Positions 1 to 64,000 of a stretch of 64,000 bases of DNA are shown in pieces; position 1 is the first letter of the stretch, and each line of letters opens with the position of its first letter. The notes under the pieces are model-generated. The model searched no databases. It was given only the letters and a program-made list of their open reading frames with translations, and was not told where the DNA came from. The DNA comes from Gracilariopsis chorda. Its lineage: Eukaryota > Rhodophyta > Florideophyceae > Gracilariales > Gracilariaceae. Location: assembly GCA_003194525.1 (NCBI GenBank), contig NBIV01000141.1, positions 1 through 64,000 on the forward strand, read 5' to 3'. A program made the translations under genes and the position numbers.

Positions 1-2257
1 TGGTCCCCGCTGCGCGGAAGTCTATGGCACGGGCCCAAGCCGCTTACAAGCGGGATTTTGACGCTCGCTTGCGAGGAAACCGTCCCGATTCGGGCAAATA
101 ACTACGTCTTCATCAGGAAGGAGTACTACAACCCGTAGCGGGAGAAGCGTCACAAACTCTCGCCTGTGGCGGATGGACCCTTCAAGGTCATCTCTGTTAA
201 CACCGACACTGTCGTGGTTAGAGATGGCGACACGCACGAACGGATTTCCCGTGATCATGTTGTCCTTGCCCCTCCTCCCTCGTCAGAGGTAGTCCTGGAT
301 CCAGGCAACCCCGTTTCTACGGAGTCTGCAACACCGGAATCATCCGGTAGTACTAGGCCTACGGTACTACCACACCCCAGCCGGGACTCTCAGACCTACC
401 GACTCTGTCGGACCACACCGGCTCAGCCGGGTAATTCGGGCCCCTCAGCGCCCGCCCCTACCACGTCTGCCCCACTGGTGCGCATCTATACCCGCCAGGC
501 GGGGAATGTTATCCCTTATCCTGCCGCTCCGTCTAAGGAGGGGGAGGAGAACACTCGTTTTCGAGGAACGATATCGCCGTCGCAACGGGAAACACACCGT
601 AACATACGGAACACTGACCGTGGAGCACGGAGTATGTCACGCGAAACTAATCCCCCGTTCCCGGGCAGTGCTGTGCAACAGGAACCAGACGCGCAGGCCC
701 CGCAAAAGCGGCAAATACACCGTTTGTCACGGGGAAAACGAGAAGCCTCACTCCAATACCGCAGCAGCGGAAATGCAATCGCCCGATCCATCCCCGGAGG
801 CATCGCCACAAACGCAGAAAAATATACCGTGCTGCACGGGAAGTTGAAGCGCAACTACCGCACACCCCTGTCAGGGAAGGATCCCCGATAAGGGAGTATG
901 GTGACGATTTGCCCGCGATCCCCTGAGCAGGGCGATGCCTCCAAGCCGCCGTTGGCGGAAGTCCCCGCGGAAGCGGTTCAATCAGGTCGATCAGACCCGC
1001 GCCCTGCGGAGAAGAGGGGCCCAGATACACCAGCGCCGCTGGGAAATCCCACACCCAACCTGGGGAAAAAGGCAGCCAAGCCGCAGTCGAAGCTTTAAGC
1101 CCTGGCTCGCAAGCACCGGAAACGCCTCCCGTCGTTGACGGAATCGAAGCCCCCGCTACGGGGAATAATTTGCGCCAACCCCTGCAACGCTGCGGCGAAG
1201 AACCGAAGAACTCGGGAAAAACGCGCGCCATCGCACGCTCGAAACCGGTCGTATCGGACGCTGCTCCTCCTCATGGAGATGGTTGCACCGCGCTTAGCGG
1301 CAATTCCCCTGAAAAGGGTGTCATCGGCACCTGCCCGGCACCCCCCAAAGGGGAATTTTGACCAAAATACCGGTGTACCGGAGTTAGCCCCAGGCAACCC
1401 GTCAGTAGCCGGGGACACCACGGCATCGCCGGAACGTATGGTGCAGAGCGCTCGTGCGCCTGGCAGGGAGGCGGTTTGCCACCCAATCACCGTGTCGCAC
1501 GGGACCCCCCAGGGGATTGTGGAAATGCCGATCCCGCAGGAGCAGTCATCTTCCCGCAAACTCGCGGTTCGTGAGCTCAACCGCGAAGGCGGAGCCCAAG
1601 TCCCCCGCCGACTGGTGGTTCGCCCGCAATACCGCGAAAGCGGAAATGAACCTGCCCCAATGGGGAATGACTTGCCGGTGAAAACGGTGGCACCACACAC
1701 CCTCTTGAGGGATATCTTCCTGCATGAGCAGCGGCCGCTATCACAGCGCACGGCAACGTCGGAGTTATCGCCGAACACCCTGCTAAGGGACATTATACCG
1801 CACAGTGGGCAGCCCCCGCAGGGAAGTACAACCACCACCCGGCACGGCCGGCAGGTCTACGAACGAGAGTTCGTAGTAGACCGACTTGTCGGACACACCT
1901 GGGACCAGGATGGTATTCTACAATACCGCGTCCGCTGGTACGGGTACGACCCAGTGGGGATACGTGGGAGCCAATTGAACACCTCCCACGGTCGCAGGTC
2001 CTGCGATACCACCGTCAAACGGGGACTGCAGCCCCAGCCACGCTGGTTAATGCCCAAGTTGGGTAACGTTGCCGCGCGAGCGGAGAGCGAAAGGAAAGGA
2101 TAACAAGGCAAGGTCCGTCGAAGACGGGGAACTCAACCGAGAAGCACCGTTCTAAACGGGAAAGTTTATTCAAGGGAGCAGCTAGCTCCCCACAATACTA
2201 CACTACACTAACTGGCATAGCCAGGGAAAGAAGAACCAGGAAACTGGACTAGAGGTT

Positions 2258-4045
2258 TCACTCACCCCCATCGTCCGGGGCGTAACCCCCAGCAAGGCGG
2301 TAGGCCAACGCGTCCGCCATGGTGGTGACATCCCCCGATACCTCGGCAGCGCTAAGACCGGCACCCCGGAGGAAACGTGCGATGATTTCGTTTTCATTCG
2401 CCGTCACCCCGCTGGGGATAGAAGGTCCGGCACTTGCCGCCGAAGGGTCAGCAGCCGGCTCGGCCGGAGATACCCCCTCTAGGAAAGCTTCCGCGCTAGC
2501 GCCGGTTTCCTCTACGTCCATCTCCCCGGGTTCTTCCGGTTCGTTATCGACCATTGGGTCATCCCCGCCGTATGCGCGGTAGTAGTCGTCAGAATCGACG
2601 TACCCCACCGAGTGGTCTTCCGGCACATGCCGGGGCGTATCGCGAAGCTCGCGCGCCTCCTCGGAGGAAATTTCCCGGAACTCCCAGGGGTCGAAGTAGA
2701 TAAAATCCCCCGCAAGGGCGGTGTTTCTACCGAGTCCCGGACCACCGGTGTTACCGCTGCCGCCATCCAGACGACCGCTTTGCTCCAGCGGGACCTCACT
2801 CCAGCTAACGCTGTCGATGTACCCAAGTAATTGGAGGACCTCTTCATTGTTGGCCTGGCCCCCAAGGGGGATGCGAAGATCCAGGTTTCGGATCGCTGCC
2901 CGCACACGCGGTTGAAGGAACCAGAGACGATACTGGTCGTACGCCTCGTTGAGGATATAAGCCGCACTGCGGGCCGCCCACTCCGTAACCACTACGGACC
3001 ACAAACCCGACCGGGGATCCTGCATGAGCAGCGAACTGAGGTACGTAAGTACCGGCGGGAGTTCTATGTAGCACCCCCGGCAGGCTTCATGGAAGCGCCA
3101 CCACTCGGGGAGTGCTACATACCGACCTAGTCGGTGAGGCGGCGCAATCCGCTCTATCTCCAAGTTCTGATACGGGATAAAATACCCGAATCGGGATCGC
3201 CAACGCCGCTCGTAGCGGATGAAGTTTTGGAGAAAGTTGGACCGGTATTGCCGGGGAAGGTACCTGAACTCCGCCCGAATAATCGGTCGCTCCCAGCAAA
3301 GGGCTTCTTGCCGCGCTGCGGGGAAATTCCTCCAAGCGAGGGTCTCGAGGCGGAACAGGTTCTCGCCGTACCCAATCTCCCCGCGAGTGCGGAAGTAGCT
3401 AACGTCGAAGCCAAACTCTGGTGGGACCGGTACATCGAATGGAGCCCGGCTCTGCCGTTGATACGCCATGCGCGTCAACGCGGTCTGTGTCGCAGCGACG
3501 GTCTCGCCCGAATTTCTTCGGAGGTGGTGACGCGGAATCGCAATCCGGTGACGCCAGTCCCACGACGTGGTGACTGCTCTCGGCAGATCCCCCGGAAGGG
3601 TGTCTGAGCCATCCGCATAAGCGGTGACCAATCCCTCATTGAGGACAGCGACCGGGTGGAACCACGGGGCAAGGCGCAGGCGTGACGCGTGATTCCGATT
3701 CATCGGGTTGAGCCCCACCAGGGTGTTGTAGGTTGGCCAGTTGGACACCGGAGTGGTTCCGGAGGACACCACCGAAGGTGGTAGTGCGAAGGGATGGTCG
3801 GCAGCAGCAGCCATATTCCCCGGTTGTACCGGATGTCGATCGCCCTGAGGCAGGGGAACTGACCGGAAACCGGTGGTGTATCGCCCGAGAGGTCTCGGAG
3901 GTTGGCTGTGGTTGTTGATGTTGTTGTCGTTGTTCATTTTTCCCTTTTGGAGGGGGGCTGTTGTTGTTGTTTGTGCGCTCGATGACTCTGGTGCAGAGGG
4001 ATTTACCGGGGAACCAGAGACAGAGCACGCGCTTTTATCACCCAA
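2258..4045 (-). CDS. Antisense reading frame of the LTR element, unknown function
   Basis: This is a 595-codon open frame on the strand opposite to gag-pol, between the chromodomain and the 3' LTR, starting about 55 bases inside the LTR border. The product has a low-complexity N terminus rich in N, Q, P and T. Its central half is rich in W, Y, F and R, and its C terminus is acidic (about residues 460-595). I see no signal peptide, membrane segment, zinc motif or known catalytic motif. A homologous frame sits at the same place in the second copy (about 60,393-62,180), where it is broken about once. Antisense frames between pol and the 3' LTR are known in some plant Ty3/gypsy lineages, but I do not recognise this protein. 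It would have to be transcribed from the 3' LTR in antisense or from an internal promoter. Function is unknown. Confidence 0.55.
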   Translation of the reverse strand: MGDKSACSVSGSPVNPSAPESSSAQTTTTAPLQKGKMNNDNNINNHSQPPRPLGRYTTGFRSVPLPQGDRHPVQPGNMAAAADHPFALPPSVVSSGTTPVSNWPTYNTLVGLNPMNRNHASRLRLAPWFHPVAVLNEGLVTAYADGSDTLPGDLPRAVTTSWDWRHRIAIPRHHLRRNSGETVAATQTALTRMAYQRQSRAPFDVPVPPEFGFDVSYFRTRGEIGYGENLFRLETLAWRNFPAARQEALCWERPIIRAEFRYLPRQYRSNFLQNFIRYERRWRSRFGYFIPYQNLEIERIAPPHRLGRYVALPEWWRFHEACRGCYIELPPVLTYLSSLLMQDPRSGLWSVVVTEWAARSAAYILNEAYDQYRLWFLQPRVRAAIRNLDLRIPLGGQANNEEVLQLLGYIDSVSWSEVPLEQSGRLDGGSGNTGGPGLGRNTALAGDFIYFDPWEFREISSEEARELRDTPRHVPEDHSVGYVDSDDYYRAYGGDDPMVDNEPEEPGEMDVEETGASAEAFLEGVSPAEPAADPSAASAGPSIPSGVTANENEIIARFLRGAGLSAAEVSGDVTTMADALAYRLAGGYAPDDGGE

Positions 4046-4100
4046 TTTCGTCTGGGAATCCTCCGCGTCCGCGGTCGTTTTCCCGTCTTAGGGGAGGATA

Positions 4101-4928
4101 TGAAGTGCAACGCCCTCAGGGAGGGATTCTAGGTACTTGAACGTTTTCCCGATATTATCGGTTGTGTAGTGCGTGTATGAACTACGCCCCACAATGATGG
4201 GTATGGACACGTGGGAAACGGTTTTTGGGTCAATTGGCGGTTGGCCACAGTAGTAGATGTTGCCACGAAATGTGGAGTATTTTAGTTAATAATATTTATT
4301 ATTTTCACACCCATTTCTGGGAAGCTAGTACTTAGTGCGACGGCGCACTGCCGTCACACCAGTAAACCTTCCCCAACAAGGGACCCCAACCTGGGGAATT
4401 GGCTCTAGTTGTTGCCGCTTGCGCGCGTACTCTACTCCTCCTTGGAGGGAAACGCCATAAACCACGGGACATCTAACCCCCTTGCACATCTAAAGAAGCC
4501 CATCCTTGGGAGTATAATTGTTCCAATCTTATTGGTGTTTCGCCCTGTATAGGGAGTCCTGTCCATCTGCATTGCGGTATCTGCCCGTCGCTCTCGCGAC
4601 TCACATCGTCCTCTCTTCCTCCTCTTCGCCCTTCCTTTTCCCCATTTTTAGGGTAGCACCTCCCGCTATCCGCAGCCCTCGTGTGCGCATCCCTTCACAC
4701 ACCCCCACTTACGTGGAAACATACCTCTACTGAGGATCACACCCCGCTCACGCGGATACCGATTCTTCGCCTTCACCTCCCTGCACGAGTCGTGACAGGT
4801 GTCCCTGGTCTTACAAACCGGCTTCGCCGTGACACCTCTGGGAAGACTCTACCCAACTGGGTTCACCTCGTGAGAGGAAGATCCCGGACGTCTTTCGGTG
4901 TTTTTTCCCTTTGGGGCATTGCACCACA
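4101..4928 (+). repeat. 3' LTR of the left chromovirus
   Basis: An 828-bp LTR starting TGAAGTGC and ending CACCACA, nearly identical to the two LTRs at 51,369-52,193 and 62,239-63,063. A purine-rich tract precedes it. It is full of small perfect inverted repeats, including a 10-bp stem hairpin in the middle (GTGCGACGGC paired with its complement, with one mismatch in this copy). Confidence 0.93.
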
Positions 4929-5570
4929 GAAAACTATTTTCTAGGATGAAAAAAAGTTTAACTTTGATGGTCTGGATGGGTTTGCATAGTACTGGCATGA
5001 TATTTGTAAGAAAGAAATGGTCTTTTAAAAGAGACAGAATGGTGGAGATCAGTTTATGTTATGGGGTGCATGTTTTTTTTATGGTTTGAGTAATTTAGTA
5101 GTTTGCAAAATTAATATGGATTTTAGGAAGTACTACCAATTACTAGAGGAAAAAATTGTACCCTTTGCGGCCGATACATTGGGAGAAGTTTTTACTTTTC
5201 AACAAGATGGGGCTTCTATACATCGGTATGTTTATACTACGAAGTGGTTGAAGGACCGCAATGTTGATGTTCTTCCCTGGCCGGCTAAGTCTCCCGACCT
5301 AAACAGTATGGAAAACATCTGGGGACTGTTGGCACGTCGAGTGTACGCTAATCAGCGCCAGTTTGAGGATATTGGAACGCTTTTGGAAGTTGTTGTGGAC
5401 TGTTGGAACGAGTTGACCAATGAGTACTTGGAAACTCTGTACAAGTCTTTACAGGAGCGTTGCATAAAAGTTGTGAAAAAGAAGGGAGAAATGACGAAGT
5501 ATTGAGTCATATAAAGGTGTTTGTTGTTTTGGATTTTAACTAGGTTTCGAGGTCTTGTTTAAGCTATCTA
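4929..5570 (+). pseudogene. Tc1/mariner transposase, 5'-truncated by the LTR
   Basis: This is the C-terminal catalytic part of a Tc1-type DD34E transposase. The frame enters at the first catalytic Asp (DEKKFNFDG, near 4,944) and shows the WGA motif, then QQDGASIH with the second Asp. The third residue, Glu, is in SPDLNSMENIW, 34 residues after the second Asp as in Tc1. The frame from 5,056 to 5,505 is open. Upstream in the same frame two stops (TAG near 4,993 and TAA near 5,029) interrupt it. The helix-turn-helix half is missing because the LTR of the left chromovirus ends at 4,928. The missing half should lie beyond that element's 5' LTR, left of the window. The sequence after 5,510 resembles the degenerate end repeat of the better-preserved copy at 30,576-32,569. 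Confidence 0.85.
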
Positions 5571-5956
5571 CCCTTTTACGTTGACCTGCGAGGTCTTCCG
5601 CTCTACAAGGTTGCCTAACTGCGCTCGTTACTGAGTTGAAGAAGCGCAGTGTGCTACCCTGCCTTCCTTCCTTTCAATTATTGTCACAGGAAGGAAGAGG
5701 CCGGTGGCTTTATTCAGCTTTCGCGGACTGTAGGTCATAGGAGTAGATAGCTAGACAACTGCCGCCTCACGGCTCTCCCAGCACACCACAGTCGTCCTTC
5801 AACATTGTCCCGCATCTCTGCCAGGTATGCCCCCATCGAAAGTGGCTACTTCCCTTCGCTTCAAACTGCGTTCGAATCTAAAGCATCCAAGAGTTGACAA
5901 CGCATTGTCAGAGTTTCGGGCGATATCACACACACCGAACACATCTCCTTCGTTTA
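5571..5956. other. Intergenic, with a possible MITE end
   Basis: No gene seen. A 10-bp inverted repeat (CTTCCTTCCT and its complement) lies at about 5,663-5,697. A stretch near 5,697-5,733 (GGCCGGTGGCTT then GCGGACTGTA) resembles the end of the MITE that closes at 32,737, so it may be a worn terminal remnant. I could not find the matching other end. Confidence 0.3.
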
Positions 5957-7594
5957 CTATAACTCATTGAACAACATCTTCGGATCCGGATTCATCTCTG
6001 GATCATCTATTCCAAGAGGGTATCCATGTAATCGCTCGTGCTTTCGTTTCATCACAAACGCGTACGCCCCTGCCAGTGCGAGGATCACCAACGCAGATCC
6101 AATGGATATGCTTGCTATAGCTCCAATGCTGAGCTTTACCCCGTCCTCAACTTCTTCAGAAGCGTGTGCTTGTTTCGCGTCCTGAATGGCTAGCATTTCA
6201 TCTGTCGTAGTTGTGCCATTTTCCAAGATGTAAATCTTCTGGGGGTTTTCGTACTCATCTTCAGATCTCCATTTCAGTTCCGGCGCCATTCCGAATGATC
6301 CCAGCAACACTTCGCGCGTTCCGCTTCTCCGTTGTCTCACCCCTGCATACACGATGTTTCCATTACTATCTAAATCGAACGCTGTGATCTTGTTGCACTG
6401 GATTCCTTCCAACTGACGGCCCACGAACGAACCCACTGTTTTCATCTGTCGCAAGTCGTAGACCCATAAGGCCGGAATGCTTTCATTGCTCCTGCGCTTT
6501 GTTCCATCACTCGAAGTGCCTAGTACCAACGCGAATCCAGCATTGTTCACTACTACATCTCTTGCCACATCACGACCGCCTTTATCAAACGTGAACAATA
6601 CTTCCTTGACCTGCCGAGGTCGCGTGTTGTTCGTCACTATGCGCAGCGCATAGTTGGACAGATCAGAATTACCCGTGATCTGAGTGTACGATATACCAAG
6701 TCTTCCTGTCTGTTTATCGTGAGCCAAGCCGTAGAACCTGCCCTCAGCAGCCACCTGATCTCCCAGGTCCATCACTCGCTCCATCACTCTATAGTTCCGT
6801 AACCCAACTGAGACTACAACGCCTGCCTTCCGTCCTTGAGAGTCTGGCGTGTGTAGTATCGCGTACATGACTGACATCTCTTCCGCTACTACCAGTCGCT
6901 GCGGATTTGAAAATGGCCACGTCTCCTTGGTTTCGACCTGAAGCTTTCTTTCGGTTCTACCTGTAGCGTAATTCAAGCGCACGAGGAAGAATTCATCGTG
7001 CTTCACGTTTCTTGGTGCTCCCGTGAATAGCGATGCATTTGTATGTCCAGCAATAACAACGCCTCCAGTTCTCGAGACAACTGCAATTTTGACTTCTGAA
7101 ACGGTTCCCTCCCTGCCAAATTGCCTCGACCATTGTCGCCGCCCCGTGAACGCGTTGTACGCGAGTACAAAGCCATCCTTAATCCCCTGAGAATAGTCTG
7201 TTCCACCTGCTTCATTGTCAAACCTAACAGTTCCCATAGTGGAACCCGTCACGTACACGTTCTTCCCATAGTAAAATATGGACGTTGCTTTATCCAGGTA
7301 GGCGGAGCCCGTTCGTCTTAGCCATATCATGATCCCGGAGCGACTGAACTTTGCGATAAAAATGCTATCGGCGCTGATACTTTGCCCGTCAGCCTTTCCA
7401 AAAGAGCCATTCGTATTTCCGACTACATAGGTATTTCCGTGGTCGTCCGTTGTTAATGCAACTGCTGATGTATATCCTTCTGATGACAAACCGACTCGAA
7501 ATGCTCGAAAACGGGATTCTGAGACTGGTAACGCTATGGTCAGTGTGAAAAGGGCGCTGATTACTGTGATCCAGTATGCTGATAATCGAAACAT
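5957..7594 (-). CDS. Type I membrane protein with beta-propeller (SBBP-like) repeats
   Basis: A 545-residue protein if started at the ATG at 7,594. The open frame runs upstream to 7,708, but 7,594 places a clean signal peptide at the N terminus (MFRLSAYWITVISALFTL). The ectodomain carries repeated short strands of the kind seen in seven-bladed beta-propeller repeats (for example TTDDHGNTYVVGNTNGSFG and YYGKNVYVTGSTMGTVRF). Near the C terminus there is one membrane helix (SIGSALVILALAGAYAFVM) followed by a basic stop-transfer segment and a tail of about 30 residues. It is likely a cell-surface protein, and the ligand is unknown. The frame is intact with no intron needed. The gene is host-like in codon use and lies tail-first next to the worn Tc1 copy. 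Confidence 0.75.
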   Translation of the reverse strand: MFRLSAYWITVISALFTLTIALPVSESRFRAFRVGLSSEGYTSAVALTTDDHGNTYVVGNTNGSFGKADGQSISADSIFIAKFSRSGIMIWLRRTGSAYLDKATSIFYYGKNVYVTGSTMGTVRFDNEAGGTDYSQGIKDGFVLAYNAFTGRRQWSRQFGREGTVSEVKIAVVSRTGGVVIAGHTNASLFTGAPRNVKHDEFFLVRLNYATGRTERKLQVETKETWPFSNPQRLVVAEEMSVMYAILHTPDSQGRKAGVVVSVGLRNYRVMERVMDLGDQVAAEGRFYGLAHDKQTGRLGISYTQITGNSDLSNYALRIVTNNTRPRQVKEVLFTFDKGGRDVARDVVVNNAGFALVLGTSSDGTKRRSNESIPALWVYDLRQMKTVGSFVGRQLEGIQCNKITAFDLDSNGNIVYAGVRQRRSGTREVLLGSFGMAPELKWRSEDEYENPQKIYILENGTTTTDEMLAIQDAKQAHASEEVEDGVKLSIGAIASISIGSALVILALAGAYAFVMKRKHERLHGYPLGIDDPEMNPDPKMLFNEL

Positions 7595-7708
7595 CTTGAA
7601 CTTGCGCACTTTTCGTAGCCAAGACTGAGTACCATCGCAGGAATCCGTCACTATATTCGCATTTCTGCATCTGGTATCAAGATCAAAAGAACAGAAAGCT
7701 GCACCCAA

Positions 7709-8481
7709 CCTTACGCATCTCCCGCAAACATTGACGAAGAGAGTTAATATTTTGGAGGCATAAGTTTCCTGAACTTCCTCTCAGTAATGATATTGGCTTC
7801 CCCGCTCTCCCTTAATGAATTCTCTGATGCTCTAATCCCTTCCTCTTATGGCTATGAAGCATGAGAGGTGAGAATAAGACTGCAAATTATCTGAGACCCT
7901 CTATAATGAAACATATACCTTCGTGTGACGAAACTTGGGATACCAAAGCTTCTCGCTAGTGATGCTGCATTCGTGAGCACTCAATCTTAGGTGCCTGTGA
8001 TACAGCATTAACGCGCACACCATGACCCAACATGCTCCCGCCCGATTTCGCTTGAGTTGCATGTCAGGGTTATTGTTTCAGCGGAGCGTAACTGCTAGAT
8101 ATCAAGTATTGTACAGATAGTCGGAGCTCTCAGCTAAATTTACCCGCGGATACAAAAAGTCTGCAGTGAAACCAAAGACCTTCCCTTCGTGAAGTGCCCA
8201 GACCAGGATAATCAGCAATATAATTAAGTGCAGTGACACGAAGTTCAAATCCCACCTGCAGCCTGGTTGCGAAAGCACAGCCTCGATTTGTAGTACTCGA
8301 TGCGTCGCATTGCATTGTATTCGAGGTCACCGGCGCGAAGCCTGTACACGCCCTGCTTCTGCGTGTGAACATCTGTCATACATGTTTTTCTCCACAACCG
8401 TTCAACAACTTCTTAACCACTGTGTTCTCGAACAAATTACGTTCATACTCTACTGTGAAGTCCTCGATAACAAGTAGGGTC
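7709..8481. other. Intergenic region between two minus-strand genes
   Basis: About 770 bases between the flotillin 3' end and the propeller-protein start. Short frames exist but none shows a motif. It presumably contains the promoter of the propeller gene, but I cannot point to a site. Confidence 0.4.
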
Positions 8482-10129
8482 CTAATCTGTTCCATTTCTG
8501 CTACTTGTTATCCCAGCAGTGTTGCTATCCTCGTGATGAGAAGTTCGGCGTAACAGGGCATCGAATATCACCGGTACTTGTGCAGTCAAGGAACTCACTG
8601 CGTTTGTGACCGTAGTCTCTCTGGTTGATGTATCTTGATTCACGAAAACCAAAGCTTCGGCTGAGACCAGCGGTTCAACTATCGCCCTCATATTTTGCTC
8701 CAACTCCTCTATATTGCGGGCTATAAAATATGCCTCATACGGACTTCATGGGAGACGCATTCAATCGAAAAGGTATTCCACCGTTAAACATTGGAAACAA
8801 AGAAGTCAGTAAATCAAGTAGATGTAACCATGATGGTTGATATAGATCCAGTTGGGGTTCGTACCTTTCTCTCCAAATACGGAGTCGTTCTTCCAAAACG
8901 TCTAATTCAGCCATGCCTTGTGCCCGTATGGTTTGGGCCTGCATGCGCTCAACCTCCGCTTCCGCCAGTCCTCTTGACCTGATAGCTTTAGCTTCTGCTA
9001 GACCTTTGTCACTGATCGCCGCAGCTTGCACGTTGGCGTCTGCCACCCCCTTCCTCCTCACTTCTTCTGCTTTTGCTTCTGCATGTGCCTTCGTCAGTTC
9101 AATCTTCTTCTCAGCTTGTACTCTTGCTGTCTCAACTGAGCGATCAGCCTTCAACATTTGCCTGTACAGCTTTGCATCTGCTTCGACCTGTACATTTCTT
9201 TCCACCTTAAGTCTCATTTTCTCAACAGCTCGACGTGTGACCTCCAGCTCAGCAGCCAGTTCTGCAGCTCGTGCGCGCTGTCTCTTAACCAATAGCTCTG
9301 CTTCTCTTTCTGCTGAAGTTATGTCAAATGCTTTTTCTCGCACTGCTTTCACGCGCTCGATACGAGTAGCTGCCTGGGCATCAGTTATGTGCGTCTCCAT
9401 GTTTGACTCATTTGTGCGAATGTGTTCTTCGTTTTCATTGATATGTGCTGTTGTCTGCTTTACAGACGCATTAATTCTAGCGCGACTTCGATGAATTGCT
9501 TCGCCTTCTGTCTTTCTTCTTTGAACAAGTGCATTTTCAGCGGCTCCGAGTGCCTCGATATATCCATGGTCATCAGAGACAGTTACAAGAGTATACGACA
9601 CAATTGCCAAACCCATGCTTCTGAGATCGTTGAAGCAATGATCAACTACCTTCTCACAGAACACATCGCGGTCATGTATTAATTGCTCGATAGTCAGGGT
9701 ACCGATGATTGCTCGTTGGTGCCCAGACACTGTTTGTTTAATCGAGTTGTCAATATCCTCGGCACGTTTCCCAGCGAAATGTTGGGCGGCCAACAAAATA
9801 GCAGCTTCATCCACCACCAAAGTGGAATCCCCAGCAGCCCCGAGACTTGGAGTTGAAGCGTTAAATTTGTTTCTGGGATTCCAACCTTGAATTTTCACCT
9901 GGCATGTACTAGTTACGCTTACCGGAGCACCAGTGCGCGAAATTCCGCGCTTAGTCGTGACGGTAATAGTGCGCAGTTCAAGGTTCAAATAGTCCACTCT
10001 TTGTAGCCCGGGTACATACGTAAGACGGCCACCAATTTGAACATCTACCCGGTTTCGACCACTTGTCTTTATCATAGCGGTGTTTGGTCCTGCTGTATGT
10101 ATTACCCTGAATCTTCTGATTCCCTCCAT
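8482..10129 (-). CDS. Flotillin (SPFH-domain scaffold), two exons
   Basis: The gene encodes a flotillin, a membrane-associated scaffold of ordered microdomains. The start chosen is the ATG at 10,129 (MEGIRRFRVIH), which puts the SPFH/band-7 domain at residues 5-190; an upstream extension looks non-coding. A long A/E/K/R coiled coil follows (about 230-415), with the typical flotillin repeats such as EAKAIRSRGLAEAE. The frame then loses flotillin character at WRERY. The flotillin tail reappears at 8,743-8,482 (IVEPLVSAEALVFVN, then AQVPVIFDALL). I therefore predict an intron at 8,864-8,744: 121 nt, GT start, AG end, branch-like CTGAC. It joins phase 2 to phase 2 and gives 508 residues. Without the intron the protein would end in about 40 unrelated residues. 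Exon 1 is 10,129-8,865 and exon 2 is 8,743-8,482. Confidence 0.85.
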
Positions 10130-10213
10130 GTTAACCGAGACGAAGAACAACTTGATTAGGATGTCAAGAGATTCTGGACAGTTGCGCCTACCGCAGAGGT
10201 ACCGACGGTACAA

Positions 10214-10540
10214 GACGTGTATATTGGTGTGCGGAGGAGCAATGCGGCATTTGTGTCCAACCGACGCTAGCCTTCACCTTCGGTGTACAGTCGTACAACA
10301 AAGGTAAGATGGTTGTCTTTGGTGCCGTTGCAATCTTTATCCAAACTAGCCAGATATACCTCACAACGGCGTGATGCGTTTTGGAAACGAACGAAAACAA
10401 CGAATTCGTCAACGCGACAAAAAGAATCACGGTCAATAATATACCGGCAACAAGTTGTGTACACCGGAACACACTGTGTCGTACGAAGCAAAAAACACGC
10501 GTTTCAGCAAACCGCAGCCTGCCTCTCAGCACTTCTGTGC
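10214..10540. other. Flotillin upstream region
   Basis: About 330 bases between the flotillin gene and the Harbinger insertion. Open frames on both strands here show no family features. It is likely the 5' flank and promoter of flotillin. Confidence 0.35.
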
Positions 10541-10557
10541 TAAGGGCGTTCCCAACC
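10541..10557 (+). repeat. Harbinger left inverted repeat with TAA duplication
   Basis: TAA target duplication (10,541-10,543) followed by GGGCGTTCCCAACC. It matches the complement of 13,628-13,644. Confidence 0.9.
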
Positions 10558-10722
10558 ATCTGCCCAAATCGCAAAAAAAACGAGGCCAAATGCGCAAACC
10601 TCATTGGACGACAAACACCAGCTCAATATAGGCTGCCCGGCACCATTGGCACTCCGAATGGTCGCAAAACCTTAACTCGACTAAGAACCGAAATCCTTCG
10701 GTGGTTGCAGAAGAACCAGAGC

Positions 10723-12057
10723 ATGTCAACCGATTCTTCTTCTTCGTCTTCCTCTGATGAGGACATTATTCATCACTCAATTTTGTACATCCTCAACGGC
10801 ATGTACCGCAAACTTTCCGATGGACCCCTGATAACAAAGAAAGGAGGCTCGTATGCCGGTCGACAAAAGAACCGTAAGATTGGCCGTAAAAAAGGTGCAC
10901 ACCAAATTGATTTAGATTACTTCTGTCGAATTCATATTCACCGCTCGCCGATGTTTAGTGTTGCAGAATTTGAACGTCGCTTTGCAATAACAAGACCAAT
11001 ATACGAAAAACTGCGATCCGCTCTTTGCCAGGCAAACTCCTTCTTTCTACAGCGCAAAGATGCAAGTTGGACATTTGGAGCAACGACTGATCAGAAAATG
11101 ACTGGTGCACTTTTGCAGCTCAGTTCTGGTGTTTCTGCAGATCATTTAGTGTCGTATATTCGACTGCATGAGTCCACATTGCTTTCTACTCTGAAAGAAT
11201 TCTGCAGAACGGTTGTGGAGTGCTTTCGAGATGAAAATCTAAGACGCCCATCGGAGAGTGATATTAAGAAGATTGAAAGTGATTATTCTAGACTAGGCTT
11301 CCCTGGATGCCTTGGTGCTGTAGACTGTTCAGGTTGGGAGTGGAGGAACTGTCCTGTAGCTTGGCATGGACAGTATAAGGGTAAGGAGAACAAGCCGATG
11401 TTACGGATGGAGGTTGTGTGTGACGATAAGCTACATATTTGGCACATGATGTTTGGCAGCCCGGGAGCTAAGAATGATATATCTATTATGTCACAAAGTT
11501 CTTTGTTTAATGATATTCGAAATGGAAAATGGCCACTGATCAAACCTAGTACTAACATTTCTGGCATTCCCATTGAGTGGTTCTTTTACTTGTCAGACGG
11601 GATATACCCTCGTCTGAGATTCTTTGCAAAACCGCATCCTGATGCAAAGTCGAAAAAACAGCGTCTGTATACTGCAGTGCACTCATCGGCGCGCAAGAGT
11701 GTTGAAAGGGTCTTTGCTGCGCTCTTCGGACAGTTTGAAATTTTGGATCGTCCCGCGCGGTTGGGAAATCGGGAGGATTTGAATAATATTGTATTGTGCT
11801 GTTCGATTCTACATAATATGGTTGCAGAAGAGCGCGGTTACAACGGAACCGCAAAATTTCGTGTGGGCGAACACGAGGTGCAGACAAGTGGTACTCTTTA
11901 TGATACTGTTTCACATCCTAACTGTAGTTATGAACAAGCAAATATTTGGAGAGAACTGCTAGACCCTGTGGACGATTTACAAAACCATTTGAGACTGCAA
12001 GATGCACTAATCTCGAACATTTGGAACACGCATGGTGATAATGAAGGAGATGTGTAA
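10723..12057 (+). CDS. Harbinger DDE transposase (HARBI1-like nuclease)
   Basis: A 444-residue transposase counted from the ATG that opens the serine-rich segment MSTDSSSSSSSDED. The frame extends further upstream, but that part runs through the terminal repeat and lacks coding character. The catalytic domain shows the three acidic residues in their family contexts: LGAVDCSGWEW (first Asp), SPGAKNDISIM (second Asp) and ARKSVERVFAALFG (Glu). The block LCCSILHNM near the C terminus is typical of HARBI1/ALP1-like proteins. It would cut and paste the element together with the Myb-like partner encoded convergently. I see no frameshift or internal stop. Confidence 0.9.
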   Translation: MSTDSSSSSSSDEDIIHHSILYILNGMYRKLSDGPLITKKGGSYAGRQKNRKIGRKKGAHQIDLDYFCRIHIHRSPMFSVAEFERRFAITRPIYEKLRSALCQANSFFLQRKDASWTFGATTDQKMTGALLQLSSGVSADHLVSYIRLHESTLLSTLKEFCRTVVECFRDENLRRPSESDIKKIESDYSRLGFPGCLGAVDCSGWEWRNCPVAWHGQYKGKENKPMLRMEVVCDDKLHIWHMMFGSPGAKNDISIMSQSSLFNDIRNGKWPLIKPSTNISGIPIEWFFYLSDGIYPRLRFFAKPHPDAKSKKQRLYTAVHSSARKSVERVFAALFGQFEILDRPARLGNREDLNNIVLCCSILHNMVAEERGYNGTAKFRVGEHEVQTSGTLYDTVSHPNCSYEQANIWRELLDPVDDLQNHLRLQDALISNIWNTHGDNEGDV

Positions 12058-12084
12058 GACAATGCAGTAACAAAGACGGTTATT

Positions 12085-13140
12085 TTATTGCTCAACGTCC
12101 GTGTTCACGGTGTTTTCCATTCTTGTCGACAGCTGCAGTAGTGCCTCAGCAGTTTGATTGTTCCCGGAAACTTTTGCCTGGACAGTGTGCATCTCTTCAT
12201 GTTCTTCTAGCGACATACGCCTCTTCTTGTTGGGGTGCGTATTATTCTCGCCACCGCACGCAAGTCTGCGAAGTAAACGACATTTTAAGAGACTTCGTAT
12301 TTCTCTTTTCTCTTCAAGGGATACTCCAGATTCCGATGCCAACAGTTTGCTTGCCATTTCCCAGTCCAGCTTTTCTCTCTGTAGTGCCACCTTCTCTTTT
12401 GCCATGAGTGCCTTCTCTCGCACTGAGTCAGACAGTATACTTTCAATGCGGCGAATTGAATCCGCAAACCCGTCCTGTCCACTTCGTGCTCCATCGACTT
12501 TTCCCTCCTTCAATTTCTTGGCCTTCTTTCTCCCCATTGGCCTCTCCAACAAAACATCACCACTCTTTTTAACCTCATCAATACCATTAGCCTGTAGTAG
12601 AATAGTGTTTTCGTTTAAGAAGGTAAACGAGGTTTTGAATTTGAATCGCTTCGCTATGTGGTAATTTGGATTTCTCACGCAGTCGTAGAGGTGGGATACG
12701 GAGTTACTTCCATCACTGTAAATTAAGGCTGCACATCGAATCAAGTCCTCCGGTCCTACATTTCCAGTTAGATTCATCGCTATAACTCTGTCGTAACAAG
12801 CCTTGAAGCGTGTGCACTCCGCACGAATCCTGTCCCAATACTTCCTACACCCATCTGCTGATCGTCCGTCCCACCTCCTTTGGTCCAGTTCACACCCAGT
12901 GCGCCGTAGTGAGCATGCATGTTGCGGGCGTCCATTGTCTTTGATAAAGACACTGCGAATGCGACGCCCGAGCTCCGCTCCTGACATGCTAGAGCCCACA
13001 GCCGGATCGGTACAAACGGCAGCAGCCGCACGCACTAACGCCTGCGTTTCTTTTTCGTCCCATGTCAGATTCTTCCCTCTACTTGGGCTGCCTCCTTCTT
13101 CCAAACCAGTTTGCGCACAAGCTGCTTCCTCCCCACTCAT
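12085..13140 (-). CDS. Harbinger ORF1: Myb/SANT-like DNA-binding partner
   Basis: A 351-residue protein from the ATG at 13,140; the open frame upstream to 13,155 begins at a TTG. The N-terminal half has a trihelix/SANT-type segment (NLTWDEKETQALVRAAAAV, then RRWDGRSADGCRKYWDRI). The middle carries the RPMGRKKAKK basic motif found in Myb-like partners of Harbinger transposases and in NAM-associated C-terminal domains. The C-terminal part is a coiled coil (REKALMAKEKVALQREKLD). In this superfamily the Myb-like protein binds the ends and carries the nuclease into the nucleus. It is convergent with the transposase gene, and both lie inside the same TAA-flanked element. Confidence 0.85.
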   Translation of the reverse strand: MSGEEAACAQTGLEEGGSPSRGKNLTWDEKETQALVRAAAAVCTDPAVGSSMSGAELGRRIRSVFIKDNGRPQHACSLRRTGCELDQRRWDGRSADGCRKYWDRIRAECTRFKACYDRVIAMNLTGNVGPEDLIRCAALIYSDGSNSVSHLYDCVRNPNYHIAKRFKFKTSFTFLNENTILLQANGIDEVKKSGDVLLERPMGRKKAKKLKEGKVDGARSGQDGFADSIRRIESILSDSVREKALMAKEKVALQREKLDWEMASKLLASESGVSLEEKREIRSLLKCRLLRRLACGGENNTHPNKKRRMSLEEHEEMHTVQAKVSGNNQTAEALLQLSTRMENTVNTDVEQ

Positions 13141-13627
13141 TACTTTAACAAGCAACCGACTGCCAAAGTCTTAAGGTGCACACCTCAAAAGGTTACCGTC
13201 AAGGTATGTCTAAGGCGTTCAAAGGCGGGTAATCAGTGCAATCATTGCAATTTGGGCTCCGTTGGTCGATGGACAGACCGTAATAGGTCTTTCGGCGCCA
13301 TGCGCAAGCCAACAAAGTGTTTGCATTTCGTCGTTCTTGGCGCCAAAATGTTCCGTGCAAAACACAACAAGGTTGTGCCAAGATGGAGTGCGCGAATGCC
13401 AAACAACGCGGCGTCACCCCGGAGGGGGGTGACGAAGACGATACGACCGGAGATGGGGCGGGTAACCATGCAGAGCTACCAGAGCTTTTAGGGAGCTGGC
13501 CCAAAACGTGTGGGATTTAGGGTGGACTAAAATTTTTAGGCCGAGTTTTGAGAATTGCGTCAACGGTTGGGGGTCAAATTTTGAGCAAATACTGGACTGC
13601 TATGTTGGATTTGGGGTTTACGGTAAC

Positions 13628-13644
13628 GGTTGGGAACGCCCTAA
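13628..13644 (-). repeat. Harbinger right inverted repeat with TAA duplication
   Basis: GGTTGGGAACGCCC followed by TAA, the mirror of the left end at 10,541-10,557. Confidence 0.9.
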
Positions 13645-13687
13645 GGCTGAATCCAAGTTTCACAGTGCAGCTCGAGCAGGTTGTCAG

Positions 13688-13850
13688 TGCGTTCCCAGCC
13701 ATCTGCAAAAAAATCATGCCAGATGCGCAAACTTCATTGGACGACATAAACGATCTGCAAACCTCATTGGACAATATAAATGAGCTTTGTATAGGCTGCC
13801 CGGCACTATTGAAACCTCGAATCGTTGCAAAGCCTAACCCCATGCCTCCC
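13688..13850 (+). repeat. Diverged direct copy of the Harbinger left end
   Basis: The segment repeats 10,546-10,690 in the same orientation (GCGTTCCC, CCATCTGC, GATGCGCAAAC, TCATTGGACGACA, TATAGGCTGCCCGGCAC in both). It contains an internal duplication of about 32 bp (the CAAAC-TTCATTGGAC unit occurs twice). It is probably the remains of a related, non-autonomous or deleted Harbinger copy next to the intact one. Confidence 0.7.
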
Positions 13851-13859
13851 GCGTGAAGG

Positions 13860-14006
13860 TTTTTGGTCACGCGGAGCACGGCGTGAAAAAGCGTGATTTG
13901 GCATGAATCACGCCAGCGCGCGTGCTCTGTGAAAAACGCAGGGTAGTGCCTGGCGGCTTGACCCCCGCACGAGGTCAGCCAGAGCCGCCGGCGGTGCTTT
14001 ATTGAT
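13860..14006. other. Short GC-rich spacer with small repeats
   Basis: Between the two Harbinger elements. GCGTGA and CACGC words recur several times. No coding potential seen. Confidence 0.3.
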
Positions 14007-14027
14007 ACTGGACGACTCCTAAAAATC
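14007..14027 (+). repeat. Left inverted repeat of the second Harbinger-like element
   Basis: ACTGGACGACTCCTAAAAA plus two further bases, matching the complement of 16,484-16,504 without mismatch. Confidence 0.85.
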
Positions 14028-14398
14028 CTTTTCGCAAATAGCGTACACAAAAATCCTTCAATTCAGAGAATTTGAGTGCACTCAAAAAGCGAAAAGTGGT
14101 TAAGGCTCGCCCTCATCGTAGCAGTTGCTCTCCAACTGAAGGTACCAAATTTGGCGCGAACCTCTGAACCAATACACCTGCATTCCCAAACACAAACCAT
14201 CGCTTATCCAATATACTAGAGCCACAATCATCGCACATGATGTTCCCAGAAGGCAGAACGTCCCCGCTCTGCGCCAAAGTTGCCTAGCTTTTGGCAGCCC
14301 ACCCACTCCACCTCCCACTCCCCCTTTTACCCCTCTTCCCTTCCGCCCTCCCTGCGGTTGAACCTTGTCACACACAAGCAACAAAATCCTGTTGCAAG

Positions 14399-15199
14399 AT
14401 GCCACAGGTGCAAGAAAATGAAACTTACAAACGGTCTAATCAACAACATTCGAACACAGAGGAACTGACTACGCCGCAATGCTCACAAAAAGTGAAGCTA
14501 TCAATTCAGAAACCGCCGCTATTTGCAAAGAAGAAAGGACAGACCCCCACTCGTGCCTGTACTGGGTTCACTCAAACCGAGACCACCCATCTGTTAGATT
14601 TGATGGAAAAGTACTTACTACCCTGTCTCGAAGAATGGGATGTACTCTTGAAGGACCATACATCCGCTTTTCCGCAGCAACAGAGGACTGTCGAGAGTCT
14701 TCGCAGAAAGTTTTCCACTTTACACCGCCAACGCATCCCTACTGGGGATCCCTTTATACCTGATGACGTAAAGAGAGCGAAACATATTCGTGAAACTATA
14801 ACTGAGCAAGTAGATATGGATGATGGTGATGATGTCGTAGAGACTGTTGGGTCCAGCTTTCTTCAGAAAGACTTGGTCTCCACTGATTTAGACGACGTTA
14901 TTGTTTCTACAGAACAGCAAAAGGACGTTTCGAAACCAGAACCTGTCGTTGCGAACCAGCCACGTCCGTTAGTGCGCACACCCCGCATGTTTACATTGAA
15001 AAGTGAAGAAGACAGCCTCATGTCTCTATTTAAAATATCTCTACTGAACGACCAAAAGCGGCGTGAGGAAGAGATTGAGCGACGTAGAGAGGAGTGCGAG
15101 GAGAGTCGTGCGCAGCGCTTAGATGAGAGCCGCCGCAATGATAAGCTTATGGAAATGATGTTGTTGTTGATTGCGAAGTCTGCTTCGACCAACAACTAA
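14399..15199 (+). CDS. Myb/SANT-like DNA-binding protein of the second Harbinger-like element
   Basis: A 266-residue protein from the ATG at 14,399; the open frame begins further upstream at a TTG. The Myb/SANT-like part is at about residues 45-115 (TRACTGFTQTETTHLLDLM, then RTVESLRRKFSTLHRQRIP). It is of the type found in oomycete and algal transposon-encoded partners of DDE4 transposases. An acidic linker follows, then a strongly charged C-terminal coiled coil rich in E and R (about 205-255). It lies tail to tail with the transposase gene and within 5 bases of its end. The frame is intact. Confidence 0.7.
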   Translation: MPQVQENETYKRSNQQHSNTEELTTPQCSQKVKLSIQKPPLFAKKKGQTPTRACTGFTQTETTHLLDLMEKYLLPCLEEWDVLLKDHTSAFPQQQRTVESLRRKFSTLHRQRIPTGDPFIPDDVKRAKHIRETITEQVDMDDGDDVVETVGSSFLQKDLVSTDLDDVIVSTEQQKDVSKPEPVVANQPRPLVRTPRMFTLKSEEDSLMSLFKISLLNDQKRREEEIERRREECEESRAQRLDESRRNDKLMEMMLLLIAKSASTNN

Positions 15200-16352
15200 A
15201 TGTTTAAGCTGCTCTGGAGAAAATAATTAGCTTCCATACTAAGATGAGGCATGTAGGTGCTTAATATTTGGTTGATCCCAACCATTCGCGTGCGAAAATT
15301 AAACAGATGTATGCTACAAAGCAACATAACTCGTCTTTCTCCGTTTTCCTCGTACATGAACCTGTCCTTCAATCGCGGAAACATACCCTGAAACGACCTT
15401 ATACCCCATTCGGATGCTTGTAGAGCGGATGTTGCCTGTCGGATTTGAAGAACTTCTCTGGCATCTTTGTCCCTTGTCTCATCTTGAGACGACTTGATTA
15501 AAAAAGGATACGAATTGCGACAGAATGCGGAGTCTACAACGCATTTACCGCCATGTTTCTCACGTTCCAGACCCAACTTAGTATATATATTTCCCCACTC
15601 CGACACAACCGAATCATGCATACTACCGGGCGCATTGATTGCGAAAGCAATATCTGTACCATTTGGAGCAAATAAAAGAACATTGGAAACGTAATGATCA
15701 TGGGTCCATACATTGTAAAACATATTCTGCACCATGAAGTCCTGGGATTGCTCTAGCAGCAGTTTCAAACCATCTGCCACTGAATAAACCTCTTCCAATG
15801 TGTGATACTTTTGTTTGAAAGCATCTTTGAAAGCCTGAACCTCTGTTTCGGTCGGCATCCTCACCTCCGCGTTAAAATCATGCGCCAGAACCCGCAGCAA
15901 TATTCGCCTACCGAAACGTAAAAAGATTGAGCACAAAGAACTTTTGATGCCAAAGAGAAGACAGAGGTTCCAGAGAGCTCCTCTCGTTCAATGCCAGCAC
16001 AGGACAAGTCCCAAACATTTCGTTGCGTCCATTGATCGCGGTCGTCCACGTCTACACCTACGTCTTTGCAGGAAACCGCTTGTGGGGTATATTCGTTGTA
16101 TATGTGCTGAAACTGGTTTAAGACATGCGTGAAAGTACTGTGATCAATTCCTGTTAGCGTTATTAGTGAGCTTTCGCACATGGAACGAAACAAGAACACA
16201 AATGGTGAATCTGCAGGGTTGAGAAGCGCCTGTCTGCTAATGCGCCTGTCTCTGCGTCGTCTCACAATAGTTGTATGCCTATCCCTGAAGCGTATTGAGT
16301 GTCGCTGACGCCGAGTTAGTAGTATAAGCAGTAGAACAGTTGTGGTGTCCAT
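15196..16352 (-). CDS. DDE4-type transposase, possibly spliced or frameshifted
   Basis: Transposase of the second Harbinger-like element. It starts at the ATG at 16,352 (MDTTTVLLLILL). The first frame runs to about 15,861 and the second from about 15,936 to the stop at 15,196. The two overlap by about 75 bases, so either a short intron or a single frameshift lies near 15,860-15,940. Catalytic context is visible in the second part: VADGLKL with the first Asp, INAPGSMHDSVVSEWGN with the second, and SEWGIRSFQGMF with the acidic third residue. The family is the Harbinger-related DDE endonuclease common in fungi and oomycetes. If the intron is real the protein would be about 350-380 residues, a normal size. 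Confidence 0.7.
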
Positions 16353-16483
16353 TTCGGAATAGGGAAGATGGGCAGGATCCTCAGACTCTGATCGCTCGGT
16401 TTGCTCTGGAATTTCAGTGGCAGGTCGGATACGCAGAATGGAACCTTTCCCGCAATTTGGTATTTGCGTGGAGTGCGCAATTT

Positions 16484-16504
16484 GATTTTTAGGAGTCGTC
16501 CAGT
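16484..16504 (-). repeat. Right inverted repeat of the second Harbinger-like element
   Basis: Complement of the left repeat at 14,007-14,027. APC5-like coding sequence begins immediately after it. Confidence 0.85.
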
Positions 16505-17207
16505 GTGTGCTGAAAAGAATGCGCTTGCGATTAGTGCACAAGTTGCCGAGCTGGATACTATGGAAGCCGATGTGAAATGTTTCCTTCTCGCTGAAGACTC
16601 GCGAGCAGCCGCTGATCAAGCGCTTAAACTAGCAAAGAGGGCCGCGGTATATTCGCGACCAGAGCGCGTCGTCACCGGTCTCCGATTGCGAGCGGAGGCT
16701 TTTCTCAGCGCCGAGGAAGCTGGCGGGGCGCTTTCGGACACGTTGGCAGCTGCATCGTTGGCGGAGGCTATGCATCTTGATGCGGCGCATGTGCGAAGCT
16801 CGCTCACTGTTGTTGAGACGCTTCTCAGATTGGAATCACCTGCGAAACAGGTGAATGCAACTCTAACCCCGATTTTGCCTCGCGCTTTGGAAGGACTTGG
16901 TTCGTTGGTTCGCGCTCGTGCGTGTCAGCTTCATGCGGAATGTCTGATGAAGGCTTGTGCAGAAACGGAAAGTGTTCCGGATAAACAGGTTGTCAAACTC
17001 GTGCAACAAGCACTTGAGGGGTATATGAGCAATGGCGATATTAACGGTGTGCGTGATGGACTGTATATCTTGGCAAGAGTGCATCACTGGCGAGGAGAGA
17101 TTCCTTTGAGGAATCGAATGTCGTATCTGTTTAACCAGCACGTTGACGGATTGGGGAAGCAACAATCTTCCTGGTTTGTTACGAAATGTGACCTGGAAAA
17201 TTCATAA
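16505..17207 (+). pseudogene. APC5-like gene, C-terminal remnant
   Basis: About 230 codons, open from the transposon border to the TAA at 17,205. The product is an alpha-helical, alanine- and leucine-rich sequence of TPR style (DTLAAASLAEAMHLDAAHV, RARACQLHAECLMKA, GVRDGLYILARVHHW). It resembles the C-terminal helical repeats of anaphase-promoting complex subunit 5. The N-terminal two thirds are absent: the reading frame starts exactly at the right inverted repeat of the Harbinger-like element, and the other side of that element (left of 14,007) shows no matching N-terminal part. A transposon-linked truncation is the simplest reading. The assignment to APC5 is from memory of the family and is moderate; any helical TPR-type protein is possible. 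Confidence 0.5.
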
Positions 17208-17302
17208 TCTTCTAACTATCGAGCTACTCCATCTCCCATTCCCTACCCCGCCGGCTGTTTCACACTCTGTACATATACCTTTTTCAACGAGAGAGATCAA
17301 CC

Positions 17303-17712
17303 TTAGAATGGAAGAGCGGCGCTGATGTCATCGTGTTCAAGATTCTCATTCATTCGCAAGGCCTCGATGGTTACTCGACAATCCTTCTGCCTTTCCATGT
17401 ATGTCTCTAGAAGAGCCGCGAGACGTTCGCGCGCTTCTTCTACTAGTCGTTGTGATTCATCCACGGTGTCCGCGTCCTTGGTAGTGTCGATTGCAGACGC
17501 GTTTTCGAAGCGTGTGGTCGACAACATTGCAGGCGTTGAGGATGTCTCTGGAACCTCCATACATATACTACAATGAAAATGAGCACACGAAAAACAAGCA
17601 ACTCGCGCTGTGGTGTTGATGATCACCTTGACGGGCATATCGCTCTTTCCGTTTCCATCATTTCCCAGCTGATCGCACGTATTGTTTCCCCATGCAAACA
17701 CCTCGTGATCTA
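17303..17712 (-). pseudogene. RCC1-repeat gene fragment
   Basis: A minus-strand frame that begins with a typical RCC1 blade (HEVFAWGNNTCDQLGND, then MPVKVIINT and VACFSCAHFHCSICME). It ends in a coiled-coil tail (RLVEEARERLAALLETYMERQ) and a stop at 17,303. Only about one blade is left of the seven that make an RCC1 propeller. The 5' side stops at about 17,712, where the iPGM-like fragment begins on the other strand, so both genes are cut at the same breakpoint. It is most likely a dead 3' fragment. Confidence 0.55.
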
Positions 17713-19107
17713 TTGAAAACTGTAGAGGAGATGATGCTAATACCTTCCACATCATTGGTCTCTACTCGGACGGAAATGTGCACGCCCATGTCAACCATGT
17801 CTTCCAACTTATTGATGGTGCAATTGACGACGGTGTCAAGAGAATTCGAATTCATCCACTCGCTGATGGACGTGATGTGTTGGACAGATCCGCTCTGGAC
17901 TACTTTGGCCCGCTCGAGAAGCGTCTAGCTACACTCCGCAAGGAAGGAATTGACATTTGCGTTGCTAGCAGTGGAGGACGAATGGTTACAACTATGGATC
18001 GCTACGAAGCCGACTGGGGCGTGGTCGAAAGTGGCTGGAGAGCACATTGTCGCTGTGATACATCCGCCACTTTCAAGTCCCGTATTGATGCTGTTGAACA
18101 TTCTTATAAGGACGACGATATGGTGGATCAGTACATGCCTCCGTTTGTCATTGTGGACGACGATGGTAACGCTGTCGGACCTATGAGTGATGGCGATTCT
18201 GTGCTGTTCTGGAACTTTAGAGGAGATCGTGCAATTGAGATCTCAACCGCTATTGAGGCTGAGGAGGGCGAGTTCCATGGCTTTGACCGAAAGCGCGTCC
18301 CGGACGTTCGCTACGCGGGTATGATGCAGTATGACGGTAATGCAGGTATTCCGAAGCGATTCTTGGTCTCTCCCTCACAAATTGAGAGAACTGTCGGCGA
18401 ATATGTGGTCAAAAACGGTACGAAGCGCTTCTCGGTGTCTGAAACACAGAAGTACGGCCACGTTACCTACTTCTATAACGGTAACCGTACCGCTAAGTTT
18501 GACGCACATGGAGAAATATCATTGTATCCCGTCTTACAGGCAACGAGAACACACTCGCCCATGGATGAAGGCGGCTCAAATCTTGGATAGTATTCTTGAC
18601 GAAATAGACAATTTCAAACCTGACTTGATGGTTGTTAACTATGCAAACGGTGATACGGTTGGACATACTGGTCATATGGTTGCCTCCCGTCTGGCCATGG
18701 AGTGCGTTGATCTGTGCCTTGCTCGCGTTGTTCCAGAGATCATTAAGCGAGGAGGCGTGGTAATACTTACTGCGGATCACGGCAATTGTGATATTATGGC
18801 TGAGGTCGGAAAGGACGGAAAGCCGAAGGCTGGTAACCAACCTGAGGGGTGGAAGGCCAAGGTGCCTCACACTAAGCAACGCGTTCCGTGCATGATTATT
18901 GGAAATGAAATCGACAAGTATGAGATTGACACTTCAGAGAAGTGGGGAGAGGAAAAGGAATGCAAGTGTCCTGGTATTGCCAACTTGGGACTCCCCGAAC
19001 CAACAGACTACTTGCCGTCTGTTTTGGTACCGAGAGGTGAACGCTTTTGTGAGACATTTGTTAGGGGCCAGATTTGTGCGACGAGGTGGGTATCTGTCGT
19101 GTGGTGA
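17713..19107 (+). pseudogene. Cofactor-independent phosphoglycerate mutase (iPGM), truncated and broken
   Basis: Homologous to 2,3-bisphosphoglycerate-independent phosphoglycerate mutase (3-PG to 2-PG in glycolysis). The frame starts in the middle of the family at NTFHIIGLYSDGNVHAHVN, corresponding to about residue 112 of a 510-residue enzyme. The N-terminal metal ligand and the catalytic Ser loop are therefore missing. Other active-site motifs remain: HPLADGRDVL, NFRGDRAIEIS, NYANGDTVGHTGH, TADHGNCDIM and the late HT. The frame shifts once near 18,507 (between KFDAH and MEKYHCIP). A stretch of about 7-10 residues expected after CPGIANL is absent. The final residues after about 19,040 do not look like the family. 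Truncation, one frameshift and one deletion make this a pseudogene, adjoining the RCC1-like fragment. Confidence 0.85.
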
Positions 19108-19293
19108 ACAGACACGGCTACGAAGATTGCGTAGGAAGTAAACTAGGTGAAGCACTATGTATTTCGTGGTAGGGGGTTGGGACTGGGAAAGAAGCTGAGT
19201 TGTGGTGTAGGATATGTAACCCTTTAACCCAATGCTTTTAAGACTCGCACATTGTGTTCGTTCCCCAACACCCGCTTCCACATTGGAAATCCA

Positions 19294-19521
19294 ATGAATA
19301 AAACCCCACTTTCGAAGAAATTCTCCATCTCTCCGCTTTGCCATGCACCAAGGGACCTTTTGGTTGTACGGAGTCTCTACCGGTTGGTCTTCAGTGAAGA
19401 ATCCTCACCAGCTTTGAAGGCTAGTCGCGAGGCGCTCATCGTCGATCTCGAGACTCTTCGATCGGCCTGCATCCGCGACGTTGCTTTCGCAGCAGCTCCA
19501 TTTCCGTACTTAACCCTCTAG
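19294..19521 (+). CDS. Possible small protein, unrecognised
   Basis: A 75-codon frame with an ATG 38 bases before the Uma2-like gene begins. The sequence DLLVVRSLYRLVFSEE contains an LYR tripeptide in a helical context, which is suggestive of LYR-motif proteins but too short to claim. It could equally be 5' untranslated sequence of the next gene. Confidence 0.2.
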   Translation: MNKTPLSKKFSISPLCHAPRDLLVVRSLYRLVFSEESSPALKASREALIVDLETLRSACIRDVAFAAAPFPYLTL

Positions 19522-19558
19522 GCAACGCCTTCCCACAAGCCATCACAACTGAAGCCAC

Positions 19559-20824
19559 ATGGAGTCTCCACTCTCGCCCTGTTCTGCTCACTCTACGCCT
19601 GAGCCCGAACCCTCTCAATCTGACCTTCAACCCACTGCTCCACCGTCCGAACCTGCATCTTCTCCAAACGCTCCCATTTCTGTTGCACCCAACACGGAAT
19701 TAGGCTCGCTAGATCTCAAGCCCTGCTCGGTGGAGGAATTCTTCGACATAGACACTTCAGTGTATGGAAGATACGAATACGTGGAAGGTATACTCGTGGC
19801 ACTACCAATTTCAGAAGAGCCCCACGATAACATTGCCAGGTACCTGCAAAACCATGGCATCGCTCGATATGTCAGAGGCCAGACTGAGTATCCATCTGCA
19901 TCACAAGAAGGTATTTCTATCCTGCGTTCGCCATCCAGTCCAGGAGACCATACGTCGACAAGAACCATACGCAGGCCCGATGTTATCGCAGCGCCCCCCG
20001 TGTCCCCGCCACGAAGAAATGGGCTTTCCCCGAAATCGCGCAGAATCTCGCATCCAATTCCTGACCAAGTCGAAGCTATCGTAGAAATTACCAGCCATAA
20101 CCAAAAAACCGACACGGACGTCAAACCGCGCGAATACGAGAGAGCAGGAGTGAAGCAGCTTATCGCGGTTGTCAGAGATGTTAACTGCAAAGATGAAAGC
20201 AAAAGAGACCAGCGTATTGAAATTCGCCACAAGGATCCAGCAACAAATTCTTGGGCTCCTAAACAAGTATTTCGCGGCGATACCCCAGCAAACATGGGTC
20301 CATTCGGAACTCACAAACCGTCGACCATATTCAATAACCCAAACGCATTGAGTCCTCTAGATAAGCAATCTGAGGAAATGAGGGAACGTGAAAGGGAGGC
20401 GAAAGAAGCGAGGAAACGAGAGAACGAACGTAAGAAGGAGGTGAAAGAAGCGAGGAAACGAGAGAACGAACGTGAGAAGGAGGTGAAAGAAGCGAGGAAA
20501 CGAGAGAACGAACGTGAGAAGGAGGCGAAAGAAGCGAGGCAACGAGAGAAAGAACGTGAGGAGGCGAGAGAAGCGAGGCAACGAGAGAAACAACGTGAGG
20601 AGGCGAGAGAAGCGAGGCAACGAGAGAAACAACTTAAGAAGGAGGCGAAAGAACTTCGAGACAAACTGGATGCGGTTCAGCGCAAGAAGAGGCGTTACAA
20701 AAAGTTAGTCAAAGAAAATGTCCCTGACGAAGTAACGAGCATATCTAGTGGAAGTCCGAAAAGTAGTAAGACCACTAGTGCAGATACGAAAAGAACTAGA
20801 CGTTGTCATAGTCAAAACGACTAG
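19559..20824 (+). CDS. Uma2-like (DUF820) PD-(D/E)XK nuclease with coiled-coil repeats
   Basis: A 421-residue protein with an intact frame and clear ATG. Residues 1-50 are a proline/serine-rich leader. Residues 57-225 match the Uma2/DUF820 fold: RYEYVEGILVALP at the start, then the catalytic series Asp141 (RRPDVIA), Glu176 (AIVEITS) and Lys189 (DVKPREYERAGVKQ), including the YERAGV signature. All expected catalytic positions are filled. Residues about 287-375 are a highly charged coiled coil built from repeats of 13-14 residues. The last ten residues are encoded inside an 84-bp repeat that recurs at 21,037. Uma2 proteins abound in cyanobacteria and other bacteria but are rare in eukaryotes, so transfer from bacteria or organelle ancestors is likely. 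The role is unknown; a nuclease of mobile or defence origin is possible. Confidence 0.75.
   Translation: MESPLSPCSAHSTPEPEPSQSDLQPTAPPSEPASSPNAPISVAPNTELGSLDLKPCSVEEFFDIDTSVYGRYEYVEGILVALPISEEPHDNIARYLQNHGIARYVRGQTEYPSASQEGISILRSPSSPGDHTSTRTIRRPDVIAAPPVSPPRRNGLSPKSRRISHPIPDQVEAIVEITSHNQKTDTDVKPREYERAGVKQLIAVVRDVNCKDESKRDQRIEIRHKDPATNSWAPKQVFRGDTPANMGPFGTHKPSTIFNNPNALSPLDKQSEEMREREREAKEARKRENERKKEVKEARKRENEREKEVKEARKRENEREKEAKEARQREKEREEAREARQREKQREEAREARQREKQLKKEAKELRDKLDAVQRKKRRYKKLVKENVPDEVTSISSGSPKSSKTTSADTKRTRRCHSQND
20395..20650 (+). repeat. In-frame tandem repeat, about 42/39-bp units
   Basis: Six to seven units coding for E-(A/V)-K-E-A-R-K-R-E-N-E-R plus one or two residues. The first four are 42 bp and later ones 39 bp. 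The units change by single residues (N to K, K to Q) but keep the charge pattern. The array is in frame with the Uma2-like gene and forms its coiled coil. Confidence 0.9.
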
Positions 20825-21121
20825 GCCACATGTCCGGTGTGAACTGATGATAGTCGCAGCTGTTACACGTATATCAGCCACCACAGTGCTCCTCACCCGC
20901 GGTAGTGCTCCTGGACTACGAGGGTGGAGTGTGAAGAATGGTGGGAATAGTAAGCATCGTGTGCAAGTGCAGTGGCAGCTGGACTGGAGGGAATCGAACC
21001 CTGTAACCCTTACCCCAGGAATATCTGGGCCCATAACCTGTCATAGTCAAAACGACTAGGCCACATGTCCGGTGTGAACTGATGATAGTCGCAGCTGGTA
21101 CACGTATATCAGCCACCACAG
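20802..21121 (-). repeat. 84-bp direct repeat pair around a tRNA-like unit
   Basis: About 84 bp at 20,802-20,887 recur at 21,037-21,121 with only one or two differences (GCCACATGTCCGG, CTGATGATAGTCGCAGCTG, CACGTATATCAGCCACCAC in both). On the minus strand each copy comprises about 50 bp of 5' flank and the first part of a tRNA-like sequence. Only the copy at 21,037 continues into a full-length tRNA-like unit. Confidence 0.8.
20981..21070 (-). ncRNA. tRNA-like or tRNA-derived sequence with RNA polymerase III boxes
   Basis: A stretch of about 90 bases read on the minus strand contains a box A match (TGGCCTAGTCG) 8 bases from the 5' end and a perfect box B (GGTTCGATTCC). The T arm has a 7-base loop and 4 of 5 pairs. 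The acceptor ends (GGACATG and CAGTCC) pair only partly. The region between could hold an anticodon arm with an intron (CAGG and CCTG bracket 17 bases), but I cannot fix an anticodon. It is therefore either an intron-containing tRNA gene with an unusual acceptor or, more likely, a tRNA-derived SINE-like unit. The first part is duplicated at 20,802-20,887. Confidence 0.4.
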
Positions 21122-21160
21122 ACGTCACGACTGAATAAAGCGATACAAAAGAGAGTTTGT

Positions 21161-21740
21161 GTGATGAAATGTGATAGAAAGAAGAAACCGAGAGCTAGCA
21201 GCATGGGCTGCTGCACTAGCATTCGCGACTGTTGGTCGATCGTACGCTTCTGTTTCCATCTATCGTACGCGCATGCCGCCTTGCACCGTATCGCTGTGCG
21301 TGCCTACCCATCTTTGAAGCGGAGGACCTCCCGGTTGACCCCCTGCGCGAGCTTCAACGAATATGTAGGCGTACGTTCTAGCACTGTACTCCACGTTTTT
21401 GGCACTTATTTGGCTGGGAAGATGATATGCATCAGTTTGGCTGCCGCAGTTTTGAAACAAGCACAAAGTACAATATGTTTGGATACTTGTGCCGGCGAAT
21501 GGCTGTTTCGTGCCGCTGTCTCCAAGCATTCAAATGCTCAGATCGAGCTTCTCACAATTCGAACGGCCACTAACGCTCCCCAAGCCGTGCACCACCTTCG
21601 TGACCTCATTTCCGAACTGCCTTCACTTCCAAATGCCCCTATGCCTCGCTTGCTTATTTTCGACTCCCCAGCCCCGGTTCTATCACCTGTCTGAGGTCTC
21701 AAGGGTCGGAATGGATGGAGTGGCCAGGATGAGGGGGCAA
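21161..21740 (+). pseudogene. RAD51/RecA-like ATPase fragment, probably broken
   Basis: A 177-codon frame (21,161-21,694) with an order of motifs typical of RAD51 paralogues. It has a segment like the start of the core (ASFNEYVGVRSSTVLHVFG), a Walker A-like loop GTYLAGKM with Met in place of the usual Thr/Ser, then ICLDTCAGEW and a Walker B strand RLLIFDSPAPVLSP. The frame ends right after Walker B. A neighbouring frame continues with plausible helix sequence (EVSRVGMDGVARMRGQMMR), so one frameshift or a missed splice is likely. The N-terminal domain is poorly preserved. Family assignment rests on motif order only. Confidence 0.4.
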
Positions 21741-21799
21741 ATGATGAGGGTGATTGCTCTCTTGTATGTCTGTGGTGGTGAGAAGTGACGAGTGCGACT

Positions 21800-23352
21800 G
21801 TAATTTATTTGTTGGAAATGATGATCGGGACGTTAAAACGAACACATTGCAATTGCCAACGGGGCTTGCGTCGATAATAATAATATATTATGTTCGTAGG
21901 GATGCTCTGTTACTTTGCAAGTGTATTGTTGACGCAATGCGCCGTTTTGCGGGCTCCTTGTAAGCTCCTTTTGTTCCCAATGCATGGTCGCAGCTGGCTG
22001 GTTAGATTGCTAGCAGTTATCCCTATAACCCTTGGTAGGTCTACAGGAGTACAGCCATCTAAAATTACCAACCTTACGCGTTAAATACCGCAAGGAGAAA
22101 AATAGGATGATTGGACGATATTGAATGTAATCCTTTTGTGAGGTGTGACACGGACAATCTTGATAAGCTTCTTCGCTTATGGGGTGTTGGGAAGTTGATG
22201 GTGGGAATGAGACTTGGGGATAGACTTTGTTCATGGGATTGTGCGGGCAAGTTAGGAAAGGATTCTGTGAAAGTCAGTGTGGGAAAATCGCAGGTGTGTG
22301 TGTGGACGCTTTTGACATGTTGGTAGTATGAGCCGTGCTTGGGCGGGTGACAGGTGGAGAGAGCGGGGAAATGAATGGACGGTTATTGGAAGGCGGATGG
22401 CGAGGGGGCGTACAAGTATGTAGACGGTGCTTGTATGGGAATTGTTTGTAAGCCGTGCGGAATGGTTAAATTCAATCGAAGTATGGCGCATATGCTGCCT
22501 TTGGGTGGAGTATGTAGAAAGGAGGGCCCTTGGATCGGGTTGGAATGACAAGTTGAAGAGGGAGAGCTGGATGTTTGTAGGTGGAAAGGTTTGATACGAA
22601 GCTGAGAATACACGGCAGTCGATGATGCGTGTACGTTGGGTGACGAGGAGATGGACGTCAATTGTCAACAAAGATTACACGAAGGCTGGCAACTGCTGTG
22701 CATGAAGGCGGATTACGTACTTTTAGTCGTGAAGGGAGCTGACATGGAGTGGGCATATTTGAGGGTGCGACGGATGACGGCCACGCGGAGCTGATCGAGT
22801 AGCAAAGAGAGGTTAATGATATCCTTTATTAAATTCACAACCTCCCTAATTCTTAAGGTTCACTGTACGCAACTGGCACTGCGCAACTCGGCGTAGCAAT
22901 TCAAGCGCTGACCGAGCCGTGGCCGGAAAGAGTATCATCGATATCATTCGGGCTGGGTTTCTGGCACATGTGTGGATACCCGCGATTCGATTCCCCCCAA
23001 GAAGCTAATCTGCGAAACTGTAGCAACAGAAGTCTAGTAACTTCACTACTGCCTACGAATGAATTGTGACATGGAGATGGAGGGCTGACAGCCTTGCGGA
23101 AGCTGCTCACCGGAAGGTTTTCTGAATCCAGCCATGTTCCCTTGTTATACGTGGTAACTTTCTCTGCTGCTTGCGTTGTTGCACATCTGCCCGTGCCGCG
23201 CACGTGCCATACTGTATGCCTTCGCACTGCTCTTAAGACCGCTTTTCTCGCTTGTTGACACTCTCCGCCCCTTCCCGAAGCACCATCCATCACCATCCTC
23301 AGCGTCTCCGTCCGAAGTTCCTCCCCTCCTTCCCTCTTCCCCATACTCCCCG
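21800..23352. other. Intergenic region upstream of the glycosyltransferase
   Basis: About 1.5 kb. Several frames of 60-140 codons exist on both strands, but none begins with convincing coding sequence or shows a motif. The stretch 23,176-23,352 is open in frame with the glycosyltransferase but has no ATG. I see no repeats. Confidence 0.4.
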
Positions 23353-26300
23353 ATGGAGCTCCCCTTCGCCGACGCCGATGTCCGTCTTGCAAACGCCATC
23401 CGTCTAATGCTGGCCCGCCTTCTACGCGCCGTACGCGCAAACCTTAAGACTGCCATAGCAGCCCTTCGTCGTCGTCGTCGAGACAAGTCCTTCCCCGAGA
23501 ATCTCGCTTCAATCCCCTTCCTATCAAAGCTTCTCTTTTTACTTCCCCTCCTCTTCGTTCCCCTTTTATTTTCCCTTCTCGTAGCTTCATCCGGCCCCTC
23601 AGCCACTTCGAATGATGTTCTCTCATCTCTTCTAACGGTTACTTCACGAATGTCCGCGCCGCAGCTACCTCCTCATTTCGTTCCCGCGCCCCGCGCAACC
23701 GCGCAGACAACCGCCGGAATCCCGCCCTACAGATCCACACAAGACCCCGTGATTCGCGTCTTTCTTGTGTGCGACTCTCAGAAATGCTGCCGTTCGCAAC
23801 CGTTGCACGCATTGAGCGCCATCTTCTCCCAAAGTCTGTTGCCGTCCTCCGTCGCCGTTCTCCACGCTTGCGACGACCCTGACAGTCTGATGGCGTTCGA
23901 ATCTGCCGCCAGAAACGTCTTGGAACATCAGGTCTCGCGCTCCAAGTTTCGCGATTATGTCACTTCTCACCCATCATACCTTCGCTTCCACACGTGCAAT
24001 CCCGATGCAAACGCTACGCGTTCGTCTCAGACCGTGGATATAGATCTCTGTTTAATGCAGGAACTTACCGTTCGTGCTCCCGAGAAGCACAACACCTACG
24101 ACATCGTTCTGCCAGCCTCGGCTGTCATGGAGCCAACCGCCCTTGAAAAGATGTGGCTATACCTCTTCCTACGCCCCTACGTCAAAGCCGTCCGTCCGCT
24201 CCCCTACAACGAACCGTCCCTGCGCGAAGCCGCCTTGCACACTGATCCCATGCGCGTTAACGCATCCTACCCTTCCCTGTCTCCTACAGAGGATCAGCCT
24301 ATCTCCCCTTTACCTCTCATGTTCCACGCCGCTCTTTACGCCAAGATTCGCAAGGAATACGGCGCACTTACGGAAGAGTCCACCAATAAGGACTATTATT
24401 TCCCACTTGTGCATTTACTCGCTCACGGCCGGATTTACCGTGAGCCTTTGTACACAACCGTCGCCGAACACTCCGACACGACGGCGCGCACCGCTTTGAG
24501 CGCCCCGTTGCTTACGTTGAAGTCAACGATGTTTGCCAAGGATGATTTGCCACCTCACATGTGGAGCGAGCATGCTTACTACAGGTGGTCTGCCCGTCAG
24601 GAGGAAAGTGAGATGTATGAGAACTCTCTCGAGTCCGTGGCACAACGAAACGCTTTTGACTTCTGGGGCATGCCCTTCAGAAAGGTCCGCAGCCATTCCG
24701 ACAAACCGCGTGTCATGTTTATCATGCCTTGGATGCAGATGGGTGGTTCCGAGAAGTGTATGTTGGACGTTGCCAATAAGTTCATCGACATGGATTGGCC
24801 CATCACCTTTGTGTTCACCATGCCATTCTGGCACGAAGATAATATGGGCCAGATGGCTTTGAAACACGAATGGATCAACAAGGCCTACGCTGTCAGCTCA
24901 GATGTGTTTGACATTGTTGGCTTGGCTCCCAATCACAAGTTCTCTAAGGTTCTCCGTTATATCATCGAATCCCGCGCTCCCGACTATGTGCTTACGGGTA
25001 ATTCTCGAGTTGTTTATGAACATGCAAAGTTCATTAAGGCGCTTTCTCCGAATACTGTCATTGCTGACTATAACCATATGGTTCACATGGACTGGGAAGT
25101 TATGCCAAACAAGGGTGGTGGTATGCCCCGTTATGGTGCCACATTCACGGAGCACTTTGACTTGCACCTGACTGCTTCGGACAATGTTACAAAGTCTATC
25201 AAGTCGTGGATCGACCCAGATATCATTCGTGAGAACCCCGAAAAGGTGAAGACCTGTTACATTGGCACGGACCCCTCCCAGTTGTACAGCGAAGACGCCA
25301 AAGCTGTTGTTCGCGCACAGATGAGGCACGACCTCGACATTCCACAAGATGCCATTGTTGTGTTGTTTGCAGGGCGATTCGTGCAGGATAAGGGTATCGA
25401 CGTCATGGGCGACGTTGTTAGCCGTGTGGCTGATGATCCCTCCATGGCGAAGCGCCTTGCATTTGTCTTTGTCGGTTCTGGTGAGCTGAAAGATATGCTC
25501 GAGGCTACTCGAACTCAACTACAGGGCAAGGATCCATTGATGATTGTTCAACCTCCTGCTGTTGGCATTGCTCAGCTAAGAGATTATTATGCTATGGCTG
25601 ACATTTTTTTGCTGCCCTCGAACAATGAGGGTATTGCGCTTGTATTGTATGAAGCTATGGCCGCAGGATTGCTCGTCATGAGTACTGATGTTGGTGGACA
25701 AAAGGAACTCATTCGATCAAACACAGGCGTTTTGCTTCCGAACCTAAGCAACCCCGGCGCACTTGCTTCGTTTATTGTACAGCAGCTCAAGGCCGTTACC
25801 AAATTCAGCTCTATGTTTAAGGACATGCAGGTTAGTGGTACACAAGAGGTGCGAACTAGATTCACTACCGAACGGTTCTGTGACTGTGTGATTGACAACA
25901 TGATTCGCGCGAAGAAGCAACTTGAGCGTGGACCTCAGCGAAAGCGTAACGATAAGGCGATTGAGGACATGCGTGGCGAAGTGGCTGAAATCATGCGTGG
26001 AGAAAGGATACATGGCGCATGGAACCGCGATCAAGTTGATCGCAGGATCGAGAATGAAGTCACAATTGCTATTAAGACATATGTGTGCGATCCCAGCATT
26101 GTTCGGCAAGTGCTCGGATTGGTGCGCTCCATTCGAGTCAACTATCCCAGGGTTCGGATCTTCCTTGCAAACGACGGACCCACCTCGCTTCGCAACGCTG
26201 CTTTGATCAAGAACGACGAATACACCGAAGAAGTCACTCTTCCAGCGGATTCCGGCATCTCTATTGGTCGCAATATTATGGTGAACATGACCACTACGCG

Positions 26301-26889
26301 CTATTTTGTTCTGCTTGATGATGACCACGTGTTTGATGAAGACACTGACTTAGGCATCGCAGCCGAAGGTATTGGAAAGGGTGATTTCGATATCGTCGGC
26401 ATCCGTGTGCGAAATCTTCCCGGTATTGAAGAACTTGAACGTATATCTATCAATATTCCGCGATATGTGGCAAAGGTGAGCAAGTTCGAAAACCGCGAAG
26501 TGACGCTTTGTGTCTGGAACGAGAACAACGGTCCGGGTGTTCAGAAGATGCGTGTACCAATTCGTGTGGATGTGTTGCACAACGCCCTAATTGCCAAGGT
26601 AGACGTGTTGAGAGCTCACCCCTGGAGAAATGAGCTGAAAGTCAATGAGCATATGTCATTCTTCTTGGATGCGAGAAAAGCTGGTGTGAAGGTTGGGTAT
26701 CTTCCGTCTGTATTTGTGCACCACAGAGCACGGAGATATTCGGAATGTTACAAGGCTGTACGTTTTCGTGAGGAAAGCTATGAGAAGCTATTGGACTATA
26801 AGGACTCTTACTTGTGGGATGTGCCATGTGGTGACAAATTCCCGGAATCTGTTCGCCAGCATCTGAATGCTACAGGTGCGCTTGCATAG
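23353..26889 (+). CDS. Two-domain glycosyltransferase (GT4-like plus GT2/GT12-like), Golgi type II membrane protein
   Basis: A 1,178-residue protein from the first ATG of the frame. Residues 1-55 are a short cytoplasmic basic segment. Residues about 60-80 are a leucine-rich membrane anchor (LLFLLPLLFVPLLFSLLVA), giving a type II topology typical of Golgi enzymes. A stem and an unassigned domain precede a GT4-type domain at about 450-860. That domain starts with MPWMQMGGSEKCMLD and carries the family's E-x7-E pair (NEGIALVLYEAMAAG, near residue 758). A second domain at about 900-1,170 looks like GT2/GT12 (beta-1,4-GalNAc-transferase type), with a DXD-like site LLDDDHVF near residue 988 and WNENNGPG further on. 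The fusion suggests polymerisation or alternating sugar addition on cell-wall or secreted polysaccharide. Donor and acceptor are not readable. The frame is intact without an intron. Confidence 0.85.
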   Translation: MELPFADADVRLANAIRLMLARLLRAVRANLKTAIAALRRRRRDKSFPENLASIPFLSKLLFLLPLLFVPLLFSLLVASSGPSATSNDVLSSLLTVTSRMSAPQLPPHFVPAPRATAQTTAGIPPYRSTQDPVIRVFLVCDSQKCCRSQPLHALSAIFSQSLLPSSVAVLHACDDPDSLMAFESAARNVLEHQVSRSKFRDYVTSHPSYLRFHTCNPDANATRSSQTVDIDLCLMQELTVRAPEKHNTYDIVLPASAVMEPTALEKMWLYLFLRPYVKAVRPLPYNEPSLREAALHTDPMRVNASYPSLSPTEDQPISPLPLMFHAALYAKIRKEYGALTEESTNKDYYFPLVHLLAHGRIYREPLYTTVAEHSDTTARTALSAPLLTLKSTMFAKDDLPPHMWSEHAYYRWSARQEESEMYENSLESVAQRNAFDFWGMPFRKVRSHSDKPRVMFIMPWMQMGGSEKCMLDVANKFIDMDWPITFVFTMPFWHEDNMGQMALKHEWINKAYAVSSDVFDIVGLAPNHKFSKVLRYIIESRAPDYVLTGNSRVVYEHAKFIKALSPNTVIADYNHMVHMDWEVMPNKGGGMPRYGATFTEHFDLHLTASDNVTKSIKSWIDPDIIRENPEKVKTCYIGTDPSQLYSEDAKAVVRAQMRHDLDIPQDAIVVLFAGRFVQDKGIDVMGDVVSRVADDPSMAKRLAFVFVGSGELKDMLEATRTQLQGKDPLMIVQPPAVGIAQLRDYYAMADIFLLPSNNEGIALVLYEAMAAGLLVMSTDVGGQKELIRSNTGVLLPNLSNPGALASFIVQQLKAVTKFSSMFKDMQVSGTQEVRTRFTTERFCDCVIDNMIRAKKQLERGPQRKRNDKAIEDMRGEVAEIMRGERIHGAWNRDQVDRRIENEVTIAIKTYVCDPSIVRQVLGLVRSIRVNYPRVRIFLANDGPTSLRNAALIKNDEYTEEVTLPADSGISIGRNIMVNMTTTRYFVLLDDDHVFDEDTDLGIAAEGIGKGDFDIVGIRVRNLPGIEELERISINIPRYVAKVSKFENREVTLCVWNENNGPGVQKMRVPIRVDVLHNALIAKVDVLRAHPWRNELKVNEHMSFFLDARKAGVKVGYLPSVFVHHRARRYSECYKAVRFREESYEKLLDYKDSYLWDVPCGDKFPESVRQHLNATGALA

Positions 26890-29800
26890 TATGCCGGCAA
26901 GTCTGACGAGTACTTGTCGAGCCTACTAACCACAGATGGTGACCGAACATTTTGAAGAGTTTCTTTTCCGTTTCATAGTAAGGTTTACATTGTGCCATTG
27001 GTAGTAAGGTTTGACCTCATACCGTGTGGAAGTCCGGAGTCGGTTCTCGCACTATTTTGGGCTGTCGTTTGGTGTCTTCGCTGTTGGTAGTATCCCAAAT
27101 GTATATGTGTGTCTTCCAGTACGGAAGCGGTGGTCGGGAGTTGTTTGTGTAGTTTTTTTTTGTTTATCAGTAGTATTAATGAATGAACAGTTTGACATCG
27201 GCGTTTGTAATAAAAGCGCATAACTTTCCTTCCTAAAAGGGGGCTTTGTCCTACTTTCTAGACCGTGGCACGTGCGACTGTTGCCGTGACAGACGCTGTC
27301 GCACCTGGAGTATGATCGCAGGAAATGTTGAGCCCGGTTTGTAACCTCATATTATGAAGACGGAGTTGGCAACGCGTGTCGTGAAAGGCGTTCATAGGAC
27401 TTGCAGGCATTTTACGTACACACTTACGATATTGGAACGTCAACAAGTTGTCACTTGGGTGAACGCTCAAGTGTCTGCTCCAGAACACTTGCGGTCGCAT
27501 CTAGTGGAGATGAGGAAGATTGCTACGCTGAGAGACAAGCTCGAGACAGGAGATGTGGTGCTCGCGGCCAAAGATGGTTTGGTGTGTGTACAGCCAAGAG
27601 GCGTGAATATGAGGCACGTATGAGAACTTGACGGTTCCATTTCGCCTTGTTCTTATGAGAGTGGACATTCTAACAACAGGAAGGGCAGCACAGCTGTCAG
27701 TGTGGCATGGGAAGCATTAGATTCACGTTGTATTCATTTATGACCTCTTGACAGTGGTGGAGGCAGGCAACTCCCAAGGCATGTGAGAAACAAGCTAAGC
27801 TTCTGCCCCTTTGCGGGCAGATTCCCAGCAGTCTCGTGAGACGGAACGAGCGCAGAAATTCCCGGGTGAGCCCCAGTAGTGAAGCCCCTCTCTAAGTTTA
27901 GAGAGCTTTGCTCTAGCAGTTCTGTACCGTTCACAGCTGTTCTTTGCAGGACGGGCTGTCTCTAGGATGTGCGATTGCTTGCACAGGTACTTGTCGGCGC
28001 CCTTATCTATCTTGCTGGCAGATACGATCAAAATCCGGCGTGCAGTATTCTAAAGGTTCGACCATAATTTCTGCATCAAAGGAAGTTTGAGTTAACCTTA
28101 CTCTTAATTTCTGTCAAGTTTAGTCATCCACGATTGGCGATTTGATTGAGTGAACACGCAGGGACGGCCCTTTGCGGCGTGACACGCCTTATCTGCCAGT
28201 GTGACCACTCGCACGCCTCGCTGTCCCATCTTCTGCACCTATTCAAAACTTATCTTGACTGCCACAGGTACGCCAGCTTTGCGTGTGCAGCGCGTGCTCG
28301 CCGACTGGAGACAATGTTCTCGGGGTTCCATGGTACGCAGCAAATATCAAGCACTTGGTCGACAGCGTTCTGGGATCTCGTCGGTATTTCTGCACCAGCT
28401 CTTTACAGAGGGTGAAGGTTACTGCACGCATCAACTGTCTATTTCTGACACGTTCCACAGACATATCATTCCGGTGAGCTGCACAATCCTTGCAACTTCG
28501 CAACCTCTCAAAAACCGTTCTCAGGCGCACTTCATCATGCTCTGCACATTTGTTGTTCCCATGTTAATGTTGTCAACAACGCGATGTACAGTTACTTCCT
28601 CCAAGCATATTGCTGTCATCTCGAATCAAGTTAGAGCTCACTTGCGATCTTTTCTCGTACGGGTTATTCACAGTATTTTAAACGCCGAGCCTGCAACCTG
28701 CAAGCTCACATCATACGCGTGTATCCCTTTGGTTTTTGCTCAGCCCACAACCTTGAATGAGAAATGGATAGAAACTCGGCATCTTGAGATCTCAAGAGTG
28801 CTGGTATTGTTTTCCTTCGTCTCACAACTAACTTTGCTTCGTTTTCCAAAATCTTCCGTCGTTTTGCACCATTTTCAAAACACTCCGCTTGCATGGCTCA
28901 AACCGTTGCACCAACCAGCGGCCAAAGAACAAGGCAGATGGCAATGGTTTACAGACCTAATACCACACCTTGACGTCTTGTAGATACAGATGCAAAACAG
29001 ATCGTGGGTTACAGGAAGTCCTCGTCAGAAAGTTGGATAGGAGCAAAAACACGTGTTCCAGAGTCACAGAATTCTAACTAACCGCTCATAACCTTATTTG
29101 TCAAACCTTCCCAGGTGATCAAGTGCGTTTGAATTAAGAGACCAAAGACGTAGTAAATCATTGTCAAACTGTGCCAAGCTCACACCATTTAGCAGCTAAC
29201 ACTCTAGGCACTTCTGGGTCAAAGTTGCAGAGGAGAAGAATACGTATAAACGACGCCGATGTACCTTGAACATGACAAAATCTGCCAAAACAACCCTGAC
29301 GGAAGCTCTGTCTTAAGTTGTATATCATGCTCAGCACGCGCTTAAACAGAATATTGGCTCAACATTTACAATTCATGCATGTAAACAATAATTCACTTAA
29401 CATTCATTGGCTCACTCTTCCTTCATGGCAAACAAGAAGACACTATTCCAGCGTTCGCCAACGACACCATTCCGATATCATTCCAAGTTACTTTCCTTCG
29501 TGAAGCTACAAATGCGCTGGATGAGATGCAGACGTCTCTTTCATGCCTCAGTCCTTCTCACTCGCCTAGTTATTCTCCGAATAACATACCGTTAAACTAC
29601 TGCAAACAGCTCGAGTACGGGCAGAAATACGCCGAGCTTTACGTGTCTCATTAAAACTCAATCGACGCACAGAACGTTCAGATGCCAGGTTTCTCAGATG
29701 GCGCACTTCTGCTTCTGTTTCAGGCTCATTCCTACGACGTTTGCGTTCCATCACCATATCTATAACCGAGAAAGTGGTAACATGGCCGTCATGTGTAGTG

Positions 29801-30092
29801 TTGATCTTCACTTTGCCACTCTTCAGAACTGACGCACCACCCTGCCAAAGCCTTATTCTTACTCTCAAATGATTTCATTATCTCTTACAAGTGTTCTTTG
29901 GAAAAATGGTCGCCTTCATTGTCAAACATTCGTACGGAACCTGCGCGTGCTAGCTCGCAGAGCATTGTAGTTCTAGATTCCTGTATTTTGGAAACCGCTC
30001 TGAATATTTCGAAAACAACAGGAAACAGACAAGGCGTCCCGAACAATCCAAGCTATATGAAATGCGTCAATTACCGTCTTTATACGAGAATG
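26890..30092. other. Long region without recognisable genes
   Basis: About 3.2 kb. Frames at 27,354-27,623 (plus), 28,201-28,983 (plus, 260 codons, starting at an ordinary ATG but without any motif) and 29,566-29,868 (minus, 100 codons, basic) are present. None resembles a known family. The base composition is more AT-rich to the right. I see no inverted or direct repeats of note. Confidence 0.4.
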
Positions 30093-30645
30093 TTAGTGCA
30101 CTTGCCTGCGTATAGCGGCTCCATACGACGAGACGACTGAAAAATCCAGGAGTTGAAGAATGTGAGACGTGTGTGCTGGTAGAGCAACGACAATCATTCT
30201 GTTGTCCTGAAAAATTTGCAAGCTCTTTAAATGTAAATGAATTTTGTATCCGTCGTAGACAAGAATAGAATACGCGCTGTTGCTTCGCTTGGTTCTGACT
30301 TTATCCAAAAATCTGTTTTCCCAGTCTTCAAAGATTCTTTTATCAACCATCGGTGTTTCTTTGTGGCATAGGTGGCAAAGTGGCAGTAAGTCCTGAAATG
30401 TTACGTACACTGCCCGAAATTCAAATAGGTCCAACAGACCAGCGGCCTTGCTCGTGAAGAGCGAGGCCAGTGAGGATCTGTTCAGTAGCTCAGAACACGA
30501 ACAAGAGTAGAGTTTGTGCATTGGTAGTAGCAAAAAGACAAAATAGAACTCAAACAACAACATATTTTGACTTTACTATGTGAAATTTAGCATAAATCCA
30601 CGAAATTCAGTAAGTCCAAAAACAATTTTGTAGACAAAACAACAC

Positions 30646-31705
30646 AATCAATAGCCAGAAGGTCCACCATTTGCATCCAGCACGCATGGTAGACGATTAT
30701 TGATATAATGGTACAATTTCGGTATAAAAGCTTCGTCAATATTGTTCCAAACTGATTTGATCTTAGCACTAAGCTCTTCCACAGTATCAAACTGCTTAAA
30801 ACGTTGATACACGTCCCTTACCATACATCCCCACACATTCAACTTTCTTGCGTGCAATCAACTCTTTTGTAACCTTAGGACGATGTATAGATGCACCATC
30901 GTGCACTAAAGTCCAACTTCCACCTAGTGTTTCTGCAGCAAAAGGTATAAAATTTTCTTCAAGTAGTTTCAATTAGTCCGTAGAGTTCTTTTACCATTCA
31001 ATTCCACTACTTGCAGCGCACCATAGGAATAAATAGCTCCCCAAATCATGACCGATCGACCTTCCATATTCCGTTTAGAAAACCATCTTGGTTCGGTACG
31101 TAAATCGTGCCAATACATGCAGTTCCCATCGGGGCCGTCCAAATTGAACTTCTTCTCATCCGTAAAAATAACTTTCTTCCAATCGATAGCCTCAGATTGA
31201 AGGTAATTTCTAGCAAACTCTATCCGTTTAATTTTGTGTGCCGCTTTCATGCAAGGGCCTGTCATCATTATTTTGTACTTTAGGTGTGGAACTTTGTGAA
31301 GTACCTGCTGTACTCGAAGAGTTGTTACGGGGAGTTGCATGTCTCGACGAATGTCATTTGTAATGAATTCTCTGGTTAGAGCTTTGCGAACTATCCGCCG
31401 TTCTGTTTTTCTTTCGTAAGCTTTCGGTTATTAGCTCGCGAATACTTTTGGCTGGATTTGTTCGAGTTGTTTAAGACTTTTTGCACGGCACCTATAGAGC
31501 GGTTGATAGCCTCTGCAATGTCTCTTTGGCTGACTTGCTCGTGATGTAGAGCTAAAATGATGCCCTTTTCCCTTTCCGTAAGGGCTTTGCCGCGGGGCCT
31601 TTTTTTGCAAATGTTGTTAAGACGTTCTTTTTTCAGAACTGTGACACTGCTTGGTGTCGTTCTAGTAGGCTTGTTTTCATTTACAAATGGCAAAAAATGG
31701 CGCCA
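30646..31705 (-). pseudogene. Tc1/mariner transposase, degenerate
   Basis: Reading right to left: a helix-turn-helix segment (GKALTEREKGIILALH, then QRDIAEAINRSIGAVQKVL) and a second helical part (LRVQQVLHKVPHLKYK). Next come the first catalytic Asp in FTDEKKFNLDG, the WGAIYSYGAL block, and the second Asp in VHDGASIHR. The segment with the third acidic residue (WPxxSPDLNxxEN in relatives) is deleted: the sequence jumps from ARKK to VWGCMVRDVY. Several frame changes and stops separate these parts. It is the closest relative in the window of the fragment at 4,929-5,570. Confidence 0.85.
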
Positions 31706-31710
31706 AAGTA

Positions 31711-32506
31711 TGAAGTGCAATGCCCTCAGAGAGGGGTTCCTGGTACTTGGTTGATTTTCCGAATGTTTCGGTAATGTATTCATTGCATGAACTACGACCA
31801 CTAATAGTGGATTTGACACGTGGGACACGGAAGAAGTAATTGGCGGTTGGCGACAGTAGTGGGCATGAACCTCCAAAGTGGAGGAGTTTAGTTAATTCTA
31901 TTTATTATTTTTACACCCATTTCCGGGATGGTTAGTACTTAGTGCGCCGGCGGGTTGCCGTCGCACCAGTGAACCTTCCCCAACAAGGGACCCCAACCTG
32001 GGGAATTGGCTCTAGACCTCACCGCCTTCCCGTGTTCTCTACTCCTCTTTCGAGGGAAGCACCGTCGCATACGGGAAGTCTAACCCCCTTGCCTATCTAA
32101 AGGACCCGAGTATTCGGATGGTTATTCCAGCTGTCTTGGTGTTCGCTTTCTATAAGGTTTATTTACCGGCACTGCCGTTAGTCTTCGTCACGACACTCGT
32201 CACTCAGCTCCCCCATATTTTTCTCTTCACAGGGTGGCTTTCCCGCTACCCACGGCTCGTGTTCGCGCGTGCCACTAACGTGGAAACCTCACCTCTCTAG
32301 AGGACGACCACCCCCATACATCGCTGCTGCGGATACCCGATTCTTGCCTCAACCTCCCTGCGCAAGTCGCGACGGGCGGCCTCGGCCTTACAACCCGACA
32401 TAGTCGTGCCACTCCTAGGAGGGCTCTACCCAACTGGGCTCACCTCTAACGAGGAAAGATCCCGAACGTCTTTGGGTGCACTCCCGCTTCCGGGCATTGC
32501 ACTACA
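31711..32506 (+). repeat. Solo LTR of the chromovirus family, inside Tc1
   Basis: A 796-bp LTR (TGAAGTGC to CACTACA) with a 5-bp target duplication AAGTA on both sides (31,706-31,710 and 32,507-32,511). There is no internal element sequence, so it arose by LTR-LTR recombination. It is clearly diverged from the LTRs at 4,101, 51,369 and 62,239, so it is older or from a sister family. Its small hairpins sit at the same places as in those LTRs but with different stem bases. Confidence 0.92.
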
Positions 32507-33362
32507 AAGTACAGTAAACAAGTGTTTGGATTTATTGAATTTCGTGGATCTATTTCGCATTTCACATTGTATAGTCTACATAAGTTCTTACTAGGGTCTA
32601 CTTTGCACTTTTGGCCTTCTTGGTGCCGTTAACTGTAATAGTCTTTACGCTCAGACGCACTACTCCACCGTCGATCGGCCTTACTTTTCACGAGCAAGGC
32701 CGGTGGCTTGGTGGACTTATTTGAATTTCGGGGACTGTATCTGCAGGTCTCCGTTTTGCAGTAGTGAGCATATTTTCCGCAGAAGACAACCACTGGTTTA
32801 AGAGCTGAACCATCAACACAAATAACTGCCATTACCATGCCGCAGTCTCCTGCTCTTTTGATTTTGCTCACTTTATGAATCCAGCGGCTCTACGCTTCTT
32901 ACTCCCAATTTCTTTTAATCGCGCTCCTACCAAGGATCTTTGCGAGTGACACTTTTGATTCATCATTGTTGAACACGTGACTCGGATCGGCTATACTTTT
33001 TCATTACGGCATTAAGAACTTCCATAAAACGGCCAATATTCTCTGGGGTAACGGCCGCGACGCGGTTGAACTCAATAACTTGGATTGGTTGATACTTTAA
33101 CTCACGCAGTTCACAGAACAGCAGGACATATTTTTCGGATGAGCGGCCGTTAACGAAGCTAATTTCTTGTCGGCAGTCGAGTGGAAGGGTCAAAATGTAA
33201 TGTGCCATAGGTCAAAGAGACAGGCCTTTGCCAGGGGTGTGTTCTTATTGGCGTACATCTGCAACATGTCTGCGATTTCATGTTCTTTAGTGGTGCAAAA
33301 TGCCCCCAGGGAGAGGAGATCAAGCTATTTTTCACATTTGGGCTTTCGGTAGCCCTAGTAAA

Positions 33363-34404
33363 TGTGGGATAGCGCGAAAGACGTAGAAATCGTGATGATG
33401 CTACTCAGAGGAGTGCGACGTGGGTATCGGGACGACTCTATCATATACGAGCTGGACTCGTACGAGGTGATGCAAATATGATGGTCTACTGTGTGAAGTT
33501 TCGCCTAAGAAGGTAGGAATCTAGAATGGATTGCAGGATGAATGGAGGCGTGTGCGCGTGTGCGCGTGTGCCACAGCAACAGTGCGACAGCAACAGTGCG
33601 ACAGAAACAGTGTGCAACAGCACCAGTTTGCTGCAGCACCAGTGTGCGACAGCACCAGTGTGCGACAGCACCATGCTGTAGTGTTCTTTTTTTCTTCGGT
33701 TGACCTCTCAAGGTGCCTGACACTGACCTGGTCACGTGTGTGGACCTAAGGAGGAGTGAATTATTGTAGTTAATTATTATGATTTATTTGGTAGTGTACC
33801 TACTTAGGTGAGCGCGACCTCGTGGTCGCGATCACTAAATAAAGTTAACTCGAGACTTCGGTCATTCATAACTGTTCAGTTTGACCTGAAGTATCCGGCT
33901 CTGGATTGTGACGTCATTGTGCCATGTACTACTCCTCGCGGAGGGTCACCGCATTCGGTTCGCTCAACTCAACCGCTCGGTAACCATACAGGTACTATGT
34001 GTTATAATTGTCGTGTGACATTTATCTACCGTGTGGTACTAGTATCGCTTCTGTATTGGGTAATTTTTCGCTACATCCCGCGCATGTGCACCATCTGTCG
34101 GGTCTGTTCCCGCTTTCTGCATGACCCACCGGGTGGTATTTCTCCGTTCTTGGAAGTCGCCCTTCATGGGATATATTCTAAACCGACACATCGCTTGGCA
34201 CACTGATCTCTGGTTTTACCGTCTTTCTGGCTCCGGCTCATCTTTCTTTATCCGCCTCAGTGGTCAATCCGAAATACCTACGGAGGTACGCCCGTATTGC
34301 AGGTATACAGAGGGCTTTGTTCACTGGGTCTGCCCCAGAAGCGAGCAGGGTCCCGGACACTTTGATTGTGATACCCAACCTTCGGGTTTGCACTACAGTG
34401 TACG
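33363..34404 (+). repeat. LTR-like sequence of a related family, probably a solo LTR
   Basis: The organisation parallels the chromovirus LTRs: an AT-rich TTAATTATTATGATTTATT stretch, then a GC-rich hairpin (GCGACC-TCGT-GGTCGC), many small hairpins, and an end hairpin next to TTGCACTACA. A candidate 5-bp duplication GTAAA flanks 33,363-34,404, although the right end would read CG rather than CA. It sits at the 5' edge of the pogo gene. The borders are tentative. Confidence 0.5.
33541..33675 (+). repeat. Tandem repeat rich in CAGCA and GTGTGCGA
   Basis: About 8-9 imperfect units of 13-17 bases (for example CAGCACCAGTGTGCGA) inside the LTR-like sequence. A GTGTGCGC run precedes them. This is likely slippage within the LTR. 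Confidence 0.75.
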
Positions 34405-35600
34405 GTAAACCTAGGAGTGTCCGCCCATCTAACGGCCAGACTTGGGGATACCTCTGCAAATAGTGTAGTAGTTGTACACGTAAGATGTGAAGCGCTCTAT
34501 TCGCGAAACGCTCCGTGGCCACAGGTCAAGTAAATATACGTGGGTACAGTATCCGGTTGTGTCGGAGTACTTTGAACCTTTAATGAATACTTTCAGCAAC
34601 TGTACTTAAGGAGCGGCCACCGCCGCTCCTCTACAAAGCGAAACGAACATGGGACTTGGCTCTAAGTATATTTCGCTGTTGCACGGCTACGACTCTGATC
34701 TCGGAGAGCACCGTTACCGATCCCGGTATACTTATCTTCCTTGCAACTGAAGGAGTGACTGCCCGTCGTCTACGGTACATCCTTTACTCTTTTTTCTTTT
34801 TTCTGTTTACATATCATTCTTATGGTTACCTCTACTCTGCCCTGCCCTCAGGTTTGCGACAAAGATCTGGGGATTATTTGTTGTTATCACGAGCCAGTGC
34901 TCTGCAGTGCGGCTCGCAATGGTCCGCTTATTTTTCGTCCCTGATGATTTCTGTGGGCTAGAACTACCCGGATCCTCCGCTCGTAGGCTTCCTACCCCCT
35001 CCGTCTGTAAAAAAGGACGTGATCGCCCGAGTTACGCCCAGCCCGTGCCGATCATCTCGGAGCGCTCTACCGCTGATTTGCCCTATTCAGGGGAGCAAGG
35101 CTGAACACCTTGAGTGTCCTTTCCAGTAACGCATCGTCTTCCACTCCATACGGTTTGGCACAACTGTGGGGAAATGCAATGCTCTGCGTAAGGTGCTAAC
35201 CGGTCGGACGTACCTCAGCGGTCAGTGCAGGATTTTCCTAGAAATCCCAAGCGGAAGATGGCCTCGCTGATCAAAATGGTTGAAGTCAGGAGACGCGCGT
35301 CGATGGCTGCGGAACCAGACAGGCAACTGCGTCAGGCGTGGTCAGTGAACATACATAGAGCGGTGGCGGCCATGTACCGCTATGGATTTACCGTGCGGGT
35401 TAGTAGAATAGGCTAGTGTGCAGTCTGTATCGCGAGCTAGAACAAGATACTCGTCCATTTGGTGGGATGACGTCTAGCTTTACTGAGGGTGGAGGCGCTA
35501 TCTCCGCGGGCTAAGTGGAACCACGACGTGCGCCATACACTACCCTGTCTACTCTAGAATAATAAAAATACCAGGTGCCGCTCTACACAGTCGGCACCTC
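34405..35600. repeat. Further hairpin-rich LTR-like remnants
   Basis: No gene is seen. The stretch has the same texture as the LTRs: an 8-bp perfect hairpin at about 34,607-34,626 (GGAGCGGC-CACC-GCCGCTCC), and TGTGAAGCGC at 34,486 resembling an LTR start. Near 35,570-35,600 GGTGCCG and CGGCACC form a stem after an AATAAAAAT run. I take these as pieces of two or more diverged LTRs, but borders and target duplications are not clear. Confidence 0.4.
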
Positions 35601-36394
35601 AGCCAGCAACAGTACATCACTACTCTGCCCAATATTCCGCCACGTGTCGCTTGTCACTTCTCCCGTACGGACACGTGTAACCTACTCCACATTCCTGGTC
35701 CCTCCGTGCGCCAGGTGTAGTCTCTCCACCTTTCCTTTCTCCCTCTACCACGTCACGTTCCTGACATCCACAACTGTATGCCCGTATGTAGTAGTCCGTA
35801 CGGTCGCTCTACCACAGCAACAGACAAAACTTTTGGACTGCCTTATTTTTTCATTTTATAATCCTTTTCTCTGTTCTGTTGATGTTGGTATCATATCATG
35901 TGTTACGCTGACCCATTTGATATAAGCATTTCGTATATGGTACCACGGTATTCCATATTCTTCAGCAAGTTAATGAAAAGAACTTCCATGTGTGAATCTT
36001 TTAAATAACGCTTTTTGAAACCAATGATAGAGAGCGGGTGGGCTGGAAGAAGAAGCCATTGTGGTGTGCCGTAATTTGGGACCATAGGAACGATGGCACA
36101 GATTTCTGGCCATTTCTACTCGCGTGTTAGTTTCTGTTGTCGTTTTTTCGCGATATGTGTCTCTTCAAATTTTATTGTTGAGATCCAGATTGAAAGAGAG
36201 AGTTAGTTTGGGGTTTGTAGTTGGTGGAATATCTTGTAAAGCATACAAACATTGTTTTGAGTTTGGAAGGACCTGTCTTTCTCAAATCATATCTTGTAAA
36301 GTATTCATATGAATTTTCTTATTCTACGCCTAACGGGAGGCTTCGGATCTTACAGTGTCGTCAGAGGAACGTGAAAGCGATCTTCACAGTTTTT
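35601..36394. other. Region without recognisable features
   Basis: About 800 bases with only short frames. It becomes AT-rich to the right. I see nothing in it that I can support. Confidence 0.35.
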
Positions 36395-37834
36395 CTACCA
36401 TGGCTGGGACTTTTGTAACGGAGAATGCGTCTCAAAGGGGCTTGCCCCACAAAAACCTGGCCTATCATCTTCATCTTTGGTCTTTGTGATTTGGACAGCT
36501 GGTGGCATTTGGTACCAAAATAGTACGTCGTCCTGTCGGGTACCACTTAAGAAGGGCAGTACCCTTGACAGAACTGAAAGCAACTGATCTTTGAGTATCA
36601 AAGAATGAACCAAAAGTTTTTGGTGCTTGTGAGCGTCATGCTGCACGCTTTCACGACACCAGACGACAACAGTTCTTTTTGAACCTTTCTTTGCCCGAGA
36701 GTAGATCGAATATAGATTTCTCACTTGATAGTACCAGCACTGACATGCAATGTCAAGAGTCAAAGATGAAAAATGGAAGGACGAACCTGTCAAGTCCTGT
36801 GAAAGCCGTTAGTAGTTTGGACGCTCTTTCAAAAGGTAGTAACAAGAGCCCTGATATTGACGTCCAAATAAAGCAATCACTACAACTGTAGGTAGAAAAA
36901 GCAGTCGCATCTATGACTGTGCGACCTACAATTTAAAAATAACATAGCACCAGCTGAGGCTTTAGCTGATAAAGTGCCCAACCAAAACTTGAGATCCGGC
37001 AGACCTTATGTTCTTGTGATAAGTGTGTTGGTTGGTCTCGGAACAGGACCGTATCAATGGAGTATTTCAAATTTTGCAGTAGATTGCGTTGCACAATTAT
37101 GAACGGAAACAGAATTAGAGTAGTTTTGAATGGAAGGAGGAGCATACCGCTCTAAGATAAGGTAGTGGTTTCCAAAGGGAAAAGAAGTGGTTTGGTCCGA
37201 GTTGGCTTGGAGGCCGCCGCCCTCGGCCTTTTGTAGACAATTGAGATAGACGCATACCATCTATTTCTGTATACTAGGTCTGAGCAACAACTCATAACAA
37301 ACCGTTTTTCTTACGTTTTGTAGTTTTTTGACTAGACCAATGAACGTCAGTTTCTAAAATGAGCTCTTCATACATGTGGTTGCCAGTAATGTCGTTATAT
37401 TTGTTGATTAGACACTCAAATGGAGGCGTCTTTATTTTGGAAATATTCGGCAGAAAGTTTCATTTAGCACCATGTTTCACGATAGGCAGTCATGAGTACA
37501 ACATCTTTTTTGAAAGATGAAACTATTTCCCACTTTTCTTGTGCATGTTTTCACTAATATAATTAAAAACAGTATTCTAGTCCTGCTGAAATTGTGACGC
37601 ATTGAAATACGTCATTTTCAGGAGCGTTTTAGACCGTTCTTGCTGGTAGACGGTGTCGACGATTGGGCTTTGGGAGCAAGATTCCTCGTCACTATCAGAG
37701 TTGGCAGGCATGCTATGCAAAGCATCAGTTTCTATCCGGCTTTGCAAAGTTGCTTCATCCAAAACCTTAGCGCATTTGTATTGTAAATTCGCAATATGTT
37801 GGCTCTGACATTTGTTGAGGATAGAAATGTCCAT
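36395..37834 (-). pseudogene. Degenerate DDE4/Harbinger-related transposase remnant
   Basis: Minus-strand fragments in several frames. An N-terminal piece (TYFNASQFQQD, 37,834-37,577) is followed by KDVVLMTAY and then KHGAK, NFLPNISKIKTPPFECLI and MYEELILETDVHWSSQK at about 37,450-37,300. The order KHG...FL...FE.LI...MYEEL recalls the DDE4-domain transposases common in oomycetes. The catalytic part beyond about 37,250 is unreadable, with many stops and frame changes. It is an old fragment, and the family call is tentative. Confidence 0.35.
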
Positions 37835-38215
37835 ACAGATCGTAGGAAAGTTTGTAAAGTTATGTTAAATGCAATCTACTACTGTTTTTTTGTGTTTCAC
37901 CGCATTTACTTATTCTATCCGCAACGACAAGATTTCTCGGACGTACTACAGAGGTTACTACGATATAGTGCTACCCCCGTACAAACGGATTTACTCGGCA
38001 CTATACCAAATTGCGCACTACAGAGTTCAAACAAAACAGCAGCAGATATCTAAAGCATTTCGGTGATCAGCAACTGTCGACTGCGAGTTGAAATCTCGCG
38101 ACGTTTGCCACGCACCAATCCAGGCCTGACCTGCTGCAAACGACAACCAACATCGCCTAAGTTACTCTCAAACGCCCAGCGCTGCAATTCAGCTATGCGA
38201 TCAATAATTATAGAT
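37835..38215. other. Spacer between two transposase remnants
   Basis: Probably the worn 3' end of the pogo copy to its right. No motif readable. Confidence 0.3.
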
Positions 38216-39514
38216 TCAGAAGGCAGCGCCTTGCAAAAGAACAAAGTCTCCGTCGTCAACACAATCCGTTTCGATTGTTTGAGGTACGTTATTATCTCTC
38301 ACATTCTCAAACTGCAACGCATCTTCAACCACTGCTTCTATGACACTTAAATCATCTTCAATCGTGACCCATTTTTCGACGTCCTTCTCTGTACCAACGA
38401 CTGACATTTGTTCCTGAAAAGAATCACGACGAACTAAACACAAACGTAACCGTTCAAGTGCATTTAAAATATGCTCCAACTCCTCTCTATTACCGTGACC
38501 ACGCATCATGCCTTCGCTCGATAACATTTCTGAAACATGATGCATCGGAAGAACATTGGCTTTCACCCAAAACCGAGCCACAGTTGCGTGTGATACGTTT
38601 TCCCACGCTTTTTTAACCATGATAGATAAATCAAGTAAATGAGGGTCAAAATCTTCCTCCATTCCACGCATTCCAGCCATCAAAGTTCTGGCACTTTCCT
38701 GGCGCTTCTGTCTCATCTCAATATTCGCAAGAATATTGTGAAGCAGAAGACTACGGTACTTCATCTTCCAAGCCGATATTATGCCTCAATCCATTGGCTG
38801 ATGTAATGCAGTACAGTTTGGCGGCAACTTCATAACAGTGATTTGCCTTCTGCTGTCAGTTAAATCCGTTCCATGTGGCCCGCAGTTATCCATCAACAAA
38901 ACACAGTTTCGAGAAGTTACCTTTCTCACATGTGGTAAAAATATCTCATAAAACCATCGCTTGAATATATCAGTATCCGACCAAGTATTTCATTGAATAA
39001 AGTAAGGCACAGCAGGCTTACCTAGACGAGAGCACCTAGGATTCTTTGACTTACCGATAATTGACATTGGAAGTTTTTGTGTTCCATCTCCATTAGTGCA
39101 AACGTATGCAGTGATTCGATCCTTGCCTTTCCGTGCCTTCGTACCACGAACAGTTTTGTGATCTTCTTACTCAGAAATGTACGTTCTGCGAGGCAGCAGT
39201 TTGAAGAACAGACCAGTTTCATCGACTTTGTAAATGCAATCGATATCGAAGCTCCCAATTTTCTCCCGTATTTGCTTCATTTCGCTCGCAACAAGCGCAG
39301 TGGGAACACTACCGCCCTCTCCATGTAACGCAACTGACTGCAAAGAATACCGTTTGACAAAACGCTGGACCCACCCGGTTGAGGCTTTAAACTTCATTAG
39401 TTTCTCATAGTTTTCTGCTTCCGCGTCAATCATCTTTTCGCAAAGTTTGTTGCGTATCAACAGCGCCTTGTGTTGATACATCATAAGTACTCTTTCGGAA
39501 AGCTTGAAAACCAT
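38216..39514 (-). pseudogene. pogo/Tc5-type transposase, one frame with three in-frame stops
   Basis: A complete C-terminal two thirds of a CENP-B-like transposase can be read in one frame. It has an HTH_Tnp_Tc5-type segment (KASTGWVQRFVKRYSLQSVALHGE), the first Asp in YKVDETGLFFKLLP, and GKDRITAYVCTNGDGTQKLP. The second Asp is in CVLLMDNCGPHG and the third in PNCTALHQPMD, followed by IISAWKMKYRSLLLHN and a variable C-terminal tail. Three stops interrupt it (after YISE, after PYFIQ and after QPMD), and I see no frameshift. The copy seems fairly young. It differs clearly from the pogo copy at 30-33 kb. Its right border meets the CACTA-like fragment at about 39,515-39,538. Confidence 0.85.
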
Positions 39515-39538
39515 CTGTCAATACGGCCAGAAAGAGAT

Positions 39539-41030
39539 CTACTTTGATCGCATCCCTTCCCCTGAAGCATCTGCAATCCTTGCAAACGCATCTGTATCAA
39601 AAGAGTCTCGAATACACTCAGGGTCTCCTTCTGAATCCTGGCCTTTCAGATATTTGTACAGACTATCACATCGTGCTTTGTCAACAAACATACGCTCCAA
39701 TCTTTGTCTCAATGATATCCATGATAGGGTTGGCCCGAGTTGGATTTCGGGAGCCGAGCGAGGTCTAGCGCAAACGGAGCATTGCGTAATGGACTTGTTG
39801 TAGAAGCACATGTGTCCTGGACATATTGGAAAGGATTTAATCGCCCCATCTATTCTTGACTCCATGTTTATGCGATCCATTACGGTTTTCCAACACTTAT
39901 ACGGTGCCTGAATATCATCCATGGCAGCTTGTGTGATACCATGGTTGAAGAACAAGTCTATCCACTGTCTGTTTTTCCAAGCCCATGACGAAAACTCGGA
40001 TTCCACGACGCTGTTTTGAAGATGATTCTGATTCATATAGTGCTCTCCGAGATCCTCACGGAGATATTGACACTCAAAATTTTCACCACCCACATTGAAG
40101 CTCTGAACGGAGTTTTGGTCTACTTCAGAACGGCCCGAGAAGTCCGAATCGTAACCAAACGGTTGAATGTGTGCCCCAACGTCATTTTAGTGTCGCAACC
40201 CGGGCTGATGGGTTGCTTGGGGCGGTTCTGGGAGGCCAGTGGTGAGGTAGCTTTTGTCGGTATGTGTATTGGAGTTCTCGTTTGGTTCTATGCCATGAGC
40301 AATATTGTTGTTGATGCCAAGAGTATCTTCCACGTTCTAGTTCAATGTAGATGGCACGCTCTCATCATATGGGCTCGAATGATACTCTATAATATTACTG
40401 AAGTCCTCTTGCTCATGTACGGGTGCTTCTTCGTTCGATATAACGCAATTTGATGTTCCATGCGTACCTGAAGAATGTGCTGGTGCTACGAACTGTTCGT
40501 TGTCTGGGCTCTTCTCCGAAGATGAATCACAATTTTCCAAAGAATATATCTTGTGGCTCTTCGCCTGGCTGCTCACAAAGCCTCTGTTGTTGTGATGGAT
40601 CTTTAGTCGACTCGGAGACTATGTTGCTTGTACCAATGTTTCGTTCCTCCAAGTCTAGTGTTTCCATTTGGCTCCTTTCCTTTGATTTAAATGCAGTTTC
40701 AATAAAGTTAGGACTTGTAGTTGGAGAACGAGACGCATTCTGTCCACTTCTTGAATCGATGGATTGCATCTGATGTACCTTAGGACTCGAGTTGGCTTCT
40801 AAGGGGGATACTAGAACATTGGGATTTGGATTCCTTTCAGAGTGTGGCCCAAGCGATTGCTGAACATATGATTCGTACTGCGCACGAACAGTCAAGCTGC
40901 GGTTCTCTGTTGGGCCCCACGGGAGATCTGCCTGAATTCCTTGCCTTCTTCTGGAGGTATTTGCTGACTTTCTGTGCTTGGGCATAGTAGTTCGGCTCAC
41001 AGCTATTCCCCGAGGACAGCATGTGCATTC
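39539..41030 (-). pseudogene. CACTA/Plavaka-like transposase, N-terminal fragment
   Basis: The minus strand holds the start of a large EnSpm/CACTA-type transposase. It opens with a zinc motif CTCCPRGIAVSRTTMPKHRKS (C-x2-C ... H), characteristic of the N termini of Plavaka/Tnp2-like proteins. A long disordered S/E/N-rich region follows. At 40,093-39,539 comes the conserved block with FFNHGITQAAMDDI, ITQCSVCARPR, and SWISLRQRLERMFVDKARCDSLYKYL. The catalytic domain is missing because the fragment stops at the pogo copy. Two or three frames are involved (near 40,100 and 40,330), by introns or frameshifts. The start codon is not clear. Confidence 0.55.
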
Positions 41031-41358
41031 ATACTCTGGAAGACATACATACTTGGGGTATATTTTGCAGGAAGAGAAGAAGGCGCTCAAAACACTTCGT
41101 CTCCACACCTCGATTCATTGAAATTTATCAAGAATTTTGAAGACATATAACAAATATTTCTTTTCCATCGCTTGCTAGCGATTCGCATCCTTGGAATCGA
41201 TTCTGAAGTTGAATCGAAATTATAAGTTACGCTCAAGAAAGCAGCAAGTCTAATGTGATGTGATTCATGACTCACATGATCAAGGGGAAAGCCTTCGTCG
41301 AATCGGACCCCCTTGAGCATCTTAGTGGATCTTTGCAACCTCAAAAGACGCATATTGA

Positions 41359-43121
41359 ATGGCACGTCCAATTCCACAAGCGCCACTGGAACGTTTCCTA
41401 TCCGACACCAAAGAGGAAGTCTTTCGCATATGGAGAGAAGATGTGACGAAAATTACCAAACGGCTCGAGGCCCTCGAGCCCTTTTCTCGACTTCCAACCA
41501 TTCCGAGTCCTGTTCGAGGAAAAGATTTCGTTCGCGAACCGAATGTTGCAGCGCTAATGCGAGCAGCCATGGATTTCCGAAATGCGTTCATACCTGATGG
41601 TGAAGAAAAGTATATTCAATTCCCGGTGACTGTTAGTGATAAAGAACTAAACGCAGATGCATTGGATGCATTGGAAATGATCATGATACAGAAGATAGGA
41701 GTCGACTATGGGAAGTGTTCTTGGGGCCTTGCTTGGAGAAGGACCCATGTATCCCAGTGTGAAGCTGTCATTCGAACTGCGTGTGCCTCGAAAGAGTTTC
41801 TTGTGTACAAAGAGAGCAGTTATCTTTGGTGCATCAGATGGCTTGCGGAACAGAAGATGAAGTGGGGCGATTGCCAGTGGCGAGAAGAGAGCAGCACGTT
41901 CAGTCCGCACCTGTCAACTGCATCCCCGAGAACCTCTCCGAAACTCTCAATCAAGAGAATGATGACACCCATAGCTTCACTGACCCGGGGCATCAAGCAA
42001 ATGACTTTCATGGGCGAGAACATGTAAATTTGGGTATGCTCTTACGAAATTCATCAAACATTCTCGATCCAGCTGAAAATAATTCATCACCCGCATATCA
42101 TGGTTTAAAATGTAAAGCGGCCACACAATAAGCTTCTCCAGTTTTACATCGAACTTCTGGAGGTCATGCCAAAGCTTTGACATCCATCAGAGCTGTGGAA
42201 AGGGAGCATGAGAACATGAATCAGGCCCTACCACCACCTTCATCGTTAATATTCCTTCCCGCACGACAATCGTCTTCCGAATCCTTTGAGACTGTGCGCA
42301 ATCTAGACTCAGCAGAACACGACTAACCTACATCAGATACTGGTACTTTGGTCTGCCCCACAGGTTCTGCGAGAGAACTGGAGCATTTGAATCCGTCTGT
42401 ACGATATTCAACTCCGGTACACACTCCCGCTTGCGGGTCTTCATACAAAGACAACCAGGCTCACAAAAATACAACCCGTACGCATATTAGTGGGTCTAGG
42501 GTTCAAGCAAGAGACGTGGAGCGCACTGAAATCCCACTAACAGGCCCGAATGATGAAAAAAGAAGGGTGTTTGATTACACATACCACGGAACTGAGTCAA
42601 TCAGAGGCATGCACGAGAGAACGCCTTCCAATACCATGAGGAAAGTTATTAAGGCAAATTGTACAAGTATAGCACCACACCTTGATAATAGAGAGGCAAT
42701 CCACAGAATCATTTTGCTTCGCTTACCAATTCGACCTCCAGCTCATAACTCGCACCTGAGTTCAAGACGACTGCAAAATATCTCGAACGTGGGAGGTGTT
42801 CTGCCTACTACAGTTGGTGCAACAGATGCTCTTAGTACCACAGTAACGGCTCCACTTGCACAAGCTCAAGAATGCCTGCACAGCATGGGAACTGGGTCTT
42901 CATCCGCTTTCAACCATGACGTACGAGTATATCGACTCTCCCATTCCACGCGTGGAAGAGCTCACAAAGGATCAAAGCAGAATGTAACAGCACACCGAGG
43001 ACGCGGTAGAGGTCGCGGTCGTGGGCGTGTTTCCAATCGAGGAGGAAAGAAACTTATTGTAAGGAACCAAGGAGCTACTTTGGGGCTTGGACGTAGAGCA
43101 CAAACAAAACACTTGCATTGA
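41359..43121 (+). CDS. Unrecognised plus-strand frames, possibly one spliced gene
   Basis: The first frame (41,359-42,027, ATG start, 222 codons) encodes a mixed helical protein (EEVFRIWREDVTKITKRLEAL, ALMRAAMDFRNAF) and then a low-complexity serine/proline part. A second frame (to 43,121) ends in an RG-rich tract (RGRGRGRGRGRVSNRGG), suggesting nucleic-acid binding. They lie in different frames about 320 bases apart. The position, divergent from the CACTA-like gene, suggests they may be the accessory gene of the same transposon. No family is recognised. Confidence 0.3.
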
Positions 43122-43543
43122 CGTACTTCTTACAGTGGGCAGATATCGTATCCCCTTTTCGACTTGGAGTTTAATATTCATAGACAGATAAATAGTAAGT
43201 GGTAGAATCGTTGTTCAACGTTACTTTCGACAAGTGCAAAATGCAGATGATGAACCACATAGATTTTCAACACTCTGAATGGAACTTTGTCGGTGCGCAT
43301 TATCGGTGCGCATTATCGATGGAGCAAGCAAAAATGTGAGGAACGAAGTCTCAGATGCCTGAAATACATTTTAAAAGTGTTCGTGTTGGAAAGAATGAAA
43401 GAGTTGAGAATATAAATGTGTGGGAAGACGATACCAAAGCGCTCATAGTGGAACAAGGAGCAGCTTCGATGAACAAATGTTATGCGGTGTTGTTGTTCTA
43501 TTTCCAGCATCCTCGGATGTGAAAAATGAACATTCAATGTTCC

Positions 43544-44710
43544 GTTGGGGGCCTGCCATGAAAGTCTAAAACTTTTGCAACGTGCAAAAATTTTCACATG
43601 TTTTTGGTTACGCGAAAAACGGTGTGTCATTGGCTTTGGAAGCTTATGGCAGGTTATGCGAAATCCGTTTCTCTCAGCAAATCGTCTGGTGCTTCCTTAT
43701 CGGATCCCAATCACCTGCCCATTTTGTTCAGACGCCCACCCACGCTTCTAGAAAGGCGCAACTGTTTCTCATCTGTCTGTATCTGGAGAATGTGAAGAAG
43801 ATATATTACTGTGTTGAATGCCATCGAGGTTGCTGTCGTGTTGGAGATGGGAAAATTGGAGAAGATCCGAGGCAAAGTTGTCTTCTTTGCAGCTCTGCGA
43901 TTCACATTATTTGTGGCACAAAGCCCTCCAAGTCTTTGAAAAATAAGTATGCTCCGGATAAAGTATTGGAAGGTTCAGGGTCTTGCGTGATATGTAGTGT
44001 CTGTCAGGTGTCCAGAAGCTTCGAGCGGAGTTCCAATACTGTTGGTGACGACGCTAATGCATCTGTTCGTATCTTCTCCAGCTTGATTACACCGGATGTG
44101 AGCGTGATTTCTTATGTTGAAACTCAGGAAAATCCAGTGAGAAGGGTTTACAACGATCCCGTGCACTACATTTGTCCAGATGGAGAAAACCGTGTTCAGC
44201 AGTGTTAATCTGAGCAAAAGAACGAATATAATACTTCCCAGGACAGAACTGCAGACTTACTACACGGGCAAACAGCTCCGAATACAAAAGCACCGCAAAA
44301 ATGCAAAAAAGGTGCGTAGATATCGAACCAGGAATCGGAATAAGGACAATTAAAATGTAAGAAGTCGGTACGAAGAGCGAAAAGAAGTTAAAGAAAAGCC
44401 GATACAAGCCAAAAATGTAGGTGTTGCCAATGATACAGATGATAATTCGAGCACTGAGAACAGTACAGTGCTTCTGACACCGGAGAAGAATAGAGCGGCA
44501 AAGGTAATCTCCCGTTCTCGGAGCCAAGGACCGTATCGTATTTATACAACGATTGACGTGTACGAGGTGAAACGGAGTTTTCATATGTTGACAAAACATG
44601 GAAAAGACGATGGGGATCTTTTTGAGCTCCAAACAGGAATTGGAGGCGAACGGAAGCGTATTCGAGCCATTCCTAGACCAAAACAGGCAGTAAAGTGCAA
44701 TACCCCGTAA
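43544..44710 (+). pseudogene. Unrecognised cysteine-rich coding remnant
   Basis: A 208-codon frame ending at 44,208 lacks an ATG. It contains pairs of cysteines in zinc-finger style (YCVECHRGCC, CLLCSSAIHIICG, CVICSVCQV). A second open piece (about 44,430-44,710) is basic (AKVISRSRSQG, GGERKRIRAIPRPKQ). They could be parts of a transposon protein. No family assigned. Confidence 0.25.
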
Positions 44711-44853
44711 GAGAAACTGTTGCGGCAGTGGCGCTCTCTACAAACCTTTTTACACCTTCAGGACATGTGGAATAACAATTATTGCTGTTAGTGGCGCAAC
44801 ACATCCATTGTTAAGCATCTAGGGCAAAACGAACGCACTCTTAGCCATTAAGG
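44711..44853. other. Short spacer
   Basis: Separates the remnant on its left from the transporter gene 3' end. Nothing seen in it. Confidence 0.3.
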
Positions 44854-45813
44854 TTATCCTTTGGTCTTATATTTCCTCAGCCGCCGCAACCCAACCGTGA
44901 GCACCCCAGGAAACAGAAACACTGATCTTATGACTCTCAAGAGGCTTGGCGTTTCACCGAATATCAACATGTGTAAAAAGTATGAACACGGCACCTAGGC
45001 GTTAGTCATAAAGTTATCTTCTCCAACCTTGCGCAACTGAAGCCCCTTGGTCAGGCAGCAATGTGTGAAAAATCCTACCAAAGAACCCACCAGTGTCACT
45101 GCTACGTCTCCGTGGTTATGTATGAGATGCTGTATAGCTTCTCTACCAACGTAAATAGCCATAATGGGGACACCTGCGGCTCCGATGGAAAAAGCTGAGA
45201 GCATGAAATGCACGCTGGTACCCATGCCACTTACGCATATATAAGCAAATGCGAAAAAACAAGCTGCAAGAAAGGCAATTATGACGCCGAGTATGTCTTC
45301 GATGTTAGCACTTGGTACTGCAATCAATGTTACGCGACATATTCTGACGAGCGCACGGGCTATGTCCCAAACGCTTGTCGTTTCTTTCAGAAACACTCGC
45401 GATAGCAGCATTGCCAAGACAGGACTTAAGGCGGATATGGAAGTGACTACGCCAGCTGGGAGATATGCTGTTGACGCGTACACCAATAGCAGTTCAACCG
45501 ATCCGCACGTACCACAGACGAACAATATTGTCTTTTGCATAGGACTCAGGTCGAGCGGGGAGACGTTCACAAGGCCCAAAAGTGATATAGATGAAAGTAG
45601 AAGTTGAAAAATGCTTCGAAGTAATGCCGCAGCACTAGCAGGGAAACCATATCGTCTTATAGCGAGATGAACAGCAACTGATGGAACAGCTGCTAACATT
45701 GCAGAAAGCGTAATCCATGCTAAGCCGTAGAAGGCAGTTCGCGACTGTGTGGTACACTGAGTGTCTGACTGAGGGATTGTGTCTCTGCGCGGCAAAAGCG
45801 GCTGTGTTTCCAT
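44854..45813 (-). pseudogene. EamA/DMT-family transporter with one premature stop
   Basis: A drug/metabolite-transporter-type membrane protein. From the ATG at 45,813 the frame has a hydrophilic N terminus (METQPLLPRRD), then about eight hydrophobic helices. EamA features include LLRSIFQLLLSSISLLGL, ALSPVLAMLLSRVFLKE (the helix before the conserved E) and a second repeat beginning at ILGVIIAFLAACFFAFAYI. A TAG at 44,997-44,995 ends it at 272 residues. In the same frame the sequence continues as good transporter (YFLHMLIFGETPSLL, VFLFPGVLTVGLRRLRKY) to a TAA at 44,854, giving about 319 codons, the usual DMT length. A single nonsense change, read-through or sequence error explains this. Substrate unknown; nucleotide-sugar or triose transport is possible. 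Its 5' end overlaps the sorting-nexin remnant by 94 bases. Confidence 0.75.
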
Positions 45814-46735
45814 TTTGTTTCGGCTATTTGTAGTGTTGAAGTTGTTCCTTTACCGCTGACCTCGAAGGAGAGGTTTGCGACTGATCCACCTTGTGGACAG
45901 GAAGTAGTCGCATTTGTCTTTGAACTCCTTCGAAACTCGTTCACGCACTGCAATAAGGATTTCCATGCTTCAGCGTGCACAGCGTGCTGTCGGGCGTATT
46001 CGACAGCCATTCCGTGAAGTGCTTTAAAGAAGTCCTCATGCATATCATTCCGCAACCGCCTCAACTCATCAGTCGTGGACAGAGCAACTTTATTGTATCG
46101 CTCCCGCATCTGCTTCAGTCGGTTTGACGCCCTATGCACATCAATGTTCAAGCCTTCCAAGCTCTCGTTAGATGCCTCCGTTCTCCCGTCCCACATACTT
46201 CCCGTCCGGCTCTCCAGTTGATCACGGAGCTTTGTGCACACCACGACTGCGTGTTCATACGCATCCTGTCCCTCTATCCTGGCGTTCATTATGCGTTGAG
46301 CGCCCTTTGCACTTTCTTCATAATCTCTGAAAACCTCGTCCACAACACGTGCGACCTGCAGTGCAATTTTCACGATGTTGAGTGGCCGCTCGGCTCTTCT
46401 CACATCAGCTTCCGCCCATTGGCATTGGCCGTGGCCACAGAGCGAGGCGTTTTGGGAAGCGCAAACAACACTCGTCGCGAGTGCGCTTTCGAATCTGAAG
46501 GTGAGCTGTGCAGCTTCGCTTCTCTTGCGCATGTGGTGAATCACGCTCAGATACGCTGTGATCCATCTGAAGTCCAGCACGCGATACGCCGGAACGTAAC
46601 GTTCGCCACCACTAGCACCGCCATTCGGTTCGGAGATGGTGATGGCGATCCAAGAAGAAGTAGAGTGGCGTTGTCCTTCTGCTAGTATCCGTGACTCTGA
46701 GGCGCGTGCTATACGGAAAAGCCAGCGAACAAAGC
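45720..46735 (-). pseudogene. Sorting nexin (PX-BAR) remnant with internal deletion
   Basis: The minus strand reads a beginning of a PX domain (WIAITISEPN, then GERYVPAYRV). Without the remaining 90 or so PX residues it continues into a BAR domain: AYLSVIHHMRKRSEAAQLTFRF, ARVVDEVFRDYEESAKG, LKQMRERYNKVALSTTDELRRLR, FFKALHGMAVEYARQH. A polar tail leads to a stop at 45,720. Sorting nexins of this type bend endosomal membranes in retromer-like coats. The missing PX core and the absence of an ATG before a stop at about 46,735 argue for an internal deletion and a non-functional gene. The start of the first Mutator-like copy (46,636) lies antisense to its 5' end, so a transposon-linked deletion is plausible. 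Confidence 0.6.
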
Positions 46736-48228
46736 GTGTTCATGAGCTGAACCAAAGTTCTGTTCAGAGCAGTAGGATCTGTCTTCCCCTGAAGACTCGC
46801 ATGAAGCGACGAGTGCAGTTTTCTGATTCTGCTCCGGTTGTAGCGGACATTCTCAACAAATTGATTGAGAGATGGGTATCACAGCCTTCCGAGGTGGTGT
46901 ATAAAGCGCGTAATGAGAACGCCGGAAGTGATTCTAGAGTAACTGGAGTATCAGGTGTAGCAGAGGAGCTGAAAAAGATTCCGAATGGAGAAGTTTGTGA
47001 AGCAGAGATAAAAGATGACGGACATTCACCAGAAAAAACGATCAGTCGGACACAGGCACAGGTAGAAGTTGAAGCTGAAGAAGAAGCGAAGGATACCGTG
47101 CCGTCTTCCGAGTTGAAGGCACAAACTGAAAAACAGATTGAAAAGAAGAAGCAAGCTTTTGAGAATGGTGGTGAAGCTCAAAAGCTGAATGAAGAGCTGG
47201 CAGCCTGTTCTGATGCTCAGATACAGGAGAAGCCGCACATGGAGCTACCATCAATGAATATGTGTGAAGGACGAAATACGAAGATCGATTCATGCACCGA
47301 GGTTCAGGCAGACGTCCAAGAGAGATTTGAAAACAATGGAAGGCCTTCAGGCGTTGATGTAAAACTTCAGGACGGTCGTGAATGTAAGACAGAACTTGCG
47401 ATGTCAAATGAGAGGCTTGTCTCGGCTCTGAAAGGTTTAAAGGAGGTCTTTGACCTCCCTGCACTGGTTGCCTACATCACTAAGAACTTTGGCTACCTCT
47501 ATGGTGTACAATACTTCTCAGTGTTGCAGAGGAGGAAGTAGAGGTCGTCTGCACTGCTCACCGGAGCATTGCAGTGTCTGCGGCACAAGTCGCAGTGCCG
47601 CTCCAACATTGGGGCAAATTTCTATCCCATGGCGAGATTTTGGGTGATTGAACAGGACCTGATACACACGCACACCCCCCAACAAATTCTATGCCCCGAT
47701 GATGTTGTAAGAAGGAGGTTTGAGGGCATTCGCTCCACTTTAGCCTCCCGTCTACAAGAATGGGAAGAGCACATACGGAAAAATGGAGAATATGTACGTC
47801 TGTCATGCATATTTCGAACCATACCCCCCTTCCAGGGAGCGGAGTTCTACAACAGCTCATCATGCTACCTCCTAAAGCATTCACATGGACCTTTATCTCA
47901 AAGAGATGCAGAAACAGTTAGCGAAGACGATATGGCGTATGGCGACTCCAGTGGGACTGAGGAATTTTATCACTTCTATTGCGTGTTGCATAGCACGAAA
48001 AGCCCTGAGAGGGGAGGTATTTTTGATGGCCGTTCTTCGCAAAGAGGAGTGAACGAACCGAAACCCGAGCTTTGGAAGCAACACTCCTCGGTTTCACAGG
48101 AAGGAGGTAGGCCGGTTTCCAATCTACCGAAGAGGCCGCAGCAAGGACCTATCCTAGGAGAAGGCATCGGGAATGGTGGCGTAAACGATGTAAAATGCTC
48201 GGGTGGACTTCTGGATAACGCGGTTTAA
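46636..48228 (+). pseudogene. Mutator-like (MULE) transposase N-terminal copy 1
   Basis: The first frame (46,636-47,541) is charged and low in complexity, with a C-terminal block ALVAYITKNFGYLYGVQYFSV. After a gap and frame change the second frame (47,569-48,228) contains RLSCIFRTIPPFQ and CYLLKHSHGP. These resemble the C...C...H-x-H zinc region (WRKY-GCM1 type) at the N terminus of MULE transposases. The same two blocks occur in order in copy 2 (FIADCFGYSLFVRTSIYFG and CLFLITIKTED ... CKHGHGP). There is no catalytic domain in this copy, so it is a truncated relative lying head to tail with copy 2. Confidence 0.5.
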
Positions 48229-48376
48229 CGTCACCTGTGGCGTAAGAGGCGATTTTGGCATTAACTGTTTTGAAGCTGACCCCCCTGCTGCTTCCCCAAA
48301 CTCCTCAACACAAAAAGTGGATGCCAAATGCGAGCGTGCACCCCACAGCGCTGTGAGCGCCGAGCTAGTCTCAAAA

Positions 48377-51351
48377 ATGAGTGAGGAGAGTGAAACTCTC
48401 AAAGCAAACGTTGCATATGCGCAGCAGGTTTCAGATGTGCAATACGTTGAAGAAGATGAGGCGCTGCTCATTGATCGATTCTTAGATGACGAAAAGGAGG
48501 TTCTCTCATGCTTCTTCGAAGACTCTGATGGTGGCATCCTGAATGAAGAGGAATCAGAATCAAGTGAGAAGAATGGGCTTGGAGAGAAAGACGAAAAGTA
48601 CTGGAAAGAAGATGGTGATGAAGAACTGGGCACGGAATCCGTACAGAACACGATACAGAATGAGAGAATTGAGGAGTGTTTTAAAGCAGCTGTCTTAGCC
48701 TATCTGGAAACCCTTCCTCTCAACGCTCCTGGTGTCACGGTTCTGAAGGAAGTTCAATTTATCGCGGACTGCTTCGGGTACAGCTTATTCGTAAGGACTT
48801 CTATATACTTTGGAGAACGAAAGCGATCTCCGGATAAGGCAAAGTCTCCGAAGAGTCGTGGTGCTGAACGTGGAAATAGAAGGGTGCTGAAGAAGGAAAT
48901 CTTGAAGTGCGATCAATACAATAACAAGATGAGGCGATGCCTCTTCTTGATAACGATTAAGACGGAGGATTCTGGGCAGGAGGAAGATGAGGGAATGATC
49001 TACGTGGCTAATTTAAATGGTTGTAAACATGGACATGGTCCCTCTGGGAGCTTTGGTATTAGACATCTCAAGCCACAAATGCGTTCTGAAGCGATACATA
49101 TGACGAAAGATTTGCATATGAGCTTTAGAGATACGATACGATACCTGAAAGACAAGTAAAATCAAAAGATAAATCCGGTACTGGCGAGGAAGAAGTTGAG
49201 GTATGCTTCCTCCACAAGCGATCCCTGCGATTTGGAATGTGTAAGGTTGTGTGACCTGCTCTTTTCGTTGAGCCAGGAGGATGCAGGGAATAAGAGATTC
49301 TTCGCTGCGGATGACTCGGGTAGGATGAAGTACGCTTGTTGGTCGTTTCTAGAGTGGATGGAAGACTACCAGAAGTTCGGCATTGTTCCATGGGTATCTA
49401 TTGATTGTAAAGCCATAGCCAATAGATACGGTTTCCCTCTGGTCACCATTAATGGAACAGCCAATGATGGTCATGTGTTGACATTTTTCATGGGGTACAT
49501 GTGCTCCGAAACAGAAGAGGAGTTCGTACGAATTCTGTCCTACTTCAATTCTATAGTCGCCGTCTCACCGGCGATGGTAGTGATGGACCAGAACACTGCG
49601 TGTATAAATGCAGCTGAGAAGGACTTTAATTAGTCCTATATAAGCCTCGACGAATGGCATCTGAACGAGAATCAGAAGAAGAATGTGGCCAATTGGTGTA
49701 GAAAGATTGGTTAGATGGAGTGGATGCACGATATGAAGAAAGACCTGTTCACCTCAGAAAGTCATATACGTCGGAAACATTTTTCGAAAGGAGGAGAATG
49801 CTAGAATCCAAGTACTTTTATGCTTTTGACGATCGTCTCCCTGTGCGGTATAAGTACTTGTACCACTAAAAGCCGCATATGCTGGTGTCTTGCTTCCGAA
49901 ATGCAGCTATACCTACCCGTTACGTGTTCCAAGGAACTGGCTACACCAAATCTTCTAGTTCTGCATACAAGAAGATCATTATATCGAAAAATATTCCCTT
50001 GTGCAAGGTTCCTTTGGAGGTTCGGCGTATATCCCAAGAACGGGCTGATACCTGGAACTTGGAGCTTGCACGAACCTTATCTTCTCAAAGTGGGAGCTAT
50101 CGGAAGACAAGAGACCTTGACCACTTTCTACCTGTAGAAGTTCTAGACAGCCTGGTGGCTGAGTACACGAACTACGCGTTGGTGCACTTCGTAGATTTGA
50201 GCCTTAAGCCCTCGAAGAACTACACTCTTTCTAGCACAGAGGTTGTGAATTATTCACAGGAAGCGTGGCCGGAAGCAATCAAAAACCTGGAAAGTAGTTC
50301 AAACCCAGCAATTGGACCTGTAGCTCGCTTTAAGTTGAAATGGGGAAGCCATCTGAGTCAGAGCCGGAATGCGTCGGTGGATGAAGAACGCTCATCACAG
50401 GAGACTGTTGTACAATTCTCAAAAAGGTATACGGGGTCGGGGGATGACTTTAAGGCAGAGTTTATTGGTGTCTGTCCCTGTTGGCAGCCGTGGTTCGTTG
50501 GCTTTGCTTGTCTTCACATGGTTCGATGTGCTGTGGTTTATCAGGAAGAACGTCTGCGGTTCCTTGGACTACGAAACCTAGGATACTTCATACCTATTGA
50601 AGCCTTTTTCTCTACATACTGGAGAAAAGATACTTCTGCTATGACAGTCCCATACTTGGCGAAACTCAGGTCAGAGATCCGATACTTCAACAACGAGGAG
50701 ATGGATTACCGACTACGCCGTTTTGATGAGTCGACGGAGAAAGAGTTTATCCCCATTGACTCAGATATACTTAGAACTAGTAGAGAAGACTCGGAAATAG
50801 ATGGGTACAATACGTAAATGGAAGGAAAAAACCTCCACGATGCTTTACATCGACAAGCTACTGGAACTAGACGTGTTGCCGTGAGTGGAGTTCTACGTCT
50901 TTTAAGGGATGCCATCGCGGACATTCAGCAAGGAAATGCGACACACTTCGAAGGTAGAGGTAACTTCAGAAAACGTCTGGCTTCATTCACAGAACATGCG
51001 GAAGAAACAGAGAACACTGTCACTTTACTGCATTCATCTACTTCTACAAAATATTTCAGTTCATCAGGGATCCGTCTGCCAAACAATAGATGCCACAGGG
51101 CAAAACGGAGCAAGAAAAGCTCCGTAGAGCGCACGACAAAGCGAGCAAGGACAAGCCCACATTCGTCCCACGAAGCGTCTCAGAAAGACTGTCACACACC
51201 TTCAAAATCCTCAGAACCAGCTGTAGCACCCTCAACTTCCATAGTCCAAGACGTGCAAGCAAAGCACTTCGAATTATGTCAAAGTCTCTCGGACACATCC
51301 ATTTGCTGTAGAATTGACTACAGGCGTTTGATCCCTTTCCTTCTTTCATAA
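48377..51351 (+). pseudogene. Mutator-like (MULE) transposase copy 2, broken
   Basis: The first open part runs from ATG 48,377 to 49,159: an acidic leader, then the WRKY-GCM1-type zinc region (EILKCDQYNNKMRRCLFLI, YVANLNGCKHGHGPSG). The MULE core follows at 49,196-49,633 (VSIDCKAIANRYGFPLVTIN with the first Asp, DGHVLTFFMGYM, MVVMDQNTACINA with the second). After two further TAG stops and a frame change near 49,800, the part with the third acidic residue and a SWIM-type zinc motif (CPCWQPWFVGFACLHMV, about 50,475) is read to 50,817. The same frame goes on after a single TAA to 51,351 with a basic serine-rich tail. The chromovirus 5' LTR starts 18 bases later. The gene has about five breaks. 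Confidence 0.75.
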
Positions 51352-51368
51352 TTTCTATTAGCTCTTTC

Positions 51369-52193
51369 TGAAGTGCAACGCCCTCAGGGAGGGATTCTGG
51401 GTACTTGAACGCTTTCCCGATATTATCGGTTGTGTAGTGCGTGTATGAACTACGCCCTATAATGGTGGGTATGGACACGTGGGACACGGTTTTGGGTCAA
51501 TTGGCGGTTGGCCACAGTAGTGGATGTTGCCACGAAATGTGGAGTATTTTAGTTAATATTATTTATTATTTTCACACCAATTTCTGGGAAGCTAGTACTT
51601 AGTGCGACGGCGCACTGCCGTCGCACCAGTAAACCTTTCCCAACAAGGGACCCCAACCTGGGGAATTGGCTCTAGTTGTTGCCGCTTGCGCGCGTACTCT
51701 ACTCCTCCTTGGAGGGAAACGCCGTAAACCACGGGACATCTAACCCCCTTGCACATCTAAAGGGACCCATCACTGGGAGTATAATTGTTCCAATTGCATT
51801 GGTGTTTCGCCCTGTATAGGGATATTGTTACCGGCATCGCCGTTCGTCCCCGTCGCTCTCGCGACTCACTTCGTCCTCTCTTCCTCCTCTTCGCCCTTCC
51901 TTTTTCCCCTTTTTAGGGTAGCACCTCCCGCTATCCGCGGCCCTCGTGTGCGCATCCGCTCACACACCCCCACTTACGTGGAAACATACCTCTAGTGAGG
52001 ACCACACCCCGCTCACGCGGATACCGATTCTTCGCCTTCACCTCCCTGCGCGAGTCGCGACAGTTGTCCCTGTTCTTACAAACCGGCTTCGCCGTGACAC
52101 CTCTGGGAGGGCTCTACCCAACTGGGTTCACCTCGTGAGAGGAAGATCCCGAACGTCTTTCGGTGTTTTTCCCCTTTGGGGCATTGCACCACA
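51369..52193 (+). repeat. 5' LTR of the full-length chromovirus
   Basis: 825 bp, TGAAGTGC to CACCACA. It contains a perfect 10-bp-stem hairpin at 51,602-51,626 and some twenty smaller ones. It has an AT-rich TTATTTATTATTTTCAC stretch just before that hairpin, where a promoter or poly(A) signal would be expected. Confidence 0.93.
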
Positions 52194-52196
52194 AAG

Positions 52197-52209
52197 TGGT
52201 CTCCGGACC
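52197..52209 (+). other. Probable primer-binding site
   Basis: TGGTCTCCGGACC begins three bases after the 5' LTR, as expected for a TGG-starting primer site. It does not match the initiator-Met pattern (TGGTATCAGAGC) used by many chromoviruses. I cannot name the tRNA. The site itself is a small hairpin (GGTC-TCC-GGACC). Confidence 0.5.
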
Positions 52210-52299
52210 TAGAATCGGTTTTTGTTTTCCCTCTTACGAGGTTTGTTTTTATTTACCGGAAGTTCCCTGATCGTTTCCCGTCGTAACGGTATTTTCCCA

Positions 52300-54470
52300 T
52301 GTCGAGAAATCCCTCCGATGCGGAGCCAGTGGTTACGCGTAGTCGCTCCCGCGACAACGCGGACACATCCGAAGTTCGGTTCGTACCCCGTATCCCTATA
52401 CGGACAAGTTCCAGCCGTACTAGCGCCGCTTCATCGCGGAATGATACCCCCGACCGGGAACCTCGGAACCTCCTTTTGCCCTCGTTATCACCCCCGCAGG
52501 GGAATGCAGCATCGACTCCGGCTGTTGCCGCAGTGCCCCAGGCACCCCGGCCTGCTCCAGCTGTCGCGGCTTCAAGCCCTCGTGGAACGGGCGATAACAC
52601 CCCCTAGGGGACTTCCCTGGAATCCCAGGTCCGCGCCCTGTGGACCGCCCATGACACCCTTGTAGGGGAACTAAAATCCCTCCAAGAGGTGGTCTCGGCA
52701 ACCCCCGTAAAGGAGGTCGCCGAGGAACTCCGTATTTTACGGTCTGACGTCAACTCCGTGTTGGAGAGTTTGGGACAACCCTCCACCTTCATCGAAGGAG
52801 TTGAAGCCCGATTTGATCGGATTGGTGCCTGCCTGGAGACGCTGGAGCAGTTCGTCCTCATGGACAAACCATCCCCGGAAGATCCGGTAAACGAGGCATC
52901 GCACAACGACCAGCTTGCTGGGAAGAAGAAACGCCGTCATCGACGGAAACACCACCGAAAATATTCGGACTCCGATTCTTCGACATCGTCGGACTCATCC
53001 CGAAACCATTCGGTTAGCTCGAGCTCCTCGGACTCCGACTCGGAGGACGAGAAGCGAGGCTACTCCTCCCGCTCGAAGCGGTCATCGGCCACTGAAGGTG
53101 TGGTCCGAACCCGCCAGAAGGGGAGAAGACACCCCGGTCTTCGGGAATTGAAACCGACAAACCCGGATTACCGGAAGCTTTTATCATACCGGTACTACCG
53201 GCTCGAAGAATCGTCACTTGGACGTACGCCCCGTGGTACGGGAAAGGTGCGAGAATGCATTAAGCGAATGCAGCTCTCGCTCCGCAACCAGTATTTTACT
53301 GGAGAGGACCCAGTCCTAGTACTGGATTTCCTATCCCGCTTTGTAGCGAAGGCCAATATCCTCGGTATGAATGAGGGACAAGCCTATTTGGCTTTACCGT
53401 ATTTCTTACGGGGAGTGGCGCAGGACCAATACACCTCTGTCAGAGGATCTTCTCGCGCCTCCGAGGGAGGAGTTACTTGCTGGCCGGAGGCTGTGCAGTA
53501 TCTTCTGCGCTCCTACGCCACCAACACCGCTATTCAGCAGGCTATCCTCGCTTTGCGAGATACACGCCAGCGTGCTGGAGAGACCGAGACCGATTACTCG
53601 GTGCGCCTTAACAAGGCTTTCCACAGATTTGGTAACGTATACCCCGCTGGGGAGCGCAGTACCATGTTCATTGATGGTCTTGACCTGGCAATCCGGAGTT
53701 TAGTTACCCGTTATCGGGAGGACAAGCGGAGGATCACCTACCTCGAGCTGGTCCAACAAGCCCGAGCGGAAGGGGATGCACTTCGTGCAAGAACTCCGAA
53801 CAGTCGGTCTAAAACCGCCAAGGCATTGTTGCTGGAAAGCGAAGCTTCCTCTCTCCCGCTCACCGCGGATGGGAACCCTGGACAGGGATTTGATACCGTG
53901 CATTTGGTGCAGGAGGATGGTGTGTCGATACCCACCAGTGATTTATCGTCAACGACGGAGATGACCCGTGATACGGGAACGGAAGACCCCGTTTTGTACG
54001 GTGGTAACAGTCGGGTTCAACCCCAACGACTCCCGTTTTCAAACGGTCAATCCCGTTATCAACGGCCTGGATGGACTGACACCCGCCCTGCGGTTCGCTT
54101 CTCCGATACTCGGAATAATAATCCGCGTGTCGCGGTATTGGCTCTCATTTGCCACCTGTGCTATGCCCATGGCCATACCTCCCCTCAGTGTATTTGTTCA
54201 CTGAAGGATATGGCCAAGGTGGTGGCAAATTATGAGGCCCTCACTCCAGAGGAGAAACGTTCCGTCCCGACGGCTTCCTACCTCCGTGCTAAAACGGACT
54301 TTTCCCACGCCCTACCACAGACCCCGCGTGCGCGGCAAGCTTCATACACCCCGATTCGGGAGATCACGCAACCATCCGTTGCAACCCCCGCTTATGCGGA
54401 TAGAAACCCCCGTCAACGGGATGAAGCACTCGTTGTAGAGGAAACCAACCCACCGCCGAAGGCGGAAAAC
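52300..54470 (+). other. gag region of the chromovirus
   Basis: Coiled-coil and serine/arginine-rich leader, then a retrotransposon gag (capsid-like) domain (YFTGEDPVLVLDFLSRFVAKA, AETETDYSVRLN-like block, about 53,280-53,800). A CCHC zinc knuckle CHLCYAHGHTSPQC lies near 54,155. The region is largely open. Confidence 0.85.
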
Positions 54471-54499
54471 TAACTGAGGGAGTCTTCCCTTTGGGAGAG

Positions 54500-57400
54500 G
54501 CGTCCTCAAGAACGAAGCTGTTGGCACCCGAGGCGTCCTCGCCTCGCTCCCCGGTGAAAGTCCTCTCGAGGAAAGACACCGCTGACGCGGACTCTGCGCA
54601 CCTCGGTGTGTTGCGTCGCCCGTGGATACGGAGTAAAAATCCCCGGATTCCCGGTAGATTCTTGGTCTTGGCCAAGCGCAATTATAAGGTCTATGCCGAC
54701 CTTGGCCTTGACCCCCAGTTTATGGTGAGGTTTCTCACCGTCCTGGATACAGGTGAAGGCCCCAACTTTGTTGTGGAATCATTGTTACCCCCACTTGTGT
54801 GGTCGCGTATCCGCTCTGACGCGGTCCCCGACATTTCGGATGCGAACAACAATCCGTTACAAACGGTGGGCACAGTGGACCTCGTCGTGAGACTTGGTAC
54901 CTCTGTGGTGAAGTTGGACTTCATCGTTTGCCGTTCATTGGCAGCACCAGTCATACTGGGATGTGATTACTGCGACAGATTTGTCGACGCAATCAGGCCC
55001 CGCCTCAGGCGTGTAGAACTTGACGACGGATCGTCGGTTCCGATTGTTCGCCGCCCGCTAAAGCGGTCCTCTCGGAAACAAGTTCCGCTCCCTGCTGCGC
55101 AGGAACCACCGCCCGCGTCCCGCGAGTCCACCAAGCTCCGCGTCGCTGCCTCGGTTTCTATACCGGCTGAGTCCCAAGTCTGAGTGCAGGTAAATTCCCG
55201 TCAACACGGTCTTCGGTTTATACAACCCCTCGCCTCGTTGTACGAGAAATCCCAGCTGGCGCTGGCTAATGGAATTGTCTCCATTTCCCCGGATGTCCCT
55301 TTCCGGATATTGGTTGCCAACCTTGGCAAACACCCCCAGCATCTGGTCAAACACCAAGTAATTGGGAGTGTAACCCCCCATCCTATGGGAATGCTGCCAA
55401 CAAAGATGACAGCCGCCGATGTACTCGGAGTTACCACCTCTTCTAAGGAGTTCGACCCGCCGTCCGAAGACGTCAAGTCTAAGGAGGGGGAGGAAACCGC
55501 TACTCCAGCGTCGAACATACCGAGTAACTCGGAATTGCGAACCACACCTGTTCCACAGGACAATGCTCCATCGAGCAACGACCGGATTGATCCGGAAAAA
55601 GCACTTGAAGCGCTGGACTTCAGCCACGTGCCAGAGTCGCACCGCGACAAACTCCGTACTATGTTACGGGAATTCACCACAATGTGGGATGGCTCGCTTG
55701 GGGAGATTAATGCAACGGAACACCGGATCGATTTAATCCCCGGTGCGCGACCGGTTGCACAACCCCCTTACAGGGCAGGTCCGAAAGCTCGGGAAGAGGA
55801 GCAGTCCTAAGTGGACAAGATGCTCCGCGCAGGTGTGATTGAGCCCGCTCAATCACCCTGGGCATGCCCAGTTGTACTGGCTTTAAAGGCCGACGGAACC
55901 TGGAGGTTCTGTGTCGACTACCGCCGGCTCAATGCCGTGACTGTTAGGGACACGTACCCTATCCCTCGTATGGACGAGTTTATTGACTCCCTTGTGGAGA
56001 CGCCACCGTGTTCACGGCCCTTGATGCCAATTGGGGATATTGGCAAGTACCTATCAGACAGGAGGATCGCGACAAAACCGCATTCACCTGCCACGCAGGA
56101 ACGTACCGCTTCAAGCGGATGCCATTTCGGTTAACCAACGCCCCCGCCACCTTTCAGCGTGCAGTAGATATTTTACTCAACCGCTTTAAGTGGCGGAGTT
56201 GTCTGGTCTACCTTGATGATATTATCATCTTCTCCAACTCGTTGGACGACCACCTCACTCACGTCCGAGACGTGCTGACCGTACTCCGCGATGCGGGAAT
56301 TACCCTCAAGTTGAGGAAATGCGAGTTTTTCACAGATACTGTGAAGTATCTGGGTCACATTATCCGTCCTGGACGGTTAGCGATCGAGAAAGCTCGAGTC
56401 AAATCCCTCGTCGAGGCGAAAGAACCCCGTACTCAAACGGAACTGCGCTCCTTTTTGGGGCTGGTCAACGTCTATCGACGGTTTATCCCGAACTTTTCGG
56501 ATACTGCGGCGCCCCTAAACGCGTTGTTGCGAAAGGGGAACCCCCCAAAACTGGGAACATTTGTGCCCGAGCAATCGGAAGCTTTTAACTCCTTGAAGGA
56601 GGCTGTCACATCAACACCGATCCTACATCTCCCGAAACTTGGGTTGCCATACTCCGTAGATACGGACTCGACCGACTACCAAGTCGGGTGTGCTCTTTTT
56701 CAAACCACCCCTGAGGGGGAACGACATCCAATTGGTTATTGGTCGCGCTCGCTCAATGTTCATGAGCGGAACTACTCCGTATCGGAGAAAGAGTGCCTCG
56801 CCGTCGTATGGACGATGACCACTCTGCGCCCTACCTTATGGGAATTCACTTCACCGTGTACACGGATCATTCCTCATTGAGGTGGTTGATGAATATCTCC
56901 GACCCGTTGGGACGCCTCATGCGCTGGAGACTCCGCCTCGCGGAATATGAATTTCAAGTCATTTATAAAAAGGGCACGCAGAACACCCAGGCCCACGCTT
57001 TGTCGCGGTTACCCACAAGTGGGGAAGCACTCCCAACGGAGGATGATGAAGTCCCATGTTTCATGGCTATAGACCCGGATGATCCGGAATATGCCGTCGA
57101 GGCTAGGCCAGAAACCTGGGACGAGGATGCTGATTTTGACGAACTACTCGCATCGCGAGATAAATCTGAGAACCCGTTACCGGGAAACGTTGTACCGGTA
57201 TCACCGGAAGAAATGATCCGTGAACAATTCGGCGACCCATTCTGTACGAGAATTCGTGCCCGTATCAACGGTGGTGAAGATCTCCCTTTCGGGTTAAACG
57301 ACAAAGGCTACCTCGTAAGGAAGGTCGAAGCCCGCCTACAGATTGTGGTACCGCATTCCCTGCAATCGCGGGTGTTACATCTATCACACTACGCCCCCAT

Positions 57401-58300
57401 TGGAGGTCACCCAGGTGGGAGGAAAGTCTACCTAACCCTGCGAAGGGATTTCTATTGGCCCGCAATGGCGGTGGATTGCTACGCAACTGTGCGGTTTTGT
57501 AGCGAATGCGCGAAGAATCGCGTCAAGCTCCGCAAAAATGCGAAGAAGATGAAACTATTCCCCGCAAGGGCGCCACTCGAGTTTATCGCAATTGATCTTC
57601 TCGGACCACTACTCACCACAAAACGTGGAGACAAGTTTCTACTTGTCATCACCGACCGCTTTTCTAAGCTGGTACGGACTGTCCCTCTTCGGAGGATAAC
57701 CGCTCTCACGGTGGCCCAGGCTCTGGTGACGCACTGGATTTTTGTCTACGGTCCCCCTGTGGAGGTGCTCTCCGATAACGGGAAACAGTTCGTGAGCAAG
57801 TTCTTCCAGGATGTTTGTCGCATCCTGGATGTCAAGAACTTGTTAACGACTACCTACCACCCCCCAGTGTAATGGGCAAGTTGAACGGTTTAACCGGACG
57901 TTACTCGCGGCGTTACGTTCCTACGTCGCTGACCACCCAACGAATTGGGATCTCTACGCTGATGCGGTAACCTACGCGTACAATACGCAGGTACACCGGA
58001 CTACCGGAGTTTCGCCATTCGAGTTGGTTCTATCCAGAACACCCCCGCCTGTGGCGCTGGAACCCCAAGCTACCTTGGACAATTTCCCATCTGTGGGTAT
58101 CTACCGGCAGCAATGGAAGCAATGGCTTTCCAAGCTGGTCCCCGCTGCGCGGAAGTCTATGGCACGGGCCCAAGCCGCTTACAAGCGCGATTTTGATGCT
58201 CGCTTGCGAGGGAAACCGTCCCCGATTCAGGCGAATAACTACATCTTCATAAGGAAGGAGTACTACAACCCGGAACGGGAGAAGCGCCATAAACTCTCGC
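54500..58300 (+). other. pol region: protease, RT, RNase H, integrase
   Basis: The protease has the active-site triad LDTGEGP (near 54,745) and VILGCDYCD. Reverse transcriptase (about 55,720-56,400) shows WRFCVDYRRLNAVT, VYLDDIIIFS and LGHIIRP. RNase H (about 56,640-56,960) has YSVDTDSTDYQVG and YTDHSSLRWL. Integrase (from about 57,330) has the H2C2 zinc-binding start and the catalytic IDLLGPL and LSDNGKQF blocks. The region is broken several times. Confidence 0.9.
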
Positions 58301-59989
58301 CTGTGGCGGATGGACCATTCAAGGTCATCTCTGTTAACAGCGACACTGTCGTGGTAGAGATGGGCGACACGCACGAACGGATTTCCCGCGATCGTGTTGT
58401 CCTTGCTCCTCCTCCCTCGTCAGAGGTAGTCCTGGATCCAGGCAACCCCATTTCTATGGACTCTGCAACACAGGAACCATCCGGGAGTACTAGACCTACG
58501 GTACTACCAAACCCCAGCCGGGGACTCTCAGACCTACGGACCCTGTCGGACTCACCGGCTCAGCCGGGTGATTCGAGCCTCTCAGCGCCCGCCCCTACCA
58601 CGTCTGCCCCACTGGCGCGCATCTATACCCGCCAGGCGGGGAATGTTATCCCTTATCCCGCCGCTCCGTCTAAGGAGGGGGAGGAGAACACTCGTTTTCG
58701 AGGAACGATATCGCCGTCGCAACGGGAAACACACCGTAGCATACGGAACTCTGACCGTGGAGCACGGAGTATGTCACGCGACACTAATCCCTCGTTCCCG
58801 GGCAGTGCTGTGCAACAGGAACCAGACGCGCAGGCCCCGCAAAAGCCGCAAATACACCGTTTGTCACGGGAAAACGAGAAGCCTCCCTCCAATACCGCAG
58901 CAGCGGAAATGCAATCGCCCGATCCATCCCCGGAGGCATCGCCACAAACGCGGAAAACATACCGTGCTACACGGGAAGTTGAAGCGCAACTACCGCACAC
59001 CCCTGTCAGCGAAGGATCCCCGATAAGGGAGTATGGTGACGATTGCCCCCAATCCCCTGAGCAGGGCGATGCCTCGAAGCCGCCGTTAGCGGAAGTCCCC
59101 GCGGAAGCGGTTCAATCAGGTCGATCAGACCCGCGCCTTGCGGAGAAGGGGCGCCCAGATACGCCGGCCTCGCAGGGAAGTACCCACACCCCTCTTGGGG
59201 AAAAAGGCAGCCAAGCCGCAGTCGAAGCTTTAAGCCCTGGCTCGCAAGCACCGGAAACGCCTCCCGTCGTTGACGGAATCGAAGCCTCCGCTACGGGGAA
59301 TAATTTGCGCCAACCCCCGCAACGCTGCGGCGAAGAACCAAGGAACTCGGGAATAACGCGCGCCATCGCACGCTCGAAACCGGTCGTACCGGACGCTGCC
59401 CCTCCTCATGGAGATGGTGCACCGCACTTAGCGGCCAAGCCCCTGAAAAGGGTGTCATCGGCACCTGCCCGGCACCCTCCAAAGTGGAATTTTGACCAAA
59501 ATACCGATGAACCGGAGTTAGCCCCATGCAACCCGTCAGTAGCCGGGGACACCACGGCATCGCCGGAAGGTATGCTGCAGAGCGCTCGTGCCCCTGGTAG
59601 GGAGGCGGTTTGCCACCCAATCACCGTGTCGCACGGGACCCCCCAGGGGATTGTGGAAATGCCGACCCCGCAGGAGCGGTCATCTTCCCGCAAACTCGCG
59701 GTTCGTGAGCTCAACCGCGAAGGCGGAGCCCAAGTCCCCCGCCGACTGGCGGTTCGCCCGCAATACCGCGGAAGCGGAAATTGACCTGCCCCAATGGGGA
59801 ATGACTTGCCGGTGAAAACCGTGGCACCACACACTCTTTTGAAGGATATCTTCCCGCATGAGCAGCGGCCGCTATCAAAGCGCACGGCAACGCCGGAGTT
59901 ATGGCCGAACACCCTGCTAAGGGACATTATACCGCACAGCGGTCAGCCCCCGCAAGGAAGTACAACCACCACCCGGCACGGCTGGCAGG

Positions 59990-60140
59990 TCTACGAACGA
60001 GAGTTCGTAGTAGACCGACTGGTCGGACACACCTGGGACCAGGATGGTATTCTACAATACCGCGTCCGCTGGTACGGGTACGACCCCAGTGGGGATACGT
60101 GGGAGCCAATTGAACATCTCCCACGGTCGCAGGTCCTGCG
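59990..60140 (+). other. Chromodomain at the end of pol
   Basis: The sequence FVVDRLVGHTWDQDG, then QYRVRWYGYDPSGDTWEPIEHL is a clear chromodomain with the aromatic residues for methyl-lysine binding. It defines the element as a chromovirus. In these elements the domain is thought to steer integration to marked chromatin. Confidence 0.92.
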
Positions 60141-60392
60141 ATACCACCGTCAAACGGGAACTGCAGCCCCAGCCACGCTGGTTAATGCCCAAGTTGGGTA
60201 ACGTTGCCGCGCGAGCGGAGAGCGAAAGGAAAGGATAACAAGGCAAGGTCCGTCAAAGACGGGGAACTCAACCGAGAAGCACCGTTCTAAACGGGAAAGT
60301 TTATTCAAGGGAGCAGCTAGCTCCCCACAATACTACACTACACTAACTGGCATAGCCAGGGAAAGAAGAACCAGGAAACTGGACTAGAGGTT

Positions 60393-62180
60393 TCACTCAC
60401 CCCCATCGTCCAGGGCGTAACCCCCAACAAGGCGGTAGGCCAACGCGTCCGCCATGGTGGTGACATCCCCCGATACCTCGGCAGCGCTGAGACCGGAACC
60501 CCGGAGGAAACGTGCGATGATTTCGTTTTCATTCGCCGTCACCCCGCTGGGGATAGAAGGTCCGGCACTTGCCGCCGAAGGGTCAGCAGCCGGCTCGGCC
60601 GGAGATACCCCCTCTGGGAAAGCTTCCGCGCTAGCGCCGGTTTCCTCTACGTCCATCTCCCCGGGTTCTTCCAGTTCGTTATCGACCATTGGGTCATCCC
60701 CGCCGTATGCGCGGTAGTAGTCGTCAGAATCGACGTACCACACCGGGTGGTCTTCCGGCACATGCCGGGGCGTATCGCGAAGCTCGCGCGCCTCCTCGGA
60801 GGAAATTTCCCGGAACTCTCAGGGGTCGAAGTAGATAAAATCCCCCGCAAGGGCGGTGTTTCTACCGAGTCCCGGACCACCGGTGTGTCCGCTGCCGCCA
60901 TCCAGACGACCGCTTTGCTCCAGCGGGACCTCACTCCAGCTAACGCTGTCGATGTACCCAAGTAATTGGAGGACCTCTTCATTGTTGGCCTGGCCCCCAA
61001 GGGGGATGCGAAGATCCAGGTTTCGGATCGCTGCCCGCACACGCGGTTGAAGGAACCAGAGAAGATACTGGTCGTACGCCTCGTTGAGGATATAAGCCGC
61101 ACTGCGGGCCGCCCACTCCGTAACCACTTCGGACAACAACCCCGACCGGGGATCCTGCATGAGCAGCGAACCGAGGTACGTAAGTACCGGCGGGAGTTCT
61201 ATGTAGCACCCCCGGCAGGCTTCATGGAAGCGCCACCACTCGGGGAGTGCTACATACTGACCTAGTCGGTGAGGCGGCGCAATCCGCTCTATCTCCACGT
61301 TCTGATACGGGATAAAATACCCGAATCGGGATCGCCAACGCCGCTCGTAGCGGATGAAGTTTTGGAGAAAGTTGGACCGGTATTGCCGGGGAAGGTACTT
61401 GAACTCCGCCCGAATAATCGGTCGCTCCCAGCAAAGGGCTTCCTGCCGCGCTGCGGGGAAATTCCTCCAAGCGAGGGTCTCGAGGCGGAACAGGTTCTCG
61501 CCGTACCCAATCTCCCCGCGAGTTCGGAAGTAGCTAACGTCAAAGCCAAACTCCGGTGGGACCGGTACATCGAATGGAGCCCGGCTCTGCCGTTGATACG
61601 CCATGCGCGTCAACGCGGTCTGTGCCGCAGCGACGGTCTCGCCCGAATTTCTTCGGAGGTGGTGACGCGGAATCGCAATCCGGTGACGCCAATCCCACGA
61701 TGTGGTGACTGCTCTGGGCAGATCCCCCGGGAGGGTGTCTGAGCCATCCGCATAAGCGGTGACCAATCCCTCATTGAGGACAGCGACTGGGTGAAACCAC
61801 GGGGCAAGGCGCAGGCGCGACGCGTGATTCCGATTCATCGGGTTGAGCCCCACCAGGGTGTTGTAGGTTGGCCAGTTGGACACCGGAGTGGTTCCGGAGG
61901 ACACCACCGAAGGTGGTAGTGCGAAGGGATGGTCGGCTGCAGCAGCCATATTCCCCGGTTTTACCGGATGTCGATCGCCCTGAGGCAGGGGAACTGACCG
62001 GAAACCGGTGGTGTATCGCCCGAGAAGTCTCGGAGGTTGGCTATGGTTGTTGATGTTGTTGTCGTTGTTCATTTTTCCCTTTTGGAGGGTGGCTGTTGTT
62101 GTTGTTTGTGCGCTCGATGACTCTGGGGCAGAGGGATTTACCGGAGAACCGGAGACAGAGCACGAGCTTTTATCACCCAT
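60393..62180 (-). pseudogene. Antisense reading frame of the chromovirus, copy 2
   Basis: Same position and nearly the same protein as the intact frame at 2,258-4,045. It is broken about once and carries more than a dozen amino-acid differences by eye. No known family recognised. Confidence 0.6.
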
Positions 62181-62224
62181 TTTCGTCTGGGAATCCTCCG
62201 CGTCCGCGGTCGTTTTCCCGTTTT

Positions 62225-62234
62225 AGGGGGGGGG
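62225..62234 (+). other. Polypurine tract
   Basis: A run of A and nine G just before the 3' LTR, the usual place for second-strand priming. The left copy has AGGGGAGGA at the same place. Confidence 0.7.
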
Positions 62235-62238
62235 CATA

Positions 62239-63063
62239 TGAAGTGCAACGCCCTCAGGGAGGGATTCTAGGTACTTGAACGTTTTCCCGATATTATCGGT
62301 TGTGTAGTGCGTGTATGAACTACGCCCTATAATGGTGGGTATGGACACGTGGGACACGGTTTTGGGTCAATTGGCGGTTGGCCACAGTAGTGGATGTTGC
62401 CACGAAATGTGGAGTATTTTAGTTAATATTATTTATTATTTTCACACCCATTTCTGGGAAGCTAGTACTTAGTGCGACGGCGCACTGCCGTCGCACCAGT
62501 AAACCTTCCCCAACAAGGGACCCCAACCTGGGGAATTGGCTCTAGTTGTTGCCGCTTGCGCGCGTACTCTACTCCTCCTTGGAGGGAAACGCCGTAAACC
62601 ACGGGACATCTAACCCCCTTGCACATCTAAAGGGACCCATCAATGGGAGTATAATTGTTCCAATTGCATTGGTGTTTCGCCCTGTATAGGGATATTGTTA
62701 CCGGCATCGCCGTTCGTCCCCGTCGCTCTCGCGACTCACTTCGTCCTCTCTTCCTCCTCTTCGCCCTTCCTTTTTCCCCTTTTTAGGGTAGCACCTCCCG
62801 CTATCCGCGGCCCTCGTGTGCGCATCCGCTCACACACCCCCACTTACGTGGAAACATACCTCTACTGAGGACCACACCCCGCTCACGCGGATACCGATTC
62901 TTCGCCTTCACCTCCCTGCGCGAGTCGCGACAGGTTTCCCTGGTCTTACAAACCGGCCTCGCCGTGACACCTCTGGGAGGGCTCTACCCAACTGGGTTCA
63001 CCTCTTGAGAGGAAGATCCCGAACGTCTTTCGGTGTTTTTTTCCTTTGGGTCATTGCACCACA
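62239..63063 (+). repeat. 3' LTR of the full-length chromovirus
   Basis: 825 bp, the same length as the 5' LTR and about 98% identical to it. Many of the differences fall in hairpin loops. Confidence 0.93.
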
Positions 63064-64000
63064 AATTGTTCCATGCACCTTGATTACTGAAGAGCCAACG
63101 TACCTCTGAAAAGACTGAACAATAGTATCACCTGAACTCAAGAACAAACAATCCAATCCCACCCGCACCATAAGCCGCATCAAACGCCTATCCTCAGTCT
63201 TAGACTTAGACCAAAGAAGGTTCTCAATCTTCTCACCATGTTTTCCCTCTTCTTTTCATCTGGTACCGAAGCAGTTAGTCTTCCGAAGAACTCGGCAAAC
63301 GTATTTACAGCCAAGTTTGCCCCCTGCTTTGGGTCGTAAACTTTCAACAGATCACATCCAAAGAACTTCAACCCAAATCTTTTCGGATCACTCGGATCTA
63401 GCTTGGTATTGGCGGTTGTAGCGCCAATAAATCTTCCCACAAACTTATCAGAGCGTGCTTTGTCAATCTGCATATCAAAAAGGTCACGAACAAGTTAGTA
63501 AAAGCATTCGCTGAAAATAGTTCGCTCGATTGGTGAGTCTACTAGACCTGCAAATAAGTCGATACTCCTTTCCTGGTGTTTGATCGATCTTCGAACTGAA
63601 CGTCGCCATTAGTTCCTCATGCAAAAAGCCTTCCAAAAATTTCCGGAACGGTCCAGTGAAGAGGCTCCTAATCTCAGAGATACTACGCAAGAAGCTCATG
63701 TCGAAGGCTGAAGGCTCACCGAAAAGCTGCCAAAAATACCCGAGAGAAGCCGGCTGAGATGTTTTTGTAGAATTATCTCCAGTCGAGTTTGAACAGACGT
63801 AGATCAAGCTTGCGGAGCACGATCACGATTCCTTATGCTTCTTCTCCCTCGACTACGCTCACCCGTTTGCACAAATATGGTGCCAAATGGCAATTATGAT
63901 ATTTACGTTGTGCTCACTTGGCGGCCGGAGAGAGCAGGGATAGAGGGAATGCCCTGACTCTGCGGATCTACTGGTTGAAATCCATAATAGGGGTGTATTA
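63064..64000 (-). other. Unrecognised minus-strand coding-like region
   Basis: Two open minus-strand stretches (63,807-63,484 and 63,473-63,180) look like pieces of one protein (FRKFLEGFLHEELMATF, SDKFVGRFIGATTANTKLD, FGCDLLKVYDPKQGANLAVN, MVRRLRTFFGLS). A further piece is in another frame (63,183-62,998). They may be exons or frames of a broken gene. I do not recognise the family. The last 190 bases show nothing. Confidence 0.3.

Follow-up and report, generated by a model that had tools for sequence, protein, structure and literature searches.

A clade of chromoviruses with a carpet of small Watson-Crick hairpins in Gracilariopsis chorda

Elements and annotated features of the window

The window, i.e. 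the whole stretch of DNA that was analysed, comprised 64,000 nt of Gracilariopsis chorda (GCA_003194525.1, contig NBIV01000141.1, positions 1-64,000, forward strand). A Ty3/gypsy chromovirus of family A (51369..63063, plus strand) was found to be carpeted with hairpins from end to end by hairpin counts against shuffles. Its 5' LTR (51369..52193, plus strand, TG...CA) was delimited by repeat alignment and is hairpin-rich (window z up to 9.5), and its 3' LTR (62239..63063, plus strand) was delimited by direct-repeat alignment. The LTRs are 98.3% identical over an 827-nt alignment (14 mismatches); the CA terminus of the 5' LTR was read from the sequence and lies 2 nt inside this alignment. No target-site duplication was seen at the outer ends of this one copy (CTTTC vs AATTG), which may be recombinant.

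The Gag frame (52608..54473, plus strand) was identified as a stop-to-stop frame and by alignment with the Gag frames of families B and C and of L074, to which it is 51%, 48% and 38% identical, respectively. It contains a Lys/Arg- and Ser-rich stretch, a conserved middle and one CCHC zinc knuckle (C-x2-C-x4-H-x4-C, Gag residues 515-528; 54150..54191, plus strand), located by matching the CCHC consensus. This pattern is present in the Gag frames of A, B, C and L074, and was not found in frames of at least 120 aa at the locus of subfamily A' (L072). Pfam and PDB sequence searches for a capsid domain in Gag gave nothing clear.

The pol region of this copy is spread over several frames. A reverse transcriptase/RNase H piece (55987..56880, plus strand; PF00078 1.1e-28, PF17919, PF17917) and a piece with the RNase H end and integrase (56766..57872, plus strand; PF17917, PF17921, PF00665) give the domain order PF00078, PF17919/PF17917, PF17921, PF00665, with RT-RNase H ahead of integrase. 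Between the integrase core and the chromodomain lies a long frame, the "linker" (57847..59784, plus strand), for which no Pfam match was obtained up to E 0.01. The chromodomain frame follows downstream of integrase (59785..60201, plus strand; PF00385 2.4e-11). The RT-RNase H/integrase order, the chromodomain, the LTRs and the CCHC Gag are features of Ty3/gypsy chromoviruses. A hairpin-rich antisense ORF of 453 aa (60819..62180, minus strand) encodes a protein 96.9% identical to its left-copy counterpart; relatives were found in Gracilariopsis chorda and Gracilaria domingensis. No Rfam family reached its gathering threshold in 51,300-63,100.

Positions 1..4928 (plus strand) belong to another family-A element, of which the 3' part is present, with linker, chromodomain region, antisense ORF and LTR; this LTR (approximately 4,101-4,928) is 94% identical to the 5' LTR of the right element. 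A hairpin-rich solo LTR (31709..32510, plus strand), 74-75% identical to the family-A LTRs, is of the same family as A'.

Abundance and form of the hairpins

Hairpins were defined as perfect stems of at least 4 bp with loops of 3-8 nt and were counted against dinucleotide shuffles (n=60, in 300-nt blocks). The right element (51,369-63,063) contained 559 hairpins, compared with 246.8±17 in shuffles (z 18.0; 47.8 hairpins per kb), and the left one (1-4,928) contained 224, compared with 106.2 (z 11.3; 45.5 per kb). Between the elements (4,929-51,368), 1040 were counted against 921.9 (x1.13, z 3.8; 22.4 per kb). For 600-nt windows starting at 51,201-62,801, z exceeded 2.5 in 29 of 30 and was 2.3 in the remaining one. 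The eight hairpins named in the original prediction for 55,198-55,389 were all present, and the script found 13 in these 192 nt.

When codons and dinucleotides were both preserved in the shuffles (loops 3-5), the excess survived in the Gag frame (74 vs 28.6), the frame after gag (29 vs 10.6), the RT piece (33 vs 14.4), the IN piece (33 vs 13.4), the linker (64 vs 27.3), the chromodomain frame (20 vs 7.2) and the antisense ORF (46 vs 21.1). The same texture is thus present, as had been proposed, in gag, pol, the linker, the antisense frame and the left copy. The accompanying claim that neighbouring host genes show it to a lesser degree held: counts were 15 vs 15.9 in the Band-7 gene and 19 vs 16.9 in the SBBP gene, and the glycosyltransferase gene showed a mild excess (53 vs 38.1, z 2.8).

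Non-overlapping hairpins with loops of 3-6 nt covered 42% of the element (16% in shuffles); 356 non-overlapping hairpins were found in the 11.6 kb of the family-A element, and in 199 of these the base was CC..GG. Hairpin-free gaps of at least 40 nt were not avoided (53 vs 45.5 expected). One hairpin every 20-25 bases had been predicted; non-overlapping hairpins with a loop of 3-5 nt occurred on average once per 32.6 nt. Their commonest centre spacing was 18-23 nt, which was enriched in A (114 vs 71.7, z 6.1) and A' (z 3.2). The same test gave no preferred spacing in B, C or L074.

The hairpins are stereotyped, at 11-14 nt. The excess was confined to part of the range first described (stems of 4-6 bp, loops of 3-8 nt): stems of 4-5 bp were enriched, 3-bp stems occurred at about 1.0x and those of at least 6 bp were few, while loops of 3-5 nt were in excess, with a weak effect at 6 and none at 7 (40 vs 36.9) or 8 (41 vs 37.1). 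The most enriched form had a 5-bp stem and a 3-nt loop (111 vs 12), the enrichment of this 5/3 hairpin being 8.8-fold in A, 10.3 in A', 6.8 in B, 6.0 in C and 6.5 in L074. Pairing was Watson-Crick only, G-U being tolerated not significantly better than A-C in any of the five families. A pooled comparison of G-U with A-C, made to find the folding strand, showed no significant difference at any of six positions, whether closing, inner or outer (p 0.05-1.0). No single super-stable loop motif dominated the hairpin lists on inspection.

Families A and B and subfamily A' had stems with a 5'-CC...GG-3' base, and GG...CC was hardly used in A and B; C had another base, and L074 had the hairpin form with no base polarity. 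This family difference was broadly reproduced when held-out B and C loci were used. CC-N8-GG with a complementary inside was found 92 times (6.1 expected), compared with 5 (5.6 expected) for complementary GG-N8-CC; non-complementary CC-Nx-GG was mildly raised (77-111 vs 67-69, x 5-10). One strand is marked by flanking A in family A: at the flanks of CC..GG hairpins, A exceeded T by 112:44 in sense-coding parts and 13:3 in the LTR. In the antisense-ORF region, this bias was weak (21:13, p 0.17; 31:17, p 0.04 when all hairpins were counted); in the LTR it was not significant on counting all hairpins (16:13), and B and L074 did not show it.

Mean folding-energy z per 100 nt on the plus strand was -0.91 (A), -1.10 (A'), -0.43 (B), -0.35 (C) and -1.14 (L074), with -0.28 for host sequence and -0.53 to 0.12 for copia. 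The energy is lowered only mildly in A, and equally on both strands; general RNA folding is accordingly disfavoured as the cause.

Distribution, conservation and turnover

The hairpin carpet is a property of one chromovirus clade, coding parts included. This clade comprises three families (A, B and C) and subfamily A' in this alga, and one contig from elsewhere; the expectation of an excess in a single family was too narrow, the carpet being shared by A, A', B, C and L074. In the same genome, the copia loci measured (5 of 20; ratios 0.73-1.19) and four other gypsy loci (ratios 0.93-1.36, z -0.5 to 2.1) had no carpet; a host-wide mutation bias is disfavoured by these loci. The carpet was also absent from the more distant relatives measured, and none of 24 pattern matches in viral contigs was confirmed. 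No description of such a carpet was found in titles and the openings of abstracts.

Four-fold sites in stems change half as fast in family A. Between A and A', changes were found at 36 of 183 such sites in stems, 25 of 52 in loops and 106 of 273 outside (p=2e-6); stratified by base, the odds ratio was 0.40 (z -4.2). Intact hairpins numbered 53 of 101 (21.0±4.0 expected), six of them intact though changed (1.4 expected). At the level of pairs, 375 were unchanged and 10 had double changes (5.6±2.2 expected, no clear excess). One-sided changes gave 16 G-U and 29 A-C (expected 39.6 and 38.2), and 12 and 19 in the reverse direction.

Shared and private variants were compared in 20 family-A copies (reference L005; minus-strand loci reversed). 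Private variants fell on 130 of 1062 stem, 38 of 416 loop and 203 of 2112 outside sites. Variants in two copies numbered 10 in stems, 2 in loops and 33 outside, and those in three or more copies 2, 9 and 45, respectively. Significance was not reached in C (odds ratios 0.70 and 1.25 in two runs), in B (too few variants) or in copia.

Purifying selection thus appears to keep family-A hairpins while the lineage is active. Selection is favoured over palindrome-making in A because four-fold sites in stems are conserved and because shared, not private, variants avoid stems. Of the two origins first put forward, the palindrome-making process is therefore disfavoured in family A; selection for local folding stands there as far as selection is concerned, but not as general RNA or DNA folding, because the energy is only mildly low, G-U is tolerated no better than A-C, the size is near-fixed and the base is family-specific. 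Single hairpins turn over: only 10-14 of 67-89 are intact between families.

Possible readers of the hairpins and comparison with known systems

Our leading reading, held tentatively, is that the hairpins may be dispersed signals on the element's nucleic acid, and that the best candidate for reading them is Gag/nucleocapsid, the coat protein that the element itself encodes. Each hairpin would be a recognition unit on nucleic acid in single-stranded form, most probably the genomic RNA. Equipped with one CCHC knuckle and a basic stretch, the Gag polyprotein would attach to the RNA at hairpins some 20 nt from each other, and this binding would select and compact element RNA inside the particle, like dispersed packaging signals in some RNA viruses. 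The position of any one hairpin would be irrelevant, hence turnover with density and form kept. Recognition rather than energy is suggested by the enrichment of CC-N8-GG and not GG-N8-CC, and by the different base between families; the 5/3 form common to all five groups is consistent with a Gag reader. The flank mark, the spacing and the base polarity are each missing in some families, and the CCHC knuckle is also frequent in the Gag proteins of elements that have no such hairpins. For Ty3, each Gag is reported to correspond to about 20 nt of genomic RNA (PMC6525542), and the CCHC knuckle to play a critical role in RNA packaging (PMC4974528). The closeness of the 18-23 nt spacing in A to the Ty3 value may be coincidence.

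The main rival, which we consider unlikely though worth serious attention, places the hairpins in single-stranded cDNA or on both strands: folded minus-strand or displaced plus-strand DNA would aid reverse transcription, shield the cDNA or serve there as a binding site for nucleocapsid. A both-strand or DNA need would produce strictly Watson-Crick pairing with G-U and A-C on a par, as observed, and the preference for loops of 3-5 over 7-8 nt suits DNA loop energies better than RNA ones. The one-sided changes between A and A', with G-U rarer than A-C, look as if the minus strand mattered, but the pooled test showed no significant difference of this kind, and a cDNA role alone does not explain the CC..GG polarity. 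Against folding of the plus-strand RNA, G-U was no better than A-C and was the rarer one-sided change. It is rather improbable that local RNA structure conceals the transcript from small-RNA silencing by the host or from some other defence that senses RNA. Dense cover and turnover of single hairpins would fit a need for density only; however, gaps of at least 40 nt are not avoided and therefore leave room for small-RNA pairing, overall energy is only mildly low, the base polarity and family-specific base are unexplained, and the measured copia and other gypsy loci do without the carpet in the same host.

Still less probable is a neutral maker of mini-palindromes, e.g. reverse-transcriptase template switching that corrects imperfect palindromes. 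It would yield perfect arms without G-U, and both the restriction to one polymerase lineage and the turnover fit. Stems are nevertheless conserved, four-fold sites included, and are avoided by shared, not private, variants in A; the 10 double Watson-Crick pair changes against 375 unchanged pairs are too few for correction in either direction, and such a process gives no reason for CC..GG and against GG..CC. A two-fold symmetric double-strand DNA site (CCG...CGG-like) for a host or element protein is very improbable. Dyads with CC/GG ends are strongly over-represented, also mildly when non-complementary, but strong enrichment depends on a complementary interior (at a gap of 8, 92 vs 6.1 with it and 77 vs 67 without), so that the site is already disfavoured by the non-complementary control; moreover, the inner bases are otherwise free, the spacing is variable and family A has a strand asymmetry in the flanks. 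An origin in base composition, codon usage or chance can practically be dismissed: the element has a G+C of 0.53-0.62 in most 1-kb windows, above most of the window, and the glycosyltransferase gene is mildly raised, but both kinds of shuffle refute this origin, and the copia and other gypsy controls lack the carpet.

Extending the Gag/nucleocapsid reading, we propose, with similar reserve, a genome-wide "hairpin code" compatible with protein coding. In it, Watson-Crick hairpins of 11-14 nt would form a quasi-periodic lattice, their stem base would be specific to the lineage, and a co-evolving element protein (Gag/NC or other) would read them at about one hairpin per protein copy. If true, this signal for assembly or cDNA handling would span the whole genome, in contrast to the single or few packaging stem-loops known from retroelements. 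If Gag reads the hairpins, several hundred varied sites in differing families would offer a natural system for testing dispersed coat-protein assembly signals. Here, sequence statistics alone reveal purifying selection on a large number of tiny structures in an LTR retrotransposon, synonymous sites included; this is also a caution that the rates at third codon positions of such elements do not behave neutrally.

In the genome-scale ordered RNA structure (GORS) of some RNA viruses, structure is genome-wide and single structures are mostly not conserved between relatives. The present elements are alike in having structure over their whole length and individual hairpins that turn over; they appear to differ in folding energy, which in family A is barely lowered and equal on the strands, and they differ in having only near-fixed hairpins of 11-14 nt and in that G-U is not significantly above A-C in any of five families. 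With Ty3/gypsy chromoviruses, they share RT, RNase H, integrase, chromodomain, LTRs and a CCHC Gag, and are set apart by the carpet, the long integrase-chromodomain frame and the antisense ORF near the 3' end. Ty3 resembles them in its Gag with one CCHC finger and in its RNA length per Gag; compared by description only, no hairpin carpet is described for Ty3 in the cited portions of PMC4974528 and PMC6525542. Many hairpins scattered through a genome are also found in ssRNA viruses such as MS2, whose dispersed packaging signals have a recognition feature in common and are proposed to bind coat protein (PMC6281560). Here, the carrier is an LTR retrotransposon with strictly Watson-Crick hairpins, Gag would be the binding protein, and the putative recognition feature, which differs in C and is not seen in L074, would lie at the stem base, not in the loop as in those viruses.

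Hairpin density in the window and its elements

Hairpins were counted in the window as perfect stems of at least 4 bp with loops of 3-8 nt. The family-A Ty3/gypsy chromovirus at 51,369-63,063 (the element) contained 559 hairpins (246.8±17.4 in dinucleotide shuffles) and the left copy, a partial second family-A element at 1-4,928, contained 224 (106.2±10.5); the remainder of the window contained 1040 (921.9±31.2). In 600-nt windows, the excess started and stopped at the element borders. The original prediction of a chromovirus saturated with small hairpins was upheld in coding sequence: the excess survived shuffles preserving protein, codon use and dinucleotides, with 112 hairpins vs 38.6 (z 16.3) in the open frames of family-A copy L006, and likewise in those of the other hairpin-rich G. 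chorda chromovirus families, B (L025: 100 vs 48.3, z 7.3) and C (L042: 99 vs 43.7, z 8.5). Copia frames, shuffled likewise, had no excess (40 vs 42.3, 39 vs 36.2, 7 vs 7.8).

The LTRs of the element are 98.3% identical, its Gag frame contains a CCHC knuckle, and its pol domains are RT/RNase H, integrase and chromodomain. The outer LTR ends carry no target-site duplication (51364-51368 vs 63064-63068); recombination between elements may thus have produced this copy. A 645-aa stop-to-stop frame (57847-59784), longer than is usual in chromoviruses, lies between the integrase core and the chromodomain; by eye, proline and serine are abundant in it. Family A also carries an antisense ORF of 453 aa close to its 3' end (60819-62180 and 2687-4045, both minus strand; 96.9% identity between the two copies). 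Relatives of this ORF occur in Gracilariopsis chorda, at 53%, and in Gracilaria domingensis, at 48%; Pfam gave no hit for it to E 0.01. In the 91.3 Mb genome searched, a 603-nt stretch matched at least 40 places at 98-100% identity (40 scored of 926 candidates).

Local excesses were also observed outside recognised elements, at 23201-23800 (z 3.8), 26801-27400 (z 3.4) and 12801-13400 (z 3.2), where stems with CC at the 5' foot and GG at the 3' foot (CC..GG base) made up 0/17, 1/22 and 2/23 hairpins in and around each stretch, respectively. The first lies inside the ORF of a host glycosyltransferase (23,176-26,886; 76% identity to an Agarophyton chilense protein, 79% to a Gracilaria domingensis protein); host genes such as this one indicate a red alga from the order Gracilariales. 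Another dispersed, hairpin-rich repeat (33201-34200, z up to 5.8) had at least 40 places (40 scored of 211 candidates), mostly at 83-86% identity over its last 540 nt, and no match among the gypsy proteins used; it is perhaps an LTR from a further family. Also present were a transposase ORF (10381-12054; Pfam Plant_tran and DDE_Tnp_4) and an ORF with a Uma2-like endonuclease domain (19559-20821), as well as a purine-rich repeat (20384-20671; period 42 nt, five overlapping 84-nt copies).

Distribution among retroelements

Gypsy loci came from two sources: 20 from a nucleotide search with the element, and 30 as the best RVT_1 profile places (150 of 3380 candidates scored). A copia profile search supplied 20 copia loci. 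The 50 gypsy loci sorted into three families with 63-66% identity in aligned codons. Hairpin ratios were 2.35-3.52 in the 9 gypsy loci measured and 0.73-1.19, without excess, in 5 of the 20 copia loci. Subfamily A' (L072, 82.8% identity to A) and additional B and C loci (L084-L087, L093, L094) were hairpin-rich too. No excess was present in another four Ty3/gypsy loci from this genome (L090, L091, L092, L095; 29-38% protein identity; ratios 1.26, 0.93, 0.98 and 1.36).

Ten chromovirus-like contigs (L074-L083) are filed under bacterial and archaeal metagenome-assembled genomes and are probably eukaryotic contamination of those assemblies. Only the closest, L074 (50% identity), had a clear excess (105 vs 48.0 hairpins, z 9.3); the other nine had ratios of 0.72-1.29 for the complete locus (z 2.5 and z 2.7 in two of them) and of 0-1.16 within the matched part. 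When 14 RT rows were placed in a tree (A', L081-L083, L093 and L094 left out), the hairpin-rich A, B, C and L074 formed a single group with support 100/100, L074 covering just 39% of columns.

Form, base and spacing of the hairpins

With A, A', B and C taken together, enrichment over shuffled means was strongest for 5-bp stems with 3-nt loops (111 vs 12.3; 8.8-fold in A, 10.3 in A', 6.8 in B, 6.0 in C, and 6.5 in L074). Other stem/loop types were also enriched (5/4: 50 vs 12.9; 4/4: 164 vs 50.9; 4/3: 115 vs 50.7; 4/5: 115 vs 53.4), and 3-bp stems were not (0.9-1.0). By total length, enrichment was 2.25-fold at 11 nt, 3.2 at 12, 3.6 at 13, 2.0 at 14, 1.3 at 15-16 and ~1 from 17 nt upwards. Pairing was Watson-Crick only: with five families pooled, all-Watson-Crick 5-bp stems were enriched 4.42-fold, and those with one odd inner pair 1.22 (G-U), 1.19 (A-C) or 1.10-fold (other).

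In family A, CC-N7/N8/N9-GG with two complementary inner pairs occurred 51, 92 and 73 times (~6 expected each), and the reversed GG-N7/N8/N9-CC 8, 5 and 10 times (~6); a mismatch at the first inner pair left CC-Nx-GG only mildly raised (77-111 vs 67-69, x 5-10). Nearest-neighbour energies do not distinguish CC/GG from GG/CC, and the stem-base sequence therefore seems to be read by something. C-G exceeded G-C as outermost pair in A (6.7 vs 1.4), A' (7.0 vs 1.5) and B (5.8 vs 1.1); in C, the C-G preference (5.1) was shifted one pair inward, with T-A, C-G and A-T outermost. In B and C, held-out loci reproduced these preferences in broad terms; L074 had no base preference. Plus-strand adenines flanked family-A hairpins, clearly in sense-coding sequence and more weakly elsewhere; they were not seen in B or L074.

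Hairpin centres in family A favoured spacings of 18-23 nt (114 pairs vs 71.7, z 6.1), with 30-35 nt rare (43 vs 66.1) and slight rises at 39-44 nt (z 1.9) and 60-65 nt (z 2.2). A' had a preferred spacing (z 3.2); none was seen in B, C, L074 or identically treated shuffled sequence.

Selection, turnover and a possible reader

Comparison of A with A' at four-fold degenerate sites gave change rates of 0.197 for stems, 0.481 for loops and 0.388 for positions outside hairpins, and the stem effect persisted after grouping by base (odds ratio 0.40). Of 101 hairpins, 53 were intact (21.0±4.0 expected): 37/57 with the CC..GG base and 16/44 with other bases. Complementary pairs changed on both sides were few (10 vs 5.6±2.2), so the signal lies more in conservation than in covariation. 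Across families A, B and C, 10-14 hairpins out of 67-89 had stayed intact (1.8-3.1 expected): hairpins are mostly replaced while density is maintained.

Among 20 family-A copies, private variants were spread evenly or lay slightly more on stems. With copy L005 as reference, variants in exactly two copies fell on 10 stem sites and 35 others, and those in at least three were nearly absent from stems (2/1062 stem sites vs 54/2528 others). Variants in at least two copies differed from private ones at p 2.5e-6 (L005), 5e-6 (copy L001) or 0.014 (copy L014), depending on the reference. When stems were defined in any copy, variants in at least three copies still avoided them (odds ratio 0.285, p 5e-5), as did variants in at least two copies for CC..GG stems (odds ratio 0.217, p 6e-6). 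The shared-versus-private test was not significant in family C, and family B has too few variants.

Hairpin geometry, the stem-base preference and, in family A, the strand asymmetry of the flanks suggest that a protein may read the hairpins on a single strand. The main rival explanation, a role in cDNA or on both strands, is favoured by the missing G-U tolerance in stems. For a single-strand reader, the element's own Gag would be the natural candidate, because it must bind its own genomic RNA over the full length and because family-specific Gag changes could track the family-specific stem base. A study of Ty3 particles gives ~20 nt of RNA for each Gag molecule (PMC6525542).
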